The translations under genes were made by a program, and so were the position numbers. From Ornithinibacillus bavariensis (lineage in GTDB: Bacteria > Bacillota > Bacilli > Bacillales > Amphibacillaceae), in the NCBI RefSeq assembly GCF_018333235.1, contig NZ_BORP01000001.1, forward strand, positions 434,001 through 498,000: a stretch of 64,000 nt of DNA, read 5' to 3'. Every line of letters begins with the position of its first letter. The first letter of the stretch is position 1. This document shows, piece after piece, positions 1-64,000 of this stretch. The notes beneath the pieces were generated by a model that did no database searches, was not told where the DNA came from, and saw only the letters and a program-made list of their open reading frames with translations.

Positions 1-338
1 AATTCCTCATCAGTCTCATCCTTAAAATCAACTCGGCCAAAATAAGGAGAGTCCTTTAAGCGTTCTAATGTTTTAAGTTGTTTATCAATCTCTCCATGAG
101 ATCGTTCTCGTTCCGAAAGTAATTCTGCTTGCTGTTTAATACTAGCCTGTGTTTCAATAACATCATCAAGCTCTTCAAGATTAACTGTAACATCTTCCCA
201 AAAATTTTTGCGGAGACCAATAATACTTTCTTTTAATCCTCCTGCTTTCGAATTGAGCTTCTTCTCTTTGATGTTGATTTCTTGAATGACATCATTAACT
301 CGTTTCTGCTCCATACGAATGTTAACGTCATTGTCCAT
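1..338 (-). CDS. helD: RNA polymerase recycling motor HelD, N-terminal part (cut by window edge)
   Basis: Only the first 112 codons are inside the window. They encode an alpha-helical, charged N-terminus ending in a KDSPYFGRVDFKDE-type segment, which is characteristic of the HelD N-terminal region. HelD is a UvrD-like ATPase that removes stalled RNA polymerase from DNA. The ATG at 336-338 was chosen over the one at 341-343 because GGAG at 347-350 lies 8 nt upstream and the downstream frame stays open to the edge. The helicase motifs lie outside the window, so the identification rests on the N-terminal domain alone. Confidence 0.75.
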   Translation of the reverse strand, partial: MDNDVNIRMEQKRVNDVIQEINIKEKKLNSKAGGLKESIIGLRKNFWEDVTVNLEELDDVIETQASIKQQAELLSERERSHGEIDKQLKTLERLKDSPYFGRVDFKDETDEE

Positions 339-527
339 TCCATCAACTCCAATCTTTTTCTTTTTAGTTGACTCCTCCGAATAGAAGTGATATAATAAAA
401 TAGGATAATTATTATCACATCATCGTGAAATCGGCAATCACTTGCCTATAGTAACATAAATAGGGGAATCATGCAACGTTTTCTTTGGAAACGTTTTTTG
501 TGTTTTCTTCCTTCTTTATCCTATGCG

Positions 528-911
528 TCAAGCCCTGTCCACGATTTCTATACTCCCATTATCAAATTCTTCGTTTTCTTTGTAGCTTCCTTTTGGAAAA
601 ATAAAAGTCCAAGGCATGCTTGTCCTTGCTTGAACGACAAGGTTAGGGTAAGTAAATGTATTTTCTGCGAATATTCTTCCATTATGGACATACTGTAAAT
701 TTCTTTTGATAAAAGGAAAGTCATGCTTCGTATAATTATGGATAAGAGCAATTAAGAGCAATTCATTTTTATAATTCATATCCCATCGAACTAATGTGAT
801 TTCAATGGAATTTCCTTTAGGTAATGCATTCTTAAAGCTATTCTCTATAATAATTCGATCCTTTTCGGAGATAGTCCTTGCCCAAGCATCCTCGTATATT
901 AGTCTTTGCAT
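528..911 (-). CDS. SLAP domain-containing protein
   Basis: A 127-residue protein with no signal peptide or membrane segment. The body matches the SLAP domain: an acidic W-x-R-T-I-S-E-K-D start, a central NELLLIALIHN strand pair, and a closing TSMPWTFIFPKGS motif near residues 97-109. SLAP domains occur in S-layer and accessory-Sec-associated proteins of Firmicutes, but the precise role is unknown. A GGAGAG ribosome site precedes the ATG. It is transcribed toward helD, with a gap of about 190 bp. A second SLAP copy or an adjacent accessory SecA would strengthen a surface-layer role; neither is present here. Confidence 0.7.
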   Translation of the reverse strand: MQRLIYEDAWARTISEKDRIIIENSFKNALPKGNSIEITLVRWDMNYKNELLLIALIHNYTKHDFPFIKRNLQYVHNGRIFAENTFTYPNLVVQARTSMPWTFIFPKGSYKENEEFDNGSIEIVDRA

Positions 912-1072
912 TAAAATTCTCTCCTCTATATTCTATTTTTATAAAAAATATATCTATACTATATCAAATTAGTGATCGGATGTATTAAACGTATGAAGCT
1001 TTTTTCTTGTTAAGTAGGATAATTCTAGGCAAACTAGTAAGTAGAACGAAAACTTATTTAGGAGGAAAGAGA

Positions 1073-1498
1073 ATGGAAATGACTGTTAAATGGAATGGGA
1101 AAATGGCTTTTACAGGATTAACACCATCTGGTCATGAATTAAAAATGGATGCATCACAGGATGATGGGGGAGAGAATTCTGGTGCCAGACCAACTGAGCT
1201 ACTATTAAGCGCAGTGGCAGGGTGCACAGGTATTGATATTATTTCGATTCTTAATAAAATGCGGTTAAGTCCAACTTCATTTGATATGAAGGTATCTGGG
1301 GACCGAGCAGATGAACATCCAAAGAAGTTCACAAAGGTGAATATTCATTATGCGCTAGAAGGTGAACTTCCGGAAGATAAAGTGATACGAGCAATCGATT
1401 TATCTAAGAATAAGTATTGCACTGTAGCACATTCACTAAGTGCAGAAATTACAGTTAGCTATTCAATAAATGGTATTAATGGAGAGAGAAGCCTATAA
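1073..1498 (+). CDS. OsmC family protein
   Basis: A 141-residue OsmC/Ohr-fold protein. It shows the RPTELLLSAVAGCTGID helix (around residues 40-56), with the first conserved cysteine in AGCTG, and a second cysteine in the C-terminal KYCTVAHSL motif. These two thiols are the expected redox pair for reducing organic hydroperoxides, so a peroxide-detoxifying role is likely. The start at 1073 is set by AGGAGG at about 1060-1065; longer in-frame extensions to 1007 lack a ribosome site. It stands as a single gene. Confidence 0.85.
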   Translation: MEMTVKWNGKMAFTGLTPSGHELKMDASQDDGGENSGARPTELLLSAVAGCTGIDIISILNKMRLSPTSFDMKVSGDRADEHPKKFTKVNIHYALEGELPEDKVIRAIDLSKNKYCTVAHSLSAEITVSYSINGINGERSL

Positions 1499-1711
1499 GC
1501 TTTTCTCTTATTTAATCAACTCTGTTCAAGTTCATGAACAAATAGTGGGTAAAGGAAAAATTGCTGGTTATCATCCAAAAATAATGGTAAATAATCAATG
1601 AAAGTACGTATTCATGAAAACGTTAGAACGATAAAGTGTAAAATCAAGAAGAAGAGCTATAAATCGACAGAGAATGTCGGTTGTTTTTTAGCCTAAAAAG
1701 GGTTATATCTA

Positions 1712-1739
1712 TTGACTTTTCAGTATATCAGTGTATAAT
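1712..1739 (+). promoter_or_regulatory. Sigma-A promoter of the TetR/SMR unit
   Basis: TTGACT (1712-1717) and TATAAT (1734-1739) are separated by 16 bp. The predicted start falls inside the TGAC-N5-GTCA palindrome at 1743-1755, just before the tetR ribosome site GGAGG. This arrangement suggests autorepression. Confidence 0.7.
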
Positions 1740-1742
1740 GAA

Positions 1743-1755
1743 TGACAATCAGTCA
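1743..1755. promoter_or_regulatory. Putative TetR operator 1 (TGAC-N5-GTCA)
   Basis: TGACAATCAGTCA is an inverted repeat with 5-bp spacing. The same half-sites occur upstream of the first SMR gene at 2478-2490. The site sits at the transcription start of the regulator gene, as expected for a TetR-family autorepressor. Confidence 0.55.
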
Positions 1756-1770
1756 CTGTGGAGGAAGTAA

Positions 1771-2352
1771 ATGGACAATAAAAAAGAGCGAATAATTCAT
1801 GCAGCAATGGATGTTTTTACAGAAAAAGGACTAGAAAAGACAAAAGTATCGGATATCGTAAAGAAAGCGGGTATCGCTCAAGGAACTTTTTATATTTATT
1901 TTTCTTCAAAGCTATCAGTCATCCCTTCTATTGCAGAAGTGATGGTGGAAAAGACACTTCATGAAATTATGCGTACTGTAAATATAAAGGATCCTTTCAA
2001 ACAGCAAATGGAGGGCGTTATCGATGTCGTTTTCTCTGTCACAAAGGAATTTCGTGAAATTTTTGCTTTAGTGTATGCAGGATTAGCAGCAACTGAATAC
2101 CTACAGGACTGGGAAACGCTATATTCACAGTATTACTCCTGGATGAGTAGGTTCCTAGGAAATGCAAAGGAAAACGGAATTCTTCGTGAGGATTTAGACC
2201 CTGATCAAACTGCAGTACTATTGATTGATCTTATCGAATCAGCCGCAGAACAAACTTTTTTATATTCTCATGGTGATAAAGATATGGAAGCAATCAAGAA
2301 AAAAGAGGTTTTAGAGTTTTCCATGTACGGCTTAGGTGTAAAACAATCATAG
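1771..2352 (+). CDS. yvdT: TetR/AcrR family repressor of the paired SMR transporter (YvdT-like)
   Basis: A 193-residue protein with an N-terminal TetR helix-turn-helix (residues about 8-52, including IAQGTFYIYFSSK) followed by an all-helical ligand domain. It precedes two small multidrug resistance genes on the same strand, the same gene set as Bacillus yvdT-yvdS-yvdR. A palindromic site overlaps its own promoter and a matching site lies before the first SMR gene. The simplest model is a repressor released by a transported cation or drug. The symbol rests on gene order and resemblance and is not proof of orthology. Confidence 0.75.
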   Translation: MDNKKERIIHAAMDVFTEKGLEKTKVSDIVKKAGIAQGTFYIYFSSKLSVIPSIAEVMVEKTLHEIMRTVNIKDPFKQQMEGVIDVVFSVTKEFREIFALVYAGLAATEYLQDWETLYSQYYSWMSRFLGNAKENGILREDLDPDQTAVLLIDLIESAAEQTFLYSHGDKDMEAIKKKEVLEFSMYGLGVKQS

Positions 2353-2477
2353 GACAGTAGAAAAAGTTACGAATCCCATAAGGTTAAGTAATAAAAGATG
2401 CTAGGTTTTATAGGAGTAGTTATTTGAAATAGATAATTTCCTTTAATGATTAAAGGAAATTTCTTTTAATAGGTGAA

Positions 2478-2490
2478 TGACTGAATGTCA
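2478..2490. promoter_or_regulatory. Putative TetR operator 2 before the SMR pair
   Basis: TGACTGAATGTCA, flanked as TGAATGAC...CAGTCAC, shares both outer arms with operator 1 at 1743-1755. It lies 26 bp before the ATG of the first SMR gene, so bound repressor could block transcription of the pair. Confidence 0.5.
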
Positions 2491-2515
2491 GTCACGAATG
2501 ATGGAGAGTGCTAGG

Positions 2516-2857
2516 ATGAATAAATCATGGATTTATGTTGTGTTAACCAGTTTGTCAGAATTAGTTTGGATTTATGGTTTTAATACGGCATCTACCTGGT
2601 GGCATTGGGCAATCATTGTAGCTTTTATACTAATGGATTTACACTTTTTAGCAAAAGCGTGTGAGGGTTTACCTACTGGAACGGTATATGCAATATTTGC
2701 AGGATTTGGTACGGTTGGAACATTTTTAATGGATACATTTATTTTTCATGAACATATCAGTACGGGAAAAGTGTTTTTCATTTTGCTAATAATAGCTGGA
2801 GTGATTGGGCTTAAGTTGTCAGATGATAAACCAAATAAAAAGAAAGGAGTTGCTTAA
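2516..2857 (+). CDS. yvdS: Small multidrug resistance (SMR) subunit 1, YvdS-like
   Basis: A 113-residue, four-helix SMR protein with the family pattern of short hydrophobic helices and a YAIFAGFGTVGTF segment in helix 3. SMR proteins exchange protons for small cationic compounds. Paired SMR genes normally make an antiparallel heterodimer with the partner that starts 3 nt downstream. The start at 2516 follows GGAG by 9 nt; the longer in-frame extension (from 2477) runs across the operator and is unlikely to be translated. The tail ends in a lysine cluster on the cytoplasmic side. Confidence 0.8.
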   Translation: MNKSWIYVVLTSLSELVWIYGFNTASTWWHWAIIVAFILMDLHFLAKACEGLPTGTVYAIFAGFGTVGTFLMDTFIFHEHISTGKVFFILLIIAGVIGLKLSDDKPNKKKGVA

Positions 2858-2860
2858 CCA

Positions 2861-3172
2861 ATGGGTTGGTTCTATGTAGTGTTGGCCGCGGTAAACGAAT
2901 TAATTGGTGTTTGGGGCTTGAATAAATTTAATGAAAGAAAAAATGTAACGAATGCACTAGTTTATGTCGGTGGTCTTGCCTTATCCTTTATGTTTATTTA
3001 TGCTTCATTTGATTATTTGCCAACAAGCATCGCTTATGCAACCTGGACCGGTGTAGGGACAGGCGGAGTTGTTCTCATGAACATGCTATTCTTTGGTGAA
3101 TCGAAAAGTCTATTTCGCATGGTCAGCCTGCTAGCAATAATTATCGGAGTTACTGGTTTAAAGATTGTATAA
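2861..3172 (+). CDS. yvdR: Small multidrug resistance (SMR) subunit 2, YvdR-like
   Basis: A 103-residue, four-helix SMR protein (helix 1 MGWFYVVLAAVNELIGVWG, helix 3 with ATWTGVGTGGVVL). The glutamate in helix 1 (Glu14) is at the position that couples proton and drug binding in EmrE. The start codon follows the upstream stop almost directly, indicating translational coupling. It is the likely obligate partner of the upstream SMR protein, and a terminator follows. Confidence 0.85.
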   Translation: MGWFYVVLAAVNELIGVWGLNKFNERKNVTNALVYVGGLALSFMFIYASFDYLPTSIAYATWTGVGTGGVVLMNMLFFGESKSLFRMVSLLAIIIGVTGLKIV

Positions 3173-3178
3173 TAAAAG

Positions 3179-3234
3179 GATGCCTGTCATGTTCCACGTT
3201 TTAATGAATATGGGATGTGACAGGCATCTTTTTT
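3179..3234 (+). terminator. Intrinsic terminator after the SMR pair
   Basis: GATGCCTGTCA pairs with TGACAGGCATC (11 bp), followed by a run of T. It closes the tetR-SMR transcription unit. Confidence 0.85.
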
Positions 3235-3323
3235 GATAATCATAGGTTGCTCTAAAGGCAAGATTTTTAATTCGTAAAATTGCTGGTACGGGACATACTT
3301 TCACATCTTATGTTTATTCTAAA

Positions 3324-3911
3324 TTACTTCGCAAAACGGTGATTACCGATAGTTAAAGTTAGTTGTCGTGATTTAATCCAGTTGCTCTTTGCAGTTTTAG
3401 GATTATAGAAGTAGATAGAACCACTACCTTGTCCTCTAAATGCAATAGCTTCTTTCACAGCCTTCATATCCTCAGCTTTATATCCACCGTTGATTTCTCC
3501 GTTTTCTACTGGTGTAAATGCGTAGTGTCCATTTGAACGTTCATAGATTACCCCTTTAATAGTGTTCGGGAAATCCTTGTGATCAACACGATTAAGAACG
3601 ACAGTTGCTACGGCAACTTTCCCTGCATAGGGCTCTCCTTTTGCTTCAGCATGTACTAGCTTTGCCATTAATTCTTTGTCAGCGATAGAAACATAGTCTG
3701 GTATTTTAATAGTTTCTCCAGCTAATAAAGTACTTCCAGATCGATTATTAGCAATTTGTAAATTATCTATAGTAGTACCATTTTTCTTGGCAATAGACGA
3801 GAAAGTGTCACCCTTTTGAACCGTATAAGGTGCTGCACCAGCAATAGATGGTAAAGTCAAAATAGATAATGACATTGTCGCGGTAACTAATAATTTTTTA
3901 AGTTTATTCAA
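3324..3911 (-). CDS. LysM plus SleB-type (hydrolase_2) cell wall hydrolase, YkvT-like
   Basis: A 195-residue secreted protein. The signal peptide covers residues 1-26 (ending IAGAA), one LysM repeat covers about 28-72 (YTVQKGDTFSSIAKKNG), and a hydrolase_2 domain covers about 78-195 with the LMAKLVHAEAKGEPYAGKVAVA start typical of SleB/CwlJ enzymes. It likely cleaves peptidoglycan; related proteins act on spore cortex or the vegetative wall. Translation starts at TTG (3909-3911) after AGGAGG. It is shorter than SleB and carries LysM instead of the SleB peptidoglycan-binding domain, so it is probably a YkvT-type paralogue. Confidence 0.8.
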   Translation of the reverse strand: MNKLKKLLVTATMSLSILTLPSIAGAAPYTVQKGDTFSSIAKKNGTTIDNLQIANNRSGSTLLAGETIKIPDYVSIADKELMAKLVHAEAKGEPYAGKVAVATVVLNRVDHKDFPNTIKGVIYERSNGHYAFTPVENGEINGGYKAEDMKAVKEAIAFRGQGSGSIYFYNPKTAKSNWIKSRQLTLTIGNHRFAK

Positions 3912-4414
3912 GTTGTTAACCTCCTAGTTATTTGCTAGTTTTGGGCTACAACTAGAGATTACTAGATGTAACATAACTTATCAGTAGAAAAATATGGTAG
4001 TCCATCAGAAGATACGAAAGATGCTAGGTTACCACTTGGATAAGCAATTGATTGGAATGTTATTCCAGTCTGAAAAAATCTCCACAAAGCGGAATTAACT
4101 CCAGAAAAATCCTTTATTCTAACAATTATTTCAAAAATGTTACCTTATTAATGGAATATGTCGTAAGAATCCTAGGATGAATGGAATTGCTGTTAAAAAA
4201 AGATGCTTAGCCGGATGGTAACATGGTATCCTGTTGAATGAAGGTCATTAAGAATGAGGCTAATACCTAAAGCCAACTTCTAATAAAAGGACTGGGTTCA
4301 AAGTTAAATGCAAACTAGGCTATTCACAGAAGTAAAACAGACCTTTTTTACTTTTTGCTGTTTTTGAAGGAAAGAATGCAAGGTAATTTATCGTTTGGGG
4401 AAAAGGAGACAAGC
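3912..4414. other. Intergenic region without recognisable gene
   Basis: About 500 bp between the hydrolase and the membrane cytochrome gene. No open frame with a ribosome site, hairpin terminator or repeat was recognised. The left end should hold the promoter of the hydrolase (minus strand) and the right end that of the membrane protein. It may be decayed sequence. Confidence 0.4.
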
Positions 4415-4882
4415 ATGAGTAAATGGTTTCTATTAAATTTTTTATTACTTGGTATCATCGTTTGGAATGTGGTTCACCATCCAAATATACAGATACATGT
4501 ATGGATAGGACTTTTGGGCGCATTATTGTTTTTATATAACTGGATGAGGAATGCTGTTTTTGAAACAATTCGTAATGTACCTAATCGGAGGACAAAAGTA
4601 AGACTTGCACGCTTTTCAAAGAAGGTAGTGACCATTCATCGATGGACAGGGAATATTGCATTTTTAGCTATTATGTTGCACGGAACGCTTGTTATTTACC
4701 GGTATGGATTTACAATATATAATGTGAAAATGCTTGTAGGAGTACTGGCACTACTTGCCTTAGCATTCCAAGTGCTAACTGGATGGCTGAGACTATACAA
4801 ACCTACTATAAAACTTAGATATGTTCACCTCTATACCGGTATGACCTTATTCTTTTTAATTCTTATCCACATGCTTCTCTAA
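4415..4882 (+). CDS. Four-to-five-helix membrane protein with bis-histidine heme pattern (ferric reductase/cytochrome b-like)
   Basis: A 155-residue integral membrane protein with hydrophobic helices near residues 3-19, 25-44, 70-90, 95-117 and 136-155. Two helices each carry a histidine pair about 15 residues apart (IHRWTG...MLH and VHLYTG...LIH), the arrangement that ligates two b hemes in cytochrome b561 and ferric-reductase-like domains. It may pass electrons across the membrane, but no flavin or NAD domain is present here. The start is set by AAAGGAGA 5-7 nt upstream. Its stop overlaps the convergent small gene by 4 bp. Confidence 0.6.
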   Translation: MSKWFLLNFLLLGIIVWNVVHHPNIQIHVWIGLLGALLFLYNWMRNAVFETIRNVPNRRTKVRLARFSKKVVTIHRWTGNIAFLAIMLHGTLVIYRYGFTIYNVKMLVGVLALLALAFQVLTGWLRLYKPTIKLRYVHLYTGMTLFFLILIHMLL

Positions 4883-5091
4883 GCTGTTTTTAAAAGATAA
4901 TAAAAAGAACCGTTTTCCCATTGCTTTGGATTACGATTCTTATGTTTCATTCGATACACATGATCTTTTTTTGTTTTCGTTTTTCTTGTTCTTAGATTTA
5001 ACTGAGCATAGGGGCTGCGATTTATTTCTGGATTTAGTCTGCCCTCGCGTACAAGTTTTTTTCGGTGCTTTAATGCTTTTGATTTACTCAT
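4879..5091 (-). CDS. Small basic protein of unknown function
   Basis: A 70-residue, lysine- and arginine-rich protein with motifs KALKHRKKLVREG and RKTKTKKDHVYRMKHKN. It is soluble with no signal peptide. Proteins of this pattern are widespread in Bacillaceae but have no assigned function; the charge suggests nucleic acid or ribosome contact, which is inference. AGGAAA precedes the ATG. The 3' end overlaps the convergent membrane gene, so readthrough or antisense effects are possible. Confidence 0.6.
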   Translation of the reverse strand: MSKSKALKHRKKLVREGRLNPEINRSPYAQLNLRTRKTKTKKDHVYRMKHKNRNPKQWENGSFYYLLKTA

Positions 5092-5117
5092 TTTCCTACT
5101 CTCCTATATATAATTTG

Positions 5118-5160
5118 GCTACCTTTAGCAGCTTTTAATTTATTATGAACTAAAGGTAGC
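5118..5160 (-). terminator. Hairpin downstream of the AAA ATPase gene
   Basis: GCTACCTTTAG and CTAAAGGTAGC form a perfect 11-bp stem with a 21-nt loop between the AAA gene stop and the next minus-strand gene. The U-tract on the minus strand is weak, so it may be a processing or attenuating hairpin and not a full terminator. Confidence 0.5.
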
Positions 5161-5183
5161 ACATGTCAATGTATTAATAAAAT

Positions 5184-6452
5184 TTAAAATCCTACTCTAC
5201 CACTTATATCATCCGTTACCCAATCCTGCTTCTGTACTTTCTTTTGATTTACTTGTAAATCATTTACGATTTTATCTATATCGACCTGTTTCTCATAATG
5301 CCAATCAAGTGCTATGGACATATATACTTCATTTAACTGTGCAATGGATAGCCCTTTTGTTTTACTGATTAACTTCTCCAGTTGATTTTCTTCTATAAAT
5401 TGGCTGATACCCTTCTTTAATAAATAATTTTTTCTTAGAATATCAGATGGCTGTTTAATTTCATAAGCACGATCGAAGCGTCCTGCACGATTAATTAAGG
5501 CGGGATCGATTTTTTCTGGGTAGTTTGTTGTTCCAATTAGAAAAATACCCTCTTTAGATGTTGCTCCATCTAGAGTATTAAGAAATACGGATCTAGATTC
5601 TTCAGGCATGGAGTCGATATCTTCTATCACTAGAACCATCGGGGCTAAACGTACTACTTTTGAAAAAATTTCACTTATTGAGTAACTAGAAGTGAATTCT
5701 GTGATTTGCCAGTAAACAATTGGAGCAGCAACACTTCCTGCAATAGATTTAACTAACGTAGTTTTTCCATTACCTGGACTGCCATATAATAATATCCCTC
5801 GTTTATAAGGAATATGGTACGTCTTAAAGAAAGTCCCGCTATGTAGGAAAAATTCATCAATGGAGCGAAAAATATCTGTCTTTATCCTATCCTCCAGTAA
5901 TACGTCCTCCCGTGCGATCTGCTGAGTGATTTTTTCTTTTGACCTAGTAAGTCCTTCATCAGTATCTGTAAAAACTGTAATTCCATCTAGCATAAACTGA
6001 CGCTCTAAATCATCGATATACTGTAGGAAGTCGAGGACTTGTCCGTCATTTTTTCCAAATAAATAGCTTTCCGTAAACGGGTGTCCATAACTATATACCG
6101 GCAGGGTAACTATTGCAATATCAAATACTGAAAAATAATAAATGTTATTCGTACTAGATGGCTTAATCTCGTGTTTGCCATTATCTTTCGGTAAAATATC
6201 TGCATGACCAAACGAATCGTATACACTAGCAACTAACTCAAGCTCTTCGGGTTTATTTTGCAGTATATCGCTAATTATTTCGTTAAAATCACCAGCATTT
6301 CTTCTCTCGGTATTATATAGCTGGAAAGAAAAACCATATTTTTCATTTAAGAATTCAATAACTTTGTTTATTGCAAACGTGTACTGATAATAATAGTGTA
6401 GCTTACGACTATCAGGGTTCTCGTATTTAATTAATGTCTCTACTTTTCTCAT
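5184..6452 (-). CDS. AAA family ATPase
   Basis: A 422-residue soluble protein. The N-terminal ~190 residues are unique and mostly alpha/beta. A classical AAA module follows: Walker A GSPGNGKTT (about residue 225), Walker B LVIEDID, sensor-1 TTN, and an NRAGRFDR segment with the arginine finger. The closest architecture is BCS1/26S-type single-ring ATPases acting on proteins. No protease, nuclease or membrane segment is fused. ATG 6452 was preferred over TTG 6458 because AAAGG then lies 8 nt upstream. The substrate is unknown, and the neighbours give no functional hint. Confidence 0.75.
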   Translation of the reverse strand: MRKVETLIKYENPDSRKLHYYYQYTFAINKVIEFLNEKYGFSFQLYNTERRNAGDFNEIISDILQNKPEELELVASVYDSFGHADILPKDNGKHEIKPSSTNNIYYFSVFDIAIVTLPVYSYGHPFTESYLFGKNDGQVLDFLQYIDDLERQFMLDGITVFTDTDEGLTRSKEKITQQIAREDVLLEDRIKTDIFRSIDEFFLHSGTFFKTYHIPYKRGILLYGSPGNGKTTLVKSIAGSVAAPIVYWQITEFTSSYSISEIFSKVVRLAPMVLVIEDIDSMPEESRSVFLNTLDGATSKEGIFLIGTTNYPEKIDPALINRAGRFDRAYEIKQPSDILRKNYLLKKGISQFIEENQLEKLISKTKGLSIAQLNEVYMSIALDWHYEKQVDIDKIVNDLQVNQKKVQKQDWVTDDISGRVGF

Positions 6453-6574
6453 GAACAAAACCTTTCTACAAAATATAGTAATGATAAAGAAAATTATAAC
6501 AAATAACTACAATTCAAGCTACTGAAGGTGCAACACTCTAAATGGAAAAGAAACACTCCCTAGCCGAGAAGATG

Positions 6575-6603
6575 ATGACAAGTAATCTTTTTATTGGTAT
6601 AAT
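6575..6603 (+). promoter_or_regulatory. Sigma-A promoter of the argS T-box transcript
   Basis: ATGACA (6575-6580) and TATAAT (6598-6603) are 17 bp apart, just upstream of T-box stem I. Confidence 0.65.
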
Positions 6604-6609
6604 GGTAAA

Positions 6610-6868
6610 AACTTTTACAACTAAAATCGTTGAGGAAGAGAGTAATTATTTGAAAAGCGAAGCGAGCTGGGGATGGTGGAAGCCTAGTGCATGATCAAAT
6701 AATGAACCGGACTTTGGAGATGCTTTCCTGAACCTTAGTAGGGAAAGACGGGGAGAGACCTCGTTATCAATTTAGAGTGGTTTTTATATGTTATAAAACA
6801 ATTAGAGTGGTACCGCGGGATTATTATAGCTCTCGCCTCTTTAACAATGAAGAGGTGGGGGCTTTTTT
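6610..6868 (+). promoter_or_regulatory. T-box riboswitch (arginine, CGG specifier) controlling argS
   Basis: This is a complete T-box leader. Stem I has a distal ATTATTTG/CAAATAAT helix (8 bp) and the GAGCTGGGGATGGTGGAAGCC region. The specifier loop reads GAAC-CGG-A, placing an arginine codon CGG at 6708-6710 in the same context as the B. subtilis glyQS specifier. The T-box element AGAGTGGTACCGCGG (6804-6818) carries TGGT, which pairs with an ACCA tRNA end. A terminator stem (GCCTCTT/AAGAGGT) with six T follows at about 6835-6868. Uncharged tRNA-Arg should stabilise the antiterminator and turn on argS. Confidence 0.92.
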
Positions 6869-6886
6869 AAATGGAGGAGAATAATA

Positions 6887-8569
6887 ATGAATTACAAACA
6901 AGAATTCGCAAATGCATTGGAACAAATATTGGATGGTGTACTATCGCTAGAGGAAATTTTAAGCATGATTGAAAAACCAAAGTTTAACCACATGGGTGAT
7001 TCCGCTTTTCCATGCTTTCAACTAGCGAAAATATATCGTCAATCCCCTAAAACTATTTCCGAGGAAATTACGCAAAAAGTGAACGTACCCCTGTTTGAAA
7101 AAGTGGAAGCAACAGGAGGATATGTGAATGTTTTTCTTAACAAGAAGTATGTAACAAAGCAGACCCTCGAATTAATTTTTTCGGAGAAAGAGCGATATGG
7201 ATCTTTCCATGTTGGATGTGGTAAAACGATAACCATTGATTATTCATCTCCTAATATCGCAAAGCCTTTTTCTATGGGCCATCTTCGTTCTACTGTTATT
7301 GGAAATTCTTTATCCTTGATAGCAGAAAAGCATGGATATCACGTTATCCGAATAAATCATCTAGGGGATTGGGGAACACAATTTGGCAAGCTAATCGTCG
7401 CTTACAAAAAATGGGGTGATGAGGAAAAAGTAAAAAGAAGCCCTATAAAAGAATTATTGGCCTTATACGTTAAATTTCATGAAGAAGCGGAAAAAGATCC
7501 TATATTGAATGATCTTGGACGAGAGGCATTCAAATTGCTTGAAAATGGTGATAAGGAAGCCATGGATCTGTGGGAATGGTTCCGGGATGAGTCATTAAAG
7601 GAATTTATGAAAATATATGATCTACTAGGGATAACCTTTGATTCCTATCATGGAGAGGCGTTTTATAATGATAAAATGGAGCAAGTTGTAGACCTGCTGA
7701 CAGAGAAAGGGCTACTGGTGGAATCGGATGGTGCAAATGTTGTGCAACTTGAAAATTTTCCACCATGCTTAATTAAAAAGCGAGATGGAACTACATTATA
7801 CGCAACGAGAGACTTAGCTGCAGCGATTTATCGTCAAGACAATTATCATTTTGACAAGTCAATTTATGTGGTTGGCAATGAACAAACCTTACATTTTAAA
7901 CAGCTATTTGCAGTACTTGAAAAATTAGGCTTCAGTTGGCAAAAAGGGATGACCCATGTGCCATTTGGGATGATTTTAAGAGATGGTAAAAAAATGTCCA
8001 CTCGTAAAGGCAAGGTAGTTTTACTGGAGAATGTGATTAAGGAAGCAATACAGTTAGCCTTAGCTAATATTGAAGAAAAGAATCCTAATTTAATTGATAA
8101 AGAGGAGATTGCTAAGCAAGTCGGTGTAGGAGCAATCATCTTCCATGATTTAAAAAATGGTCGCATGAATGATATTGAATTTTCATTAGAAGACATGCTT
8201 CGTTTTGAAGGAGAAACTGGTCCTTATGTACAATATACACATGCCCGCGCTGCTGCTTTATTAAGAAAGGGAAATTATGTACGAGAAACTGATTATAAAA
8301 TAGAGTTACATGATGAGGAAGCATGGCAAATTATAAAGGAATTACTTTCATTTCCAGAGGCGATTGAGAGAGCTATGTTAGGCCTTGATCCATCTCAAAT
8401 TGCAAAGTGCTTACTTGATTTATCGAAGGCGTTTAATAAATACTATGCTTCAGTAAAAATCTTAGAGGAATCTCATAAACAAGATCGATTGTCATTGGTA
8501 TTTGCTGTGAAAACTGTCTTAAAGGAAGGGCTACGTCTATTAGGAATACAAGCTCCAGAACAGATGTGA
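6887..8569 (+). CDS. argS: Arginyl-tRNA synthetase
   Basis: A 560-residue class I aminoacyl-tRNA synthetase that charges tRNA-Arg. It shows the N-terminal additional domain (about 1-110), the HIGH-type motif in SPNIAKPFSMGHLRS (120-134), the KMSTRKG signature near residue 370, and the C-terminal DALR anticodon-binding domain with GPYVQYTHARAAAL. GGAGGA precedes the ATG. Expression is under the T-box leader immediately upstream. Many Bacillaceae carry a second argS without a T-box; whether this is the only copy cannot be judged from the window. Confidence 0.95.
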   Translation: MNYKQEFANALEQILDGVLSLEEILSMIEKPKFNHMGDSAFPCFQLAKIYRQSPKTISEEITQKVNVPLFEKVEATGGYVNVFLNKKYVTKQTLELIFSEKERYGSFHVGCGKTITIDYSSPNIAKPFSMGHLRSTVIGNSLSLIAEKHGYHVIRINHLGDWGTQFGKLIVAYKKWGDEEKVKRSPIKELLALYVKFHEEAEKDPILNDLGREAFKLLENGDKEAMDLWEWFRDESLKEFMKIYDLLGITFDSYHGEAFYNDKMEQVVDLLTEKGLLVESDGANVVQLENFPPCLIKKRDGTTLYATRDLAAAIYRQDNYHFDKSIYVVGNEQTLHFKQLFAVLEKLGFSWQKGMTHVPFGMILRDGKKMSTRKGKVVLLENVIKEAIQLALANIEEKNPNLIDKEEIAKQVGVGAIIFHDLKNGRMNDIEFSLEDMLRFEGETGPYVQYTHARAAALLRKGNYVRETDYKIELHDEEAWQIIKELLSFPEAIERAMLGLDPSQIAKCLLDLSKAFNKYYASVKILEESHKQDRLSLVFAVKTVLKEGLRLLGIQAPEQM

Positions 8570-8668
8570 CTAAAGATACAAACAATAGTGATAGGGACGA
8601 TTAAAGTTGTTATAATAAGGTAATAAAAAAGATATAAACAACTATTTTTGAAGTAAGGGATGATAGGT

Positions 8669-9307
8669 TTGGCAGAAACTCACACATTTACAACCGGTGA
8701 AGAGGTTGCTAACGCGATAACACATGGGATAGGTGTATTGCTTAGTATAGCAGGCTTAGTTTTGCTCATTGTGTTTTCAGTTATGAATGGTACAGCTTTA
8801 CATGTAGTTAGTTTTACAATCTTCGGCTCTAGTATGGTGATTTTATACACTTCATCAACTTTAGTACACGCACTTCCAAAGGGGAAGGCAAAAGATTTAT
8901 TCGAAATTTTTGATCACTCTTCGATCTATTTATTTATTGCAGGTACGTATACGCCGTTCACTTTACTCGTTATTAAAGGTACGCTTGGCTGGACAATGTT
9001 TGGTATTGTTTGGGGGTTAGCTATTGCAGGGATTATCTTTAAGGCATTTTTTGTGAAGAAGTTTCTCGTCACCTCCACCATCCTCTATTTATTGATGGGC
9101 TGGATGGTTGTTATTGGCTGGAATCGCATTTTGGATAATGTTCCATATGGAGGAGTTGCATTACTTGTAGCTGGTGGTCTATGTTATACAGTTGGAACAA
9201 TATTCTATATGTGGCGTGGTTTTAAGTTTCACCACTTGGTATGGCATATATTTGTTTTAGCCGGCACTATCTGCCATTTCTTCAGTGTACTTTTATATTT
9301 AGTTTAA
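8669..9307 (+). CDS. yplQ: Hemolysin III / PAQR family membrane protein (YplQ-like)
   Basis: A 212-residue protein with seven transmembrane helices. It has the family N-terminus with GEEVANAITHGIG, the HALPKG and FDHSSIYLFIAGTYTPF motifs, and the C-terminal HHLVWHIFVLAGTICHF helix. The conserved histidines and the aspartate in FDH are the metal-site residues of the progestin/adipoQ receptor superfamily. Bacterial members are called hemolysin III, although their in vivo role is unclear. The TTG at 8669 is preferred over ATG 8660 because AAGGG is then 9 nt away and the protein begins as relatives do. Confidence 0.85.
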   Translation: MAETHTFTTGEEVANAITHGIGVLLSIAGLVLLIVFSVMNGTALHVVSFTIFGSSMVILYTSSTLVHALPKGKAKDLFEIFDHSSIYLFIAGTYTPFTLLVIKGTLGWTMFGIVWGLAIAGIIFKAFFVKKFLVTSTILYLLMGWMVVIGWNRILDNVPYGGVALLVAGGLCYTVGTIFYMWRGFKFHHLVWHIFVLAGTICHFFSVLLYLV

Positions 9308-9316
9308 CCTTTTGAG

Positions 9317-9357
9317 CACCCTTTAGAATTATTATTTTTCGAAAGGGTGTTTTTTTC
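9317..9357 (+). terminator. Intrinsic terminator after the hemolysin III gene
   Basis: CACCCTTT pairs with AAAGGGTG, followed by eight T. Confidence 0.8.
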
Positions 9358-9406
9358 TTGTTACCATTTTGATTTTCATGCGTTTAATTGTTGAGGGGAG
9401 GAGCTA

Positions 9407-9904
9407 ATGAAGCATACTATTAATAAAATTTATCAAGCATACTTTAACGATATATTTCATTTTCTCCTTTCTTTAAGTCAGAATTACCATACAGCAGAGG
9501 ATCTCGTACAGGAAACCTTTATCCGTGCACATCTTTATATTGAAACATATAAAGGAGAAAATATTAAGTCATGGCTATTTACAATAGCACATCATGTGTT
9601 TATCGACTATTACCGTAAACATAAAAAGATGATTATAAAGGATGAACGTTATTTTTCCTTTATATCTGATAAGAAGATAGGAACAGATGAAGAAATCATC
9701 GTACAAGAGGAAATTAATGAGGTTATTCGTCTAGTAGGAAATTTACCTGAGAAGCATAGGCTGGCAGTTCTTTTGCATGATATTCACGGCTTTTCTCAGT
9801 ATGAAGCAGCTAACGTAATGAATGTAAAGCAATCTTATTTTAAGGTCTTATTATTTAGAGGTCGACAGACAATAAGGCAGAGGAGGGCAAAGCATGACGG
9901 ATGA
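9407..9904 (+). CDS. sigM: ECF RNA polymerase sigma factor SigM-like
   Basis: A 165-residue extracytoplasmic-function sigma factor. Region 2 spans about residues 8-75 (HTAEDLVQETFIRAH, then WLFTIAHHVFIDYYRKHKK). Region 4 spans about 108-160 with an HTH of the GFSQYEAANVMNVKQSYFKVLLFRGRQ type. The order and sequence match Bacillus SigM, which answers cell-envelope and salt stress. The next gene encodes its YhdL-like anti-sigma factor and overlaps by 11 nt, indicating coupled translation. Confidence 0.85.
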   Translation: MKHTINKIYQAYFNDIFHFLLSLSQNYHTAEDLVQETFIRAHLYIETYKGENIKSWLFTIAHHVFIDYYRKHKKMIIKDERYFSFISDKKIGTDEEIIVQEEINEVIRLVGNLPEKHRLAVLLHDIHGFSQYEAANVMNVKQSYFKVLLFRGRQTIRQRRAKHDG

Positions 9905-11060
9905 TTTTAAACGAAAACTAGAAGACTATGAAAAAGGTGTATTATCAGAAAGCGAAATGGATGAAATAGAGAAGGAATTAGAGAAACTAGAAACATATCA
10001 AGAATATTTAGAAGAGAACACATCTGAAGAATCAACTGATTATCGTATGAATGAACAAAAACAACGGAAAATTTTACGATTAAGTAAATGGAAAGCAAGA
10101 TTTCAAACAGCATTTACCGCACTAGGTATTCTTATACTACTTACAATTGTATCCTCGGTGCTTACTTCTGTTTATTATGGCTGGGGGAAACCGGATCGGT
10201 CAGAGGTATTCAGAAATATCATCGATTATACATTAACGGTAACAAATCCATATGGGTATTACGGTAGTACAGATATTAATGTAAAGCCTTTCTTTGGTTT
10301 AGAGGCTAATCGTGATTTCAAGAAGGTTATTGGAGATGAAAATGTTGTCGTAGGTGAAATGAAGGTTAATTATATATTTTCGTTAATGGGGTATCCAGAG
10401 AATGAATATTATGGCAGGCTATCACAGGAAGGCCCGGCTTTTGTTTTTCCAGGTGTAGAGGAAGCAGGCTCTTCAGATTGGGACCAATTAGAAAAGCTTC
10501 CAGAAGGAACAGTTGTTTCTGCCTATGTTTCTTTTTCTAATCTTTTGGATACAGAGAAAGTGTTTCAGTTATTCAGTCAAAAAAATATGGAGTTAATTTG
10601 GTTTGCAGTTGATACCGGCTTCGAAGAAAATGATAAATTTAATGAGGGCATCATTCATGACCCCATTGGTTTTCCCAATTTTCCTATATGGCATGAGGAT
10701 GATATGATATTAGAATCTAGGGAGGAATCGAAGGGGTTCATTGGTGGTACAGTATCTGAGAGCTATTCATCTCCTGAGTATGAGGAAGGGAATGCTTCCT
10801 TATTACATCAACAGTTTTATAAAACCTTAAATTTTTTACAAGAGCATGAAAAGAAAGCAGACAAAATAATCTTTGGAAAATTAAGGCTAAAGGACCGAAT
10901 AGCCTATTTAGAAAAAAACGGTATTCATCATTATGGAGTCGTGATTACAGGACCAACTAAAGAAATACTCACCTTAAAAGATGAAAAATGGATAAGCAAT
11001 TTAGTGGTAGATGAGGTAGGATTCTGGAATTGGGGAAGCTGGCGCGAGGAGATAGAATAA
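9894..11060 (+). CDS. yhdL: Anti-sigma-M factor YhdL-like
   Basis: A 388-residue membrane-anchored anti-sigma factor. The acidic cytoplasmic N-terminus (1-70) should bind SigM, one transmembrane helix covers about 72-95, and a large extracytoplasmic part holds the Sigma_reg_N/C-type domains. The closing VDEVGFWNW segment and the ITGPTKEI motif closely match Bacillus YhdL. In Bacillus, YhdL and YhdK hold SigM at the membrane; no yhdK-like gene follows here, so this protein may act alone. The start overlaps sigM. Confidence 0.82.
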   Translation: MTDDFKRKLEDYEKGVLSESEMDEIEKELEKLETYQEYLEENTSEESTDYRMNEQKQRKILRLSKWKARFQTAFTALGILILLTIVSSVLTSVYYGWGKPDRSEVFRNIIDYTLTVTNPYGYYGSTDINVKPFFGLEANRDFKKVIGDENVVVGEMKVNYIFSLMGYPENEYYGRLSQEGPAFVFPGVEEAGSSDWDQLEKLPEGTVVSAYVSFSNLLDTEKVFQLFSQKNMELIWFAVDTGFEENDKFNEGIIHDPIGFPNFPIWHEDDMILESREESKGFIGGTVSESYSSPEYEEGNASLLHQQFYKTLNFLQEHEKKADKIIFGKLRLKDRIAYLEKNGIHHYGVVITGPTKEILTLKDEKWISNLVVDEVGFWNWGSWREEIE

Positions 11061-11124
11061 AAGATCATTCATTTGGGAATGATTCTAAACGGAACTGATG
11101 ATAAATGATTATTTTGATGAAATT

Positions 11125-11158
11125 GGAGTTAAGAGCCTCTGCTTTTAACTCCTTTTAT
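11125..11158 (+). terminator. Terminator of the sigM-yhdL operon
   Basis: GGAGTTAA and TTAACTCC form the stem, followed by TTTTATTATT. Confidence 0.7.
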
Positions 11159-11243
11159 TATTCTAAAGATAAATTTTTATAATTTTCGATTATCTATTTA
11201 GTGGTACGATTTCTTTTGTGTTAAAGTAGAGGAGGAATACGTT

Positions 11244-11261
11244 ATGCCCACCTTAAAATAA
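11244..11261 (+). CDS. Five-codon micro-ORF before the methyltransferase gene
   Basis: GAGGAGGA is followed after 6 nt by ATG CCC ACC TTA AAA TAA, encoding MPTLK. A second ribosome site (GGGAGAG) lies right after its stop and serves the methyltransferase ATG 13 nt downstream. It may be a leader peptide that keeps ribosomes near the second start, or the remnant of an earlier start. No attenuator hairpin is evident. Confidence 0.3.
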   Translation: MPTLK

Positions 11262-11274
11262 GGGAGAGCTAGCC

Positions 11275-11886
11275 ATGAAACAGGAGAAGCTAATTAGGAA
11301 ATATGATAAACAAGTATCGGCCTATGAAAATAATCGGGATAACCCTACCCTTGTAAAATGGAGAAGTAGAATTATACCAGACGCTTATGGTAGCGTATTG
11401 GAAATTGGGATTGGAGTAGGTGCGAATTTCGCCTATTACGAAAGGGAAAAGGTCAATGAGCTATTAGGGGTAGACTTTAGTAAAGAGATGATTAGAGGTG
11501 CAGAAAGAGAAGCATCCAAGCATCATATAAAGACCAGTTTTATAAATAAAGATATTCGTCATGTACAATTCGAATCCAATTCGTTCGACTCCATTGTTTC
11601 GACTTTAACCTTGTGCGGCTATCCGAATCCTGTTGATACGTTGAACAAAATAAATGATTGGTGCAGGAAAGATGGTAAAGTATTGTTGATGGAGCATGGA
11701 TTAAGTACGAATCCATTTCTTTCAGTCACACAAAAGATAGTGGATCCTCTTTTCAATAAAGTTTCTGGTTGCCATTGTAACCGAAATATGATTAAGCTAG
11801 TGGAGAAATCTAGACTGCAAATTGAGCGTGTAGAAAGATATTGGTCTGGAATTATTTGTTTAATATGGGCAAGGCCACGTGAATGA
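11275..11886 (+). CDS. Class I SAM-dependent methyltransferase (UbiE/METTL7-like)
   Basis: A 203-residue Rossmann-fold methyltransferase. Motif I is LEIGIGVGANF (about 42-52), followed by the acidic loop LLGVDFSKEM, motif post-II with SIVSTLTLCGYPN, and a C-terminal MEHGLSTN...CHCNRN section seen in METTL7-type enzymes. The substrate is probably a small lipid-like or thiol compound, but this is not evident from the sequence. No operon partner is obvious; the alkyltransferase-like gene follows 72 bp later and could be cotranscribed. Confidence 0.75.
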   Translation: MKQEKLIRKYDKQVSAYENNRDNPTLVKWRSRIIPDAYGSVLEIGIGVGANFAYYEREKVNELLGVDFSKEMIRGAEREASKHHIKTSFINKDIRHVQFESNSFDSIVSTLTLCGYPNPVDTLNKINDWCRKDGKVLLMEHGLSTNPFLSVTQKIVDPLFNKVSGCHCNRNMIKLVEKSRLQIERVERYWSGIICLIWARPRE

Positions 11887-11958
11887 ACCTCTGTCGAAAA
11901 AGACGATTAAGACTAAGACTGCTTAATTTATGAGAAGACAACCATTGGAGGAACAACA

Positions 11959-12279
11959 ATGACACCGTTTACTGAGAGAGTCATCCAACTAATTCAAAAC
12001 ATCCCAGAAGGTAAAGTAGCAACATATGGTCAGATTGCAAGCTTGGCAGGGTCGCCAAGAGCTGCACGGCAAGTAGTACGAATCCTTCATTCGATGAGTA
12101 AGAAGTATCAGCTTCCTTGGCATCGAGTAATCAATGCGCAAGGGAAAATTGGGTTGAAAGATGAACAATCTTATTATGAGCAGCTGATGAGACTTGAGGC
12201 GGAAGGGATAGCATTTGGACAACATGATTGGATCGATTTAGAAATATTTCAATGGAAGACTGACAAAGATAGATGTTAG
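11959..12279 (+). CDS. Alkyltransferase-like protein (ATL, catalytic Cys replaced by Trp)
   Basis: A 106-residue MGMT-family DNA-binding domain. The active-site PCHRV of O6-alkylguanine transferase reads PWHRV (residues 53-57), so the acceptor cysteine is Trp54. The arginine-finger helix SPRAARQVVR and the helix-turn-helix are kept. ATL proteins bind O6-alkylguanine without repairing it and hand the lesion to nucleotide excision repair. GGAGG precedes the ATG. The assignment is firm on motif grounds. Confidence 0.88.
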   Translation: MTPFTERVIQLIQNIPEGKVATYGQIASLAGSPRAARQVVRILHSMSKKYQLPWHRVINAQGKIGLKDEQSYYEQLMRLEAEGIAFGQHDWIDLEIFQWKTDKDRC

Positions 12280-12413
12280 GGGGGATTGTGTGGCTTTTAT
12301 GATATCTATTTTTGAATCTATCTCAGCAAATATATACTCGTTTTAAAAATACATAGCATGGTACAATAAAATACATAACCTGAAAAATTGCTTATTAAAG
12401 CATTGAATATGAA

Positions 12414-12467
12414 ACGCTTATGAGTTTGAAAGGGCATTATTTAACCCCATCAAATCCATAAGCGTAT
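12414..12467 (-). terminator. Terminator hairpin after yfmM
   Basis: ACGCTTATG and CATAAGCGT arms, with a secondary TTTGA/TCAAA pairing, lie just past the yfmM stop on the minus strand. The stem is long but imperfect. Confidence 0.55.
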
Positions 12468-12471
12468 TAGC

Positions 12472-14028
12472 TTAAAATACCTTTGTAGTCCAATCCTCAC
12501 AATTCCACATATCCGTTACTACCCCATCATAAAAGTCGGGCTCATGGGAGATGAGAAGAACACTACCTTTATATTCTTTTAGTGCTCGCTTTAATTCTTC
12601 TTTTGCATCTGGGTCTAAGTGGTTTGTCGGTTCATCGAGTACAAGTAAATTTGTTTCACGGTTAATTAATTTACATAGACGAACTTTGGCTTTTTCCCCA
12701 CCACTGAGCACTTGGATCTTACTTTCAATATGCTTCGTAGTTAGACCACACTTTGCAAGAGCTGCACGTACCTCATATTGTGTGAAATGGGGAAATTCAT
12801 CCCATATTTCTTGTATACAAGTATTGTTATTTTCGGACTTAATCTCCTGTTCAAAATAACCGATATGAAGGTTTTCACCTAATTGAACACTACCGGAAAC
12901 AGGAGTAATTTCTCCTAAAATACTTTTAAGAAGGGTCGTTTTACCAATTCCATTTGCCCCGTAGAGAGCAATTTTTTGACCACGCTCCATCGATAAATTT
13001 AACGAGCGAGATAAAGGTTCACCATATCCAATCACAAGGTCCTTTGTCTCAAACAAGTATTTTCCTGGTGTACGGGCAAGTTTAAAATTAAATTCTGGCT
13101 TTGGCTTCTCTACATCCAGTTCAATTACGTCCATTTTGTCGAGCTTCTTCTGACGGGACATGGCCATCCTTGCAGTAGCTGCATTGGCCTTATTACGTGC
13201 AACAAAGTCTTTTAAGTTGGCGATTTCTTTTTGTTGTTTTTTATAGGCTGCAACTTGCTGCTGTTTTTTAAGCTCATATAAGCGTAAGAATTCATTGTAG
13301 TCGCCAGGATATCTAGTAAGTTCTTGATTCTCCACATGATAAATCAGATTGACGACACTATTTAAAAATGGAATATCGTGAGACACTAAAATAAAAGCAT
13401 GATCATAGTTTTGTAAATAGCTTTTTAGCCATTCGATATGCTCGAAATCTAAATAGTTGGTTGGCTCATCAAGAAGTAATATCTCGGGCTTTTCTAATAG
13501 TAATTTAGCTAACAGTACTTTGGTACGCTGACCACCACTTAAATCATGTACATCCCGGTCAAGTCCGAAATCATTTAACCCGAGTCCATTGGCTACTTCC
13601 TCGACCTTTGCATCGATTGTATAAAAATCGTTGTTCGTTAAGGTATCCTGCATTCTACCTGTATCTTCTAGAAGTTTTTCCAATTCCTCTGGTGAAGCCT
13701 CTCCCATTTTGGCAAATAGCTGATTCATCTCTGCTTCCAAATCATATAAATATTGAAAGGCAGTTCGTAACACATCTCGGATTGACATTCCTTGTTTTAA
13801 GACTGCGTGTTGATCTAAGTAACCAACACGGATATGTTTTGCCCAAGTTACGTTACCAGCATCTGGTTCTAATTTTCCAGTAATAATATTCATAAAAATG
13901 GATTTACCCTCACCGTTTGCCCCGATAAGACCAATATGCTCACCTTGTAATAATCGAAAGGAAACATTCTCAAATATTGCACGGTCACCAAATCCGTGAC
14001 TTAAATCTTTTACTGTTAATAAGCTCAT
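12472..14028 (-). CDS. yfmM: ABC-F family ribosome-associated ATPase YfmM
   Basis: A 518-residue soluble protein with two ABC nucleotide-binding domains and no membrane segments. Domain 1 has Walker A GANGEGKS, signature LSGGQ and Walker B LLLDEPTNYLD. Domain 2 has GANGIGKTT, LSGGEKAK and LVLDEPTNHLD. The linker between them (about 240-310) is the basic helical interdomain arm that reaches the ribosomal P/E site. ABC-F proteins rescue or protect stalled ribosomes; close resemblance to B. subtilis YfmM supports the name. The ATG at 14028 follows AAAGGTG; an extension to 14115 lacks a ribosome site. The residue after Walker A GKS in domain 1 is Ile, where Thr is common. Confidence 0.88.
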   Translation of the reverse strand: MSLLTVKDLSHGFGDRAIFENVSFRLLQGEHIGLIGANGEGKSIFMNIITGKLEPDAGNVTWAKHIRVGYLDQHAVLKQGMSIRDVLRTAFQYLYDLEAEMNQLFAKMGEASPEELEKLLEDTGRMQDTLTNNDFYTIDAKVEEVANGLGLNDFGLDRDVHDLSGGQRTKVLLAKLLLEKPEILLLDEPTNYLDFEHIEWLKSYLQNYDHAFILVSHDIPFLNSVVNLIYHVENQELTRYPGDYNEFLRLYELKKQQQVAAYKKQQKEIANLKDFVARNKANAATARMAMSRQKKLDKMDVIELDVEKPKPEFNFKLARTPGKYLFETKDLVIGYGEPLSRSLNLSMERGQKIALYGANGIGKTTLLKSILGEITPVSGSVQLGENLHIGYFEQEIKSENNNTCIQEIWDEFPHFTQYEVRAALAKCGLTTKHIESKIQVLSGGEKAKVRLCKLINRETNLLVLDEPTNHLDPDAKEELKRALKEYKGSVLLISHEPDFYDGVVTDMWNCEDWTTKVF

Positions 14029-14122
14029 AATGATAACACCTTTTCTTTTTTTCAATACATTCTCTCCTATTATACGGTTCAAGCTCGGGGAAAGAAAGAA
14101 AATTTTAATGTTCAATAAGGTA

Positions 14123-14152
14123 TTGTTACCAGATACTAATACTTGGTATAAT
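14123..14152 (+). promoter_or_regulatory. Predicted sigma-A promoter of degV
   Basis: TTGTTA (14123-14128) and TATAAT (14147-14152) with an 18-bp spacer lie in the divergent gap between yfmM and the degV-family gene. Confidence 0.5.
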
Positions 14153-14205
14153 ATTCTATAATTGTAGCTTAAAAATTATCAAATGAGTTAGAATGGGGGA
14201 CATGT

Positions 14206-15054
14206 ATGCCAACAAAGAAGATTGCTTTTGTTACAGATAGTACTGTATTTTTGACCGATGAGCTGAAAGCCCATCCAGATATTTATGTAGTCCCGATTGT
14301 CATTATTTCAAATGGAGAAGAATATGAAGATGGTATCGATTTAACCTCAGAAAAGTTATATGAAATCATTCGTACAGAAAAAGAGGTTCCCAAAACCTCA
14401 CAGCCAAACATTGGTAAATTTAAAACGCTTTATGAACAATTAAAGGAAGAATATGATCAAGTAATTGCCATACATGTTTCATCTAAATTAAGTGGAACAA
14501 TCTCTAGTTCTATGGCAGGTAAGGATGCAGCTGGATTTGAAGTGGAAGTAGTAGATTCTTATTCTCTTTCTTTTGCGATAACTAGTTTACTAGAAAGGGG
14601 ACTGGAGCTTTCCGAAGAAGGTAAAGATGCCAAAGAAATTGCAAATGAGCTTCGTCATATGACAAAAGGACAAAGGAATCTAATATTACTAAGCACACTG
14701 GAACAGCTATTCAAAGGTGGTAGAATGTCAAGTACCCAATTTGTATTAGGCAACCTGCTAAAGATAAAGCCTATTTTATCGATTGGGCCTGATGGTGAAC
14801 TAGGGCTAAAAGAACGAATTAGATCGGAGAAAAAGGCAACTCGTAGAATTATAGAATTATTGAAAGCGTCAGCTGAAAAATATTCTGTTAGAAGAATAAA
14901 TATTGCCAATGCTAATGCAATAGAGAAAGCGGTAGCGTTAAAAGAAATGCTACAAAGCGAGATGCCCAATGTTGATATTAGAATAGGTGAAGTAAGCTCT
15001 TCGTTAGCGGTTCATGCAGGAGAAGGGGCAATTGCTGTTTTTTGGAATATATAA
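14206..15054 (+). CDS. DegV family fatty-acid-binding protein
   Basis: A 282-residue DegV protein. It starts IAFVTDSTVFLTDEL and carries the TSQPNIGKF motif (around 64-72) and the HVSSKLSGTISS segment that cradle the lipid carboxylate. The C-terminal domain includes KGGRMS and the KPILSI strand. These are FakB-type subunits that present fatty acids to the kinase FakA, which is encoded elsewhere. Bacillaceae usually carry several DegV paralogues with different fatty acid preference. It is a single gene with its own promoter and terminator. Confidence 0.9.
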   Translation: MPTKKIAFVTDSTVFLTDELKAHPDIYVVPIVIISNGEEYEDGIDLTSEKLYEIIRTEKEVPKTSQPNIGKFKTLYEQLKEEYDQVIAIHVSSKLSGTISSSMAGKDAAGFEVEVVDSYSLSFAITSLLERGLELSEEGKDAKEIANELRHMTKGQRNLILLSTLEQLFKGGRMSSTQFVLGNLLKIKPILSIGPDGELGLKERIRSEKKATRRIIELLKASAEKYSVRRINIANANAIEKAVALKEMLQSEMPNVDIRIGEVSSSLAVHAGEGAIAVFWNI

Positions 15055-15059
15055 GTAGA

Positions 15060-15088
15060 CGACATAGGTGAATGCCTATGTCGTTTGT
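15060..15088 (+). terminator. Terminator between degV and the convergent small gene
   Basis: CGACATAGG pairs with CCTATGTCG, then TTTG; it may serve both convergent genes. Confidence 0.55.
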
Positions 15089-15090
15089 AG

Positions 15091-15402
15091 TTATTTTTCA
15101 TAGCGTAAGTAATTATAATTAGATGTAGGAATCCGAATAATAACATTACCTTCTTTGTCTTTATGAATTTCATATTCTCGATATGTTTCTATAATATAAT
15201 CTTCTTCTTCCTTCATATCCTCAAGGATAAATTCATAGGTGGTTGCGACATATTTTTTATCGATCTGTGCGTCTGCATCTATCGTGTCCTCATTTGCGAA
15301 TTGATAATACCATGAATTCTCTATTTTACCAGCAGGATCGTCAATAAGACATGTAAATATAAGCACTAATAATGCTCCAAGCATGGAAATTTTAGTTTTC
15401 AT
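15091..15402 (-). CDS. Hypothetical exported protein
   Basis: A 103-residue protein with an N-terminal hydrophobic segment (residues 5-19). A cysteine follows at about residue 19 (LIFTC), a weak lipobox, so it may be a lipoprotein. The mature part is acidic with alternating YEFI/YIIETYREYEI strands. The family is not recognised. The ATG at 15402 follows GGAG by 7 nt; the longer in-frame extension to 15450 lacks a ribosome site. Confidence 0.55.
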   Translation of the reverse strand: MKTKISMLGALLVLIFTCLIDDPAGKIENSWYYQFANEDTIDADAQIDKKYVATTYEFILEDMKEEEDYIIETYREYEIHKDKEGNVIIRIPTSNYNYLRYEK

Positions 15403-15509
15403 ATCTCTACTCCTTTCATATTTTTTTACTAATATATATGCATGTCCCATGTAATTAATTGATAAATTGGTTAAAATGGTGATGAATGAGTTGGAAAGGG
15501 GAGAAAAGT

Positions 15510-15983
15510 ATGTATCGAAAAGTTGAAGATTTTTTACAGGACTGGAATCACGAAATGGAAGGGACCCTACGTGTACTTAAGGCAATGACTGATGAAAAAC
15601 TTAATCAATCCATTGTGGATGGGCATAACACGTTAGGGTGGCTTGGATGGCATTTGGCGACAGCACCAGCATTTTTCTGTGGTGAAGTAGGATTAACAGT
15701 TACGCCAGCAGGTGGTCCAAAGGATGTACCGAATAATGCTGAGGAAATTGTGCAAGCATATAAGAAGATTTCCGAAGATGTTATCCAAGAGGTTCGGACT
15801 TTTACAGATGGTCAATTAGAGGAGACAGTTCAAAGCTTTGGGGGGCAAATCCAGAGGGGAACACTATTACGTAAGATGATTGATCACCAGACCCATCATC
15901 GTGGCCAAATGACAGTTTTACTAAGACAGGCAGGCTTAAAGGTTCCCGGTGTTATGGGGCCAACGAGAGAGGAACAAATGTAG
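15510..15983 (+). CDS. DinB family protein
   Basis: A 157-residue four-helix DinB/YfiT-like protein. The metal-binding histidine pattern is visible as GWLGWHLATAP (around residue 51) and HQTHHRGQM (around 130). Such proteins resemble thiol transferases that use bacillithiol, but the substrate is unknown. The start is set by AAGGGGAG upstream. A strong terminator directly follows. Confidence 0.8.
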   Translation: MYRKVEDFLQDWNHEMEGTLRVLKAMTDEKLNQSIVDGHNTLGWLGWHLATAPAFFCGEVGLTVTPAGGPKDVPNNAEEIVQAYKKISEDVIQEVRTFTDGQLEETVQSFGGQIQRGTLLRKMIDHQTHHRGQMTVLLRQAGLKVPGVMGPTREEQM

Positions 15984-15988
15984 GTGTA

Positions 15989-16023
15989 AAGAAGGCTAAT
16001 TTATTAGATTAGCCTTCTTTTTT
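15989..16023 (+). terminator. Intrinsic terminator after dinB-like gene
   Basis: AAGAAGGCTAAT and ATTAGCCTTCTT form a perfect 12-bp stem with seven T. Confidence 0.88.
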
Positions 16024-16025
16024 GT

Positions 16026-16139
16026 GCCGGAGATGTTGCTGAAGAACTGGATAGAAATGCTAAATTAGCAACTATATTAGGGGTTCTACGAGCTTCTGGC
16101 AAAGTTAGAAAAGCATTAGAGGAATTGAAAAAGGAATAG
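16026..16139 (+). pseudogene. Headless coding remnant (C-terminal fragment)
   Basis: This open frame reads like protein (GDVAEELDRNAKLATILG, then ASGKVRKALEELKKE and a stop) but has no start codon or ribosome site. It directly follows the dinB terminator and is itself followed by a terminator (16143-16186). It looks like the 3' end of a gene whose front half was deleted. The parent family was not recognised, and the whole could be chance. Confidence 0.3.
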
Positions 16140-16142
16140 GTG

Positions 16143-16186
16143 AAAGGAGCAAGAGGATCCATTAGCTGGAGACCTAGCTCCTTTTT
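16143..16186 (+). terminator. Terminator after the coding remnant
   Basis: AAAGGAGC and GCTCCTTT arms are followed by T. On the other strand it lies just past the yjzC stop and could serve that gene. Confidence 0.6.
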
Positions 16187-16202
16187 AATATGGATTAATA
16201 GA

Positions 16203-16415
16203 CTATCGTGCTCCATTTCTTCCTTGTGTACCTTGGTTACTCTTACGTTTGTTTTTCCAAACCCGATTTTGATTCGTTGTGTCAGGAAATGTTTCTCCAG
16301 CATTTAATTCAATCTGTTGTGGATCCTTCACACTACTACCTGTTTCCCCTATTTCGATATAAACCCCATTATTTGGTGCTTTATCGCCAGGACGAAATTG
16401 TGTCATCTCACCCAT
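16203..16415 (-). CDS. yjzC: YjzC family protein
   Basis: A 70-residue protein with the YjzC signature: an RPGDKAPNNGVYIEIGE core, an LNAGETFPDTTNQNR stretch and a basic tail. YjzC is a conserved small Bacillaceae protein of unknown function. AAGGAGTG precedes the ATG. Confidence 0.8.
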   Translation of the reverse strand: MGEMTQFRPGDKAPNNGVYIEIGETGSSVKDPQQIELNAGETFPDTTNQNRVWKNKRKSNQGTQGRNGAR

Positions 16416-16782
16416 TTAGTGTCACTCCTTTTTATAATCTGTTTGTAGTATGAGTAATTAACTAATTTTTATATACGTAATATTTATGTAAACAATTTGT
16501 ATTTGTCTTAAGAAATTTCAAAATGATTATAATTACCTAAGTTTGACAAATAGTGACAATGTAATAGTAATTTTTTTCCATATTAGTAGGACTTGATTCC
16601 TTTTTGTGAAATATACGTGAAATTGAATTAAGGATATAGTTAAAAAGTCTCCCGTTATAAAAGTCCTAATCTTGCATTTTCATGGTAATTTATGGAATTG
16701 ACTTTTGAAACCTTTATGTAATTATTTATGTATATCTAACCAAATGGAAAAATTCACATAATTAAGAAATGAGGTCTAGAAG
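16416..16782. other. AT-rich divergent spacer upstream of the Tad locus
   Basis: About 370 bp of very AT-rich DNA without an open frame. TTGACT at 16698-16703 is the best -35 candidate for the Tad operon, but no clear -10 follows at normal spacing, so the promoter may need an activator or another sigma factor. Confidence 0.35.
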
Positions 16783-17526
16783 TTGTTAGAGTCGAAGCGA
16801 AGAGCCATTATATTTTTTATTATAGCGATTTTATTAGCAGCTTTATCTGGTTATTTTGTTTTACAAAAGGTAAAAGATCTTAATGATAATCTTGGAACTA
16901 TGGTGAAGATTTATGTTGCTGATAGAGAGATCTATTCGAGAGCTTTAATTACTCCTGATGATGTTACTACTACAGAAATTCCAGCTAAATACATACGAGA
17001 TGAGTATATTACGAATGTGAATGATTTTCAAAATACTGTATCGATTGTACCTCTATCAAAAGGACAAATTATTACGCAGAATATGCTAAAACAAGCCTCA
17101 ACTGTTACAGAAGAAAACAATCGTTTAATTACAATCTTGCAAACAGCTAATGTCTTTTTTGATGAACGATTATATGACATGGATCGTGTCGATATTATCG
17201 TTTCTCATGAAGTAGAGGGGAAGAAAGTTACTGAAGTATTTATGAAAGACTTAAAAGTAGCTCGAATTGCGACAAATAATGAAACTAAGGAATTTAATGG
17301 AGTTCAAGTTGAAGTTCCATTTGATGAAGTTACTGATTTGATCCATATGTTAAATTACGCAGAAACAGTAAGAGTAATTCGAGCAAATGTTGGTCAAATG
17401 CCAAATCAAGGTAATCCTTCTGTTGAGGATCCAGAAAATGAAGATAGCAACTTAGAAGGTTCTGAAAAGAAAGATACGACTAAAGAAGATGTAGAGAAAG
17501 AAACTACTACTGATTCTAAGGAGTAA
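16783..17526 (+). CDS. cpaB: Flp pilus assembly protein CpaB (SAF domain)
   Basis: A 247-residue, single-pass membrane protein and first gene of the Tad operon. The transmembrane helix is residues 5-25. A SAF domain follows (about 38-105: VKIYVADREIYSRALITPDDVTT, LSKGQIITQNML), then an RcpC/CpaB-type beta domain. The tail after residue 205 is acidic and disordered. CpaB/RcpC is thought to help pilus passage through the envelope; in a Gram-positive it likely spans the wall zone. Translation begins at TTG, 7 nt after GAGGT. Confidence 0.78.
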   Translation: MLESKRRAIIFFIIAILLAALSGYFVLQKVKDLNDNLGTMVKIYVADREIYSRALITPDDVTTTEIPAKYIRDEYITNVNDFQNTVSIVPLSKGQIITQNMLKQASTVTEENNRLITILQTANVFFDERLYDMDRVDIIVSHEVEGKKVTEVFMKDLKVARIATNNETKEFNGVQVEVPFDEVTDLIHMLNYAETVRVIRANVGQMPNQGNPSVEDPENEDSNLEGSEKKDTTKEDVEKETTTDSKE

Positions 17527-17569
17527 ATCTATTAGTCTACATTGAAGCAAATCGTAATGGGGGATCTGC

Positions 17570-18706
17570 ATGAAAAGAATAAATGAAATCTATGTAATTG
17601 GGAATAACGAGGATTTACTCTCTTCGATTCAATCACAACTTAGTCAGGAATATAAACTTCAAATGCTAGAAATAGATGAAATTAAAAAATTCTCTGTTCA
17701 AATTGTCTTGATGCTGAGAACGGATGAAATGTCTCCGCTAGATACTGCACAGACTGTTTTATCCTTATATCCTAAAGCACACCTAATTTATATCAGTGAT
17801 ATACCGAATTTCGAGTTGTTACGGGATTTAAATCGTATGGGTATTATGGAATATTTGGTTCTGCCAGATGAGGATTGGTTATTAGGAGATAGAATTCGTG
17901 AGATTGCAGAGTTGAAGCTTGCTAATCACGAACAGTCTTCAACTGTGGAAGGTTTTAAACGTGGCGGAGGAAAGGTTTTTACATTTTATAGTGGTAAAGG
18001 TGGGGCAGGTAAATCACTATTAAGTACTGCATTTGCACAAACACTAAAAGTGGAATCTACTGCTAAGGTGTTGTTTATTGACCTTAATTTACAATATGGC
18101 AGTGCCGAAACTTTTCTAGGTATTGATAGTAATAGGACAATTATTGATTTATATCCAGTTATACAAGAATTAAACGAGCATCATATTCGCAATGTAGCAG
18201 AAAAAGAGCCTCATTCGGGTCTAGATATACTAGTAAGTCCTAGGGATGCAGAATTAGCCGAGCGAATTGATGAAGAATTTATTCTAAGACTAATTAGAGC
18301 AAGTAAACGTAGCTATGATTTCATTATTATTGATGTTCCCACTTGGATTGATGAAAGAGTTTATACCACATTAGAGGAATCAGAAAAAATTTACTATGTT
18401 ATGAGTTATGACACTATTGCAATACGTGTACTAAAGAGTGTGGAAGAATTATTTCAACAGCTTGGAATAGTGATGAATGAGAAGATGGAACTAATTATTA
18501 ACTATAGTGGAAAAGACAATGAACTGAATCAGAAGGATTTAGAACGATTCATTGGTTATCCAATTGCGGCTAGAGTCAGAAGGGATTTGAAGGGAGTCCA
18601 ATCATTTGTCAATCAAGGAGTTCCTTTGAGAAAAGAACAAAAGGATAAAAAATTACCCCCAGTAGCAAGAGACGTTCAAAAATGGGTTCGTTCCATGTTA
18701 AAGTAG
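17570..18706 (+). CDS. tadZ: Pilus assembly ATPase CpaE/TadZ
   Basis: A 378-residue protein. An N-terminal receiver-like domain (1-120) without a clear phosphoacceptor is followed by a MinD/ParA-type ATPase with the deviant Walker A SGKGGAGKS (about 142-150) and Walker B-like FIIIDVPTW. TadZ localises the Tad machine at the membrane. It is spaced 43 bp after cpaB and 49 bp before tadA, consistent with a single operon. The combination with CpaB and CpaF neighbours makes the call firm. Confidence 0.85.
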   Translation: MKRINEIYVIGNNEDLLSSIQSQLSQEYKLQMLEIDEIKKFSVQIVLMLRTDEMSPLDTAQTVLSLYPKAHLIYISDIPNFELLRDLNRMGIMEYLVLPDEDWLLGDRIREIAELKLANHEQSSTVEGFKRGGGKVFTFYSGKGGAGKSLLSTAFAQTLKVESTAKVLFIDLNLQYGSAETFLGIDSNRTIIDLYPVIQELNEHHIRNVAEKEPHSGLDILVSPRDAELAERIDEEFILRLIRASKRSYDFIIIDVPTWIDERVYTTLEESEKIYYVMSYDTIAIRVLKSVEELFQQLGIVMNEKMELIINYSGKDNELNQKDLERFIGYPIAARVRRDLKGVQSFVNQGVPLRKEQKDKKLPPVARDVQKWVRSMLK

Positions 18707-18755
18707 TAAACTTCTTTCACGTAACGTTGGCAGACAGAGAAAAGGTGGTGTGTAA

Positions 18756-20123
18756 ATGGCTCTTTTTCAAAAAGTTAGTAAAGAAAAAAAGGGTAACCTA
18801 CAACCGGACTTTAATGTAAATAGTACCTACATAGATGAGTTGGTCGAGCATTACAAGACAAGATTACTTACTGAGATAAATCTTGATCAGATTACCACAT
18901 TAGATGAACGAGAGAAAAAGTTAAAAATCGAACGCTATATCAATCAATTTATGACCGAGGAAAAAGTAGTGATTCCGAGGCATGATAAAGAAGCACTTCT
19001 CTCTAAATTGATTGATGAAAGTGTCGGGTTCGGACCTTTAGAGCCTTTACTTCAGGATGACGATATCACTGAAATACTAGTTAACGGACCTAAAGAAATA
19101 TATATCGAGAAAAAAGGAAAGTTGGAACAAGTAGATATTTCATTTAAGGATGAATCCCATGTAAGGCATATTGTTGATCGTGTAGTAGCACCGCTAGGCA
19201 GAAGAATAGATGAGAGTTCTCCTATGGTTGATGCTAGATTACCTGACGGAAGCCGTGTGAACGCAGTAATTTCACCGGTAAGCCTAGGAGGAACTATAAT
19301 TTCTATCCGCAAATTTAGAAGAACTCCTTTTGAAATGAAGGACCTTAGACGAAACGGAACCTTTACGAAGGACATGGAAGAATTTCTACAAGCACTAGTT
19401 AAAACCAAGCAAAACATATTGATTTCAGGTGGTACTGGAAGTGGGAAAACAACACTTCTGAATGCTTTAGCAAAAGAAATTCCACTTGGTGAACGTTTAA
19501 TAACCATTGAGGATTCTGCTGAATTAAGATTGGATCGAAATAACGCAGTTGGACTCGAGGCACGGCCACCGAACGTAGAGGGAAAAGGGGAAATATCCAT
19601 CCGTCAATTGGTAAAGAATGCTCTCCGGATGCGGCCAGATCGTATTATTGTAGGAGAGGTCCGTGGTGCTGAGGCATTTGATATGCTACAAGCAATGAAT
19701 ACCGGTCACGAAGGATCATTAACTACGGTCCATTCTAATACCCCTGCCGACGCAATAAACAGGGTTGAAGGGATGGTCGTAATGGCTGGAATGGATTTAC
19801 CTACTCATATTATTCGTGAGTATATCGTCGGGGCAATAGATTATATAGTTCAAGTGCAGCGCCTAACTGATGGGACAAGGAAAATCCTAAATATAGCAGA
19901 GGTGTCTGTGAATAAAGAAAACAAAATTGAAGTTAAGGATATTTTCTACTTTAAACGTACAGGAATAAATGAAAAGGGAGAAATATTAGGGTTTTATACG
20001 CCAACTGGTACTATTCCAAAATGCTTAAGCCACCTTGATATTTTTGGGTATCATTTCGAACAAACATTTTTTGAGCCGAAAGGAGAGATTTCCGATGAAT
20101 ATCACCGTGTCTATACTCTATAG
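18756..20123 (+). CDS. tadA: Type II/IV secretion ATPase TadA/CpaF
   Basis: A 455-residue hexameric traffic ATPase that powers pilin extension and retraction. It carries an N-terminal helical domain, then a core with Walker [10 protein letters not shown] (about 227-235), the Asp box TIEDSAEL, Walker [13 protein letters not shown] and the His box [13 protein letters not shown]. All catalytic motifs are intact. The gene end overlaps the tadB start by 29 nt. Confidence 0.93.
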
Positions 20124-21024
20124 TTTCGCAGTGCTATTTTTATTGATTGGTATATATTTCTTCCTTGGCTACCGCGACAAAAAAAAAGAATGGACTTATA
20201 AGGTTAAAAAATGGTTTCCAGAGGAAGAAAGAAAAAGCTTTATTAGTAAATTAGGCGAACGCTATGACAATAAAGAAAGTGCAAAAAAGCTTAAAAGCAA
20301 ATTACTAAACGCCAATCTTAAGCTATTACCATCGGAATACATAGGAATCCTATTAGTTGGTTCGCTTATATTATTTGTACTGTTTAATTTTATTTTCAAC
20401 ATGCCATTGCGATTAAGTTTACTGCTTTCTATTGGGATTATGATTGCATCACATTTCTTATTATTTTACATTCGTAAAAATAATTATGAAGCCCGTTTCA
20501 ATGAACAATTGTCAGAGGTTTGTAGATTACTAGCCAATGCTGCGCGTTCTGGTCTTACGATTACACAAGGAATTGAGATTGTTTCAAGAGAGGTAACTGG
20601 ACCAGCAGGGGATGAGTTTAAAAGGATCTCGAACGAATTGAAACTTGGTGTTCCATTAGAGTCTGCCTTCCGTTCCGTTCAAAAAAGGAATAAATCTAGG
20701 GATTTCAATTTGTTTATTGCAACGTTACTTATCCAAAAAAAGACAGGTGGAAATTTAGCTGTCACACTTGAGACGATGGCAAATACATTTGAGGATCGTA
20801 AGGTTTTAGCACAGACCATTAAAACAATGACAGCTGAACAGAAGTATATTTCGTTTATTGTTCCAGTTATGCCTATTTTTCTATTACTAGTAATGAATAA
20901 TGTTATCGAAGGTTTTATTGATCCACTCTTTTCTGGTTTCGGAGTCATAATTTTAATTTTATTTATTGGTGCTATTGTTCTATCGTTTTTAATTATTCGA
21001 AAGATCACAGATATAAAGGTGTAG
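20095..21024 (+). CDS. tadB: Tad inner platform protein TadB
   Basis: A 309-residue T2SSF-type membrane protein: one N-terminal helix (residues 5-24), a pair near 82-125, the cytoplasmic T2SSF fold (130-250, with NAARSGLTITQGIEIV and GGNLAVTLETMA), and two C-terminal helices. It forms the membrane platform with TadC. ATG 20095 follows AAAGGAGAG; the stop is 4 nt before tadC. Confidence 0.9.
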   Translation: MNITVSILYSFAVLFLLIGIYFFLGYRDKKKEWTYKVKKWFPEEERKSFISKLGERYDNKESAKKLKSKLLNANLKLLPSEYIGILLVGSLILFVLFNFIFNMPLRLSLLLSIGIMIASHFLLFYIRKNNYEARFNEQLSEVCRLLANAARSGLTITQGIEIVSREVTGPAGDEFKRISNELKLGVPLESAFRSVQKRNKSRDFNLFIATLLIQKKTGGNLAVTLETMANTFEDRKVLAQTIKTMTAEQKYISFIVPVMPIFLLLVMNNVIEGFIDPLFSGFGVIILILFIGAIVLSFLIIRKITDIKV

Positions 21025-21028
21025 GGTT

Positions 21029-21964
21029 ATGGATGCATTAATAATTATAACAATCATAGGTTTCTGGTTATGTATTTTACTATTTTTAAAGCATATGTGG
21101 ACTTTCTTACAGGAAAAAAAGAAGCGACTAGAATATGTCTCAGAAGTAACAAATATTGATCCTTTTGAAAAAAAGGAGAAAAAGAAAAACAAAAGGGCAG
21201 CTGTGTTTGAACAAATGACGAAATATGCAGATGATTTTTCGGATTTAGGACAGCGCATTAATTTTTTTAGTGAAAATCATGATGTTGAAGAATGGTTAAG
21301 GAAATCAGGAAATCCTCTTAAATTAACTGTACAACGATTTCAAGGTCTTAAGATTCTATTATTCTTTATAGGATTATTTATCGGAATATTAGTACTAATC
21401 ATCGGATTTCCTTTTTCTCAATATATTTTAGCGTTTGCTCCTATTTTGGGCTACTTTCTTCCCATTCTCTTAATTAAAAGGGAGGCTAAGAAACGTCAGG
21501 AGCTTATTCGAAAGGAATTACCAGACTTCTTGGACACAGTAAGTACAAGTGTTCAAGCAGGGGTAAGTCTTGATCACGCTTTACGGGAGGTGATTCGACA
21601 CTTTGATGGTCCTATCCGAGAAGAATTTTCACGTTTTAACAATGAAATTGATTTAGGGGTGCCGCGAGAAAGGGCTTATCGAGAGTTGCTAAGACGTAAT
21701 GATAACCCCGAGTTCCAATCTCTAATTAAAGCGCTCATTCAAGGGATGAATTTAGGAGTTCCAATTGCCACTACCTTTAAAATTCAGGCAGAAGATATGC
21801 GACAAATACGTGAGGAGAAAGTGAAGGAGTTAGCAGCAAAGGCTTCTCCAAAAGTAACACTTGTAACAACCTTTTTAATTGCCCCTGTATCTATATTGAT
21901 GATTGCAGGCTTGATGATCATGAATATGTTACTGGGTGAAAATAGCTTATTTTCAATATTTTAA
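21029..21964 (+). CDS. tadC: Tad inner platform protein TadC
   Basis: A 311-residue T2SSF-type membrane protein, partner of TadB. An N-terminal helix is followed by a lysine-rich loop, a helix pair (about 105-150), the T2SSF domain (ELPDFLDTVSTSVQAGVSLDHALREV at about 165-190; GMNLGVPIATTFKIQAEDMR) and a last helix near 275-300. Its position directly after tadB is the canonical order. Confidence 0.9.
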   Translation: MDALIIITIIGFWLCILLFLKHMWTFLQEKKKRLEYVSEVTNIDPFEKKEKKKNKRAAVFEQMTKYADDFSDLGQRINFFSENHDVEEWLRKSGNPLKLTVQRFQGLKILLFFIGLFIGILVLIIGFPFSQYILAFAPILGYFLPILLIKREAKKRQELIRKELPDFLDTVSTSVQAGVSLDHALREVIRHFDGPIREEFSRFNNEIDLGVPRERAYRELLRRNDNPEFQSLIKALIQGMNLGVPIATTFKIQAEDMRQIREEKVKELAAKASPKVTLVTTFLIAPVSILMIAGLMIMNMLLGENSLFSIF

Positions 21965-21982
21965 AAAATAGGAGGAAGAATA

Positions 21983-22201
21983 ATGAAAAAGATCAATGGT
22001 TACTATGTAAGGGTAATGAACAAGCTAAATTCTTGGAAAAAGGAGGAAACTGGATCACAAACACTGGAGTGGTTAGGTATCGCTGCTGTAGTTGTAATTG
22101 TTGTTGGTATTATTTCTACAGTCTTTAGTAATGATAATAGTATCGGGGATACTGTAAAACAGAAGTTCTCTGATTTTGTAGATACGATTGGTGGAAAGTA
22201 A
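21983..22201 (+). CDS. Flp-like major pilin candidate
   Basis: A 72-residue prepilin. The leader ends KKEETG, followed by SQTLEWLGI, giving a prepilin cleavage site after Gly with Glu at mature +5, then a single hydrophobic helix (AAVVVIVVGIISTVF) and a short polar tail. Size, motif and position after tadC make it the likely major Flp pilin. No dedicated prepilin peptidase gene lies in the window; ComC or another peptidase must serve. GGAGG precedes the ATG. Confidence 0.8.
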   Translation: MKKINGYYVRVMNKLNSWKKEETGSQTLEWLGIAAVVVIVVGIISTVFSNDNSIGDTVKQKFSDFVDTIGGK

Positions 22202-22266
22202 TAAAAACTGTAGTAGTTTATCAGAGAAGTAAATTTTGCAATTTATAAGTTTAGGAGAGTTCTTTT

Positions 22267-23679
22267 ATGAAGCGCTATACATTGATAATTACTATTTTGC
22301 TCATATTTGTTATTGCTTTAGCAGGGTGTAAAAAGGATAAGTCAGATGATACAGATAATGCAAAACCAGACAAACATACAGAAACGAAAACTGAAGAGGT
22401 TTCGAACTTAGATGAGCCAGATAACAAAGATAAGGAAGAAGAATCTAGTAACCTCAGTTTTCTTGAAGATATTGCCGAGCCACCCAGTAGCATTGCTGAC
22501 GTTATTCAGCAAAAGGCAGGTCCTTATTCTGGTATCGATGTAAATGACGATAGTGTCATTGACCAAGTACTTGAAGATGTTAGAAAATTGGAGCCACTTC
22601 CTGAGGATGCTACGGAAGAACAACTAAATGCTTATTTTAAGTATTTATATTCATTAGTAGCAGAGGACTATCCAGATCCAAAAGATACTATTAAAAAATG
22701 GGAATTTGGTTCATTTGGAGATCCAGACTTACCTGATTCTCGATTCCACTTTAAAGAGAATTATAATGTTGAAGTTCTTCTTGATGGAAGTGGTAGTATG
22801 GGCGCATATATTGGGAATAAAACGATGATGCAGATAGCTAAGGAAGCAATTAATAATTTCATGAAACAAGTTCCCAAAGAAGCAAATGTATCTTTACGAG
22901 TTTATGGTCACAAGGGTACCGGATCAAATAGTGATAAAAATCTTTCTTGTAGTACAATTGAGCAACTTTATGGATATGCTCCGTATGATGAGACGGCGTT
23001 TCAAAAAGAACTGGATAAAATTCAACCTGCTGGTTGGACACCACTTGCAGATGCGCTTAAGCAAGCAGAGGAATCATTGGCTAAGTATGACACAGAAAAT
23101 AATACTAACTTAATTTATGTGGTGAGTGATGGCGTAGAGACTTGTGATGGTGATCCGGTAGCTGTTGCTAAGTCACTTTCAAATTCTAATGCTAAACCTA
23201 TTATTAACATCATTGGATTTAAAGTAGACAATGAAGCACAGGCGCAGTTAAAAGCCATGGCAGATGTTTCCGGAGGGATTTTCTCCACAGCTAATGATCA
23301 AAGTGAATTAGAGGAAGAATTCAAGCGAGCTGAAGAAGTATTAAAATCCTGGGAGCGCTGGAAGAAAGATGCTTTAAGAAATGTTGATGCGATAAGACTT
23401 GATAATAACTTTGACATTTTGAGTATAAAAGTAGAGTGGGGAACAAAAGAAACTAAACAGTCGAATAACATTGCGAGATTAGCGACTTTGTTTAGAAATG
23501 AAGGAATTATTACACGTGAACAAATGAATTATTTACGCAGTCTACGTGATGAAATTCGTGTTATTATTCGTGATGGTCAAGACGAAGTCGTAAAGGAATT
23601 AAAAGATATTAGTACTGATAAGTTAGACGAACTTAAAAAGTCAATTAATGAAAAATATGATAAGGGAACTGAAGAATAA
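22267..23679 (+). CDS. VWA-domain lipoprotein of the Tad locus
   Basis: A 470-residue lipoprotein with lipobox LAGC (Cys21), followed by an acidic low-complexity linker (25-75). The von Willebrand A domain (about 165-345) has a complete MIDAS start DGSGSM and a downstream SDG. The C-terminal 110 residues are helical and coiled-coil-like. It resembles YwmC/YwmD-type Bacillus lipoproteins. VWA proteins often cap or decorate pili; here it could be an anchored assembly factor, which is inference from location. Confidence 0.75.
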   Translation: MKRYTLIITILLIFVIALAGCKKDKSDDTDNAKPDKHTETKTEEVSNLDEPDNKDKEEESSNLSFLEDIAEPPSSIADVIQQKAGPYSGIDVNDDSVIDQVLEDVRKLEPLPEDATEEQLNAYFKYLYSLVAEDYPDPKDTIKKWEFGSFGDPDLPDSRFHFKENYNVEVLLDGSGSMGAYIGNKTMMQIAKEAINNFMKQVPKEANVSLRVYGHKGTGSNSDKNLSCSTIEQLYGYAPYDETAFQKELDKIQPAGWTPLADALKQAEESLAKYDTENNTNLIYVVSDGVETCDGDPVAVAKSLSNSNAKPIINIIGFKVDNEAQAQLKAMADVSGGIFSTANDQSELEEEFKRAEEVLKSWERWKKDALRNVDAIRLDNNFDILSIKVEWGTKETKQSNNIARLATLFRNEGIITREQMNYLRSLRDEIRVIIRDGQDEVVKELKDISTDKLDELKKSINEKYDKGTEE

Positions 23680-23720
23680 ATTTACCGATTTATATTTTGT
23701 ACGATTGGAGGTGATATCCT

Positions 23721-25208
23721 TTGAAAACATTCTATAAGAGAATATTTGCTTTAATAGGAATTGTATTTCTCACCTTCTTACCTGTAATGACACCAACTGT
23801 CCACGCAGTTTCCTCCTGGTCGGGTGATCCATGGCAAGGTAGTCCATGGAATGGAAAGTCTTGGGACGGTAGTAACCTGCAATGGTCTGGGGATTCCTGG
23901 AATGGAAATAGTTGGAATGGTAATTCCTGGAATGGGAACAGTTGGACGAATCAATCATGGAGCCAAAATGGTTGGAATTTATCTGGATTTAAAGGTAATT
24001 CTTGGACCCAACAAGGCTGGGATGGATCATCATTTCAAGGGAATTCGTGGACCAATACAGGCTGGGATGGTAATCAATTCCAAGGAAATCCATGGTCAAG
24101 CTCTGGGTGGAGTATGTATGGATTTACAGGAAACCCGTGGTCAAATACCGGTTGGCTAGGGAATGGTTATTCTGGAAATCCATGGTCTAACTCAGGGTGG
24201 GATGGAAACGGTAATGGACCTCTAAATCCTTGGTCTAATTCAGGCTGGAATGGAAATGGCCATCAGGGTAATCCATGGTCCAGCGGTGGCGGAGGTGGTG
24301 CTGGGCCATTTGCTGGTCAACCAGGTTCTGGCACAACAATAAACCCACCGGGTCCTTATAATCCTTCAGCCCCAGAACAATTCTATGATACTGATGAGTT
24401 TAATGCAGCAAAATATGTTTGGGATAATATGATGAATGCTGCAATAGATATAGAGACTAATTATCCAAATGGTCTTCATGGTCTAGGTCCTAATGGTCTG
24501 AGTCCAGATTTCTTTAAAGGATTTATGGTTGATACCATTAAATTACAGCTTGGTGATCATATTGCAGTTGATCTTTATGACATAGGTGATACTGCATACA
24601 ACATGTATAGTGGTTATAAGGATCTAGAAGCAATAAGGCAGGCTACGTTTGCTGCAAATGCTGCAAGCATGACCAATAACGCTTACCAAATTTCAACTGC
24701 TTCTAGATTTGCTCAATACGGTAATTTAATCAAGGATTCGGCAGATGTTTTTCTAACTAAAACTGAATTCGGAAATTTATCAAGCACATGGAGCTCAATG
24801 GGTGCTTTATCAAAGTTAAACTTTGTAGCTTCCGGTGTAAATGCTGGTCTATCAGCCTATAAAACTGGTGTTAGTATTGGAAATGCCATAGACACTTGGC
24901 AGAATACGAAAGATGGTTCTGCCCGAACCTCTGCAATAGCCGATATTGGAGCAAACCTCGGGGAAACATTAATGAGTGTCGGTGGTGTGGCAACGGCAAT
25001 CCCAGGTGGTCAGGCTTTGGGGGCAGGCTTAGTAATAGTAGGCGGTGGATTATTTGTAGTCTCGAAAGCTACTAAATTAGTAGCAGATAACTGGGATAAA
25101 ATCACTGACTTTGGGAAAAGTGTTGGTAACGGTATTAAAAATGCCGGTAAATCCATAGCCAAGGGAGCTAAAAAGGTAGGTAGCATGATCAAAGGTTGGT
25201 TCTCATAA
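23721..25208 (+). CDS. Secreted Trp/Gly-repeat protein with glycine-rich cationic C-terminus
   Basis: A 495-residue protein of unrecognised family. The signal peptide is residues 1-29 (ending TVHA). A Trp/Gly/Asn repeat module covers 30-190: first W-x-G-x-[PS] 5-mers, then 15-residue units of the form GNPWSNSGWDGNGYS. A Gly/Pro linker (190-222) leads to a helical part and a C-terminus rich in Gly/Ala, then Lys-rich amphipathic segments (NAGKSIAKGAKKVGS). The first 40 mature residues align without gaps to the lipase encoded at 28806. TTG start with an ideal GGAGGTGAT site. It may be a surface effector or a pilus-associated adhesin; its function is unknown. Confidence 0.7.
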   Translation: MKTFYKRIFALIGIVFLTFLPVMTPTVHAVSSWSGDPWQGSPWNGKSWDGSNLQWSGDSWNGNSWNGNSWNGNSWTNQSWSQNGWNLSGFKGNSWTQQGWDGSSFQGNSWTNTGWDGNQFQGNPWSSSGWSMYGFTGNPWSNTGWLGNGYSGNPWSNSGWDGNGNGPLNPWSNSGWNGNGHQGNPWSSGGGGGAGPFAGQPGSGTTINPPGPYNPSAPEQFYDTDEFNAAKYVWDNMMNAAIDIETNYPNGLHGLGPNGLSPDFFKGFMVDTIKLQLGDHIAVDLYDIGDTAYNMYSGYKDLEAIRQATFAANAASMTNNAYQISTASRFAQYGNLIKDSADVFLTKTEFGNLSSTWSSMGALSKLNFVASGVNAGLSAYKTGVSIGNAIDTWQNTKDGSARTSAIADIGANLGETLMSVGGVATAIPGGQALGAGLVIVGGGLFVVSKATKLVADNWDKITDFGKSVGNGIKNAGKSIAKGAKKVGSMIKGWFS

Positions 25209-25222
25209 ACATTTTAAAATAC

Positions 25223-25259
25223 AGGTAACAGAATAGAGATTTACTCTATTCTGTTACCT
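25223..25259 (+). promoter_or_regulatory. Perfect 16-bp hairpin between two Tad-locus genes
   Basis: AGGTAACAGAATAGAG and its exact complement flank a 5-nt loop. The hairpin ends 20 nt before the next ATG and is followed by A-rich, not T-rich, sequence on the plus strand. It is thus less like a terminator and more like an mRNA processing or stabilising element that could set different levels for the two genes. Confidence 0.55.
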
Positions 25260-25278
25260 AAAAAATTAGGTGACATAC

Positions 25279-26106
25279 ATGCAACAAATTACTGCAAATG
25301 AGCTACTGAAGCTTGGAAAGAGGCATAAAAAGTGGAATGAGGATGTAACAATTGAACTATTCCCATATGCCATTAATAACCATCGCTATTATTTAGCGTA
25401 CTATTTAGGAAAGTTTTCTCGAGAGATAAAAAATATTGCCATATTATCACCTGATTCATCTAATAAAGATGAAGCGTTAAATGCATTGAAACAATTGGTC
25501 TATTTTACTATTACATTTGATAAGGTAGAGAACAATACAAAAACAAGAGCAGAATTAAATTTTGAAATCTATGGAGAAATTCGAAACTATTTAAGAAATA
25601 TATTGAATTCAGGTGTATTACAACCGGAATTCATAGATATTTATGATCGTTCTTATAAAGTAGTAGATAAAACGCTTAGATTACAAGATGAGATGTTAGA
25701 ACTTAGAAGTAGAGTGAATAAGTTTGCCCAAGATATTCTTGATAGAGGGTATTTCATTGATAGTGATATTGACGAGGTGCTTTCATTATTTCTTGCACCG
25801 GGGTGGATACAATTTCAACAGTTCTATGATAGTTATCGTTATAGGAATGATTTTGATGTTATTTATAAAAATGAAAATAATCCGGAGTTAATACCATTTT
25901 TCAAGTTTAGAGATCCCAAAACCCTGTTTAACATGACTAGTGGTATCGCTGAAGAACAATTAAAAAAATCACTTGATATCGTAACTGATAAGCAGGATAT
26001 GAGTAACTTCAGTAAAGAAGACTACTTTAATTATTGGACTAAAAAGTTTGAAAAAGGTTTATCCGATCGATATATACAACTTAGGAAAATTATCCGAAAT
26101 CTCTAG
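25279..26106 (+). CDS. Cytosolic protein of unknown function in the Tad locus
   Basis: A 275-residue protein with no signal peptide or membrane helix. It is rich in Tyr, Phe, Asn and charged residues and mostly helical (for example ILNSGVLQPEFIDIYDRS, LRLQDEMLELRSRVNK). No family recognised. It lies directly after the Trp/Gly-repeat protein and before a lipoprotein gene. Candidate roles are chaperone, export adaptor or immunity factor for its upstream neighbour; none is shown by sequence. The ATG at 25279 is favoured over GTG 25270 because AGGTGA is 5 nt upstream. Confidence 0.55.
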   Translation: MQQITANELLKLGKRHKKWNEDVTIELFPYAINNHRYYLAYYLGKFSREIKNIAILSPDSSNKDEALNALKQLVYFTITFDKVENNTKTRAELNFEIYGEIRNYLRNILNSGVLQPEFIDIYDRSYKVVDKTLRLQDEMLELRSRVNKFAQDILDRGYFIDSDIDEVLSLFLAPGWIQFQQFYDSYRYRNDFDVIYKNENNPELIPFFKFRDPKTLFNMTSGIAEEQLKKSLDIVTDKQDMSNFSKEDYFNYWTKKFEKGLSDRYIQLRKIIRNL

Positions 26107-26147
26107 AAATAGGTTAGGGCACACTGAATAATAAAGGAGTATATTAG

Positions 26148-26645
26148 ATGAAAAAAACAATCTGGTTTATTAGTTTCTTAAGTTTACTTATTTTAACTTC
26201 ATGTAGTACATCACCAGAAGCAGAAGAAATCGCAAAATATCACAACGATTATGTAGAGAATGTAAATTCACTAGCCTCACAGGTAGATGAACAAATACAA
26301 AAGTCATTTGCTACAGAAAGCCCTCAGGAAACTTATGATTTACAAACTGAAAATGTTTTACCTTTAATTGAAGAAATTAAGAAATATATTGAAGATATGC
26401 AACCTGAATCAGGAGAAGTGAAAGAACTTCATGAGATGCGATTGAAACAGCTTTCTGCTTGGGAAGAAGCATTTAAATTACAATATCAAGCATTAGAGAA
26501 AACGGTAGCGGAAGAATCGGAAGAGGAGGTAAGCAAATTATTAAAGGAATCAGACCAAAAACTGTTAGAGGCTGCAGAGTTAGGACAGCAGGCTGATAAC
26601 AAATTAGTTAAACTGGCTGAGGAACATGACGTTACTATAAATTAA
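26148..26645 (+). CDS. Small coiled-coil lipoprotein
   Basis: A 165-residue lipoprotein with lipobox LTSC (Cys19). The mature part is highly charged and helical, with heptad-like stretches rich in Glu, Leu and Gln, suggesting a coiled coil on the outer membrane face. AAAGGAG precedes the ATG. Its place between the unknown cytosolic protein and TadE suggests a structural or anchoring part of the apparatus. No named family recognised. Confidence 0.65.
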   Translation: MKKTIWFISFLSLLILTSCSTSPEAEEIAKYHNDYVENVNSLASQVDEQIQKSFATESPQETYDLQTENVLPLIEEIKKYIEDMQPESGEVKELHEMRLKQLSAWEEAFKLQYQALEKTVAEESEEEVSKLLKESDQKLLEAAELGQQADNKLVKLAEEHDVTIN

Positions 26646-26691
26646 GGGTTAGCGATAACAATTAAAAGAGCTGTTTATGGAGGATTGCCTT

Positions 26692-27093
26692 ATGAAATGG
26701 CTGAATAAAATTAGAAAAAGTGAAAACGGAAGTGCCACTATTGAATTTCTTGGTATTGTCCCATTAGCTTTAATTTTTTTAATGATAATATGGCAGTTTA
26801 TTGTTGGAGTCAATGCTGTAGTAGTGGCTAAGTCTGCGGTGAACGAATATGCAGAGGTTTATTCTGTAACAAAGGATTTGAATGACGCTCGGGATGCAGC
26901 AAAAACTATTATTGATGCAACTGGAGATTATTTAGTATTCGATAGTTTTACTACAGAACCTGGGGAATATGATAAAGAATTTACAGCTGAGCTTGCTGTT
27001 AATATTAAGTTAGTTTTTATTCCTGAATTGTTTAGAGGTTCCGTACCAAGCATACCATATAGTGCAGCGGCATACGGTAGGGTGATAGAGTGA
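26692..27093 (+). CDS. tadE: TadE-like minor pilin
   Basis: A 133-residue pseudopilin. The short leader ends KSENG, followed by SATIEFLGI, with Glu at mature +5, then a hydrophobic helix and a polar domain with strands (YAEVYSVTKDL, AAAYGRV). It matches the TadE-like family. ATG 26692 has GGAGGA 7 nt upstream; ATG 26677 overlaps that site and is unlikely. The last codons overlap the next gene as GTGA. Confidence 0.82.
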   Translation: MKWLNKIRKSENGSATIEFLGIVPLALIFLMIIWQFIVGVNAVVVAKSAVNEYAEVYSVTKDLNDARDAAKTIIDATGDYLVFDSFTTEPGEYDKEFTAELAVNIKLVFIPELFRGSVPSIPYSAAAYGRVIE

Positions 27094-27854
27094 AGAACAT
27101 AATATCATATTATCGGAATGAGCAAGGTAATGTTGTTTTGTTTGTAATAGGTATGTTAGGTATTATGATGGTCTTATTTATATTAGTAGTTAATCTTAGT
27201 TCTGCTCTAGCTACTAAGCAGCAATCGGAAACGACTGTCTCACAAGCTAGTTTGGCAGCCACAAGTGCCTTTTATGAAGAAGTTAGAAGAGTTATTACCG
27301 GTTTCTCTTACCCAGAACCAATTCCTCCTACCGAACCTGATCCTGAAGCAGATTCATCTGCCTGGGAGGCATATCGTGAAGCATTAAAAGAATATGAAGA
27401 AAAGCTAGAAGTCTATAAGTTCTTTACATTATTTGATAATTATGTTGCTTCAGCTAAAGCGGGTCTTACTGGTTTGGAATATCGTGACTGGTCTGACAAA
27501 GAATTAGAATTACAAGCTTTTGATGTAGTAATTAATGGCGCCTTAACTAATGGTCGTCTGCTTCAAGAGATAGTAGAAGGTCTGTTAGTAGGGAATAATA
27601 GCATTCAACAAGCAGCAATAACTATGGGAATTCTGACTATTGAAAAGAATGGTGGAATTTTAGAGGAAGCTACATTAGATATTAGGGATAATCGAATCGA
27701 AATTAGAGCAGCTACTGAAGCTACATCAACTGCCTACGACGGCTTTGTAGAAAGTGTAACAGAAAAGCTTTACCAAGAGTCATCTGGTCCAAAGATTGAT
27801 TTTATTAACTTGATATGGACAAAGACACTACCAGTTTATTTAGAATATGAATGA
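27090..27854 (+). CDS. TadG-like pilus assembly protein
   Basis: A 254-residue protein with an N-terminal TadG-type segment (NEQGNVVLFVIGMLG, helix about 14-38) and an exported domain containing a proline-rich stretch (PEPIPPTEPDPEAD). It lacks the VWA domain of full-length TadG; a VWA domain is instead present in the lipoprotein at 22267, so the function may be split in this locus. The GTG start overlaps the tadE stop, implying translational coupling. Confidence 0.65.
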   Translation: MKNIISYYRNEQGNVVLFVIGMLGIMMVLFILVVNLSSALATKQQSETTVSQASLAATSAFYEEVRRVITGFSYPEPIPPTEPDPEADSSAWEAYREALKEYEEKLEVYKFFTLFDNYVASAKAGLTGLEYRDWSDKELELQAFDVVINGALTNGRLLQEIVEGLLVGNNSIQQAAITMGILTIEKNGGILEEATLDIRDNRIEIRAATEATSTAYDGFVESVTEKLYQESSGPKIDFINLIWTKTLPVYLEYE

Positions 27855-27886
27855 GGTTAATTCTTGAACATTAAGAGGAGATAATT

Positions 27887-28603
27887 ATGAAAAGTCCTTT
27901 TCGAAATACATGGGAGATATATACTGGAAGATTTGAGAGAGTATTGCTATTAATGTTATTTACAACACTACCATTATTAATAGTTCATTCATTTGCTACA
28001 AATTATATCTATGCTATCACTCCTAGTATGGACCCATTATATTCATTTGCAGACATTTATTATGGACTAATAACCATATTATTATATATTTTTGCACAAG
28101 TACCATATGTTCGGTTTGTCTATAACGAATACAACGATATGGAGCGAAGTTTTCAAGATGCAATTTTCCAATTCATCGTATTAGGTTTTACGGTTTTTAT
28201 ATTTGCAACGATTGTTTCAATCTTATCAATCATTGGTTTTTCGCTATTTATAATTCCTGGTTTTATTATATTAGCTCTTACCCTACCAGTACCATATGTA
28301 AGTGTTTTTGATAAAAAATCAGTATGGAGGTCATATAAAGAAGGGATACGAATTGGAAAGAAGCACTTTTGGAAAATCTTTTTATTGATATTAGTAACGG
28401 GTTTACTTGAAATGATTGCGGGCGTTTTGATTACATCACAAATTTTTAATATTACTAATTCCTTTGCTGCACAAATTATTACACAAATCGTACTGAATTT
28501 AATCTACTATCCATTCATTGTCATGCTACTAAGCTCCTGTATGATTAAATGGCGTGAGGAACAGAAAGTACTAGAAACACGTGATGAAACGGAAGTTGCA
28601 TGA
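27887..28603 (+). CDS. Six-helix membrane protein, YciC/DUF975-like
   Basis: A 238-residue polytopic protein with about six helices. It has a central LSIIGFSLFIIPGFIILALTLPVPYV segment and an SVWRSYKEGIRIGKKHFWK loop, a layout shared with glycerophosphodiester-phosphodiesterase-type membrane domains and YciC-like proteins. It is the last gene before the operon terminator. Function unknown; it may support membrane insertion of the apparatus. Confidence 0.6.
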   Translation: MKSPFRNTWEIYTGRFERVLLLMLFTTLPLLIVHSFATNYIYAITPSMDPLYSFADIYYGLITILLYIFAQVPYVRFVYNEYNDMERSFQDAIFQFIVLGFTVFIFATIVSILSIIGFSLFIIPGFIILALTLPVPYVSVFDKKSVWRSYKEGIRIGKKHFWKIFLLILVTGLLEMIAGVLITSQIFNITNSFAAQIITQIVLNLIYYPFIVMLLSSCMIKWREEQKVLETRDETEVA

Positions 28604-28621
28604 CTAGGATTTATTGAAAGT

Positions 28622-28655
28622 TGACGCATTGAAAATACAATGCGTTTGCTTTTGT
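28622..28655 (+). terminator. Terminator of the main Tad operon
   Basis: ACGCATTG pairs with CAATGCGT, followed by TTTGCTTTTG. It separates the Tad genes from the lipase gene, which should have its own promoter in 28656-28800. Confidence 0.7.
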
Positions 28656-28805
28656 TCAATTAATTGCACTTCCCTATATCAATTTACAGTTTCTTTCAAA
28701 TACTAAGCAATTTACTCCACATTGATAAAGCAATTTAATTCCTCGTTAAAGTCATTTTAATAAATAAAATTCCCAAATATAAAATGTAATAGGGAGAGAT
28801 TTATT

Positions 28806-30104
28806 TTGAAAAGGTACTGTGGGAAAGTCCTTACGATTTTTGCTGGCATTATATTAATTTATTTTACTGTTTTAACTCCAACGGTAAATGCAGTTACTCC
28901 ATGGTCTGGTAAACCCTGGAAGGGAAACCCTTGGAAAGGAACGCCATGGGATGCGGGAGAATTGCAATGGGAAGGTGTACCTTGGGACGGTAACCCTATC
29001 AATGGAAACCATAATGGTAATGAAATGAATAAAGATGGTTCTGATGACAATTCAACAGAGGGAAACGAAACGAATGAATCCTCCGAAAGTAATCAGGAAA
29101 AGCTATGTTTACCTGGTGAAGGTGGTTGCGATGGAACCAACGGGAAAAAAATTGATTTATCAATTGAGGAAGAGATGGATAAAGCAATAGAGCAATTTCT
29201 AAAAGATAATAATGTCAAAAAGCCTCTATTTATGTCAAAAAAAGCTTATGAAAAAGAAGTGGAAAAACTAAAACAAAAACTAAAGTCGGAATTTACTAGA
29301 TTATTAGAAAGACCACATGGAACTGTGCAAGATGTTGATATTCCAGATAATGTGTTGGCAACACTTGCACAATCAGGATATACTGAAAACCATTTGGGAA
29401 AAGACGGTAAACTGGACAAGGATAATAAATTATTAACTTATGGTTGGAAGGAATATGAAAGTGTAGAATATGATTCTGGTTTCCATGCACGTCTATATAA
29501 AAATGATGATGAAGGTAAAATCGTAGTTTCATTTGGTGGAACGGAAACAGATGATATGAAGGACCTGTTAACAGATGGCCGTCTTGCCTTAGGATACAGT
29601 GATGACCAATTTGAAGAGGCACTTAAATTTGTAAATGATATGATGCTGGAACATCCTGATAAAGAAATCGTGATCACTGGACATTCACTTGGTGGAGCTT
29701 TGGCGCAATATGTGGCTATTAATAAGGGAATACCAGCAATTACCTACAATGCTCCAGGGATAGATACTCGGGACTATGGTTTTTTTGAAAATCCATTGAA
29801 AATATTTTTTCGCGATGGAAACATGATAGCTGTAGAGAAATTCTTAAACGAAAATGGACTATTACATAACTTAGTTGAGAATCATATCATGGAAGATGAT
29901 GCAATTGGGAGCTATCAAATTCATGTAGGGACCACTTATTCATATGCTAGCGATGGAACGGTAACATGTCGTGATGATTATAGTAAAGAGAAACACAAAA
30001 GAGATTTACCTACCAAAAAGATACCGGAGATGTGGAATGATTTTAAAAAAGATTTACCAAACCATGGTATGCATAAATTTTTTGAGATGATGGTTCCATG
30101 TTAG
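28806..30104 (+). CDS. Secreted class-3 lipase with Trp/Gly N-terminal module
   Basis: A 432-residue protein. The signal peptide (1-29, ending TVNA) is followed by the Trp/Gly module (30-70) that aligns gap-free with the protein encoded at 23721. Then comes an acidic Asn/Ser linker with Cys101 and Cys108, a helical spacer and an alpha/beta-hydrolase domain. The nucleophile elbow is GHSLGG (292-297, Ser294), and FGGTETDD precedes it as the oxyanion strand of class-3 lipases. It probably cleaves lipids or phospholipids outside the cell. TTG start after GGGAGAG. Use as an antibacterial effector is speculative. Confidence 0.78.
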   Translation: MKRYCGKVLTIFAGIILIYFTVLTPTVNAVTPWSGKPWKGNPWKGTPWDAGELQWEGVPWDGNPINGNHNGNEMNKDGSDDNSTEGNETNESSESNQEKLCLPGEGGCDGTNGKKIDLSIEEEMDKAIEQFLKDNNVKKPLFMSKKAYEKEVEKLKQKLKSEFTRLLERPHGTVQDVDIPDNVLATLAQSGYTENHLGKDGKLDKDNKLLTYGWKEYESVEYDSGFHARLYKNDDEGKIVVSFGGTETDDMKDLLTDGRLALGYSDDQFEEALKFVNDMMLEHPDKEIVITGHSLGGALAQYVAINKGIPAITYNAPGIDTRDYGFFENPLKIFFRDGNMIAVEKFLNENGLLHNLVENHIMEDDAIGSYQIHVGTTYSYASDGTVTCRDDYSKEKHKRDLPTKKIPEMWNDFKKDLPNHGMHKFFEMMVPC

Positions 30105-30170
30105 TTTTATTACTAAAGGTTGCATGATTTTGACAAATAATCGGGTCTTATACTGAAAAGGGTGAGAAGT

Positions 30171-31211
30171 ATGATACGTATTGTGCTGGCAGGTTTTTTC
30201 TCGTTAGTTTTTCCAGGAATAGGTCAGCTATTTAATCGACAATGGATCAAAGGAATTTCTTTTATCGTAATAGAACTTTGTCTCCTATATTTTGCTACCC
30301 CTGAGGTATGGGTTGTGATGATTTACCGTGTAATTTGGTTGATTAGTATTATTGATGCTTCAGTCATTGCATATTTAGTCTATAAAGGGAAAAAAGAATT
30401 ACACGTCCTAAAAGGATGGCGGGCAGTTTTAGTTGTAGGATTGGCAAATCTTATTATTTTACCAATCGCTCTGTTACCATCTCTTCTTCCTCATATTTCT
30501 TACTATTTAGCAGTAACACAAATGACAGATGCCAAGGGAGGCTCTGCCGAACAGTTGCAGGAAGAAAAAAAGATATATGAGGATTATTTAGTGGAGACGT
30601 ATGGTGAAGAGTTTTCCCTGGGTGATGCAACATTTAATTCAAATTATGGTCATTATTTAGTAGATGCATCTCCAAAAACCAATCCTAATTTGGTTTTCGG
30701 AGTATATCAGGATTGGAATGATAAGATTAATGATTCATACATTGATACTTTATGGGGAGAAGAGGCGAGAAATGAGGTATCTCCAATCATTGAGAAGTTA
30801 TATGAGGATGTTTGGATGAATCATGTAGAAGTCGCAATTAAAGCCGGGTCCAAAGAGAAAATCCTAATTGAAAATAAGCAGATAATTGGTTTCAATGAAG
30901 GAAGAAGTAAATACCCTCAAGACTATTATTATTGGGTAGAACTATTAGTCTTTCAAGACTACGATAATCCAGAACAAGAATTAGAAAAATTATATGAAAT
31001 TATTACTTATTTTAAAAATGCGGAAATTCAAGTTACTAGTTTTGATGTAAAATATTATGATGAAACGTTGCTAGAAAAAGAAGGAAGTGACATAGAGCCT
31101 GGTTACAAATATAACGAATATGCCACGCATTTTATTTCACTGAATAAGGATAAAATCAATCAAATTAATTCGATTAAAGATCTGGAAGAACACATGATAA
31201 CTTTGGAGTAA
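30171..31211 (+). CDS. Membrane protein with large extracytoplasmic domain
   Basis: A 346-residue protein. Three to four helices lie in the first 120 residues (LAGFFSLVFPGIGQLFNRQWIKGI is TM2-domain-like), followed by an extracytoplasmic domain of about 225 residues with many acidic and aromatic residues. Family not recognised. It follows the lipase gene by 66 bp and could be cotranscribed. The ATG at 30171 was chosen because GGGTGAG is directly upstream. Confidence 0.6.
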   Translation: MIRIVLAGFFSLVFPGIGQLFNRQWIKGISFIVIELCLLYFATPEVWVVMIYRVIWLISIIDASVIAYLVYKGKKELHVLKGWRAVLVVGLANLIILPIALLPSLLPHISYYLAVTQMTDAKGGSAEQLQEEKKIYEDYLVETYGEEFSLGDATFNSNYGHYLVDASPKTNPNLVFGVYQDWNDKINDSYIDTLWGEEARNEVSPIIEKLYEDVWMNHVEVAIKAGSKEKILIENKQIIGFNEGRSKYPQDYYYWVELLVFQDYDNPEQELEKLYEIITYFKNAEIQVTSFDVKYYDETLLEKEGSDIEPGYKYNEYATHFISLNKDKINQINSIKDLEEHMITLE

Positions 31212-31374
31212 TTTAAAAAGAATAAAGGTTTTAGAAAAAGTACATATCCTATTTTTTGACTAAAAGTTAGAGAAAACTAGTAAAAATTCATGATCACCAG
31301 ATATAGAGGAGAAGTATCTAATTAACTTTAGTAATCATATTAAATTTACCATTCTGAAAAGTGGAGGATACGCA

Positions 31375-31860
31375 GTGATTGTAGAAAAGGATTATCAATT
31401 TTCAGGAGATAAAGAAGTACTTAACTATTCAAGCATTTGGAATAGGCTTGTTGCTTGGTTGATTGATATAGTAATCGTTTTTTTCTCTATATTCTTTATA
31501 AAGCTCATTCCGGATGGAGTAAATGCTATAACATCTCTATTATTTTATAGCAGACCAGTTGATGAATATTATATTAATTATTGGGTAATTCAAATTACTA
31601 TAGTTGTGGTAGTATTTTGGTTGTATTTTGCATTGATGGAAAGTCTATCAACACAAGGAACAATAGGGAAAATGATCGCTGGAATAAAGGTGGTAAATGA
31701 AGAGGAAGAGAAAATATCATTTGCTAATGCATCAGGTCGATTTTTTTTACAATTAGTATCCCTATGTTTACTTGGAATTGGGCATCTGCTTGCTTTATTT
31801 TTCAAAAATAAGCAGACTTTATACGATATGCTTTCGAAGTGTGTAGTTATTAAAAGGTAA
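31375..31860 (+). CDS. RDD family membrane protein
   Basis: A 161-residue protein with three helices. The RDD-like opening is IWNRLVAWLIDIVIV, and the central signature GTIGKMIAGIKVVNEE is followed by FANASGRFFLQL. RDD proteins are small membrane proteins, some linked to Na+/H+ exchange, but mostly unassigned. GTG start 7 nt after GGAGG. A terminator follows, marking the end of the Tad-associated region. Confidence 0.8.
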   Translation: MIVEKDYQFSGDKEVLNYSSIWNRLVAWLIDIVIVFFSIFFIKLIPDGVNAITSLLFYSRPVDEYYINYWVIQITIVVVVFWLYFALMESLSTQGTIGKMIAGIKVVNEEEEKISFANASGRFFLQLVSLCLLGIGHLLALFFKNKQTLYDMLSKCVVIKR

Positions 31861-31883
31861 ATTCTAACAATAGCCTTGCTAAA

Positions 31884-31916
31884 AAAGATGAGGATTTATA
31901 CCCTCATCTTTTTTTC
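31884..31916 (+). terminator. Terminator after the RDD gene
   Basis: AAAGATGAGG and CCTCATCTTT form a 10-bp stem with a T run. Confidence 0.85.
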
Positions 31917-31995
31917 TCTAAAGGTATGTACTCCAGTTGTATTAGTGGTGGTTTTAGTGTATAAATTATTTAGATAATAATGGAATGGATGTGAA

Positions 31996-33258
31996 ATGTT
32001 GGGAATAGATAGTAATTCGATTATGGATAACTGGAAGCGGAATAGTGTTCTTTTCCTTAGTAGCCAACTGATTTCTATGTTTGGCTCATCTTTAGTGCAG
32101 TATGCGATTATGTGGTATGTGGTGTTGAATACCCAGTCTGGAGTTATGATGACCATTTATATTTTATGCGGTTTTATTCCAACCTTTATATTGTCCCCAT
32201 TTGCTGGAGTGTGGGCAGACAGATATGATCGGAAGAAACTAATTATTATTTCAGATGGCTCCATTGCCTTTGTAACACTAATTTTAGCGATTGTTTTTAT
32301 GCTAGGATATAATTCACTTTGGCTTATGTTCTTAGTAGCTGCTATTCGTGCAGTGGGGACTGGTGTGCAAACCCCATCTGTTGGTGCGATCCTTCCACAG
32401 TTTGTCCCTGAGGATAAACTAACTAAGGTAAACGGGTTTAACGGTAGTATTCAGGCATTGGTGATGTTACTTGCCCCAATGGCAAGTGGTGCATTGTTAG
32501 GGTTGGCGACGATAGAAATAATCTTCTTTATTGATGTGGTCACAGCTGCCATTGCAATTTTCATTTTCATAGTTTTCTTAAAGATCCCTGCCCATAAAAA
32601 GGCAAAAGAGAAAGAACCTATCAGTTATTTTGATGACCTGAAGAAAGGATTTACTTATATTAGCCAACATGCATTTCTAAAGAAGTTTTTCCTTTTCTTT
32701 GCCTTATTCTTTATTTTAGCATCTGTTCCATCTTTTCTTACTCCATTACAAGTAGCACGTAGTTTTGGGGATGATGTGTGGCGATTAACAGCTATAGAAG
32801 TGGCATTTTCTATTGGAATGATGATCGGCGGAGTCTCTATTGCAACCTGGGGTGGATTTAAAAATAAAATCCATACGATGACATTAGCGAGCTTGATGTT
32901 CGGTGTCTTAACAGTTGGTCTTGGGGTCATTCCTAATTTTGTTATCTATCTAGTCGTAATGGGAATAACAGGAATTACGATGCCAATTTTTAGTACACCT
33001 TCAACGACACTCCTACAAGAAAAAATAGAACCAGATTATTTGGGAAGAGTCTTTGGTGTAGTGGCAATGATTTCAACGTCGATGATGCCACTTGGTATGT
33101 TGATTTTTGGTCCAATTGCAGATGTAATTGCGATTGAGTGGCTATTAATAGGCACTGGCATTTTCATGTTTATCGCTGGGTTTTTCTTAATCGGAAGTAA
33201 GACATTGGTAGAAGCCGGTCAGCCAAAACCAATAGCTGTGACTGATGGAAATGCCTAA
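31996..33258 (+). CDS. MFS efflux transporter (macrolide-efflux-like)
   Basis: A 420-residue, 12-helix major facilitator. Motif A is present as GVWADRYDRKKLI (about 70-82), and an AIRAVGTGVQTPSVGAILPQ stretch is typical of Mef/Enterobactin-exporter-like carriers. A drug or metabolite exporter using the proton gradient is likely. The ribosome site is weak (GGATG), and Met10 is an alternative start. A TipAS-type MerR regulator lies downstream on the same strand and may be functionally linked. Confidence 0.8.
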   Translation: MLGIDSNSIMDNWKRNSVLFLSSQLISMFGSSLVQYAIMWYVVLNTQSGVMMTIYILCGFIPTFILSPFAGVWADRYDRKKLIIISDGSIAFVTLILAIVFMLGYNSLWLMFLVAAIRAVGTGVQTPSVGAILPQFVPEDKLTKVNGFNGSIQALVMLLAPMASGALLGLATIEIIFFIDVVTAAIAIFIFIVFLKIPAHKKAKEKEPISYFDDLKKGFTYISQHAFLKKFFLFFALFFILASVPSFLTPLQVARSFGDDVWRLTAIEVAFSIGMMIGGVSIATWGGFKNKIHTMTLASLMFGVLTVGLGVIPNFVIYLVVMGITGITMPIFSTPSTTLLQEKIEPDYLGRVFGVVAMISTSMMPLGMLIFGPIADVIAIEWLLIGTGIFMFIAGFFLIGSKTLVEAGQPKPIAVTDGNA

Positions 33259-33270
33259 TAAATAAAGAAA

Positions 33271-33316
33271 AAGTTTTAAAGATACATGCTTCTGTACATC
33301 TTTAAAACTTTTTTAT
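33271..33316 (+). terminator. Terminator after the MFS gene
   Basis: AAGTTTTAAAGAT and ATCTTTAAAACTT form a 13-bp stem, followed by T. Confidence 0.85.
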
Positions 33317-33324
33317 TTTTTCTA

Positions 33325-33355
33325 TTGACCTTTACGTTGCGTAAAGGTTTATGCT
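33325..33355 (+). promoter_or_regulatory. MerR-type promoter with operator in a 19-bp spacer
   Basis: TTGACC (33325-33330) and TATGCT (33350-33355) are separated by 19 bp, longer than the optimum. The spacer is occupied by the palindrome CCTTTACG-TTG-CGTAAAGG (33329-33347). This is the textbook layout for MerR regulators that activate by DNA distortion, so the adjacent gene is probably autoregulated. Confidence 0.85.
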
Positions 33356-33379
33356 AAGAATTGTCAGGGGGTGAAGTTA

Positions 33380-34144
33380 ATGGAATATACCGTCAATAAG
33401 CTTGCAAGTATGTCGGGAGTAAGCGGCCGTACACTCCGATATTACGATCAAATCGGACTACTAAAGCCGGCAAGAATAAATTCGTCCGGTTATCGTATAT
33501 ACGGGCAACAAGAGGTTGATTTATTACAGCAAATTCTATTTTATCGAGAATTAGAAGTTAGTCTTGAGGATATCATGGAGATTATCAATCAACCGAATTT
33601 TGACAGGAGTAAAGCACTGAAAAATCACTATGAACATCTGAAACAAAAACGAGCCCGCCTAGACAAAATTATGGCTACAGTTGAGAAAACAATTGCTAGC
33701 ATGGAAGGAGGAACACCAATGCAAGATATAGAAAAGTTCGAAGGGTTTAAGGAAAAACTCATTGAGGAAAATGAACAGAAATATGGTAAAGAAATTCGAG
33801 AAAAATATGGTGATGAAACGGTTGAAGCAAGTAATGCGAAGTTACGTGGTATGTCACAGGAAGATTATGATGCGATGACAAAGCTTGGGGAAGAAATTAT
33901 GGTGTTATTGGAAAAGGCCTATCATACAGGTGATCCAGCATCAGCTGAGGCACAGTTAGTTGCTGAAAAGCATAAGGAATGGCTCATGTATTCTTGGTCA
34001 ACTTACTCGAAGGAAGCACATGCTGGACTCGCTGATATGTATGTAGCAGATGAGCGTTTCACTGCCTATTATGATAAAGCGGTGAAAGGCGGAACAAAGT
34101 TTCTACGAGATGCCATCAGAATATATCTTGGATTAGAAGAATAA
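33380..34144 (+). CDS. MerR family regulator with TipAS drug-sensing domain (Mta-like)
   Basis: A 254-residue regulator. The MerR winged helix covers 1-75 (YTVNKLASMSGVSGRTLRYYDQIGLLKP), a dimerising coiled coil about 78-112, and a TipAS antibiotic-recognition domain about 120-254 (HKEWLMYSWSTYSKEAHAGLADMYVADERF). Bacillus Mta activates multidrug transporters. The operator in its own promoter predicts positive autoregulation. ATG 33380 follows GGGGGTG; the GTG at 33371 overlaps that site. Targets beyond itself are not evident here. Confidence 0.88.
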   Translation: MEYTVNKLASMSGVSGRTLRYYDQIGLLKPARINSSGYRIYGQQEVDLLQQILFYRELEVSLEDIMEIINQPNFDRSKALKNHYEHLKQKRARLDKIMATVEKTIASMEGGTPMQDIEKFEGFKEKLIEENEQKYGKEIREKYGDETVEASNAKLRGMSQEDYDAMTKLGEEIMVLLEKAYHTGDPASAEAQLVAEKHKEWLMYSWSTYSKEAHAGLADMYVADERFTAYYDKAVKGGTKFLRDAIRIYLGLEE

Positions 34145-34150
34145 ATAGCC

Positions 34151-34189
34151 AGGCACCCTCAGAGATTTTTTAAAAACTCGGGGGTGCCT
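34151..34189. terminator. Terminator between convergent merR and ABC exporter
   Basis: AGGCACCC and GGGTGCCT enclose an inner TTTTTTAAAAA-type pairing. It lies between the two convergent stops and could work both ways. Confidence 0.6.
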
Positions 34190-34195
34190 GAATCC

Positions 34196-34984
34196 TTAAT
34201 CAAGATCCATTGTCCCTTTTATTCTAGATAAGTATTCTGCATATTTAATAAAGAGTAAACTGATGATAAAAAAGGTCACCCCCAGTAAAAATTCCTGCCC
34301 GAGTATTGGTACAACATTTTCGTAGTTTCTTTCGTTTAGTATTTGTTTCGTTAATTCCACTCCTCTAGTTAGTGGAATGAAGTCTGCAACATATGTTAGC
34401 CATGTTGGCATAATCGATTGTGGATAATTAGCACCACTTAATAGCAATAAACTACTTGCAAGTAAATTTGCAATCAAATTCATCGATGGAGTCCAAAGGC
34501 AAAAGCAACCAATGATTAAACCTAAACCACAAGCAGAGAAAATGGAAACGAGCCATACACTTAGTAAAGGCAGTATTGCTTCGATAGGAATCTTTATTTG
34601 AAAAATTAGTATGCCGAAGATCAAACCTATCATTGATGTGAACAAACCATTCAGTATGTGAGCAATAGAACGTGATAGAAATAATCCAATTTTATTTGCA
34701 GGGGAGGCCATGACGAGTTGTAGGGTACCCATATACCTATCAGATGTAATAATAGTCATAATTCCAAACACAGAGCTCATGACACAGAGTATGAGTGCAT
34801 TAGCACCAATATAGCCGACAAGCCCTTTTCCGTCATATACATAATTAACTAGTACAGCAAAAAATAACAATTGACTTAATGGGTTTAACACCATTACAAG
34901 AATATAGACCTTGGGATTTAACCATCCGAATAATGCCCGATAGGATAATAAGCTGTGCCTAAAAAATCTTAATGTAGCCTCCAT
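34196..34984 (-). CDS. ABC-2 type exporter permease 2
   Basis: A 262-residue protein with six helices and the ABC-2 layout, including MASPANKIGLFLSRSIAHIL after helix 2 and a conserved amphipathic N-terminal segment. It forms the channel with the preceding permease gene, whose stop overlaps its start by 1 nt. Together with the ATPase at 35757 it makes a three-gene daunorubicin-type exporter. Substrate unknown. Confidence 0.82.
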   Translation of the reverse strand: MEATLRFFRHSLLSYRALFGWLNPKVYILVMVLNPLSQLLFFAVLVNYVYDGKGLVGYIGANALILCVMSSVFGIMTIITSDRYMGTLQLVMASPANKIGLFLSRSIAHILNGLFTSMIGLIFGILIFQIKIPIEAILPLLSVWLVSIFSACGLGLIIGCFCLWTPSMNLIANLLASSLLLLSGANYPQSIMPTWLTYVADFIPLTRGVELTKQILNERNYENVVPILGQEFLLGVTFFIISLLFIKYAEYLSRIKGTMDLD

Positions 34985-35760
34985 TAATACACCCCTAACT
35001 TACCAGAAATTCTTGCCTTCTTTTCAACTGCACGATAACAGAAAATACCTAGTACCATGTAAATCATCGTTACTACGACTAGACCGATTAGCGATTTTTC
35101 AATCATATTTATTGAAAATTCATTTGTTGAAACCGCACGGAGTAATTCAATTGCCCAAGTAGGTGGTAATAGATAAGAAATTGGTTGCACCCATATAGGT
35201 AGAATAGAAACCGGAAACATGAATCCACAAATTAAATATATTGGATATTCAATGAAATTCATCAATGCTTCCGCTTGTCTCGAAAGTGTAAATGCTAGAG
35301 AAAGAAAAAATGAAAATACCGTTAACGCTAACAAAACAAAGAGAGTGCACAAGAAGAAAACCATTGGATTCGGAATGGTTATATGAACACCAAATAGGAA
35401 TACCAAATAAATAAACGATATTACCATCGATAAAAATCCCCAAATTGTATTACCTATAATTTTTCCTATCAATACGATAAAAAAGGGGACAGGTGAGACA
35501 AAGATGATCTCTAATGTCCCGTAATAGCGTTCACGATTGATATCGCTAGCTGACGAAAAGACGATTGAGGACCATAATGCCATAAAACCCGATCCTAAAA
35601 TAACATAGTGAAAAATATCCTCTGGCGAACGAGAACTGTAAATAAATATAGCGATAGTAGCTAAAAACAAAGGGGAAGCCCATATAATAAATTGAAACAT
35701 CGGTCGTGCCATCGACAACCCCATATGTACACGTATCGTTCGTAACAAGGCACGCATCAT
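34984..35760 (-). CDS. ABC-2 type exporter permease 1
   Basis: A 258-residue, six-helix ABC-2 permease (NRERYYGTLEIIFVSPVPFF is the conserved cytoplasmic loop; GFMFPVSILPIWVQPISYLLPPTW is the family exporter motif). It overlaps the ATPase gene by 4 nt and the second permease by 1 nt, so the three are translated as a coupled operon. Confidence 0.82.
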   Translation of the reverse strand: MMRALLRTIRVHMGLSMARPMFQFIIWASPLFLATIAIFIYSSRSPEDIFHYVILGSGFMALWSSIVFSSASDINRERYYGTLEIIFVSPVPFFIVLIGKIIGNTIWGFLSMVISFIYLVFLFGVHITIPNPMVFFLCTLFVLLALTVFSFFLSLAFTLSRQAEALMNFIEYPIYLICGFMFPVSILPIWVQPISYLLPPTWAIELLRAVSTNEFSINMIEKSLIGLVVVTMIYMVLGIFCYRAVEKKARISGKLGVY

Positions 35761-36737
35761 GACACTTTTCCCCCAATTAATTCTACATAGACATCCTCTA
35801 AGCTTGGCTTTGTAATGGTTAAATCTTGAATAGCAGCACCATTCAAAGTTTCGTAAATAAAAGGAACAACTGTCTGTGGGTCATGTGTATGTAGTTTAAT
35901 ATTTGTTAGATAACCCCGATTTTCAGCTTGAACATGGTGAATAATTGGCAAATCGGAGAGCCTATGGATGTTTTTTTCAGAAGTCCCCAACGTAGTGAAT
36001 GCAATGATCGAAACATTATCCGCTTTTAGCTTGAAATTTTGTGGCGTGTCAATTGCTACCAAGTTTCCCTTGTCGATAAATGCTATTCGGTCACAAAGTT
36101 CATCTGCCTCATACATATAATGTGTCGTTAATAATATCGTAGTTCCTCTATTATTTAATTCTCGGATAATCTCCCTCAGCTTTCGGGCACTGACAGGATC
36201 AAGCCCAATAGAAGGTTCATCTAAAAACAGTATTTTAGGATTATTAACTAAACCTCTAGCTATCTGTAGTCTTTGTTTCATCCCTTTTGAAAAGGTTTCT
36301 ACGCGTTGATGAGCTACATCTTGCAAGTTAACCAACTCTAATAATTCATTGATTTTTGCTTTTTGTACTGCTCTAGGAATCCTATATAGATCAGAGAAAT
36401 ATGCTAAGTTATCATAAGCAGACAAACGCCAATATAGATTGCGTTCTCCTCCAAGAATAAAGTTAATATGCGGTCTCAACTGTTTCGTTTCTGTGACTGG
36501 ATTAAAGCCTAGAACTGAAATTTCGCCAGATGTTGGTGTCAGCATGGTAGTTAACGTTTTTATCATCGTTGTCTTCCCAGCGCCATTCGGTCCAAGTAAT
36601 CCAAAGATTTCTCCCTCTTGAACAGAGAAAGATATTCCCTTTAATGCTTCTACTACTTTTTGTTTTTTCTTAATAATACCTTCTTCTGTTTTATAGGATC
36701 TTTTTACATGTGAAACGTCAATTATGGTATTATTCAT
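35757..36737 (-). CDS. ABC exporter ATP-binding protein (DrrA/NodI type)
   Basis: A 326-residue ABC ATPase with Walker A GPNGAGKTT (about 51-59), a Q-loop region, signature FSKGMKQRLQ, Walker B ILFLDEPSIGLD and the H-loop TTHY. The C-terminal 90 residues are the DrrA-type extension. ATG 36737 was chosen over GTG 36746 because GAGG is 8 nt upstream. A palindrome at 36767-36778 overlaps the likely promoter and resembles the site before the ArsR gene at 40108. Confidence 0.88.
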   Translation of the reverse strand: MNNTIIDVSHVKRSYKTEEGIIKKKQKVVEALKGISFSVQEGEIFGLLGPNGAGKTTMIKTLTTMLTPTSGEISVLGFNPVTETKQLRPHINFILGGERNLYWRLSAYDNLAYFSDLYRIPRAVQKAKINELLELVNLQDVAHQRVETFSKGMKQRLQIARGLVNNPKILFLDEPSIGLDPVSARKLREIIRELNNRGTTILLTTHYMYEADELCDRIAFIDKGNLVAIDTPQNFKLKADNVSIIAFTTLGTSEKNIHRLSDLPIIHHVQAENRGYLTNIKLHTHDPQTVVPFIYETLNGAAIQDLTITKPSLEDVYVELIGGKVS

Positions 36738-36766
36738 TCCATTCACCTCAATAATATTAGATGACT

Positions 36767-36778
36767 ATCTTATAAGAT
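36767..36778. promoter_or_regulatory. Palindrome upstream of the ABC exporter (putative ArsR-type operator)
   Basis: ATCTTATAAGAT is a perfect 12-bp palindrome, preceded by CT. The stretch CTATCTTAT is identical to one half of the 18-bp palindrome at 41177-41194 in front of the ArsR gene. Confidence 0.5.
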
Positions 36779-36869
36779 GATTGTATTATAACGATTGAAT
36801 TTGTCAAGATAATTTTTGAATGGAATAATTCATCGTAAATAAACCATCTTAGTATTAGGAGGTGTGCAG

Positions 36870-37010
36870 ATGGGCAAAGATCGCCAAGAAAAAAAGCTAA
36901 AGAAGAGCAGACGTGTCGAATCTGATCGAGATGTAGGATTGAAATATAAAAATTCCACCATTATGTCCAGTCCAGAAGAGGCTATGGAATTGAATGATGG
37001 AAAGAAATAA
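36870..37010 (+). CDS. ypzI: YpzI family small protein
   Basis: A 46-residue protein that starts MGKDRQEKKLKKSRRVESDRD, the hallmark of the Bacillaceae YpzI family, followed by a short tail. It is basic and soluble with no known function. AGGAGGTG lies 7 nt before the ATG, an ideal ribosome site. Confidence 0.75.
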   Translation: MGKDRQEKKLKKSRRVESDRDVGLKYKNSTIMSSPEEAMELNDGKK

Positions 37011-37120
37011 TTGTTATCGTGATCCCTTCAATATTAATGGAGGGATTTTTGTGTGCATTCCTATTTTTCCAAGTCATTTAGTTATAGCTATTAGTTAGAA
37101 TTTAGTTCAAAAATGAATTC

Positions 37121-37500
37121 TCTCAACGTCATTTAGGAAGAAAATTGAACAGAAAAGAATAGTAGAGGGCGGTAAACATCATTTCGGATAATGACTGAGA
37201 TTAAAATGAAGCATAGACGATCTCTAAACATCATTTCGGAAAAACAATGAGATTGAAAAGAAGCATAGAAGAGATCTAAACGTCATATCGGAGAATAAAT
37301 GAGATTGAAAAGAAGCATAGAAGGGATCTAAACGTCATTTCGGAGAATAAATGAGATTGAAAAGAAGTATAGACGGTCTCTAAACATCATTTCGGAGAAT
37401 AAATGAGATTGAAAAGAAGCATAGAGGGGCTCTAAACGTCATTTCGGAGAATAAGTGAGATTGAAATGAAGTATAGAGTGGCTCTAAACATCATTTTATA
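37121..37500. repeat. 52-bp tandem repeat array 1 (7 full copies plus a degenerate one)
   Basis: The motif TAAACATCATTTCGG begins at 37173, 37225, 37277, 37329, 37381, 37433 and 37485, an exact 52-bp period. A degenerate copy precedes at about 37121. Each unit continues with GAGATTGAAAAGAAGCATAGA. No constant-repeat/variable-spacer structure is present, so it is not CRISPR. Related units form array 2 at 61341-61722. Confidence 0.92.
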
Positions 37501-37636
37501 AAATAATTCTCGGCAAATTGAAGAATAGAAAGATGCAATTAATTTTATTTGCTTTTTCTCATCAAATTCTAATCTTCTTATTATTGTCCTATCAGAATCA
37601 ATGGGTATAGTGTAGATATACAAAGAAGGAGGACAC

Positions 37637-38410
37637 ATGATGATAAAGAAGAAATTATTAATTGGTGCACTTACATTTGGATTAATTGCAACAGGAGTGA
37701 CAGTAGCTACAGCGGGTACAGATAAGGTAAAGGAAGACATGGCTGAAAACGCCTTAATATCCATAAAAGATGCAGAAAAAATTGCCCTAAAAAAAGTTAA
37801 TGGAAAAATAAAATCAATAGAGCTTGATGATGAAAATGGAAACCCATTCTATGAAATAGAAGTAGAACAAAAAGATAAGGAATATGAAATCTACATAGAT
37901 GCATATACTGGTGATATTGTTCATATGAATGAAGATATCGAGGACGATTCGGAGGATGTTGAAATGAATCAAGCGATTGCTTCTAATCTTATTTCGGAGT
38001 TGCAGGCAATTGACATTGCGGAAAGTGTTATGGATGGAACCGTGACAGAGATGGAATTAGATAAGTCAAATGGTCAATATGTTTATGAAATGGAATTGAA
38101 AACGGATAATGGCCAGGTGGAAATAGAGATAGATGCTATTACCGGTGAAATACTACGGAAGGAAGTAAAAGAGAAAAAAATTGTACAGTCTAGCGAAACT
38201 AAATCATTTACTGAGTTTCAAAAGATATCAAAACTGATTAATGTAGATGATTTAAAGGTTCAGTTAGTAACAGATAATTCTAGTAAACGTATTATTTTAT
38301 TCCTAGATGCTAATGGCCGTGAGAAATATAAAACGATTTTTATTAAATCTACTAACCATCTTAAACTAATCGAAATCAATGGTGGGTTAGTATTTAATGG
38401 GAAAATATAA
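37637..38410 (+). CDS. Secreted PepSY-domain protein
   Basis: A 257-residue exported protein. The signal peptide is about 1-28. Two PepSY repeats (about 38-97 and 118-178) each end in the EIYIDAYTGDI or EIEIDAITGEI motif. A C-terminal domain of about 75 residues is unassigned. PepSY domains bind or inhibit proteases near the cell surface. GGAGG lies 4-7 nt before tandem ATG codons (37637 and 37640). It follows the 52-bp repeat array. Confidence 0.8.
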   Translation: MMIKKKLLIGALTFGLIATGVTVATAGTDKVKEDMAENALISIKDAEKIALKKVNGKIKSIELDDENGNPFYEIEVEQKDKEYEIYIDAYTGDIVHMNEDIEDDSEDVEMNQAIASNLISELQAIDIAESVMDGTVTEMELDKSNGQYVYEMELKTDNGQVEIEIDAITGEILRKEVKEKKIVQSSETKSFTEFQKISKLINVDDLKVQLVTDNSSKRIILFLDANGREKYKTIFIKSTNHLKLIEINGGLVFNGKI

Positions 38411-38412
38411 TG

Positions 38413-38439
38413 AAAAAAGCGCCGATATGGCGCTTTTTT
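38413..38439. terminator. Bidirectional terminator
   Basis: AAAAAAGCGCC and GGCGCTTTTTT form a perfect 11-bp stem with a 5-nt loop, between convergent PepSY and VOC genes. Confidence 0.9.
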
Positions 38440-38440
38440 C

Positions 38441-38848
38441 TTATCCTCGTGAAAAGTGGACGGAACTCTCTTCTTCACTTACGATACTAAAAGAATTCCC
38501 ATCTGGATCAAAGAAATCGAACCCCTTCATGACACCGTAATCCATTATTTCGGTTGTTTCGATTCCTTTCGCACGAAGCTGCTGAAAGGCAACTTCGATT
38601 TGATCAACAACAAAATTGTAATAGACATTTTTCCGTTTCCCTTTAATGGTAAATTCAGTGGGCTGTGGACTTTCAACCTTAATTAATGTTAGCCCCTTTG
38701 TATCCTTAGGAAATAAGTAATCAACCCCATGATCCTCTCCATCTTCTTGCCATTCATCAATCTTGACTACTCCAAGATTTTCTTCATACCATTTTTTAGA
38801 TTGTTCTAGATTCGTTACAGGAATAAATATTCCACCTATCTTAAACAT
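38441..38848 (-). CDS. VOC (glyoxalase/bleomycin resistance) family protein
   Basis: A 135-residue vicinal oxygen chelate fold with two beta-alpha-beta-beta-beta repeats (FIPVTNLEQSKKWYEENLGV and FDFFDPDGNSFSIVSE). The DPDGN motif and terminal glutamate are standard for the family. It may be an enzyme or a drug-binding protein; the substrate is unknown. GGAGTGA precedes the ATG. Confidence 0.8.
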   Translation of the reverse strand: MFKIGGIFIPVTNLEQSKKWYEENLGVVKIDEWQEDGEDHGVDYLFPKDTKGLTLIKVESPQPTEFTIKGKRKNVYYNFVVDQIEVAFQQLRAKGIETTEIMDYGVMKGFDFFDPDGNSFSIVSEEESSVHFSRG

Positions 38849-38950
38849 ATTACTTCACTCCTCACTTTTGTTTTCAGTTATAAACGATTATAATGTATGA
38901 AAAGTTACATATTTAATAATATTTTTTAAAAATATTTTTTTGGTGATGAA

Positions 38951-39607
38951 ATGAATATTAATGAATTAAGGATAGAGTCTATCATAAATAAGCTCTACCA
39001 CTATTGTTTAACTTTAACCACATCTAAATGGCATGCAGAAGACCTAGTACAGGAAACCCTTATAAAGGTACTTCTATTAAAGCAAAAGGAACCAAACCGA
39101 GATATGAATCTTACTTTTCTTTATACTATTGCTAGAAACCTATTCATGGATGAGAAACGAAGAGAACCACTCCTCCTAAGTGAATTCGATGGATTATTGG
39201 GAAGTGGAATGGATTCTACAGAATGGGACAGCTTACTTGAGATATTATATAGTCAGCTTCCTTTAAGGCAGGCGATGTTAATAACATTAAAGGATGTTTT
39301 TCACTATACCTCCGAAGAAATATCACAAATGCTTAGAACCAGTAATGAATCGGTAAAAACAGCACTCCATCGTGCTCGGAAAAAGTTAAGGGAAGATCAT
39401 GAATCTGTTTCTATACAAGAATCTAATTCTAGTTATATGATTCAAAAAATAACCCAAGCTATCAAAAAGGAAGATGCACATAAAATCTTCTATTATTATC
39501 GATTATTAGAGACAAGGAACTATACTGTTAAGGGAAGTAGAGTGAAGGATTTACATTTCATTTTCTTATCAGACCCTGATGGGAATATTCTTCAAATAAA
39601 TACGTAA
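38951..39607 (+). CDS. ECF-type sigma-70 family factor with C-terminal extension
   Basis: A 218-residue sigma factor. Region 2 contains HAEDLVQETLIKVL (about 28-41), and region 4 has a YTSEEISQMLRTSNESVKTALHRARKKL HTH (about 118-145). A further 65 residues (IQKITQAIKKEDAHKIFYYYRLLE, then LSDPDGNILQ) replace the SnoaL-like domain of SigJ-type factors with something shorter. No anti-sigma gene follows; the NUDIX gene starts 31 bp after the stop. It could be controlled through the extension. Confidence 0.75.
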   Translation: MNINELRIESIINKLYHYCLTLTTSKWHAEDLVQETLIKVLLLKQKEPNRDMNLTFLYTIARNLFMDEKRREPLLLSEFDGLLGSGMDSTEWDSLLEILYSQLPLRQAMLITLKDVFHYTSEEISQMLRTSNESVKTALHRARKKLREDHESVSIQESNSSYMIQKITQAIKKEDAHKIFYYYRLLETRNYTVKGSRVKDLHFIFLSDPDGNILQINT

Positions 39608-39638
39608 GTTGAAACACGATAGAGAAGGTGGAATAATT

Positions 39639-40097
39639 TTGGGCTATGTAGAAGACCTGAGAAAATTGGTAGGGCATCGACCACTGATATTTGTCGGTGC
39701 TGTTCTAGTTATAGAGGATAATAATGGAAGAATACTCTTACAACAGCGTAAATTTCCAAATGGGAAATGGGGTATTCCTGGAGGACTAATGGAATTAGGT
39801 GAATCGACAGAGGAAGTAGCTAGGAGAGAACTACTGGAGGAAACAGGTTTAATTGCTGGTGAACTCCATCTTATCAACGTGTATTCAGGAAAGGATCACT
39901 TTATTAAAGCGGAGAACGGTGATGAATTTTATGTAGTAACAGTCGCTTATTATACGAATGAATACAGTGGTATATTAAAGGTCGATCAAACAGAGTCGAT
40001 TAATTTTGAGTTTTTTTATCCACATGATTTTCCTGAAAATATGGTAGGGAGTCACTTCACTATTTTGCAGGAATATTTAAAGGGGAGGTCTAAGTAA
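39639..40097 (+). CDS. NUDIX hydrolase
   Basis: A 152-residue NUDIX protein. The box GGLMELGESTEEVARRELLEETG matches GX5EX7REUXEEXGU exactly. Such enzymes cleave nucleoside diphosphates linked to another moiety. The TTG at 39639 is chosen because AAGGTGG is 6-7 nt upstream and the N-terminus then reads MGYVEDLRKLVGHRP as in relatives; an earlier TTG at 39609 lacks a site. It is probably cotranscribed with the sigma factor. Confidence 0.85.
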   Translation: MGYVEDLRKLVGHRPLIFVGAVLVIEDNNGRILLQQRKFPNGKWGIPGGLMELGESTEEVARRELLEETGLIAGELHLINVYSGKDHFIKAENGDEFYVVTVAYYTNEYSGILKVDQTESINFEFFYPHDFPENMVGSHFTILQEYLKGRSK

Positions 40098-40107
40098 AGG
40101 CCTCCCC

Positions 40108-41145
40108 TTAGTCTTTAACATAAATAAAATGCTGAAGACTATGAAAAAAATCTTCCGTAAATGTTTTATTGCAGCTAAAGTATTTTATGTTTCCAACCTT
40201 TTCCTCAGTTACAAAGCCTGTCTTTTTTAAAATTTCTAAGTGATGGGATACGGTTGCAGTTGTAATTCCTAGGTATTCCGCCAACTTTGCACCGTATTCT
40301 TTTTTTCCTGAAAGCAGGTTAAGGATTAATAATCGATTTTGATCAGAAAGTGCTTTTAGCTTAATTTCTAATTCTTTTCCTGTTTCCCTTGAATCCGAAA
40401 GTGGAGTTGCACAGCCATAAACAACAATACAAATATCGGAATTGAAAATACGCATTCGGTGGGGTGTGAAATAATAAGACGGGATAAATATGTACATTTT
40501 GTATAAGCTTGTTCGTCTAAATGTTTTCCCCATGACGTATTGTGCTAGGTTAAGTGGCTGCATTTTTAATGTTTTTACTTCTATCATCGACTCTTCGATG
40601 ATTTGCATATGCTCCGGTTCTGCTTTTCTTAATGTATTCGATTCTGCAATCTCAAGTAGAAGCATAGATGTTTTAGTACGAATTCGCTCTATATTGGAGA
40701 ATAGGCTTATCATAAAATTTCGTTTCTTAGTCGTTTCCCACAATATGTTGGCATCCAAATCGTTAATCGAAGAAGGATTATCTAGTAGCTGATTAATTTG
40801 TTCCATTGGGATGAATTCTGATAAAAGATGATAAATATATTCGCCATTAGATAATGTTGAGACCTTATGTAAGAATTGTTTCATGTCATTAAAATATGGG
40901 CACGGCAAAATGAAATTTAGTAACTCCATAAAATCCCACTCAGTAACCTTTTTCCACTCCTCAATAAAGTTCTTTGAATCCTTCGATATTTCAAGGGAAA
41001 GTTCTTGATGGCTTGCTTTGGCGAACTCATGTCGGGTTGGATTTACAAATGAAGATAACAGCGATATTGCTTCTACTACAGGAGAGTAAATGTGCTCTAC
41101 TACCACGGATGGCGTGTATTGATTTTCTTCTTTTTCTGTGGCCAT
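40108..41145 (-). CDS. ArsR family regulator with DUF5937-type N-terminal domain
   Basis: A 345-residue protein. The long helical N-terminal part is of unknown function, and the C-terminal winged helix lies at about 255-340 (LKALSDQNRLLILNLLSGKKEYGAKLAEYLGITTATVSHHLEIL), a typical ArsR HTH. No CXC metal site is seen, so metal sensing is unlikely. A perfect 18-bp palindrome lies just upstream at 41177-41194. The related palindrome before the ABC exporter at 36767 suggests that transporter as a target. Confidence 0.8.
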   Translation of the reverse strand: MATEKEENQYTPSVVVEHIYSPVVEAISLLSSFVNPTRHEFAKASHQELSLEISKDSKNFIEEWKKVTEWDFMELLNFILPCPYFNDMKQFLHKVSTLSNGEYIYHLLSEFIPMEQINQLLDNPSSINDLDANILWETTKKRNFMISLFSNIERIRTKTSMLLLEIAESNTLRKAEPEHMQIIEESMIEVKTLKMQPLNLAQYVMGKTFRRTSLYKMYIFIPSYYFTPHRMRIFNSDICIVVYGCATPLSDSRETGKELEIKLKALSDQNRLLILNLLSGKKEYGAKLAEYLGITTATVSHHLEILKKTGFVTEEKVGNIKYFSCNKTFTEDFFHSLQHFIYVKD

Positions 41146-41176
41146 AATTTACCTCCTTTATTATTTATTTAATCAT

Positions 41177-41194
41177 ATAAGATAGCTATCTTAT
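41177..41194. promoter_or_regulatory. 18-bp perfect palindrome upstream of the ArsR gene
   Basis: ATAAGATAGCTATCTTAT reads the same on both strands and lies 32 bp before the arsR-like start, a likely autoregulatory operator. Confidence 0.65.
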
Positions 41195-41395
41195 TAGCAA
41201 TACTATTGATTTTATATCGATTTACTGGACCTGACAATTTTTATCGCAATAACCAATTGAAAAAACTCGTTCTAGGAACAGCTAAATGATAGGTTACATG
41301 ATGGACTTTAGACCTGTTTTAATGAGGGACTTTATGCCCTTGTCCATACTAGTGCAAAGGATATACTAATGGAAGGGAAGAAAGGAGAATATTTT

Positions 41396-41932
41396 GTGAA
41401 AGAATTAATTATTTATGCAAAAAAAGGAAAAATGTTTTTCTATGGAATCCTATGTTTAATTTTTATTGCAATCGGTATATTTTTAACGGCTGTTAGCTTT
41501 TCAGAGACTGGCAGTGATGCATTCAAGTTTAGGGTGATAGGAATTATTTGTGTCATATTTTTCGGCTTAATCATGGTTTATTGGGTTAAAAGTATTATTC
41601 AACGGAAGCCTGCACTCATTGTTTCGGCAGAAGGGATCCTTGATCAGTCTACATATATTGCAGCAGGATTAATCAAATGGGAAGAGATTTCAGATATCGA
41701 TTTTGTGGAATTAAGTGGACAAACATTCTTAGGTATTTATACACATGATCCAGATTTAATCATTAATCGTTCAAGTTCGTTTAAAAGTATGCTAAATAAA
41801 ATGAATAAAGGATTATTGGATACGCAAGTGAATATCCCAGTGAAAATTCTTGATTGCTCTATGGAAGAGCTAATAGAAACAATTAATTATTATTTTAATG
41901 ATGGCGTGCAAGAAATAAATGAAAACGAATAA
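41396..41932 (+). CDS. STM3941-like membrane protein
   Basis: A 178-residue protein with two helices near residues 14-34 and 46-66, then a cytoplasmic domain containing IKWEEISDIDFVEL and an LGIYTHDPD segment, the pattern of STM3941-family PH-like proteins. Function unknown. GTG 41396 was chosen because AAAGGAG is 8 nt upstream; the in-frame ATG at 41369 has no site. Confidence 0.65.
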   Translation: MKELIIYAKKGKMFFYGILCLIFIAIGIFLTAVSFSETGSDAFKFRVIGIICVIFFGLIMVYWVKSIIQRKPALIVSAEGILDQSTYIAAGLIKWEEISDIDFVELSGQTFLGIYTHDPDLIINRSSSFKSMLNKMNKGLLDTQVNIPVKILDCSMEELIETINYYFNDGVQEINENE

Positions 41933-41941
41933 ACTAGGTTT

Positions 41942-41980
41942 GTGCCAGCTCTCTATAATTTATAGGACTGGCACTTTTTT
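41942..41980. terminator. Terminator between STM3941-like and SDR genes
   Basis: GTGCCAG and CTGGCAC with an inner CTATAAATTATAG pairing, then six T; it lies between convergent genes. Confidence 0.8.
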
Positions 41981-41983
41981 GCC

Positions 41984-42901
41984 TTAGCCAAATATCTCTC
42001 CACCATTGACATGGAGTACTTGACCAGTAACAAATCTGGAATCATTAGACGCTAAGTAGACAAAGGTCGGTGCAACCTCGAACGGTTGGCCTTGTCGGTC
42101 CATAAGGTTTTCTACCTGTGTCACTTGATCTGCAGAGAAGCTAGAAGGGATTAATGGTGTCCAAATTCTTCCCGGAGCAATTGCGTTAACTCGGATCCCT
42201 TTATCCGCGAGATTCCTGGCTAGAGCTCGAGTAAATCCAATAACTGCTCCTTTAGTTGCTGTATAATCTATCAATTGATCATATCCTTTAAACGTTACAA
42301 CAGATGAAGTGTTTATAATGGAGCTCCCTGCTTTTAAGTGTTTTAAGGCTTCACGAGTTGTGTAGAAATGGGAATAGATATTAACTTTAAATGTATCATC
42401 AAATTGTTCATCCGAAATATCTAGTAAACTTAATTGTTGAAACTGGACCCCAACATGATTGCAAAGGATATCCAGTTTTCCGAAATTCTCAACGGTTTTT
42501 ATCACGATAGCTATGCATTGATTCTTATCTCGTAAATCACCAGGTAAAAGAAGACATTGTCTACCAATTTGTTCAATTCTTCCTTTCGTACGATTTGCAT
42601 CCTCATGTTCATTTAAATAAGCTATTGCAACATCAGCACCTTCTTTAGCAAAGGCAATTGCGGCTGCTGCTCCCATACCACTGTCTCCACCAGTAATCAA
42701 AGCTACTTTTCCTTTAAGCTTACCACTACCATTATAATTTGGATTCTCTATGATAGGTCGTGGTACCATTACGCTCTCTATCCCCGGTTGTTCAAATTGG
42801 CGCTGCTCAGGTACGGTTATCGGCACTTCTTCAAATTTAGTTATCTTACCGTAGTTAGGGTATTGGGGATAATTTTCTTGATAAGGATTTTCTGTAGACA
42901 T
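41984..42901 (-). CDS. SDR family oxidoreductase (general-stress, YdaD/YhdF-like)
   Basis: A 305-residue classical SDR with an N-terminal arm of about 50 Pro/Tyr-rich residues seen in Bacillus YdaD-type proteins. The cofactor loop is [10 protein letters not shown] (about 58-67), and the catalytic Ser and YTATK motif are present. The usual NNAG motif reads CNHVG, a small departure. It likely reduces or oxidises a small alcohol with NAD(P). ATG 42901 was chosen because GGAGG is 9 nt upstream. Confidence 0.82.
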
Positions 42902-43037
42902 GTCATATAGCCTCCTCTTCATATGTTCCTTTGATACCCTATTCTTACTAGGTGAATAATGTGCCTAGTTAAAGAAGGCATTGTACAGACCCATTTTAAT
43001 TAGCAACGAATAGGATATAGTAAAGGGAGGGATTGAA

Positions 43038-43208
43038 GTGCGGTATTACTATAATCCAGAGGTAAGACTATTACTTATTCCACAATCTGATCAGAAGGTT
43101 ACTGTCACATATACAGCAAGCCAGAATCGATTTAAGCTACCATTAATTGGACCAAGACCACCATTTTATACGAATCCAATCTATCAGCCTTATTATACTA
43201 AACTATAA
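43038..43208 (+). CDS. Small Tyr/Pro-rich protein
   Basis: A 56-residue open frame starting with GTG 6-8 nt after GGGAGG. It encodes RYYYNPEVRLLLIPQSDQ, then a TYTAS strand and a Pro/Tyr tail (GPRPPFYTNP, YQPYYTKL). No signal peptide. A terminator follows at once. Family not recognised; Tyr-rich small proteins in sporeformers can be coat components, but that is a guess. Confidence 0.6.
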   Translation: MRYYYNPEVRLLLIPQSDQKVTVTYTASQNRFKLPLIGPRPPFYTNPIYQPYYTKL

Positions 43209-43252
43209 AAAAGATGCTTGCCACCGCTAATATTCGTGGTGCAGGCATCTTA
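43209..43252. terminator. Terminator between the small Tyr-rich gene and copZ-like gene
   Basis: AAGATGC...CCAC and GTGG...GCATCTT make an imperfect stem between convergent genes. Confidence 0.6.
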
Positions 43253-43263
43253 ATCATTTTTAG

Positions 43264-43494
43264 CTATGCTTGATTGGTGACCTTGGTAGTCGCGTCAAAT
43301 CCTAATTTACTAATACGATTAATAATATGTACAACATCTACTTTACTAGGGTCAAAGGTTACAAATCCGTTTTCTTCTTCATAATAGACTTCCACTTTAG
43401 ATACACCATCTAGCTTCGTAAGCGATCGTTCAATTTTTGCTGGACAGTTCGGACAGTGCATGCCCTTAATTTCTAAAGAAATAGTTTGTTCCAT
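43264..43494 (-). CDS. Heavy-metal-associated domain protein (CopZ-like chaperone)
   Basis: A 76-residue HMA domain with GMHCPNC (Cys14 and Cys17), the metal-binding loop, and a ferredoxin-like fold (VSKVEVYYEEENGFVTFDPSKV). Probably a copper(I) chaperone. No copA or csoR gene is adjacent, which is unusual for copZ. GGAAAGGAGC precedes the ATG. Confidence 0.8.
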   Translation of the reverse strand: MEQTISLEIKGMHCPNCPAKIERSLTKLDGVSKVEVYYEEENGFVTFDPSKVDVVHIINRISKLGFDATTKVTNQA

Positions 43495-43661
43495 TTATAT
43501 ATGCTCCTTTCCAAATTTATTGTCTTCAATCCATCATACGGATTTTCATTAGGATATATGTATAGTATTTAATTGGAGGCACACTTTCCTTCGAGGAAAG
43601 TTCGAGTTATATTTAATGGTAGAAATACGTTGAAGCTACAAGGAAAGGTGGACCAAGAAGC

Positions 43662-44870
43662 ATGCCTACGGAAAAATTATTTTATCAGGACCAATACTTA
43701 GGACGGTTTACAGCGAATGTACAAGAATCAGCTCAAGATGTGAACGGACGATATTATGTCGTATTAGATCAAACTGCATTTTATCCAACAGGTGGTGGAC
43801 AGCCACATGATACGGGAACGATAAATGATAAAGAAGTATACGACGTAGAAGAAGTGGATGGGGAGATTCGCCATTATATATCAGAACCGATTGAATCGAA
43901 TCAAGAATGTGTCGGAGAAATTAATTGGGAAAGAAGAATGGACCATATGCAACAGCATGCAGGTCAACATATCATAACAGCAGCCTTTGAAGAAGAGTTT
44001 GGTTATAAAACAGTTAGCTTTCACTTAGGAAAAGAGCTATGTTCCATTGATTTAGAAGTAGATGAGATAACAGAAAAGGAAGCAAAAGAGGCAGAAAGAA
44101 TCGCGAATATCATCATCCTCGAAAATCGTTCGATTGAAACGAAGTGGGTACAAGAAGAGGAAGTTCACCAATTCAAGCTAAGAAAAAAACTAGCTGTAAA
44201 GGATCATATTCGCCTTGTCATTATTCCTGATTTTGATTATAACGGCTGTGGGGGTACACATCCCAAATCAACTGGAGAAGTCGGTTCTATTGAAATCTTG
44301 CATTGGGAGAAACAAAAGAAAAATACTCGTGTTTACTTTGTTTGTGGGGATCGAGTTCGAAAACAGCTTCATGAAAAACATCAGGTTCTTCAAAACCTAA
44401 CCTCCCTGTTAAGTGTTCCACAAGAACAATTAGTGGAAGCAGCTAGTCGTGCGTTACAACATACAAAGGAATTAGAAAAAACAATTGCTGAAATGAAAGG
44501 AAAGCTTATTGAATATGAAGCAGATGAACTTTTAAATAATTGCGAGAAGACAGAAACCTATCAGCTTATCAGAGCTAGCTTTACGAATCGAACCATACTT
44601 GAGCTTCAGCATTTGGCAAAAACGATTGCTGCAAAGTCAGATGAAGTCGTAGCCTTATTCGTTAATGGAACAAGCGAAAAAGTTCAAATTGTGTGCGCGC
44701 GAGGGGGAAATGTTTCCATTAGTATGAACCAGCTCTTAAAGCAGGTATTACCAAAAATTAATGGGAGAGGTGGTGGAAACGATTCAGTCGCACAGGGCGG
44801 AGGTGAAAGCCTAATTCCAGCTGAAAAATTGTTGGACATGCTAACAGAAGCGGTCCTTCACAAAAAGTAA
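43662..44870 (+). CDS. Alanyl-tRNA editing protein AlaX (long form with DHHA1)
   Basis: A 402-residue free-standing editing enzyme that deacylates Ser-tRNA-Ala or Gly-tRNA-Ala. The beta-barrel (1-85, TAFYPTGGGQPHDTG) precedes the editing site HxxxH at His99/His103 and CGGTH near residue 190 for zinc. A coiled coil (about 235-290) leads to a DHHA1 domain with GRGGGNDSVAQGGG. It lacks the aminoacylation domain of AlaS. AGGAAAGGTGG lies upstream. Confidence 0.88.
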   Translation: MPTEKLFYQDQYLGRFTANVQESAQDVNGRYYVVLDQTAFYPTGGGQPHDTGTINDKEVYDVEEVDGEIRHYISEPIESNQECVGEINWERRMDHMQQHAGQHIITAAFEEEFGYKTVSFHLGKELCSIDLEVDEITEKEAKEAERIANIIILENRSIETKWVQEEEVHQFKLRKKLAVKDHIRLVIIPDFDYNGCGGTHPKSTGEVGSIEILHWEKQKKNTRVYFVCGDRVRKQLHEKHQVLQNLTSLLSVPQEQLVEAASRALQHTKELEKTIAEMKGKLIEYEADELLNNCEKTETYQLIRASFTNRTILELQHLAKTIAAKSDEVVALFVNGTSEKVQIVCARGGNVSISMNQLLKQVLPKINGRGGGNDSVAQGGGESLIPAEKLLDMLTEAVLHKK

Positions 44871-44883
44871 TTTTATAGCAAAA

Positions 44884-44917
44884 GCAGGTTACCACACAAA
44901 CTGGTAGCCTTTTTTTA
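44884..44917 (+). terminator. Terminator after alaX
   Basis: GGTTACCA and TGGTAGCC arms with an eight-T run. Confidence 0.8.
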
Positions 44918-45043
44918 AATGACTATTCCATTAATGATTGCTAATAACAGTATCCTATAATACCCAATGACCTTATGAGCATGAATAAGCCAAGTTAGGA
45001 ATAGGATGAATTAGGAAAATGAATTTGGTTGGGAGAGGTTATT

Positions 45044-46873
45044 GTGGTGCAATTTATTTTGGAATTTTTTACAACGGAAGAGAAAGCGACGGCTATCTTA
45101 TCAAGCCCATTAATCGAGCTTATCTTTTTAGTACTTATTTTTGGCTTTCTAATCACTTTTTTTGTACATCTAACTCTATTCAGTAAATTAAGGAGACTGC
45201 GTAATTACATAGTGGAGACGAATCGTTTAGATAAGGAACCACTGGCTTCTTTTCAGAAACAATATGAAATGATTCAGCAGGAGGATTCAGTGGCAGCTGA
45301 AACATTTGTTCAAGAGAGATTTTCAAGCTGGAGGGTATTTGGGATACCTGTGATTAGTTTAATTAAACTCATTCAGATGACAGTTTCGGTATTCATATTA
45401 ATTGGTGTACTTGGGACCTTTATTGGTCTCACAATCTCGTTAGGAAGCATTAGCACTACAGGAGACCAATTAATCGAGAATATTGCAGCAGTACTAACTG
45501 GAATTGATGTTGCCTTCTATACTAGTATTGCTGGGATGGGCTTCTCCTTAATTATGACTGTCTTATTAAAGATATTGAATACAGAGCATATGCTGACTGA
45601 TATTATGCTAAAAGTAGAAACTACTTTAGAAGGTAGAAGTGATAGCAATTTATTCCGACTTATTCATGTGTCAGAAATAATAAATGAATCCATTCTAAGC
45701 CTGAAAGAAACGAATGAGAAATCACTTGGTAATGTTGAACGAGCCTTTACTGGATTTAAAGAATATACAACAGGCTTACAAAAATCAGCAAAGGATTTAG
45801 CTCTATTTAATGATGGATTATCGAAGAATTTAACAGAATTTAATACGCTATTCACTCAGATGAAAGAAGTTACGGAAGGATTTGGGGAAGGGACAGCACG
45901 ATTGAATGAGAATTTTGCTTCGCTATTTACTTATTTTCAACGCGCAGAAGAAAAGCATGAAAAAATGGTGCAAACTGTTGAAGGTACTTATGAAAAAATG
46001 AAAGACGTTTCGGATACCCAGCTAAATAGTCTACACCAAATAGAAACTGTAGTTTCGGATTTAAAACAATTTACTTCTTCAGTACTACACGTACAGAAGG
46101 GAATACAGGAATCCTTTACGAAAATGAACCAACAGAGTGACCAGCTTGTGCAAAAAATGGATCTTCATAACAAAGAATTCAAACAAATTTTCGGAAGTGA
46201 TTTATCTTCAAGGCTTGCCGGAATTACGACATACCTTGGAGAATTGGCTCAGGATTTCAATCGCTTTGGAGAATCTTTAGCTGGCCTACCAGAGGCACTA
46301 CAGGTTATTAACAATACTCAATCAGAATATAGGCATCTACTTGCAGATCGTTTTGAGGAGCTCAAGCATTTCAATCGAACATTTAGTAATCACTTAAAAG
46401 ATCATACAACAGATTCTTTAGCATTTGAAAGACACTTACGGGAAGCAACAAAAACGTATGAGCAGGTAGGAATTAAAAATAATCAACTCATTCAAGAAAT
46501 TGATACGAAAATATCTTGTTTGAACCAGGTCTTTAATCAACGTGATAGCCAATTAGAAAGTAGTATCAACACCTTAAAGGACACTTTCACAAATTATGTT
46601 ACAAATTTAGAAAATGTATTTGGTAGTCGGTTAGAGCAGGTTACCCGTACGATAGCAGATTCCATGGACAATACAATGGGCCAAATAAAACGTGAGTTTC
46701 TAGAAATAAAGCGAATTAATGAACAGATTCAACAAAGTAATTCGCAATATACACAGCAGCTACTTCAGGATTTAGGAAGAGAATTACAAGCCCTCATCAG
46801 ACAAATTAGTGTCGTAAATCAACCGGCACCAACAAGACAGACTGGTATAGGAATGAATCAAAATGGATACTAA
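45044..46873 (+). CDS. ZorA-like MotA/TolQ/ExbB stator subunit with long coiled-coil tail
   Basis: A 609-residue protein. Three membrane helices lie at about 15-45, 110-140 and 148-180 (GVLGTFIGLTISLG and DVAFYTSIAGMGFSL are the MotA/ExbB core). About 420 residues of alpha-helical, coiled-coil cytoplasmic tail follow, with repeated F-T/L-x-x-heptads. A short stator core with a very long tail is the layout of ZorA from Zorya defence systems. The partner ZorB-like gene overlaps by 11 nt. GTG 45044 or 45047 follows GGGAGAGG; TTG 45029 is less likely. Ion conduction is inferred from the pair. Confidence 0.75.
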   Translation: MVQFILEFFTTEEKATAILSSPLIELIFLVLIFGFLITFFVHLTLFSKLRRLRNYIVETNRLDKEPLASFQKQYEMIQQEDSVAAETFVQERFSSWRVFGIPVISLIKLIQMTVSVFILIGVLGTFIGLTISLGSISTTGDQLIENIAAVLTGIDVAFYTSIAGMGFSLIMTVLLKILNTEHMLTDIMLKVETTLEGRSDSNLFRLIHVSEIINESILSLKETNEKSLGNVERAFTGFKEYTTGLQKSAKDLALFNDGLSKNLTEFNTLFTQMKEVTEGFGEGTARLNENFASLFTYFQRAEEKHEKMVQTVEGTYEKMKDVSDTQLNSLHQIETVVSDLKQFTSSVLHVQKGIQESFTKMNQQSDQLVQKMDLHNKEFKQIFGSDLSSRLAGITTYLGELAQDFNRFGESLAGLPEALQVINNTQSEYRHLLADRFEELKHFNRTFSNHLKDHTTDSLAFERHLREATKTYEQVGIKNNQLIQEIDTKISCLNQVFNQRDSQLESSINTLKDTFTNYVTNLENVFGSRLEQVTRTIADSMDNTMGQIKREFLEIKRINEQIQQSNSQYTQQLLQDLGRELQALIRQISVVNQPAPTRQTGIGMNQNGY

Positions 46874-47558
46874 ATATCAGCGACTATTTAAACGGGAAAG
46901 TGATGAAGGGCATTTTTGGCCGTCTTTTACGGACGTGCTTACAGTAATTTTATTATGTTTTATTTTACTTTTTATTGTCATGATGGTCATTAAATCATTT
47001 CAAATAGAAGAAATGAAGCGCACCATAGACCAGATTATGGGTGTGCGAGTCGAATTAGTGAATGAATTAAAACGTGAGTTTAGTGATGCATCCTCTGGGA
47101 TAACAATCGATGAGAAAACGGGAGCGATTATTTTTGATACAGATATTTTATTTGCGTTTGACGAGTCTGAATTGAAATCTGAGTCCTATCAATTCTTGGA
47201 TGATTTTGTACCAAAATACTTAGATGTACTATTAGCAAGCGGGTATGAAGACTATATAGCGGAAATTATTATTGAAGGGCATACGGATAAAAGTGGCAGT
47301 TATTTGTATAATTTAGAGCTTGCACAAGACCGTGCCTATAGTGTGGCCTCTTATATACTCGGTAATGAATTTCCGCATAAAGCAATTCAAAGCCATTTAG
47401 CGGAAAAATTGACAGTAAACAGCAAATCCTACACAGATTATCGGACAGATGAAAATGGCGAATATAGTGCAGAGGATTCGAGGAGAGTGGAATTTAAGTT
47501 CCGATTAAAGGATGAGGAAATTTTGAATAGAACTAGGGAGATATTGGCACAGGATTGA
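46863..47558 (+). CDS. ZorB/MotB-like stator subunit with OmpA domain
   Basis: A 231-residue protein. One membrane helix (about 24-47) is preceded by FWPSFTDVLT, where Asp24 is at the ion-carrying position of MotB and ZorB. A linker follows, then an OmpA-type peptidoglycan-binding domain (about 115-215) with IEGHTDKSGS and LAQDRAYSVASYIL. It should form a 5:2 ion-driven stator with the upstream protein. No zorC, zorD, zorE or other effector gene follows. Confidence 0.82.
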   Translation: MDTKYQRLFKRESDEGHFWPSFTDVLTVILLCFILLFIVMMVIKSFQIEEMKRTIDQIMGVRVELVNELKREFSDASSGITIDEKTGAIIFDTDILFAFDESELKSESYQFLDDFVPKYLDVLLASGYEDYIAEIIIEGHTDKSGSYLYNLELAQDRAYSVASYILGNEFPHKAIQSHLAEKLTVNSKSYTDYRTDENGEYSAEDSRRVEFKFRLKDEEILNRTREILAQD

Positions 47559-47630
47559 AACGGTGGTCATTCATATGAAGCATATTTACATTCCTCCCAT
47601 TCCATACTAATGGAGAAGGAGGGAAGATAG

Positions 47631-47795
47631 GTGGCAAAACGAACAAAGAAAAATGACCCACAACAAAAAAATAAAAAAGGCTTTGATTCCAGTAAACAGG
47701 ACACCGAGTTCTCCAAGGAATTTGGTAGTGCAAAAGCGAATCAAGCTCATAAAGAAAAAGCGAAGAAAGCTCGTGCTAATAAAAAAGGTAAATAA
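47631..47795 (+). CDS. Small Lys-rich protein 1
   Basis: A 54-residue, very basic protein (KRTKKNDPQQKNKKGFD at the start; HKEKAKKARANKKGK at the end). A central TEFSKEFGSAKANQ stretch faintly recalls gamma-type small acid-soluble spore proteins, but the match is too weak to name it. GTG start after GGAGGGA. It is 72 bp after the zorB-like gene, with a small gene of similar style behind. Confidence 0.55.
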   Translation: MAKRTKKNDPQQKNKKGFDSSKQDTEFSKEFGSAKANQAHKEKAKKARANKKGK

Positions 47796-47822
47796 TATAT
47801 TGATAAAGGAGTTCGTACCACA

Positions 47823-47948
47823 ATGACCCAATCGAACAAAGAAAAGGAGAGACAGTGGAAGGCAAATAAACGTGCAAAAAACCCTCATGGTAAAGTAAAA
47901 TCATTTGACCAGCTAGCAGAAGAAGCAGGGAAAAATAATACAAAGTAA
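47823..47948 (+). CDS. Small protein 2 (DUF6254-like)
   Basis: A 41-residue protein with NPHGKVKSFDQLAEEAG, the core seen in small Bacillaceae proteins annotated as DUF6254. Soluble; function unknown. AAAGGAG lies 11 nt upstream, with a terminator after. Confidence 0.6.
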   Translation: MTQSNKEKERQWKANKRAKNPHGKVKSFDQLAEEAGKNNTK

Positions 47949-47958
47949 ATTTTGAACT

Positions 47959-47991
47959 AGAGCTAGATATTACGTATTATCTAGCTCTTTC
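47959..47991 (+). terminator. Terminator after small protein 2
   Basis: AGAGCTAGATA and TATCTAGCTCT form an 11-bp stem; the T tract is short. Confidence 0.65.
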
Positions 47992-48026
47992 TAAACAATA
48001 TCATGTGATACAAGGAGAAGATACAT

Positions 48027-48236
48027 ATGGAGAAACTAACCTATGAACAAGCGATAGAACAATTAACGAAACTATTTGGTGAAAATGTCAAGAACACCTT
48101 TGATGAGCAACTAAAAATAGCTGGTGAGCATGGAATTCCAAATTTTAACCTTGAAAATAATGAAGGATTATCCGTTGAAATTTGGGTTGACTGGGATAAG
48201 GAGTCAGATTTATTAAGCTATACGATTGTTCAATAA
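48027..48236 (+). CDS. Hypothetical 69-residue protein
   Basis: A soluble acidic protein (TYEQAIEQLTKLFGENVKN, VEIWVDWDKESDLLSYTIV). No family recognised. AAGGAG lies upstream, and the coding character looks genuine. It has no clear operon partner; the glycerate kinase gene starts about 100 bp later with its own promoter. Confidence 0.6.
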   Translation: MEKLTYEQAIEQLTKLFGENVKNTFDEQLKIAGEHGIPNFNLENNEGLSVEIWVDWDKESDLLSYTIVQ

Positions 48237-48250
48237 ACCATAATTCTTAG

Positions 48251-48320
48251 TTAACTGTATTTCAGGGTACGGTATAATGATCTTAAGAAAGGGATATCAA
48301 TCATAGGATCTTTTCTTAAG
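48251..48320 (+). promoter_or_regulatory. Promoter and leader hairpin of glycerate kinase gene
   Basis: TTAACT (48251-48256) and TATAAT (48273-48278) are 16 bp apart. The leader then holds CTTAAGAAA (48282-48290) and its exact complement TTTCTTAAG (48312-48320), whose end runs into the AAGGAG ribosome site. It could be an operator or could hide the ribosome site. Confidence 0.5.
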
Positions 48321-48333
48321 GAGTGCTTATTTT

Positions 48334-49476
48334 ATGAAAATACTTATTGCAGTTGACTCTTTTAAGGGTTCCATTTCCTCCACTCTGGCGAGTAGTGCAA
48401 TCTCAGAAGGTATAAAGGAAGTATACCCTAAAGCAGAAATATTGACGGTTCCACTTGCTGACGGGGGAGAGGGGACAGTCGAGGCTCTCGTGCGTGCAGT
48501 TGGTGGACAATTATACAGAAAAGAAGTAGTTGGACCATTGGGAAAAAAGATAGAAGCAGTATATGGCATGACCCAAGATGGAGCAACAGCAATTATCGAG
48601 GTAGCTTCAGCATGTGGTTTGCCATTACTAACAGAGAAAGAACAAAATCCATTACTAACGACAACCTATGGTGTTGGAGAATTGCTGATCGATGCAATGG
48701 AAAGAGGCTGTAGAAAATTTATTATAGGGTTAGGTGGGAGTTCTACAAATGATGCGGGTGTGGGTATGCTCCAAGCACTTGGGTTCAAGTTTTTGGATGC
48801 TAACGGAAAAGAGGTTGGCTTTGGTGGCAAGGTTTTAGCAGAGATTACTCATATTAAAACAACTGAGAAGCATCCATTACTTGAACAATGTTTCTTTCAA
48901 GTAGCCTGTGATGTTCAAAATTATCTCTATGGTAAGGATGGAGCTGCATATGTATTTGGTCCTCAAAAAGGTGCAACGCAAGAAATGGTTGAAGAATTAG
49001 ATAAGGGATTAAGAAATTTGGCTGAGGTTGTAAGAAAGGATTTGGGTATAGATATACATAAAGTAAAAGGAGCAGGTGCAGCAGGTGGATTAGGTGCTGC
49101 CTTTTCAGGATTTTTACATAGTGAAATGAGGTCCGGTATTAATTTAATACTAGATCTCATCGATTTGGAATCAAAATTACAAAATGTTGACTTAGTAATT
49201 ACTGGAGAAGGAAAGTTAGATGGACAAACTTCAATGGTGAAAGCACCAAGTGGTGTTGCTCATATGGCAGCTAGAAGAAATACTCCAGTTATAGCGTTAG
49301 CAGGAACAGTCAAACAGGATGATTTTTCAGTAAACAAAGACGGGATGACTGCATGCTTTTCAATAATCAATCGCCCTATGGAGCTCCAGGAGGCAATGGA
49401 TTTGGATACTGCTTATCAAAATTTACGGTTTACTACTTGTCAGATTCTTCAATTGATTAAAGCTATAAAAAAATAA
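48334..49476 (+). CDS. glxK: Glycerate kinase
   Basis: A 380-residue GckA/GlxK-type glycerate 2-kinase that phosphorylates D-glycerate with ATP. It shows the opening AVDSFKGSISS (about 5-15), the LADGGEGTVEAL motif, GLGGSSTNDAGVGML and the late ITGEGKLDGQT loop. It is full length for the family. No glyoxylate or hydroxypyruvate genes are adjacent, so the pathway context is missing. Regulation may involve the leader hairpin. Confidence 0.92.
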   Translation: MKILIAVDSFKGSISSTLASSAISEGIKEVYPKAEILTVPLADGGEGTVEALVRAVGGQLYRKEVVGPLGKKIEAVYGMTQDGATAIIEVASACGLPLLTEKEQNPLLTTTYGVGELLIDAMERGCRKFIIGLGGSSTNDAGVGMLQALGFKFLDANGKEVGFGGKVLAEITHIKTTEKHPLLEQCFFQVACDVQNYLYGKDGAAYVFGPQKGATQEMVEELDKGLRNLAEVVRKDLGIDIHKVKGAGAAGGLGAAFSGFLHSEMRSGINLILDLIDLESKLQNVDLVITGEGKLDGQTSMVKAPSGVAHMAARRNTPVIALAGTVKQDDFSVNKDGMTACFSIINRPMELQEAMDLDTAYQNLRFTTCQILQLIKAIKK

Positions 49477-49490
49477 TGATGATAGCATAA

Positions 49491-49518
49491 AAGGCAGTAA
49501 GAAATTCCTTACTGCCTT
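49491..49518. terminator. Terminator after glxK
   Basis: AAGGCAGTAAG and CTTACTGCCTT form an 11-bp stem between convergent genes. Confidence 0.75.
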
Positions 49519-49525
49519 ATCTTTA

Positions 49526-50125
49526 TCAACCAGCATAATTTTTTTGTGCTTCAATTCGGAGCTTCTTCTTTTTGTCCATTTTTCTTTTTATATAAAAAAT
49601 GACGAATAGGATTACTGCAATCCCTGCCATAAAGTATGTGAGATACTGTGTGACAAATTCCTCTGATGCGCGGCCGTATAAATAAAAGGCGAGTCCAACA
49701 ACATAGAACTTTACTGCTCTACCAATAGCTGCATATCCTATTAGCTTCCATAATGAATAATGAAAACAACCAGATAAAATGGTAAATACTTTGAAAGGAA
49801 TAGGTGTAAAAGCACCGATTAGAATAGCAGCCTCTCCATTTTTCTTAAAGGAAGTGGTTGCTTTATCAACCCATTTCTGTTTAAGAAACTTATGCAGTAC
49901 TGGTTCACCTAGAATTTTACCAATTAAATAGCCAAACGGGGTTCCCATGATACAGGCAACATAGCCGATAGTTGCAAGTAATAATGCCTCTTTAGGCTCA
50001 AGCATGCTTAAGGATACTTGCGTAAAAAATGCAGGTATTGGAAAGATTACTGCATCGATGAAGGAATGAATAAACATTCCGATGGAACCAAAATCTTTAA
50101 AAAACTCACTAACCTGTTGGACCAT
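49526..50125 (-). CDS. VTT/YqaA (DedA-like) membrane protein
   Basis: A 199-residue protein with four to five helices. The VTT core is visible as LLLATIGYVACIMGTPFGYLIGKILG and IGAFTPIPFKVFTILSG, the amphipathic re-entrant elements. Family members are lipid scramblases or carrier flippases, some handling undecaprenyl phosphate. The C-terminus is a cytoplasmic Lys-rich tail. AAAGGAG precedes the ATG. Confidence 0.8.
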   Translation of the reverse strand: MVQQVSEFFKDFGSIGMFIHSFIDAVIFPIPAFFTQVSLSMLEPKEALLLATIGYVACIMGTPFGYLIGKILGEPVLHKFLKQKWVDKATTSFKKNGEAAILIGAFTPIPFKVFTILSGCFHYSLWKLIGYAAIGRAVKFYVVGLAFYLYGRASEEFVTQYLTYFMAGIAVILFVIFYIKRKMDKKKKLRIEAQKNYAG

Positions 50126-50333
50126 GACACATCTCCTTTTGAGAGGGAATATTGAGGATTTTTTAAATTATATAATCTAAAATAAGTAGTCTATATAAAG
50201 TAATTTCCAATTTTTCTAATAATTATAGCCATTATATCATAAAAATAAGTGACAATCCCACAAAAAATGTAGAATTATGTCACTTTTTATTTGTTTGGCT
50301 ATACCCTAACCAAGGATATATTTACACTAAACC

Positions 50334-50374
50334 TTAAAGGTGCCAGCACTATATAGTAGCACTGGCACCTTTAA
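50334..50374 (-). terminator. 13-bp hairpin next to a tiny gene
   Basis: TTAAAGGTGCCAG and CTGGCACCTTTAA are exact complements around a 15-nt loop, 3 bp past the stop of the 28-residue gene on the minus strand. There is no long T run. Confidence 0.55.
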
Positions 50375-50376
50375 CG

Positions 50377-50463
50377 TTATTGTCTATTTTTAGGAAAACG
50401 TTCTTTTCCTTTCATTTCATTTAGCTCTTTTTTGCTCTTGTGTTTTTTCTTTTTATCCTTCAT
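50377..50463 (-). CDS. Tiny Lys-rich protein (28 residues)
   Basis: An open frame of 29 codons with GGAGGGA 6-8 nt before the ATG. It encodes KDKKKKHKSKKELNEMKGK and a short Arg/Pro tail. No family recognised; the strong ribosome site and the flanking hairpin suggest it is a real small gene. Confidence 0.5.
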   Translation of the reverse strand: MKDKKKKHKSKKELNEMKGKERFPKNRQ

Positions 50464-50577
50464 GCACTAATCCCTCCTTTATAGGATTAGTGTGAGCGTA
50501 TTTTGGGTAATGTATGTAGTATACTAAGTAATTGCGCGAGGAGCCAGCTTTATCAAAGGTGTCAGAAATGCAGTTAC

Positions 50578-51417
50578 CTATCTGACATCCTTTTCTATTA
50601 GTTTTTGCCATCTTTTCATAAAGCCCTTATATTTAATGGCGGCTTCTTTTTGAACTTCTCTAGGCATCGCAATAGGATCCTCGATGCCATTTACCAGTAG
50701 GGTAATTTTAAAACGATGTCCTGGCTCATCAATAAAATAGGACCCAATCTTAAAAATCTCTGCTTTATCAAATAAGTCATTCAATCTCAAATTAATTTGC
50801 CTAAATGCTTCCATATCTACATTTCTCGTATATCCAATATTGATAATGAGCTGCTCAGCCTCTGTAAAATCTTCTGGAAGATATGGTGTTGATATTAAAT
50901 GTTTTAATGGCTCATCAAAGGAACTTCCTTCGATGGAATGTAAGAATAATGGTCCTCTTTTACGAAAAATAAACGTTTTAATATCCTGATAGTCGATGTT
51001 AATTTTCCCAGTTTCATCTACCATTTCACGCAGTGTATTGATTGTTCTATCTTCAATTGTGTCAAATGCAATTCGAGCCTCATGAATTGGTGTCGAAGGG
51101 TCAATTGTTTCCATTAAACCATCGCTTTCAAAGAAGACTACAGAATCACAGTAGTCTCGCATAATATAATATTGCTCTCTAGCGGTCATTTGTCTTCTTT
51201 TTCCTTCAAAGCGGAATGGAAAGCGGAAAATGCCAATAAGTAAAGGCTTTCGTTCTCGTAGTGACTGTAGCTGTTGTCTTAATTCTTGTGTTTCACTAGC
51301 ATTTCCACCGATGAACCGGTAAAAGCATAAGTCATTACGCTCAAGCTCAACACGTATCGAATGCTCTTTATCGGAAAAGTCCGTATCCATTTTAAATGGT
51401 CCAAATAATCTTTCCAT
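50578..51417 (-). CDS. FtsZ-like protein lacking the GTP-binding N-terminal half
   Basis: A 279-residue protein that lines up with FtsZ from just before the tubulin signature to near the end of the core. The GGGTGTG loop is degraded to GGNASET (37-43). IFRFPFRFEGKRR (63-75) matches the strand and loop after it. The T7 loop NIDYQD (140-145) keeps the NxDxxD pattern, about 103 residues later as in true FtsZ. Residues 1-100 of FtsZ are absent, and no C-terminal FtsA/ZapA-binding tail is seen. It cannot bind GTP in the normal way but could cap or modulate filaments; this is inference. Confidence 0.68.
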   Translation of the reverse strand: MERLFGPFKMDTDFSDKEHSIRVELERNDLCFYRFIGGNASETQELRQQLQSLRERKPLLIGIFRFPFRFEGKRRQMTAREQYYIMRDYCDSVVFFESDGLMETIDPSTPIHEARIAFDTIEDRTINTLREMVDETGKINIDYQDIKTFIFRKRGPLFLHSIEGSSFDEPLKHLISTPYLPEDFTEAEQLIINIGYTRNVDMEAFRQINLRLNDLFDKAEIFKIGSYFIDEPGHRFKITLLVNGIEDPIAMPREVQKEAAIKYKGFMKRWQKLIEKDVR

Positions 51418-51734
51418 GTCGCCGCTCCCAACTCTATTATTTCTATATGTTCACCATAATATCAGATAACCCTAGGAATGTATGTCACATTCTGTTGAGA
51501 AAAAGTACTAGTTTTGTTGAAAGCCGTGGTAAATAATAGATTGAGCTCAGAAAGATACAAATTTTTACAGAAAATGGTGTCTGTATCGATAAAGGGTTGT
51601 TTTCAGCCTTCAGTCTGATATGTTCTACAGAAAAAGTAGGGATTTTTTGATTGTTAAAATCAGTCGCGGTTCCGAGGTTATTAGCTGTAGAAATGAGTAT
51701 GATAGGAGTAAGAAATCCAAGGGAGGAAATAACC
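51418..51734. other. Intergenic region without recognised gene
   Basis: About 320 bp between divergent genes. No repeat, hairpin or convincing promoter was found; minus-strand open frames here have no ribosome site. Confidence 0.4.
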
Positions 51735-51896
51735 ATGAACATGGCTTTAAATAAAATAGTTGTTGACGAAAAAATGAGGGAAATGAGAAGATATGCCTTC
51801 GAAACAAATTTATACAGGGAGTCTAAGCAACAGCTACCAAAAAGTAAAAATATAAAAAAGTATCACCTATCCAATATTTTTAGAAAAGTAAGCTAA
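51735..51896 (+). CDS. Small basic protein (53 residues)
   Basis: ATG at 51735 lies 6 nt after GGAGGAA. The product has an amphipathic N-terminus (LNKIVVDEKMREMRRYAFET) and a Lys/Ser-rich tail. Soluble, family not recognised. A terminator follows directly. Confidence 0.6.
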   Translation: MNMALNKIVVDEKMREMRRYAFETNLYRESKQQLPKSKNIKKYHLSNIFRKVS

Positions 51897-51903
51897 CAAT
51901 GGT

Positions 51904-51938
51904 AAAGGATTGCTTCCAAGTGGAAGTAGTCCTTTTTT
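51904..51938 (+). terminator. Terminator after the 53-residue gene
   Basis: AAAGGA-CTTCC and GGAAG-TCCTTT arms with a small internal bulge, then T. Confidence 0.75.
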
Positions 51939-52037
51939 CTGTTTTTTATTGAGAGCTTGTTTTAAAAGAATTTCAGTAATAACCTCCAGAGAATCTATTA
52001 TATATAAGATAAATAGTTCGTTAGTGAGGGGAATAGC

Positions 52038-52265
52038 ATGGTATTATTTTTGGCTGTAGTAATTGTATTAGGAGTAACTTTTATGTTTTTTGGTCAGAAG
52101 AATATTGTGAAAGGTATTGGTTTTTGGTTAGTTGGATTAGCAACTTTATTTACTTTCTTATTCTTGCTTATCGTCATGTATTTTTCAACGAGTCCTACTC
52201 CTTCTACAGGTTATATTTTGGAGGAGGAGATTGTGATTGAGAGCAGAAATTTAGATGACAAATAA
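52038..52265 (+). CDS. Small two-helix membrane protein
   Basis: A 75-residue protein with helices at about 1-19 and 25-48, then a polar, acidic tail (EEEIVIESRNLDD). GAGGGGA precedes the ATG. Family not recognised. Confidence 0.6.
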   Translation: MVLFLAVVIVLGVTFMFFGQKNIVKGIGFWLVGLATLFTFLFLLIVMYFSTSPTPSTGYILEEEIVIESRNLDDK

Positions 52266-52355
52266 TGTAGGAGATATTTGTCTTGTTAAATTCATTTCTA
52301 TCGCACATAATGAAACCAAAATATTTTACTAGATAAATAGAAAGGAGCAATTAAT

Positions 52356-53219
52356 ATGAAGACAGCTCTAGTGTTTGGAGGAACACGATTTTTTGGTGTG
52401 AATTTAGTGAATGCATTAGTAGAAAAAGGTGTTTCCGTTACTGTTGCAACAAGACAAAATAGTAAAGACCCATTTGGAGACAAGGTAGAACGTATTAAGG
52501 TTGATCGGTTTGAGGAAGCGTCTATCCAGTCTGCCATGCAAGGGAGAGAATGGGATGTAGTATTTGATCAGCTTTGTTATTCTTCCAACGATGCTGAAAT
52601 TATAATGAATACCTTAGCTGATAAGATGAAGCGTTATGTTTTTACGTCCACACTGTCTGTCTATGATGAAGGTGTAAATATGGCTGAGGAAACCTTTGAT
52701 CCTTATACCTATGAACTGAAGATGGTTGACAGGAATGATGTTACATATCAAGAAGGAAAAAGACAAGCAGAGGCGTATTTTTTTCAAAAAGCTACCTTTC
52801 CAGTCGTAGCAATGCGAATTCCAATTGTACTGGGTGAACACGATTATACGGAAAGATTATTGCATTATATCAAAAGTTCCAAGGAAGGGAAAAAGGTATT
52901 TTTTCCAAATCCTGATGCGAAGATGGGATTTGTTCATCAACAAGAAGCTGGTGAGTTCCTAGCATGGATAGCAGAGAAAGACTATACGGGTCCTATCAAT
53001 GTTTGTGCTAATGGAGTGATTAGCATGTCAGATTTAATGCAGCTCATTGGCGAAAAAACTGGAAAGCCCCTGACTGTAGTCTCCGATGAAGAACATAATT
53101 CCCCTTATGGTGTTGGGGCTACATGGACAATGAGTAATGATAGAGCAACCAAATTAGGGTATCATTTTAGCAATTTACATGATTGGTTGCCTGAGTTAGT
53201 TACTAAATTAGCAAAATAA
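52356..53219 (+). CDS. NAD-dependent epimerase/dehydratase family protein
   Basis: A 287-residue extended SDR-like Rossmann protein. The cofactor loop is GGTRFFG (8-14). The segment after strand 4 reads YVFTSTLSVYD with Ser/Thr catalytic candidates. The usual YxxxK is replaced by a YQEGKRQAE segment (Tyr and Lys four apart). C-terminal substrate domain present. It resembles Bacillus sugar-nucleotide or mRNA-binding epimerase-like proteins. Substrate unknown. AAAGGAG precedes the ATG. Confidence 0.78.
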   Translation: MKTALVFGGTRFFGVNLVNALVEKGVSVTVATRQNSKDPFGDKVERIKVDRFEEASIQSAMQGREWDVVFDQLCYSSNDAEIIMNTLADKMKRYVFTSTLSVYDEGVNMAEETFDPYTYELKMVDRNDVTYQEGKRQAEAYFFQKATFPVVAMRIPIVLGEHDYTERLLHYIKSSKEGKKVFFPNPDAKMGFVHQQEAGEFLAWIAEKDYTGPINVCANGVISMSDLMQLIGEKTGKPLTVVSDEEHNSPYGVGATWTMSNDRATKLGYHFSNLHDWLPELVTKLAK

Positions 53220-53223
53220 TAGG

Positions 53224-53280
53224 GTGCCAGATGTTCTGCGAAAGTTGTTTATTTGCAGGATATCTGGCATTTTATTTTTT
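53224..53280 (+). terminator. Terminator after the epimerase-like gene
   Basis: GTGCCAGAT and ATCTGGCAT arms (one wobble) with a T-rich tail. Confidence 0.7.
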
Positions 53281-53346
53281 ATATGTAACAAAATAGAGGA
53301 TTTTGTTAGCTTGTTGTCGAAACTTTCTTAAAGAGGGGTGTAAGGA

Positions 53347-54279
53347 TTGAGAGAGAAACATTTTTGGATAGGTATAGGATTAGTTATCTTAGTAATACTT
53401 GGAAACTATATTTATTTTTCCTCTAAACAATTAGACGGGCCTGTTTTTCTTGAACATTATATAGCTAAAGAAATTAATGAAAAAGAAGATTATCTTGTCC
53501 AATTTCAGTTATATTATTTATCCAACAAACAAAATCCAGTAGATATAAGTTACATGAGGGTCGGTGAGGTACAGGGCTTTGTACATTGGGATGAGATGGG
53601 ATTTTGGCAAGATGATCAACCGATAGTTAAATTCATACAGGAATTTAATCATCATTATTTAGTTCCTGTAACAGTTGATATTCCCTTCGATATGATACCG
53701 TTTCGCGAAGATGGAACTTGGTCTTTTAATACGATGGAGGTAATATTTACTAACGGTGACTTGATGGAAGTTCCAATAGGTGAAGTAATAATCCAAAAGA
53801 TAAATATGGAAAATACATCTCTGGAATGGATATCTAGTTCAGGTGATAGCAGTGGATGGAATCAAACCACACTAACTGCCAATAAGGATCTTGAAATAAT
53901 TTACGTAACGAATCCGTTTAATAAAGATTTCTTTGATCAGATGGCAATTCAAATTCGATCAAGCAACAATCTACCAGAAAATAATAAAGTTAAAGCTCCA
54001 AAATGGTTAGAAAAAGGAAATTATGAGGCATGGGAGAAGCAAAACGGTGTTTTAATTTCAAGTAATCTAGCACCTTTTTCTTTGAGTAAGGGTGATTATC
54101 TGCTCATTTATACCCAGTTACGTCCGTACCAATTCTACTATTTTGACTTTCCTGTAAATTTTATGACTGTAACCGAAAACGGTAAGAAAACCGTTGGTTC
54201 AACTTATATAAATAGTATTCCCGAATTAAGACAGGAGGATATAAATACAATTATTGAAGAAAGAGGTAATATAAAATGA
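53347..54279 (+). CDS. Membrane-anchored extracytoplasmic protein of unknown family
   Basis: A 310-residue protein with one N-terminal helix (about 6-24) and a large outer domain rich in Trp, Tyr and Phe (for example VHWDEMGFWQDDQP, LRPYQFYYFDFPVNF). No cysteine or known motif. TTG start preceded by GAGGGGTGTAAGGA. Its stop overlaps the next gene (ATGA), so the two are coupled. Confidence 0.6.
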   Translation: MREKHFWIGIGLVILVILGNYIYFSSKQLDGPVFLEHYIAKEINEKEDYLVQFQLYYLSNKQNPVDISYMRVGEVQGFVHWDEMGFWQDDQPIVKFIQEFNHHYLVPVTVDIPFDMIPFREDGTWSFNTMEVIFTNGDLMEVPIGEVIIQKINMENTSLEWISSSGDSSGWNQTTLTANKDLEIIYVTNPFNKDFFDQMAIQIRSSNNLPENNKVKAPKWLEKGNYEAWEKQNGVLISSNLAPFSLSKGDYLLIYTQLRPYQFYYFDFPVNFMTVTENGKKTVGSTYINSIPELRQEDINTIIEERGNIK

Positions 54280-54821
54280 AATCTTCATTTACAAAAATTT
54301 TCTGGGGATTTATTTTTGTATTTCTTGAATTACATATAATGGTAATCGATATTCTACCTGATCCACTGGGATATTATTTAATATATTCGGGAATAACGGC
54401 GTTAGCTAAGAAATATTTTATTGGGAAAAAAGCTAGTACATGGTCAATCGTCTTAATCATTTTTTCCATACCAAGTATATTTATTTCGCAAAGCTCCTTA
54501 CATATGACAACACAAATTCCATCATTTTGGTCTATTTACTATACTGTGTTAAGTATATTGAAATTGATTTTAATTTTTTATGTATTTCAACTGCTAGTTG
54601 CCATATCAGAACAAGTTGCAAAGAAAGAACTATATATGTGGACAAAGAAATTCTTTGGTATTTATATGACTACTATGATCGCCATCTATCTCGTAGAGTC
54701 GTTTGGGATGAATATGGTATCTGATATAGTTGTTGTAATGGGAATATTTATAATCCTTGCCGTCCTAATAATTGAAATCATGTTCCTTGTGTTAATTTAT
54801 AAATATAGGGGATTGAACTAG
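54276..54821 (+). CDS. Polytopic membrane protein coupled to the upstream gene
   Basis: A 181-residue protein with five to six helices. The opening IFWGFIFVFLELHIMVIDILPDPLGYYLIYSGI is typical of a Bacillaceae membrane family without assigned role. It overlaps the previous gene by 4 nt, and the end of its coding region forms half of a terminator hairpin. Confidence 0.6.
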   Translation: MKSSFTKIFWGFIFVFLELHIMVIDILPDPLGYYLIYSGITALAKKYFIGKKASTWSIVLIIFSIPSIFISQSSLHMTTQIPSFWSIYYTVLSILKLILIFYVFQLLVAISEQVAKKELYMWTKKFFGIYMTTMIAIYLVESFGMNMVSDIVVVMGIFIILAVLIIEIMFLVLIYKYRGLN

Positions 54822-54835
54822 TGTGTTCAATCCCC
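54808..54835. terminator. Bidirectional terminator built into two convergent gene ends
   Basis: GGGGATTGAAC and GTTCAATCCCC are exact complements around a 6-nt loop. The hairpin covers the last codons of the membrane gene (stop 54821) and of the peptidase gene (stop 54827). Confidence 0.75.
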
Positions 54836-55720
54836 TGTAATAGTTACTTGTTCCTGCGATAAAAAGCTTCTCATAATTTTTAAGTATTCTGCTGGTTCTT
54901 CGATGTAAGGCATATGAGCACTTTTCTCAAAGATGTGGTATTTGCTGTTCGGTGTCAATTGACTAAAATAAACGGTTGACTCTGGAGTTGCTTCATCAAA
55001 ACGACCACAGGTATAAAGTGTTGGTACTTGAATCTTGTGTAAATCTGGAGTACAGTCAAAGCTTTTCAAGTTACCTGCTACATGAAATTCTGATGAGCCC
55101 CACATTATATTATATATTTCAGGGTTTTTATAGTTTACCCCTTCTTTTAAAAAAGCAGGTCTTTCAGATTCTGGCAATCTACAAACAAAATGATTATTAA
55201 AGACTTTGATAGCTTCCTTGTATTCGTCGGATTCAGTCTCCCCATTTAACTCACATTCTTTTATTATTGACTGAACCTGATGTGGTAGTTTTTCGATATT
55301 TTCAGCTTGATCCTTTGCCCATAATGGGGCACTTAAACAAGGACTGGAAAAAACAATACTTTGCACACCTTCAGGATTCTTTAAATAATATGCAGCAGCT
55401 AAAGTAGTCCCCCAGGAGTGTCCGAGAATATGGAACTCTTCTAATCCAAGACCATCTTTTAACTGCTTAACTTCTTCTACAAATCGATCAATATTCCATA
55501 AAGAGGTATCCTCGGGGCGGTCTGATTTCCCACAACCAAGCTGATCATATAAAATAACGGGTCTTACATCTGCTAACTCTTTTAATCCTTGCAGTGACCA
55601 GTGAGATGAACCCGGGCCACCGTGTAAAATTAAAACAGGTGCGTTATTCGTACTATTATCATGCTTCTGGTACCAAACCTTTCCTCCGGTTACTTCGATA
55701 AATCCTTCTGTGATTGGCAT
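54827..55720 (-). CDS. pip: Proline iminopeptidase-family alpha/beta hydrolase
   Basis: A 297-residue hydrolase. The oxyanion motif HGGPGSSH (33-40), the DQLGCGKSDRP loop, the nucleophile elbow GHSWGTT (Ser102) and a C-terminal EKSAHMP with the catalytic His are all present. This set is diagnostic of proline iminopeptidases (S33), which release N-terminal proline from peptides. No signal peptide, so intracellular. Substrate preference could differ within S33. Confidence 0.85.
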   Translation of the reverse strand: MPITEGFIEVTGGKVWYQKHDNSTNNAPVLILHGGPGSSHWSLQGLKELADVRPVILYDQLGCGKSDRPEDTSLWNIDRFVEEVKQLKDGLGLEEFHILGHSWGTTLAAAYYLKNPEGVQSIVFSSPCLSAPLWAKDQAENIEKLPHQVQSIIKECELNGETESDEYKEAIKVFNNHFVCRLPESERPAFLKEGVNYKNPEIYNIMWGSSEFHVAGNLKSFDCTPDLHKIQVPTLYTCGRFDEATPESTVYFSQLTPNSKYHIFEKSAHMPYIEEPAEYLKIMRSFLSQEQVTITGD

Positions 55721-55829
55721 CCTTTATTCTCCTTCCACTGTTTCGTCTGTTTTTTATCATACCATTATTGTAATTATACTTGTTGCACCAACATAAAAAA
55801 GAATCTCGTCCTGTTAAAGATAAATCTTA

Positions 55830-56666
55830 CTACTTAGCGAAATCAAAGTACTTAGTTAATAGATATGATAACCTCTTACATTCTGGTTGCTCCGCTAAAT
55901 TCCCAATTAGTCCATGAATTATAGCAGAATTGTATGTTAACTCTCCTATTTGTTCCTTTAGTAGTATCAATGAATCTTTCGTAAGAGAATCTTCTATTTT
56001 TTCCATTGTAGAATTTATTTGCTGTAAGAGAACATCCTTTTGCATTTTTTCCTTTGGAATTTCTTGAAACATTTCCAAGCTTTCATCCGTAATAAACGGT
56101 GTGGTCATATGTTTAGCTAATATATCAGTTTTCTCTTCAAGGGATTTCGAAATTAATGCGACATCAAAGTCAATCTTATTAAAAAATAGAAAGCTCGAAT
56201 AACTGTTTATTAATCCTTTAACAGTATAAACTAAATCATATTTTATCGTTGTAATTACATCACCATAGACCTTTTCTATTATTGACAAGATTGTCTGATC
56301 AGTTTTCCGGTCGTAATACCGTAATTTTTCTAGAAGTTCATCGTCTAATGACTGTGTATGTTCTTTCATAAGCAATTTGACAAAGTCTGCATGTTTTATG
56401 AATGTTTCAAAGGTAGTGTAAAAAAAACGATACAATGTAACAGGTAAGTCTCTTCCGTTGACCAGGTAGTCAATATCGGTTGTTAGCTCCTGCATAAAAT
56501 GGTCGATTAATGCTAAAATCAACTCATCCTTTGATTTGAAGGATAAGTAAAAGGCACCCTTCGAAATGCCACAGTAATCTGTAATCTGTTGGATGGATGT
56601 AGTTTCAAACCCTTGTTTTGCGAAAAGCTCGAGTGCTTTTTCCATAATTAACTGTTTTTTATTCAT
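55830..56666 (-). CDS. TetR family regulator of the divergent RND pump
   Basis: A 278-residue TetR protein with the HTH at about 8-52 (TTSIQQITDYCGISKGAFYLSFKSKDEL). It is longer than the usual 190-210 residues, with an extra C-terminal helical stretch (about 200-278). It is divergent from the RND transporter with 107 bp between starts. A TGAC-N6-GTCA palindrome sits in the pump promoter, so repression of the pump is the likely role. AGGAGAG precedes the ATG. Confidence 0.85.
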   Translation of the reverse strand: MNKKQLIMEKALELFAKQGFETTSIQQITDYCGISKGAFYLSFKSKDELILALIDHFMQELTTDIDYLVNGRDLPVTLYRFFYTTFETFIKHADFVKLLMKEHTQSLDDELLEKLRYYDRKTDQTILSIIEKVYGDVITTIKYDLVYTVKGLINSYSSFLFFNKIDFDVALISKSLEEKTDILAKHMTTPFITDESLEMFQEIPKEKMQKDVLLQQINSTMEKIEDSLTKDSLILLKEQIGELTYNSAIIHGLIGNLAEQPECKRLSYLLTKYFDFAK

Positions 56667-56701
56667 TTTGTAAATTCTCTCCTAAAATAACGTACATATA
56701 G

Positions 56702-56731
56702 TTGACAAAATGACCGGTTAGTCATTAGTAT
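56702..56731 (+). promoter_or_regulatory. RND pump promoter with TetR operator in the spacer
   Basis: TTGACA (56702-56707) and TAGTAT (56726-56731) are 18 bp apart. The spacer holds AATGAC-CGGTTA-GTCATT (56709-56726), an inverted repeat of TetR type, so a bound repressor would cover the core promoter. Confidence 0.75.
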
Positions 56732-56773
56732 AGAAAAATGAGTTCGTATAGTCAATATAAGGTAGGTGTAAAT

Positions 56774-59700
56774 GTGAAGAATTTTGTTAATTTTGTAATT
56801 AAGAATAAGTTAGCGGTATGGATATTAACGATTATTATCATTTTCTCTGGTATGTACTCTGGTACTCGGATGAAAACTGAAATGATCCCAGATATATCTA
56901 TTCCTTATTTAATGGTTACTGGTGTTTATCCAGGAGCTACACCTGAAAAGGTCATGGAAGAAGTATCTATTCCAATAGAAAAAATTGTTGAGAATCTTGA
57001 GGATGTAAAAGCAGTTTATTCGAATTCGTACTCCAATATGGCAAGTATTCAAGTAGAGTATGATTATGGAATTGATATGGATGAAGCAAAACGAGCACTA
57101 GATTCTGCACTTGATAATGTGACATTACCTGAAGGAGCAGAGGCACCAACCATAACAGCTATTAGCATGGATATGATGCCAGTAGTTGTTCTCAGTGTTA
57201 GTAGTGATACGGAGGATATCGTTGATTTAACCTCTACTGTTGAAGATATTATTCTTCCCAATCTAGAAAAATTAGATGGAGTTGCATCTGCAACAACAAC
57301 AGGTCAACATATTGAGGATATTGAGTTGCGATATGATGAAGAAAAAATGGCTGCACTTGGTATAACTGAAGATGATGTCAAGCAAATGATTCAGGCAAGT
57401 GATATGTCCGTATCCTTAGGACTGTTTGAATTTAAAGAAGGGGAACAGGCAGTAGCAGTAGATGGGAAGTTCATGTCTGAGGATGACTTGAAAAACATGT
57501 TAATCCCTGTTACACCTTCTGAAACACAACCACTTCCATTTGTGAAGCTTAGTGATATTGCTTCGGTTGAAGTTGTAGGTAAAGTTCAATCAGTATCTCG
57601 TACTAACGGTGAAAATGCGATTGCCATTCAGGTAGTAAAGGGTCAGGATGCCAATACTGTTGATGTGGTGAATGCTGTTAAAGACTTAATGAAAGAAGAA
57701 GAGGGTAAGATTGGGGGCTTAAATGTTGATATTTCCCTTGACCAAGGTGAGCCAATTGAAGAATCTGTAGCCACTATGGTTGAAAAGGCAGTCTTTGGTG
57801 GATTAATCGCAGTGCTTATCATTCTACTTTTCTTACGCGATTTTAAATCAACAATAATTTCTATTATCTCTATCCCATTATCGATTTTCATAGCGATGAT
57901 GCTACTAAATTGGATGGATATAACATTGAATATTATGACGCTTGGAGCAATCACTGTAGCGATAGGACGTGTAATTGATGACTCCATTGTTGTCGTGGAA
58001 AATATATACCGGCGTCTACATCTAAAGACTGAGAAACTTAATGGTCGGGCATTAATACGAGAAGCAACACTTGAAATGTTCAGGCCAATTGCTTCTTCAA
58101 CCTTAGTAACAGTTGCGGTATTTGCACCAATGATATTTGTTGGAGGCATGGTTGGTGAGTTATTCATGCCATTTGCCCTTACCATGACATTTGCATTAGG
58201 TGGATCACTTCTTGTTGCAATTACTGTAGTACCAGCATTGTCTCATTTCCTATTTAAGAAAAAGCTATACAGTGAAAAAACAGAAGTGAAGCATAAAGAA
58301 GCTGGAAAATTAGCGAATTGGTATAAGAGTATTTTAAGGTGGACACTAAACCATAAAATAATTACTTCTACAGTTGCAATTCTTTTATTAGTAGGAAGTT
58401 TATTATTAACACCACTAATTGGATTTAGCTTTCTCGGTAGTGAAGAAGAAAAAGTTATGTACTTAACGTACACACCAGCAACTGGTGAATTACCAGATGA
58501 GACATTAGAAAATGTAACAGCAGTTGAACAAGAAATGCTAAAACGTGATGATATAGATATTGTACAGCTTTCCATAACTGACAACGATCCACAGGCTTCC
58601 ATGATGGTTGGCGGTGGTGGGGCATTGATGTATTTAATCTTTGACCCTGATATGAAGGATTTCCCAAAGGTTCGAGAAGAAATTGAGGAGTATGTATTTA
58701 ATATTGGACAGTCTGGAGAATGGAAGAGTCAAAACTTCTCAACGATGTCATTTGCTTCTAATGAACTAAGCTATACATTATATAGTGAAGACTTAGATAA
58801 ACTGAATGATTCAGTTGATAAGGTTGAAGAAATATTAAAAGAGAACAAAGGGCTGAAGGATGTATCATCCAGCAAAGAGGACTCCTATGTTGAATATACA
58901 TTTAAAGTAAGCCAGGATGAATTGCTGCAATATGGCTTAACAACTGGGCAAATTGTTATGCTATTGAATCCTAATCGAACGGAGGACGTTCTAACAACCA
59001 TCGAAAAAGATGGAAATGAATTGAATGTTATCGTTCAGCACGAACAGCAAACAGAGAAACCTAAGTCTATCGATGAATTATTAGATACAGAAGTAGAAAC
59101 GGCACTTGGAACAACAATGCCACTATCTGAATTGGTAACAGTAGAAGAGGGAACAACTCTAAATACATTAGCCCGTAGTAAGGGTGAGTATTATGCATCT
59201 GTTACTGGAACAATTTTAGAAGATGATATTTCAAAGGTATCTTCTGAAGTTGATAAGGCGGTTGATAAGTTAGAGCTACCAAAAGGTGTTTCTGTAGGTG
59301 TATCTGGAGTAACTGCTGATATGGAAGAAACATTTACACAGCTTGGTTTTGCTATGTTAGCTGCTATTCTAATCGTTTACTTTATCCTTGTCGTAACGTT
59401 TGGTGAGGGGCTAGCACCATTTGCAATACTATTCTCCCTACCATTTACGGTCATTGGTTCTTTAGTAGGTTTATTAATTGCAGGTGAAACTATATCTGTG
59501 ACAGTGATGATGGGGCTATTGATGTTAATTGGTATTGTCGTAACGAATGCAATTGTATTAGTAGACCGCATTATTCATATGGAACATGATGGCTTAGAGA
59601 TGCGTGAAGCTATTCTTGAGGCAGGAGCTACCCGACTACGTCCAATCCTCATGACTGCTATTGCAACAATTGGAGCTCTGGTTCCGATGTTGTTTGGTAA

Positions 59701-59854
59701 TGCAGGTGGAGGTCTGATTTCGAAAGGTCTAGCAATTACGGTAATCGGTGGACTTGCGAGCTCCACATTGTTAACATTGATTGTCGTACCAATTGTCTAT
59801 GAAATCCTATCCAAAATGTTTAAGAAAAATCGTAAGGAAATACAGGAGAATTAA
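56774..59854 (+). CDS. RND family efflux transporter (SwrC/AcrB-like)
   Basis: A 1026-residue, 12-helix RND pump with two large extracytoplasmic loops. Conserved features include the N-terminal helix NKLAVWILTIIIIFSG, the YPGATPEKV porter motif, and helix 4 with AIGRVIDDSIVVVENIYR, whose paired Asp residues relay protons. Firmicute members such as SwrC export lipopeptides. No adaptor protein or outer channel gene is present. The start is set at GTG 56774 because ATG 56738 falls at the predicted transcription start. Confidence 0.9.
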   Translation: MKNFVNFVIKNKLAVWILTIIIIFSGMYSGTRMKTEMIPDISIPYLMVTGVYPGATPEKVMEEVSIPIEKIVENLEDVKAVYSNSYSNMASIQVEYDYGIDMDEAKRALDSALDNVTLPEGAEAPTITAISMDMMPVVVLSVSSDTEDIVDLTSTVEDIILPNLEKLDGVASATTTGQHIEDIELRYDEEKMAALGITEDDVKQMIQASDMSVSLGLFEFKEGEQAVAVDGKFMSEDDLKNMLIPVTPSETQPLPFVKLSDIASVEVVGKVQSVSRTNGENAIAIQVVKGQDANTVDVVNAVKDLMKEEEGKIGGLNVDISLDQGEPIEESVATMVEKAVFGGLIAVLIILLFLRDFKSTIISIISIPLSIFIAMMLLNWMDITLNIMTLGAITVAIGRVIDDSIVVVENIYRRLHLKTEKLNGRALIREATLEMFRPIASSTLVTVAVFAPMIFVGGMVGELFMPFALTMTFALGGSLLVAITVVPALSHFLFKKKLYSEKTEVKHKEAGKLANWYKSILRWTLNHKIITSTVAILLLVGSLLLTPLIGFSFLGSEEEKVMYLTYTPATGELPDETLENVTAVEQEMLKRDDIDIVQLSITDNDPQASMMVGGGGALMYLIFDPDMKDFPKVREEIEEYVFNIGQSGEWKSQNFSTMSFASNELSYTLYSEDLDKLNDSVDKVEEILKENKGLKDVSSSKEDSYVEYTFKVSQDELLQYGLTTGQIVMLLNPNRTEDVLTTIEKDGNELNVIVQHEQQTEKPKSIDELLDTEVETALGTTMPLSELVTVEEGTTLNTLARSKGEYYASVTGTILEDDISKVSSEVDKAVDKLELPKGVSVGVSGVTADMEETFTQLGFAMLAAILIVYFILVVTFGEGLAPFAILFSLPFTVIGSLVGLLIAGETISVTVMMGLLMLIGIVVTNAIVLVDRIIHMEHDGLEMREAILEAGATRLRPILMTAIATIGALVPMLFGNAGGGLISKGLAITVIGGLASSTLLTLIVVPIVYEILSKMFKKNRKEIQEN

Positions 59855-59859
59855 AGAGA

Positions 59860-59892
59860 AATGAGGGCCAATAATAAGGTCCTCATTTTTTT
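59860..59892 (+). terminator. Terminator after the RND gene
   Basis: AATGAGG and CCTCATT arms with a seven-T run. Confidence 0.8.
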
Positions 59893-60017
59893 ATGTTCCC
59901 AACGACGAAAAGTGTATGCATAAGCTAAGACGTTTGACCATGTATAGTTATTAGTGACTTAGAGGTATTTGTTCTATTATAATGTGGAGAGATATTGTGT
60001 TTTAGGAGGAAATCAAT

Positions 60018-61232
60018 ATGTTTTATGCAATCATACAGTCTGATGATACATGGATATTATGGGCATTTTTAGCAGGTTGGGCTGGTATCAGTATTTATCT
60101 GGAACAAAAATATGAATGGGCTTCAAAAATATCAGGTGCGATAGTTGCTTTAGTAGGTGCGATGTTACTGGCTAATTTTAATATTATTCCAACCGAATCA
60201 CCAGTTTATGACACCGTATGGAGTTATGTTGTTCCACTTGCAATACCGTTACTTCTCTTTCAATCCAATATATTAAAAATATGGAATGAAAGTGGAAGGT
60301 TACTGATTATTTTCTTAATCAGCTCGATAGGTACTGTTGTTGGTGCTATTGTCGGATTCTTTTTATTAAAGGATCTTATACCGGAATTATATAAGGTTGT
60401 AGCCATGATGACAGGCTCTTACATAGGTGGTAGTGTGAACCTTGCTGCACTTTCCGCTAGATTTGAAACACCAGGAGAACTAATTTCTGCCACGGTTGTA
60501 GCAGATAATCTCATGATGGCACTGTACTTTTTAGTGTTAATGGTCATTCCGACAATTGCCTTTTTTAGAAAAAGATTTAGGGCGCCACATCAAGAACTAG
60601 TGGAGCAATCTTCAAACAAAGAAAACAAAAACCAAGCTGCATCTTATTGGAAGGGAAAGGAAATTTCATTACAGGATATAGGATTGGCAGTTGGTTCTGC
60701 GTTTGCATTAGTAGCCATTTCATTTAAGCTAGCAGAAATATTTGATAAGCTTATTCCTACTGATGGCAATTTTATTCTAACAGCTTTAAACGGAATTTTT
60801 GGTGATAACTATTTAATGCTGACGACAATCACCCTATTATCGGTGACCATATTTTCTCGTTTCTTTGAAAAAATCCGAGGTGCACAAGAAATAGGAACCT
60901 ATTTAATATATATCTTCTTCGTCGTTATAGGAGTACCTGCCTCCATTCCTGTAATTATACAAAATGCACCATTATTGTTTGTATTAGTGTTTGTTATGGT
61001 TGCATTAAACATGTTTATTTCTTTCCTTTTTGGTAAACTATTTAAATTTAATCTGGAAGAAATAATACTAGCAAGTAATGCCAACATTGGTGGTCCAACA
61101 ACAGCAGCAGCAATGGCTATATCCAAAGGGTGGAGCAAGCTAGTAGCTCCAGTTTTAATTGTTGGTACACTTGGGTATGTAATAGGAAATTATATTGGTG
61201 CTGCAATTGGGGTATGGCTGGGGCTATTTTGA
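60018..61232 (+). CDS. DUF819 family membrane protein (YjcL-like)
   Basis: A 404-residue polytopic protein with about ten helices arranged as two related halves. Family motifs include MMTGSYIGGSVNLAALS and its counterpart ASNANIGGPTTAAAMA in the second half, which are helix-breaking transport-site loops. DUF819 members resemble sodium-dependent symporters, but the substrate is unknown. TATAAT at 59978-59983 may be its promoter; AGGAGG precedes the ATG. Confidence 0.85.
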   Translation: MFYAIIQSDDTWILWAFLAGWAGISIYLEQKYEWASKISGAIVALVGAMLLANFNIIPTESPVYDTVWSYVVPLAIPLLLFQSNILKIWNESGRLLIIFLISSIGTVVGAIVGFFLLKDLIPELYKVVAMMTGSYIGGSVNLAALSARFETPGELISATVVADNLMMALYFLVLMVIPTIAFFRKRFRAPHQELVEQSSNKENKNQAASYWKGKEISLQDIGLAVGSAFALVAISFKLAEIFDKLIPTDGNFILTALNGIFGDNYLMLTTITLLSVTIFSRFFEKIRGAQEIGTYLIYIFFVVIGVPASIPVIIQNAPLLFVLVFVMVALNMFISFLFGKLFKFNLEEIILASNANIGGPTTAAAMAISKGWSKLVAPVLIVGTLGYVIGNYIGAAIGVWLGLF

Positions 61233-61267
61233 TGGGGGAAAGGCGTCTGCCTTTGCCCCATTTTTTT
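61233..61267 (+). terminator. Terminator after the DUF819 gene
   Basis: TGGGGGAAAGGC and GCCTTTGCCCCA pair nearly perfectly, followed by T. Confidence 0.82.
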
Positions 61268-61340
61268 GTTTCCGTATTGTTAGTAGCTGCTATTGAAGAT
61301 ATGATACTCCATTAAATAGTTACAATTTAGATGGTAGCTG

Positions 61341-61722
61341 ATTAACATCATTTAGGTAGATATTATGAATGAGATGATGCATAGAGGACGTGTAGACATC
61401 ATTTTGGCAGATGGATACGACTGAAATGATACATAGAGCGTCTGTAAACATCATTTTGATAAAAGGATATGAACGAAATGATGCATAGAGCACGTGTAAA
61501 CATCATTTTGGCAGATGGATACGAATGAAATGATGCATAGAGCGTCTGTAAACATCATTTTGATAAAAGGATATGAACGAAATGATGCATAGAGCACGTG
61601 TAAACAACATTTCGGCAGAAGGATACGAATGAAATGATTTCTAAAGGACATGTAAACATCACTCACCTCGAAGATTACCCAATAAAATGAATCTTAGTGA
61701 TTAACTAAACATCATTTTGGTG
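61341..61722. repeat. 52-bp tandem repeat array 2 (about 8 copies)
   Basis: The CATC of AACATCATTTTGG falls at 61346, 61397, 61449, 61501, 61553, 61605, 61657 and 61710, spacings of 51-53 bp. Two subtypes alternate (GGCAGATGGATACGA and GATAAAAGGATATGA), giving a 104-bp higher-order period. Each unit contains CATCATTT and AAATGATG as an inverted repeat, then GCATAGAG. It shares the core with array 1. Confidence 0.92.
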
Positions 61723-62045
61723 GAAAACTAAAGTTGTTCTTATTCTGTGTTTATTTTTAACGGGCACATAAGGGGAGAATAGGTATAAGTGAAGCACTGT
61801 GGCTCGATTAATCAGAGGTTGAAATAAAGTAAGAATGTGGAAGAAGCAAAATTAGCTTTCACATGCTCAAAATAGGATAACGAAAAGAGCTAGGCAGTTT
61901 ATTAGCAAAGCACGCATCTTTTATTGTACTATTACATGAGAACTAATCTCATTTATCATTAGTAACGTATGTTCTATACAAATATTTGGAAAATCATATT
62001 TAACGTCTGAAATATGCAGTGCGTAGTAGAAAGAAGGGAAAACTG
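61723..62045. other. Intergenic region after the repeat array
   Basis: About 320 bp without a convincing gene. A 12-codon GTG frame near 61791 has a GGGGAGA upstream but nothing further supports it. It probably holds the promoter of the oxidoreductase. Confidence 0.35.
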
Positions 62046-63119
62046 TTGGAAGCATACCGTGTTAATCCAAAGAACGGACTAGAATTCGGTCTTTATACAT
62101 TAGGGGATCATATCGCTAACCCACATACAGGAGAAAGAATCTCAGCAAGACAACGAATAAATGAAATAATCGAATTGGCATCGTTAGCAGAGCAAGCTGG
62201 TATTGACTTTTTTAGTGTAGGAGAGAGCCATCAGGAGTATTTCACAACACAAGCACACACTGTTGTATTAAGTGCGATTGCTCAAGCAACGAAAAAAATT
62301 AAACTAGCCAGCTCTTCAACGATTATCAGTACACTGGATCCTGTTCGTGTTTATGAGGATTTTGCTACTATCGATTTAATTTCTAATGGTCGTACAGAGA
62401 TAGTTGCAGGTCGAGCATCAAGGGTCGGTGTATTTGAATTGCTAGGATATGATTTAAGAGATTATGAGGAATTATTTGAAGAAAAGTTTGAATTGCTACT
62501 CAAAATTAATGAGGAAGAAGTTGTCAATTGGAGTGGGGAATATCGAGCACCACTCAAAAATGCAAAAATACTTCCAAGACCAGTGAACGGATCCTTACCG
62601 ATATGGAGAGCCGTTGGTGGACCGCCTTCGAGTGCAATTAAGGCTGGTTATCGAGGTGTACCGATGTTTCTCGCTATGTTAGGTGGACCTGCCAATAGCT
62701 TTAAACACTCCATTGACGCATATAGGGAAGCCGCTAGACTGAACGGACATCAGCCAGATGAACTTCCAATAGCTACAGCAGGATTTTTCTATGCTGCTGA
62801 GACTACACAGCAAGCACAACGAGAAACATATGACTTTATTAATGAAGGTATGAAGCTAACCAATGGACGTGGATTTCCGAAGCAGCATTTTGCTCAAGGT
62901 GCACATCCTCATGATGTGATGAATATTGGTAGCCCTGAGCTAATTATTGAAAAGATTTTATATCAGCATGAGGTTTTCGGACATCAGCGATATATTGCAC
63001 AGATGGACTTTGGTGGAATTACTTTCGATAATTTAAAACGAAATATTGATCTAATTGGTGAGAAGATTTTACCAGTAATAAAGAAGTATACTCGGGAGAA
63101 ATCGGAGGGACAATCATGA
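62046..63119 (+). CDS. LLM-class flavin-dependent oxidoreductase
   Basis: A 357-residue luciferase-like TIM barrel. It starts LEFGLYTLGDH; the segments FFSVGESHQEYF, LASSSTIISTLDPVRVYEDFATIDLISNG and GRASRVG line the flavin site. Such enzymes use reduced FMN and oxygen on small organic compounds. The next gene, overlapping by 4 nt, encodes an FMN reductase that could supply the flavin. The TTG at 62046 is favoured by GAAGGG 7 nt upstream; GTG 62019 lacks a site. Confidence 0.88.
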   Translation: MEAYRVNPKNGLEFGLYTLGDHIANPHTGERISARQRINEIIELASLAEQAGIDFFSVGESHQEYFTTQAHTVVLSAIAQATKKIKLASSSTIISTLDPVRVYEDFATIDLISNGRTEIVAGRASRVGVFELLGYDLRDYEELFEEKFELLLKINEEEVVNWSGEYRAPLKNAKILPRPVNGSLPIWRAVGGPPSSAIKAGYRGVPMFLAMLGGPANSFKHSIDAYREAARLNGHQPDELPIATAGFFYAAETTQQAQRETYDFINEGMKLTNGRGFPKQHFAQGAHPHDVMNIGSPELIIEKILYQHEVFGHQRYIAQMDFGGITFDNLKRNIDLIGEKILPVIKKYTREKSEGQS

Positions 63120-63682
63120 AAATAGTAGGCTTATCCGGGTCTATTGTTGGTTCAAAAACAAGAACGGCAATGGAACATACAATAAAGATTTTAGCAGAAA
63201 AAAATCCGGATATGGAGATTACATTAATTGATTTAGCAGATTATGATATACAGTTTAGTGATGGCCGAAATTATTTAGAATATGAAGGAGATACTGGATT
63301 TGTTTCTAAGGTGTTGATGGAAGCGGATGCAATTATAATTGGTACACCTGTTTTTCAAGCTTCTATCCCAGCAACATTGAAGAACATTTTTGATTTATTA
63401 CCTGAACGTGCGTTCATGGATAAAGTGGTTGGAATAATTATTACTGCTGGTTCGGCTAAGCATTATTTGGTTGCTGAGCAACAATTAAAGCCAATCCTAT
63501 CGTATATGAAAGCAAATCTTGTTCAGTCCTATGTTTTTATTGAAGATCAGGATTTTTATCGTAAGGAAATTACAAATGATGATGTATTATTTCGACTAGA
63601 ACGTTTAGTTGATGATCTTATTTTATTAGTCAAGACATACCAGTCCATGCAAGAGACGAGAGAGGCAGAATATGGATTTTAA
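63116..63682 (+). CDS. NADPH-dependent FMN reductase
   Basis: A 188-residue flavodoxin-like reductase. The FMN phosphate loop is LSGSIVGSKTR (5-15), and GTPVFQASIPATLKNIFDLLP is the conserved helix of the SsuE/MsuE type. It is translationally coupled to the LLM oxidoreductase (ATGA overlap), indicating a two-component monooxygenase. Confidence 0.9.
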   Translation: MKIVGLSGSIVGSKTRTAMEHTIKILAEKNPDMEITLIDLADYDIQFSDGRNYLEYEGDTGFVSKVLMEADAIIIGTPVFQASIPATLKNIFDLLPERAFMDKVVGIIITAGSAKHYLVAEQQLKPILSYMKANLVQSYVFIEDQDFYRKEITNDDVLFRLERLVDDLILLVKTYQSMQETREAEYGF

Positions 63683-63713
63683 AAGAATCTGGTGTTGAAA
63701 CCAGATTCTTTCT
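63682..63713 (+). terminator. Terminator after the FMN reductase
   Basis: AAAGAATCTGGT and ACCAGATTCTTT form a 12-bp stem with a 6-nt loop. Confidence 0.85.
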
Positions 63714-63812
63714 TAATATATTTAAAATAGTACTGTACTTTTTACATTTGCTAGGATTATAATTATCATATTCTTTTGAACAAAATAGGAAAAGAAAAGA
63801 AGCGTGTATATT

Positions 63813-64000
63813 GTGAGAAGTACAAAATTAAATATGAAGCAACAACTCACTTCGTTAATGAGTAAGCACTTATCAGGGAAATCGATGAGTTATAAAGAAA
63901 TTATAACCATCTTTATCCCTATTTTTGTTGATCAAGCATTCTTAATATTTATGAGTATGCTTAATACAGCCATGATAAGTTCATCAGGGGTTGCGGCTGT
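63813..64000 (+). CDS. MATE family efflux transporter, N-terminal part (cut by window edge)
   Basis: Sixty-two codons are visible. After a basic N-terminus the first helix reads EIITIFIPIFVDQAFLIFMSMLNTAMISSSGVAA, matching helix 1 of MATE multidrug/cation antiporters. GTG 63813 or ATG 63834 may be the start; both have weak ribosome sites. Confidence 0.7.
   Translation, partial: MRSTKLNMKQQLTSLMSKHLSGKSMSYKEIITIFIPIFVDQAFLIFMSMLNTAMISSSGVAA

What the first reader, a model, noticed from the sequence alone, without database searches (positions are those of the whole stretch)
23721..30104. Shared Trp/Gly N-terminal module on two secreted proteins inside a Tad locus
The proteins at 23721 and 28806 have 29-residue signal peptides ending TPTV[HN]A. 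The next ~40 residues align without gaps, with tryptophans at the same six positions (W-x-G-x-[PS] 5-mers, then LQW-x-G). Beyond that they are unrelated: one ends in a helical Gly/Lys-rich domain, the other in a class-3 lipase. A common N-terminus with exchangeable C-termini, next to a secretion or pilus machine, is the pattern of modular effectors or adhesins. I know of no named family with this module.
Basis: partly seen in the sequence, partly recalled or inferred. Interest (0 to 1): 0.82.

Follow-up and report, generated by a model that had tools for sequence, protein, structure and literature searches.

The report
Swappable toxins built into pilus loci
Next to the genes for a thin surface pilus, these bacteria encode secreted proteins with a shared front end and interchangeable toxin-like back ends, each with matching neighbour genes that look protective, which suggests a pilus-linked weapon against other bacteria.

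Summary
The two proteins share a signal peptide and a gap-free W-x-G module (23 of 42 residues; 0 of 20,000 shuffles reach this). The module is in 19 of 159 family genomes; 42 of 42 fetched loci with a W-module protein carry at least two kinds of Tad gene. Of 60 such proteins over 300 aa, 55 end in a glycine-zipper domain, 3 in a lipase, 1 in a second zipper and 1 in a Tox-SHH nuclease followed by a SUKH-1 gene. In another order, four proteins of one Tad locus share an unrelated N-terminal repeat and carry zipper, lipase, Ntox44 and unassigned ends. The zippers resemble C-termini of T7SS LXG toxins beyond shuffled controls. Downstream genes change with the C-terminus, co-diverge with it and also occur without it. 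Best reading: Sec-exported polymorphic toxin/immunity cassettes belonging to a Tad locus. Toxicity, immunity and any role of the pilus in delivery are untested.

The parts
16783..17526 (+). CpaB-like gene of the Tad operon (name from position and recall)
   Evidence: Homologue group in 14 of 20 family loci; no PDB match
17570..18706 (+). CpaE/TadZ-like ATPase (name from position and recall)
   Evidence: ParA/MinD-type ATPases in PDB, best 5.5e-17
18756..20123 (+). TadA/CpaF pilus motor ATPase
   Evidence: CpaF in PDB, 3.4e-109
20035..21024 (+). TadB-like membrane protein (name from recall; start probably near 20095)
   Evidence: Homologue group with two members per locus in most family loci; no PDB relative
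21029..21964 (+). TadC-like membrane protein (name from recall)
   Evidence: Same homologue group as the gene before it
21983..22201 (+). 72-aa Flp-type pilin (name from recall)
   Evidence: Read; homologue group in 14 of 20 family loci
22267..23679 (+). VWA-domain lipoprotein of the locus
   Evidence: PF13519 1.8e-11, PF00092 2.3e-11; group in 19 of 20 family loci
23721..25208 (+). Effector 1: signal peptide, W-module, W/G repeats, glycine-zipper C-terminus
23805..23927 (+). W-module of effector 1
24801..25205 (+). Class I glycine-zipper domain of effector 1, the proposed toxin domain
   Evidence: A4 match E=3.7e-49 (one of the rows used to build it); kinship to LXG C-termini
25279..26106 (+). 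g2: soluble-looking protein of about 275 aa, proposed cytosolic immunity protein
   Evidence: Co-diverges with the effector; no Pfam family over its cut-off
26148..26645 (+). Small lipoprotein of the locus, role unknown
   Evidence: Homologue group in 15 of 20 family loci; no Pfam hit over cut-off
26677..27093 (+). TadE minor pilin
   Evidence: PF07811 21.2 bits, under the 22.9 cut-off; 23 bits, over it,
27090..27854 (+). TadG-like protein
   Evidence: PF13400 9.8e-6, over its cut-off
27887..28603 (+). g3: polytopic membrane protein, proposed membrane immunity or accessory protein
   Evidence: UPF0259 matched by 17 of 28 members, best 7.9e-7, this one under the cut-off; co-diverges with the effector
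28806..30104 (+). Effector 2: signal peptide, W-module, class-3 lipase C-terminus
   Evidence: PF01764 1.6e-6, over cut-off; NF047388 1.6e-19 but 69.9 bits, under its cut-off of 230
28890..29012 (+). W-module of effector 2
29514..29912 (+). Lipase domain of effector 2
   Evidence: NF047388 match at residues 237-369
30171..31211 (+). g23: membrane protein with a long C-terminal domain, proposed lipase immunity protein
   Evidence: Next to the lipase in 4 of the 5 loci with a lipase effector: L037, L045, L055, L240; not in L210
31375..31860 (+). RDD-family membrane protein, tentative member
   Evidence: PF06271 3e-24; a homologue also follows g23 in L037, with a 101-aa ORF between

Best explanation
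The locus encodes polymorphic toxin/immunity cassettes that belong to a Tad (type IVc) pilus locus. Each toxin leaves the cell through Sec by its signal peptide. The mature N-terminus is a short tandem repeat (here W-x-G-x-P/S) that acts as the common address and holds the protein at the surface or on the pilus. The C-terminus is the warhead: effector 1 inserts a glycine-zipper helical domain in the target membrane and depolarises it; effector 2 hydrolyses membrane lipid. g2 neutralises the zipper in the cytosol before export, g3 protects or helps at the membrane, and g23 protects against the lipase. Shown by sequence: modularity, Tad linkage, domains shared with known toxins, and exchange and co-divergence of the partner genes. 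Inferred: export by Sec, toxicity, immunity, surface holding, and delivery by or with the pilus.
For: One N-terminus, four C-termini: 60 W-module proteins over 300 aa split 55 zipper I, 3 lipase, 1 zipper II, 1 Tox-SHH. The Tox-SHH protein (PF15652 1.3e-30, PT-TG 3.3e-7) is followed by a SUKH-1 gene (PF09346 1.7e-10). In L240, another order, four proteins share a PPELN repeat and end in zipper, lipase, Ntox44 (PF15607 7.3e-15) and an unassigned domain. Zipper I against LXG C-termini: hhalign score 45.5, E=2.3e-6; 120 shuffles reach at most 21.5. Zipper II against LXG: score 79.5, E=8.5e-12; 60 shuffles reach at most 28.7. Partner exchange: 58 of 61 class-I-only loci have g2 and 1 of 61 has both T6 and T4; 1 of 15 class-II-only loci has g2 and 14 of 15 have both T6 and T4. 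In L037 a W-module protein with a zipper II end is followed by the zipper II gene set. CT-g2 co-divergence: partial r=0.60 given TadA distance, none of 2,000 permutations reaches it; the true pairing ranks 3 of 128 within-locus swaps. In 14 family loci the effector correlates with g2 at 0.75 and g3 at 0.55, with VWA, tadE, tadG and tadA at 0.02 to 0.21. Of 397 genomes 41 have both CT and g2, 24 g2 only, 3 CT only. 79 class I effectors sit with 113 g2 genes.
Against: There are no toxicity, secretion or competition data. Class I is close to constant where this kind of Tad locus was found (61 of 63 class I loci have at least two kinds of Tad gene), which also fits a structural part. 12 of the 24 g2-only genomes belong to one family (f25) with a single g2; those I could see lie in ordinary surroundings (part of the output was cut), so g2 may do something else there. 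g3 accompanies both zipper classes, so it is no class-specific immunity protein. L086, L234 and L241 have a class I effector without g2, and L238 has the trio without Tad genes. Zippers are Gly/Ala rich: the reversed A5 profile scored 27.0 against LXG, A8 against A5 aligned only 20 columns, and only 1 of 68 class I and 7 of 17 class II effectors match the LXG profile directly. The g2 and g3 models were made from class I loci and the T6 and T4 models from class II loci, so counts within their own class are partly built in. The lipase is as close to fungal lipases as to the T6SS lipase effector in PDB. No structure could be predicted.
Confidence: 0.78

Rival explanations
1. Pilus-associated adhesins or structural parts. 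The repeats form an extended sticky stalk, the zipper end anchors it in the producer's own membrane, and g2 and g3 are assembly factors.
For: Class I is found almost only with Tad genes (61 of 63 loci); in most loci it sits between VWA and tadE; repeats differ strongly between families; g3 is common to both zipper classes.
Against: Lipase, Tox-SHH and Ntox44 ends on the same N-termini; SUKH-1 beside Tox-SHH; zipper ends resemble LXG toxin ends; g2 surplus and g2 without effector; six Tad loci of one family have no recognised effector.
Confidence: 0.15
2. Real secreted toxins whose link to the pilus is only genetic: Sec export is the whole route, and Tad genes share regulation or a niche (for example contact on surfaces) without handling the toxins.
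For: Each effector has its own signal peptide (by eye); L238 has effector, g2 and g3 without Tad genes in a 19-kb region; no physical link can be seen in sequence.
Against: The linkage is very strong over many families, and the N-terminal repeats are shared by unlike toxins of one locus, which suggests a common partner.
Confidence: 0.35
3. g2 and g3 are dedicated export chaperones of zipper proteins, not immunity proteins.
For: g3-like proteins occur with both zipper classes, and a Yip1 membrane protein precedes two other effectors; co-divergence fits a chaperone as well.
Against: g2 without effector in 24 of 397 genomes and more g2 genes than effectors in 22 of 63 class I loci; published analogues bind and neutralise the zipper (PMC12744356, passages).
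Confidence: 0.25

Closest known systems
EsxX-ExiAB/ExiCD and TelE-TipE, T7SSb LXG glycine-zipper toxins (PMC12744356: abstract and passages; PMC10434224: search listing only)
   Same: C-terminal glycine-zipper domain; a soluble protein and polytopic membrane proteins encoded beside it; orphan immunity genes. The paper reports that the EsxX C-terminus with a Sec signal is toxic from outside.
   Different: No LXG domain and no T7SSb in this genome; own signal peptide and repeats; g2 does not match DUF5085 and g3 does not match DUF5079/5080 in Pfam.
TslA-TilA, T7SS lipase toxin (PMC10730906: abstract and passages)
   Same: A lipase as a proposed antibacterial effector with an envelope-anchored partner gene.
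   Different: Lipase at the C-terminus here, at the N-terminus in TslA; partner g23 is a polytopic protein, TilA a DUF576 lipoprotein.
Polymorphic toxins exported by Sec with lineage-specific N-termini, such as MafB (PMC3482391: passages)
   Same: Signal peptide, constant N-terminus, variable C-termini, neighbouring immunity genes.
   Different: N-terminus is a short tandem repeat that differs between lineages; genes lie inside a Tad pilus locus.
Kil, Tad-like predation apparatus of Myxococcus (PMC12075869: passages; PMC8460266: listing)
   Same: Tad-type pilus linked with contact-dependent killing.
   Different: Kil carries tip minor pilins; here secreted toxin-like proteins with their own signal peptides are encoded in the locus, and killing is untested.
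T7SSg and T7SSh beside Tad genes (PMC11217815: passages)
   Same: Antibacterial secretion and Tad genes side by side in Gram-positive bacteria.
   Different: Those have T7SS core genes; none were found here by the LXG and EssC searches.

Membership tests
Polymorphic toxin systems | Constant N-terminal trafficking module with different C-terminal domains | tested here: met
   Four C-terminal kinds on the W-module; four PPELN-repeat proteins in L240
Polymorphic toxin systems | C-terminal domains of known toxin families | tested here: met
   Tox-SHH 1.3e-30 and Ntox44 7.3e-15, both over cut-off, in relatives; the window's own lipase is over the Lipase_3 cut-off, its zipper matches no Pfam family
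Polymorphic toxin systems | Cognate immunity gene next to the toxin | tested here: inconclusive
   SUKH-1 beside Tox-SHH; g2, g3, g23 inferred from exchange and co-divergence, neutralisation not shown
Polymorphic toxin systems | Toxic activity | not testable with these tools
   Needs expression assays
T7SSb LXG effectors | N-terminal LXG domain | tested here: not met
   No LXG match in the window proteins or in the genome
T7SSb LXG effectors | T7SSb machine in the genome | tested here: not met
   EssC model: two matches of 126-128 bits, cut-off 778; genome 96.7% complete
Glycine-zipper membrane-depolarising toxins (EsxX/TelE type) | C-terminal zipper domain related to LXG zipper toxins | tested here: met
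   Profile comparison over shuffled controls; EsxX and TelE themselves were not compared
Glycine-zipper membrane-depolarising toxins (EsxX/TelE type) | Membrane depolarisation | not testable with these tools
   Needs an assay
Tad (type IVc) pilus locus | TadA/CpaF motor with TadE/TadG-like pilins | tested here: met
   CpaF 3.4e-109; TadE 23 bits; Tad PF13400 9.8e-6
Tad (type IVc) pilus locus | Makes a pilus, and the pilus handles the effectors | not testable with these tools
   Needs mutants
TslA-type T7 lipases | Reverse arrangement, N-terminal lipase and C-terminal LXG-like helices | tested here: not met
   Lipase match at residues 237-369 of 432, behind signal peptide and module

The most novel reading that the evidence does not exclude
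A Gram-positive Tad pilus is a contact-dependent weapon: Sec-exported toxins dock on it through their N-terminal tandem repeats and are presented or pushed to the neighbour's membrane, so that this Tad locus is a toxin delivery system in its own right with an exchangeable payload.
Probability: 0.4. Interest if true: 0.92.

Novelty: new variant of a known kind. Interest (0 to 1): 0.84.

Why it matters
If true, Tad loci of Gram-positive bacteria get a concrete, testable job. It would add a route for polymorphic toxins beside T7SSb, with related zipper warheads behind a different address label. It offers candidate immunity families without names (g2, g23), and a clean set-up to ask how one N-terminal repeat can serve pore formers, lipases and nucleases.

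Tried and rejected
Chance low-complexity similarity was rejected. The only genome-contig hit with the back-translated module, L035 in a Bacteroidia record, is antisense to an ORF that I read as SusD-like and was dropped. PDB gave nothing of use for the zipper, g2 (only short weak matches, many of them designed proteins) or g3. Pfam: scattered matches of one or two members for the zipper and of one member each for g2 among the families shown. Plasmid and phage collections held no relative of the C-terminal part of effector 1, and a viral-contig scan with A4 none. A similarity between g23 and the lipoprotein beside the L210 lipase, suspected by eye, was not supported. PADLOC: no match for 6 proteins. 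A count left out class II effectors that also match the LXG profile; the corrected count is, whose signal-peptide filter in turn missed the effector of L048. An earlier count said 8 of 17 class II effectors match the LXG profile; the output shows 7.

Selections: A3 used 18 of 27 modules; A5 43 of 69 C-termini, one per cluster; A6 42 of 62 non-redundant g2, 88 found; A7 28 non-redundant of 59 g3; A8 one locus (L126) added to 16 of the 22 C-termini listed. Neighbourhoods were fetched for 40 of the 44 genomes; three others were already held and G387 was not fetched. The output was cut.
Full report
The observation. Two ORFs with TTG starts, 23721-25208 and 28806-30104, encode proteins with 29-residue signal peptides and a gap-free W-x-G module. 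Over 42 residues 23 are identical, against at most 13 in 20,000 shuffles; the C-terminal parts are unrelated. The second ends in a class-3 lipase, over the Pfam cut-off. The first ends in a Gly/Ala-rich hydrophobic stretch and a cationic helical tail, with no Pfam or NCBIfam match at E<=1. In this genome the module is in these two proteins only. Signal peptides were read by eye.

The setting. The locus runs CpaB-like, CpaE-like ATPase, TadA/CpaF (E=3.4e-109), TadB-like, TadC-like, a 72-aa pilin, a VWA lipoprotein, effector 1, g2, a small lipoprotein, TadE, a TadG-like protein, g3, effector 2, g23 and an RDD protein. The names CpaB, CpaE, TadB, TadC and Flp rest on position and recall; two searches found no PDB relative for two of them.

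The module is a family trait. A profile of the two modules hits 19 of 159 genomes of the family, in 7 of 46 genera, some with three or four copies within 15 kb. All 19 are among the 76 of 159 genomes with a TadE match; the other 57 have TadE without the module. The 20 regions fetched around the hits all carry Tad genes. The common order is VWA, effector, g2, g3, TadE, TadG; the trio of effector, g2 and g3 can be repeated, and some loci have extra g2 genes.

The C-terminal domain reaches further. Profile A4 hits 44 of 397 sampled genomes of the order, in 24 of 135 genera. Of 40 neighbourhoods fetched, 37 have a zipper ORF among at least two kinds of Tad gene; the others are a decayed copy (L115), a weak hit without a zipper ORF (L114) and an LXG locus (L102). 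In the Tad-locus proteins that I read, the mature N-terminus is a short repeat whose letters change between lineages: W-x-G in many, PG, NTPEL, APDL and others elsewhere. In 86 genomes of the class 11 have the domain at E<=1e-4, the window genome included. Of 11 regions fetched there, 8 have at least two kinds of Tad gene; L236 ends at a contig edge, L238 has effector, g2 and g3 without Tad genes, and L242 has a zipper protein without a signal peptide. L235 has the W-module in another order.

The zipper resembles known toxin ends. L102 has an LXG protein (PF04740 3.7e-55); an ORF beside it, 75% identical to that protein's end over the query, matches the zipper profile at 1.7e-5. That end searched back matches 30 of 397 genomes. 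Many of these proteins begin like LXG proteins by eye, two are confirmed by Pfam, and three are in Tad loci (L156, L157, L158). Profile against profile, the Tad zipper (A5) and LXG ends (A8) align with E=2.3e-6, score 45.5 over 112 columns; g2 and g3 profiles score 10.0 and 15.1, 60 column shuffles at most 20.9, 60 block shuffles at most 21.5, the reversed profile 27.0; with query and template exchanged the score is 44.1 but over only 20 columns. Direct matches to the LXG profile are rare for class I, 1 of 68, and commoner for class II, 7 of 17; two class I proteins of the class sample match at 8e-5 and 1.2e-4. Published LXG zipper toxins depolarise membranes and have a soluble cytosolic immunity pair and polytopic membrane immunity proteins (PMC12744356, abstract and passages).

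A second warhead with a second partner set. Around VWA hits without class I I fetched 40 more regions. Fifteen loci, three of them, have a signal-peptide protein with PG repeats and another zipper end (class II); it is followed by a six-helix protein of 186-209 aa in all 15, one of 118-145 aa in 13, a g3-like protein in all 15 and one of 138-160 aa in all 15 (helix counts are from a crude hydropathy scan). Class II against LXG ends gives E=8.5e-12, score 79.5, 60 shuffles at most 28.7; class II against class I gives score 44.7, shuffles at most 16.0. Six Tad loci of one family have no recognised effector. In L037 the designs meet: a W-module protein with a class II end (CT2 E=2e-20) is followed by T6, T4, g3-like and T3 genes (1e-15, 8e-13, 9e-74, 2e-24), in the same locus as two W-module class I proteins with g2 and g3. 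Over all fetched loci g2 is in 58 of 61 class-I-only and 1 of 15 class-II-only loci; T6 and T4 together in 1 of 61 and 14 of 15. Loci were collected through these genes and the models were made from the same loci, so the numbers show association and not prevalence; the independent points are the absence of each set from the other class and the L037 case.

More warheads. In the loci scanned, 60 W-module proteins over 300 aa lie in 41 loci: 55 zipper I, 3 lipase, 1 zipper II, 1 other. The other, in L121, has PT-TG and a Tox-SHH domain and is followed by a SUKH-1 protein; that these are classic toxin and immunity families is recalled, and the Pfam descriptions of the toxin domains agree. In L240, another order, four proteins begin with the same PPELN repeat: a zipper with g2 and g3, a lipase with g23, an Ntox44 protein, and one without an assigned end. 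So lipase and g23 recur behind another N-terminus. g23 lies next to the lipase in 4 of 5 loci with a lipase effector (L037, L045 as pieces, L055, L240); in L210 lipoproteins follow instead. In L210, a partial Tad locus, the lipase protein and a hydrophobic protein share yet another N-terminus by eye. Two proteins, L121 8484 and L240 2588, are preceded by a Yip1-domain membrane protein.

Partner genes behave like immunity genes. Over 49 adjacent pairs effector and g2 distances correlate at 0.77 and, given TadA distance, at 0.60; none of 2,000 permutations reaches this, and the true pairing ranks third of 128 swaps in seven loci with two pairs. With one effector per locus (42 loci) the partial correlations are 0.60 for g2, 0.61 for g3, 0.23 for VWA, 0.25 for TadE and 0.35 for TadG; within the family (14 loci) the effector correlates with g2 at 0.75 and g3 at 0.55, with VWA, TadE, TadG and TadA at 0.02, 0.15, 0.21 and 0.18. 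Of 397 genomes 41 have the zipper and g2, 24 g2 only, 3 the zipper only (G167; a spurious hit; the LXG case). Class I loci hold 79 effectors and 113 g2 genes; g2 outnumbers class I in 22 of 63 loci and falls short in 4. Against this, 12 of the 24 are one family with a single g2, in ordinary surroundings where I could see them, and at least two of the 24 carry class II effectors (L175, L178).

Mechanism. Shown: modular design, Tad linkage, kinship with toxin domains, and exchange and co-divergence of partner genes. Inferred: export by Sec (signal peptides; no LXG protein and no EssC over cut-off in this genome); retention by the repeats; membrane insertion by the zipper; lipid attack by the lipase; neutralisation by g2, g3 and g23. 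As g3 goes with both zipper classes and Yip1 with two other effectors, such membrane proteins may help export or folding. Whether the pilus delivers or displays the toxins, or only shares the locus, is open.

What is known. A Tad-like pilus kills prey in Myxococcus (PMC12075869, passages). T7SSg and T7SSh lie beside Tad genes with the link left open (PMC11217815, passages). Sec-exported polymorphic toxins with lineage-specific N-termini are described (PMC3482391, passages). In the held open-access library, searches listed no title or abstract on signal-peptide toxins encoded in Tad loci of Gram-positive bacteria; most subscription papers are not in it. I file this as a new variant of polymorphic toxin systems.

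Noticed in passing
L203, L206, L207, L214-L220 (about 8900-10800 in each): A solitary g2 gene in ordinary chromosomal surroundings in genomes of one family (f25): a domesticated immunity gene or a gene with another role.
   Followed up: partly
L164, L165, L167, L208, L221: Regions without Tad genes hold VWA lipoproteins, in four of the five with g2 and in several with a 65-78-aa membrane protein; they look like stray accessory or immunity islands.
   Followed up: no
L121 9765-10397; L240 1946-2557: A Yip1-domain membrane protein precedes an effector in two different orders, much as g3 accompanies the zipper effectors.
   Followed up: partly
L036 9128-9877, L049 3432-4121, L050 7757-8191 and 11650-12324, L053 1-526: W-module effectors in pieces or cut at a contig end: pseudogenes, or assembly errors in the repeats.
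   Followed up: no
L168, L169, L172, L195, L196, L197: Tad loci of one family (f41) without a recognised effector carry after VWA a 453-498 aa protein with five to seven hydrophobic segments and a small protein of 93-114 aa.
   Followed up: no
window 26148-26645: A small lipoprotein found in 15 of 20 family loci and sometimes twice; it could be an extracellular immunity or assembly factor.
   Followed up: no
L242 9602 onwards, minus strand: A 374-aa protein without a signal peptide and without Tad genes nearby matches both the LXG and the Tad zipper profiles; another N-terminal route for a similar end.
   Followed up: no
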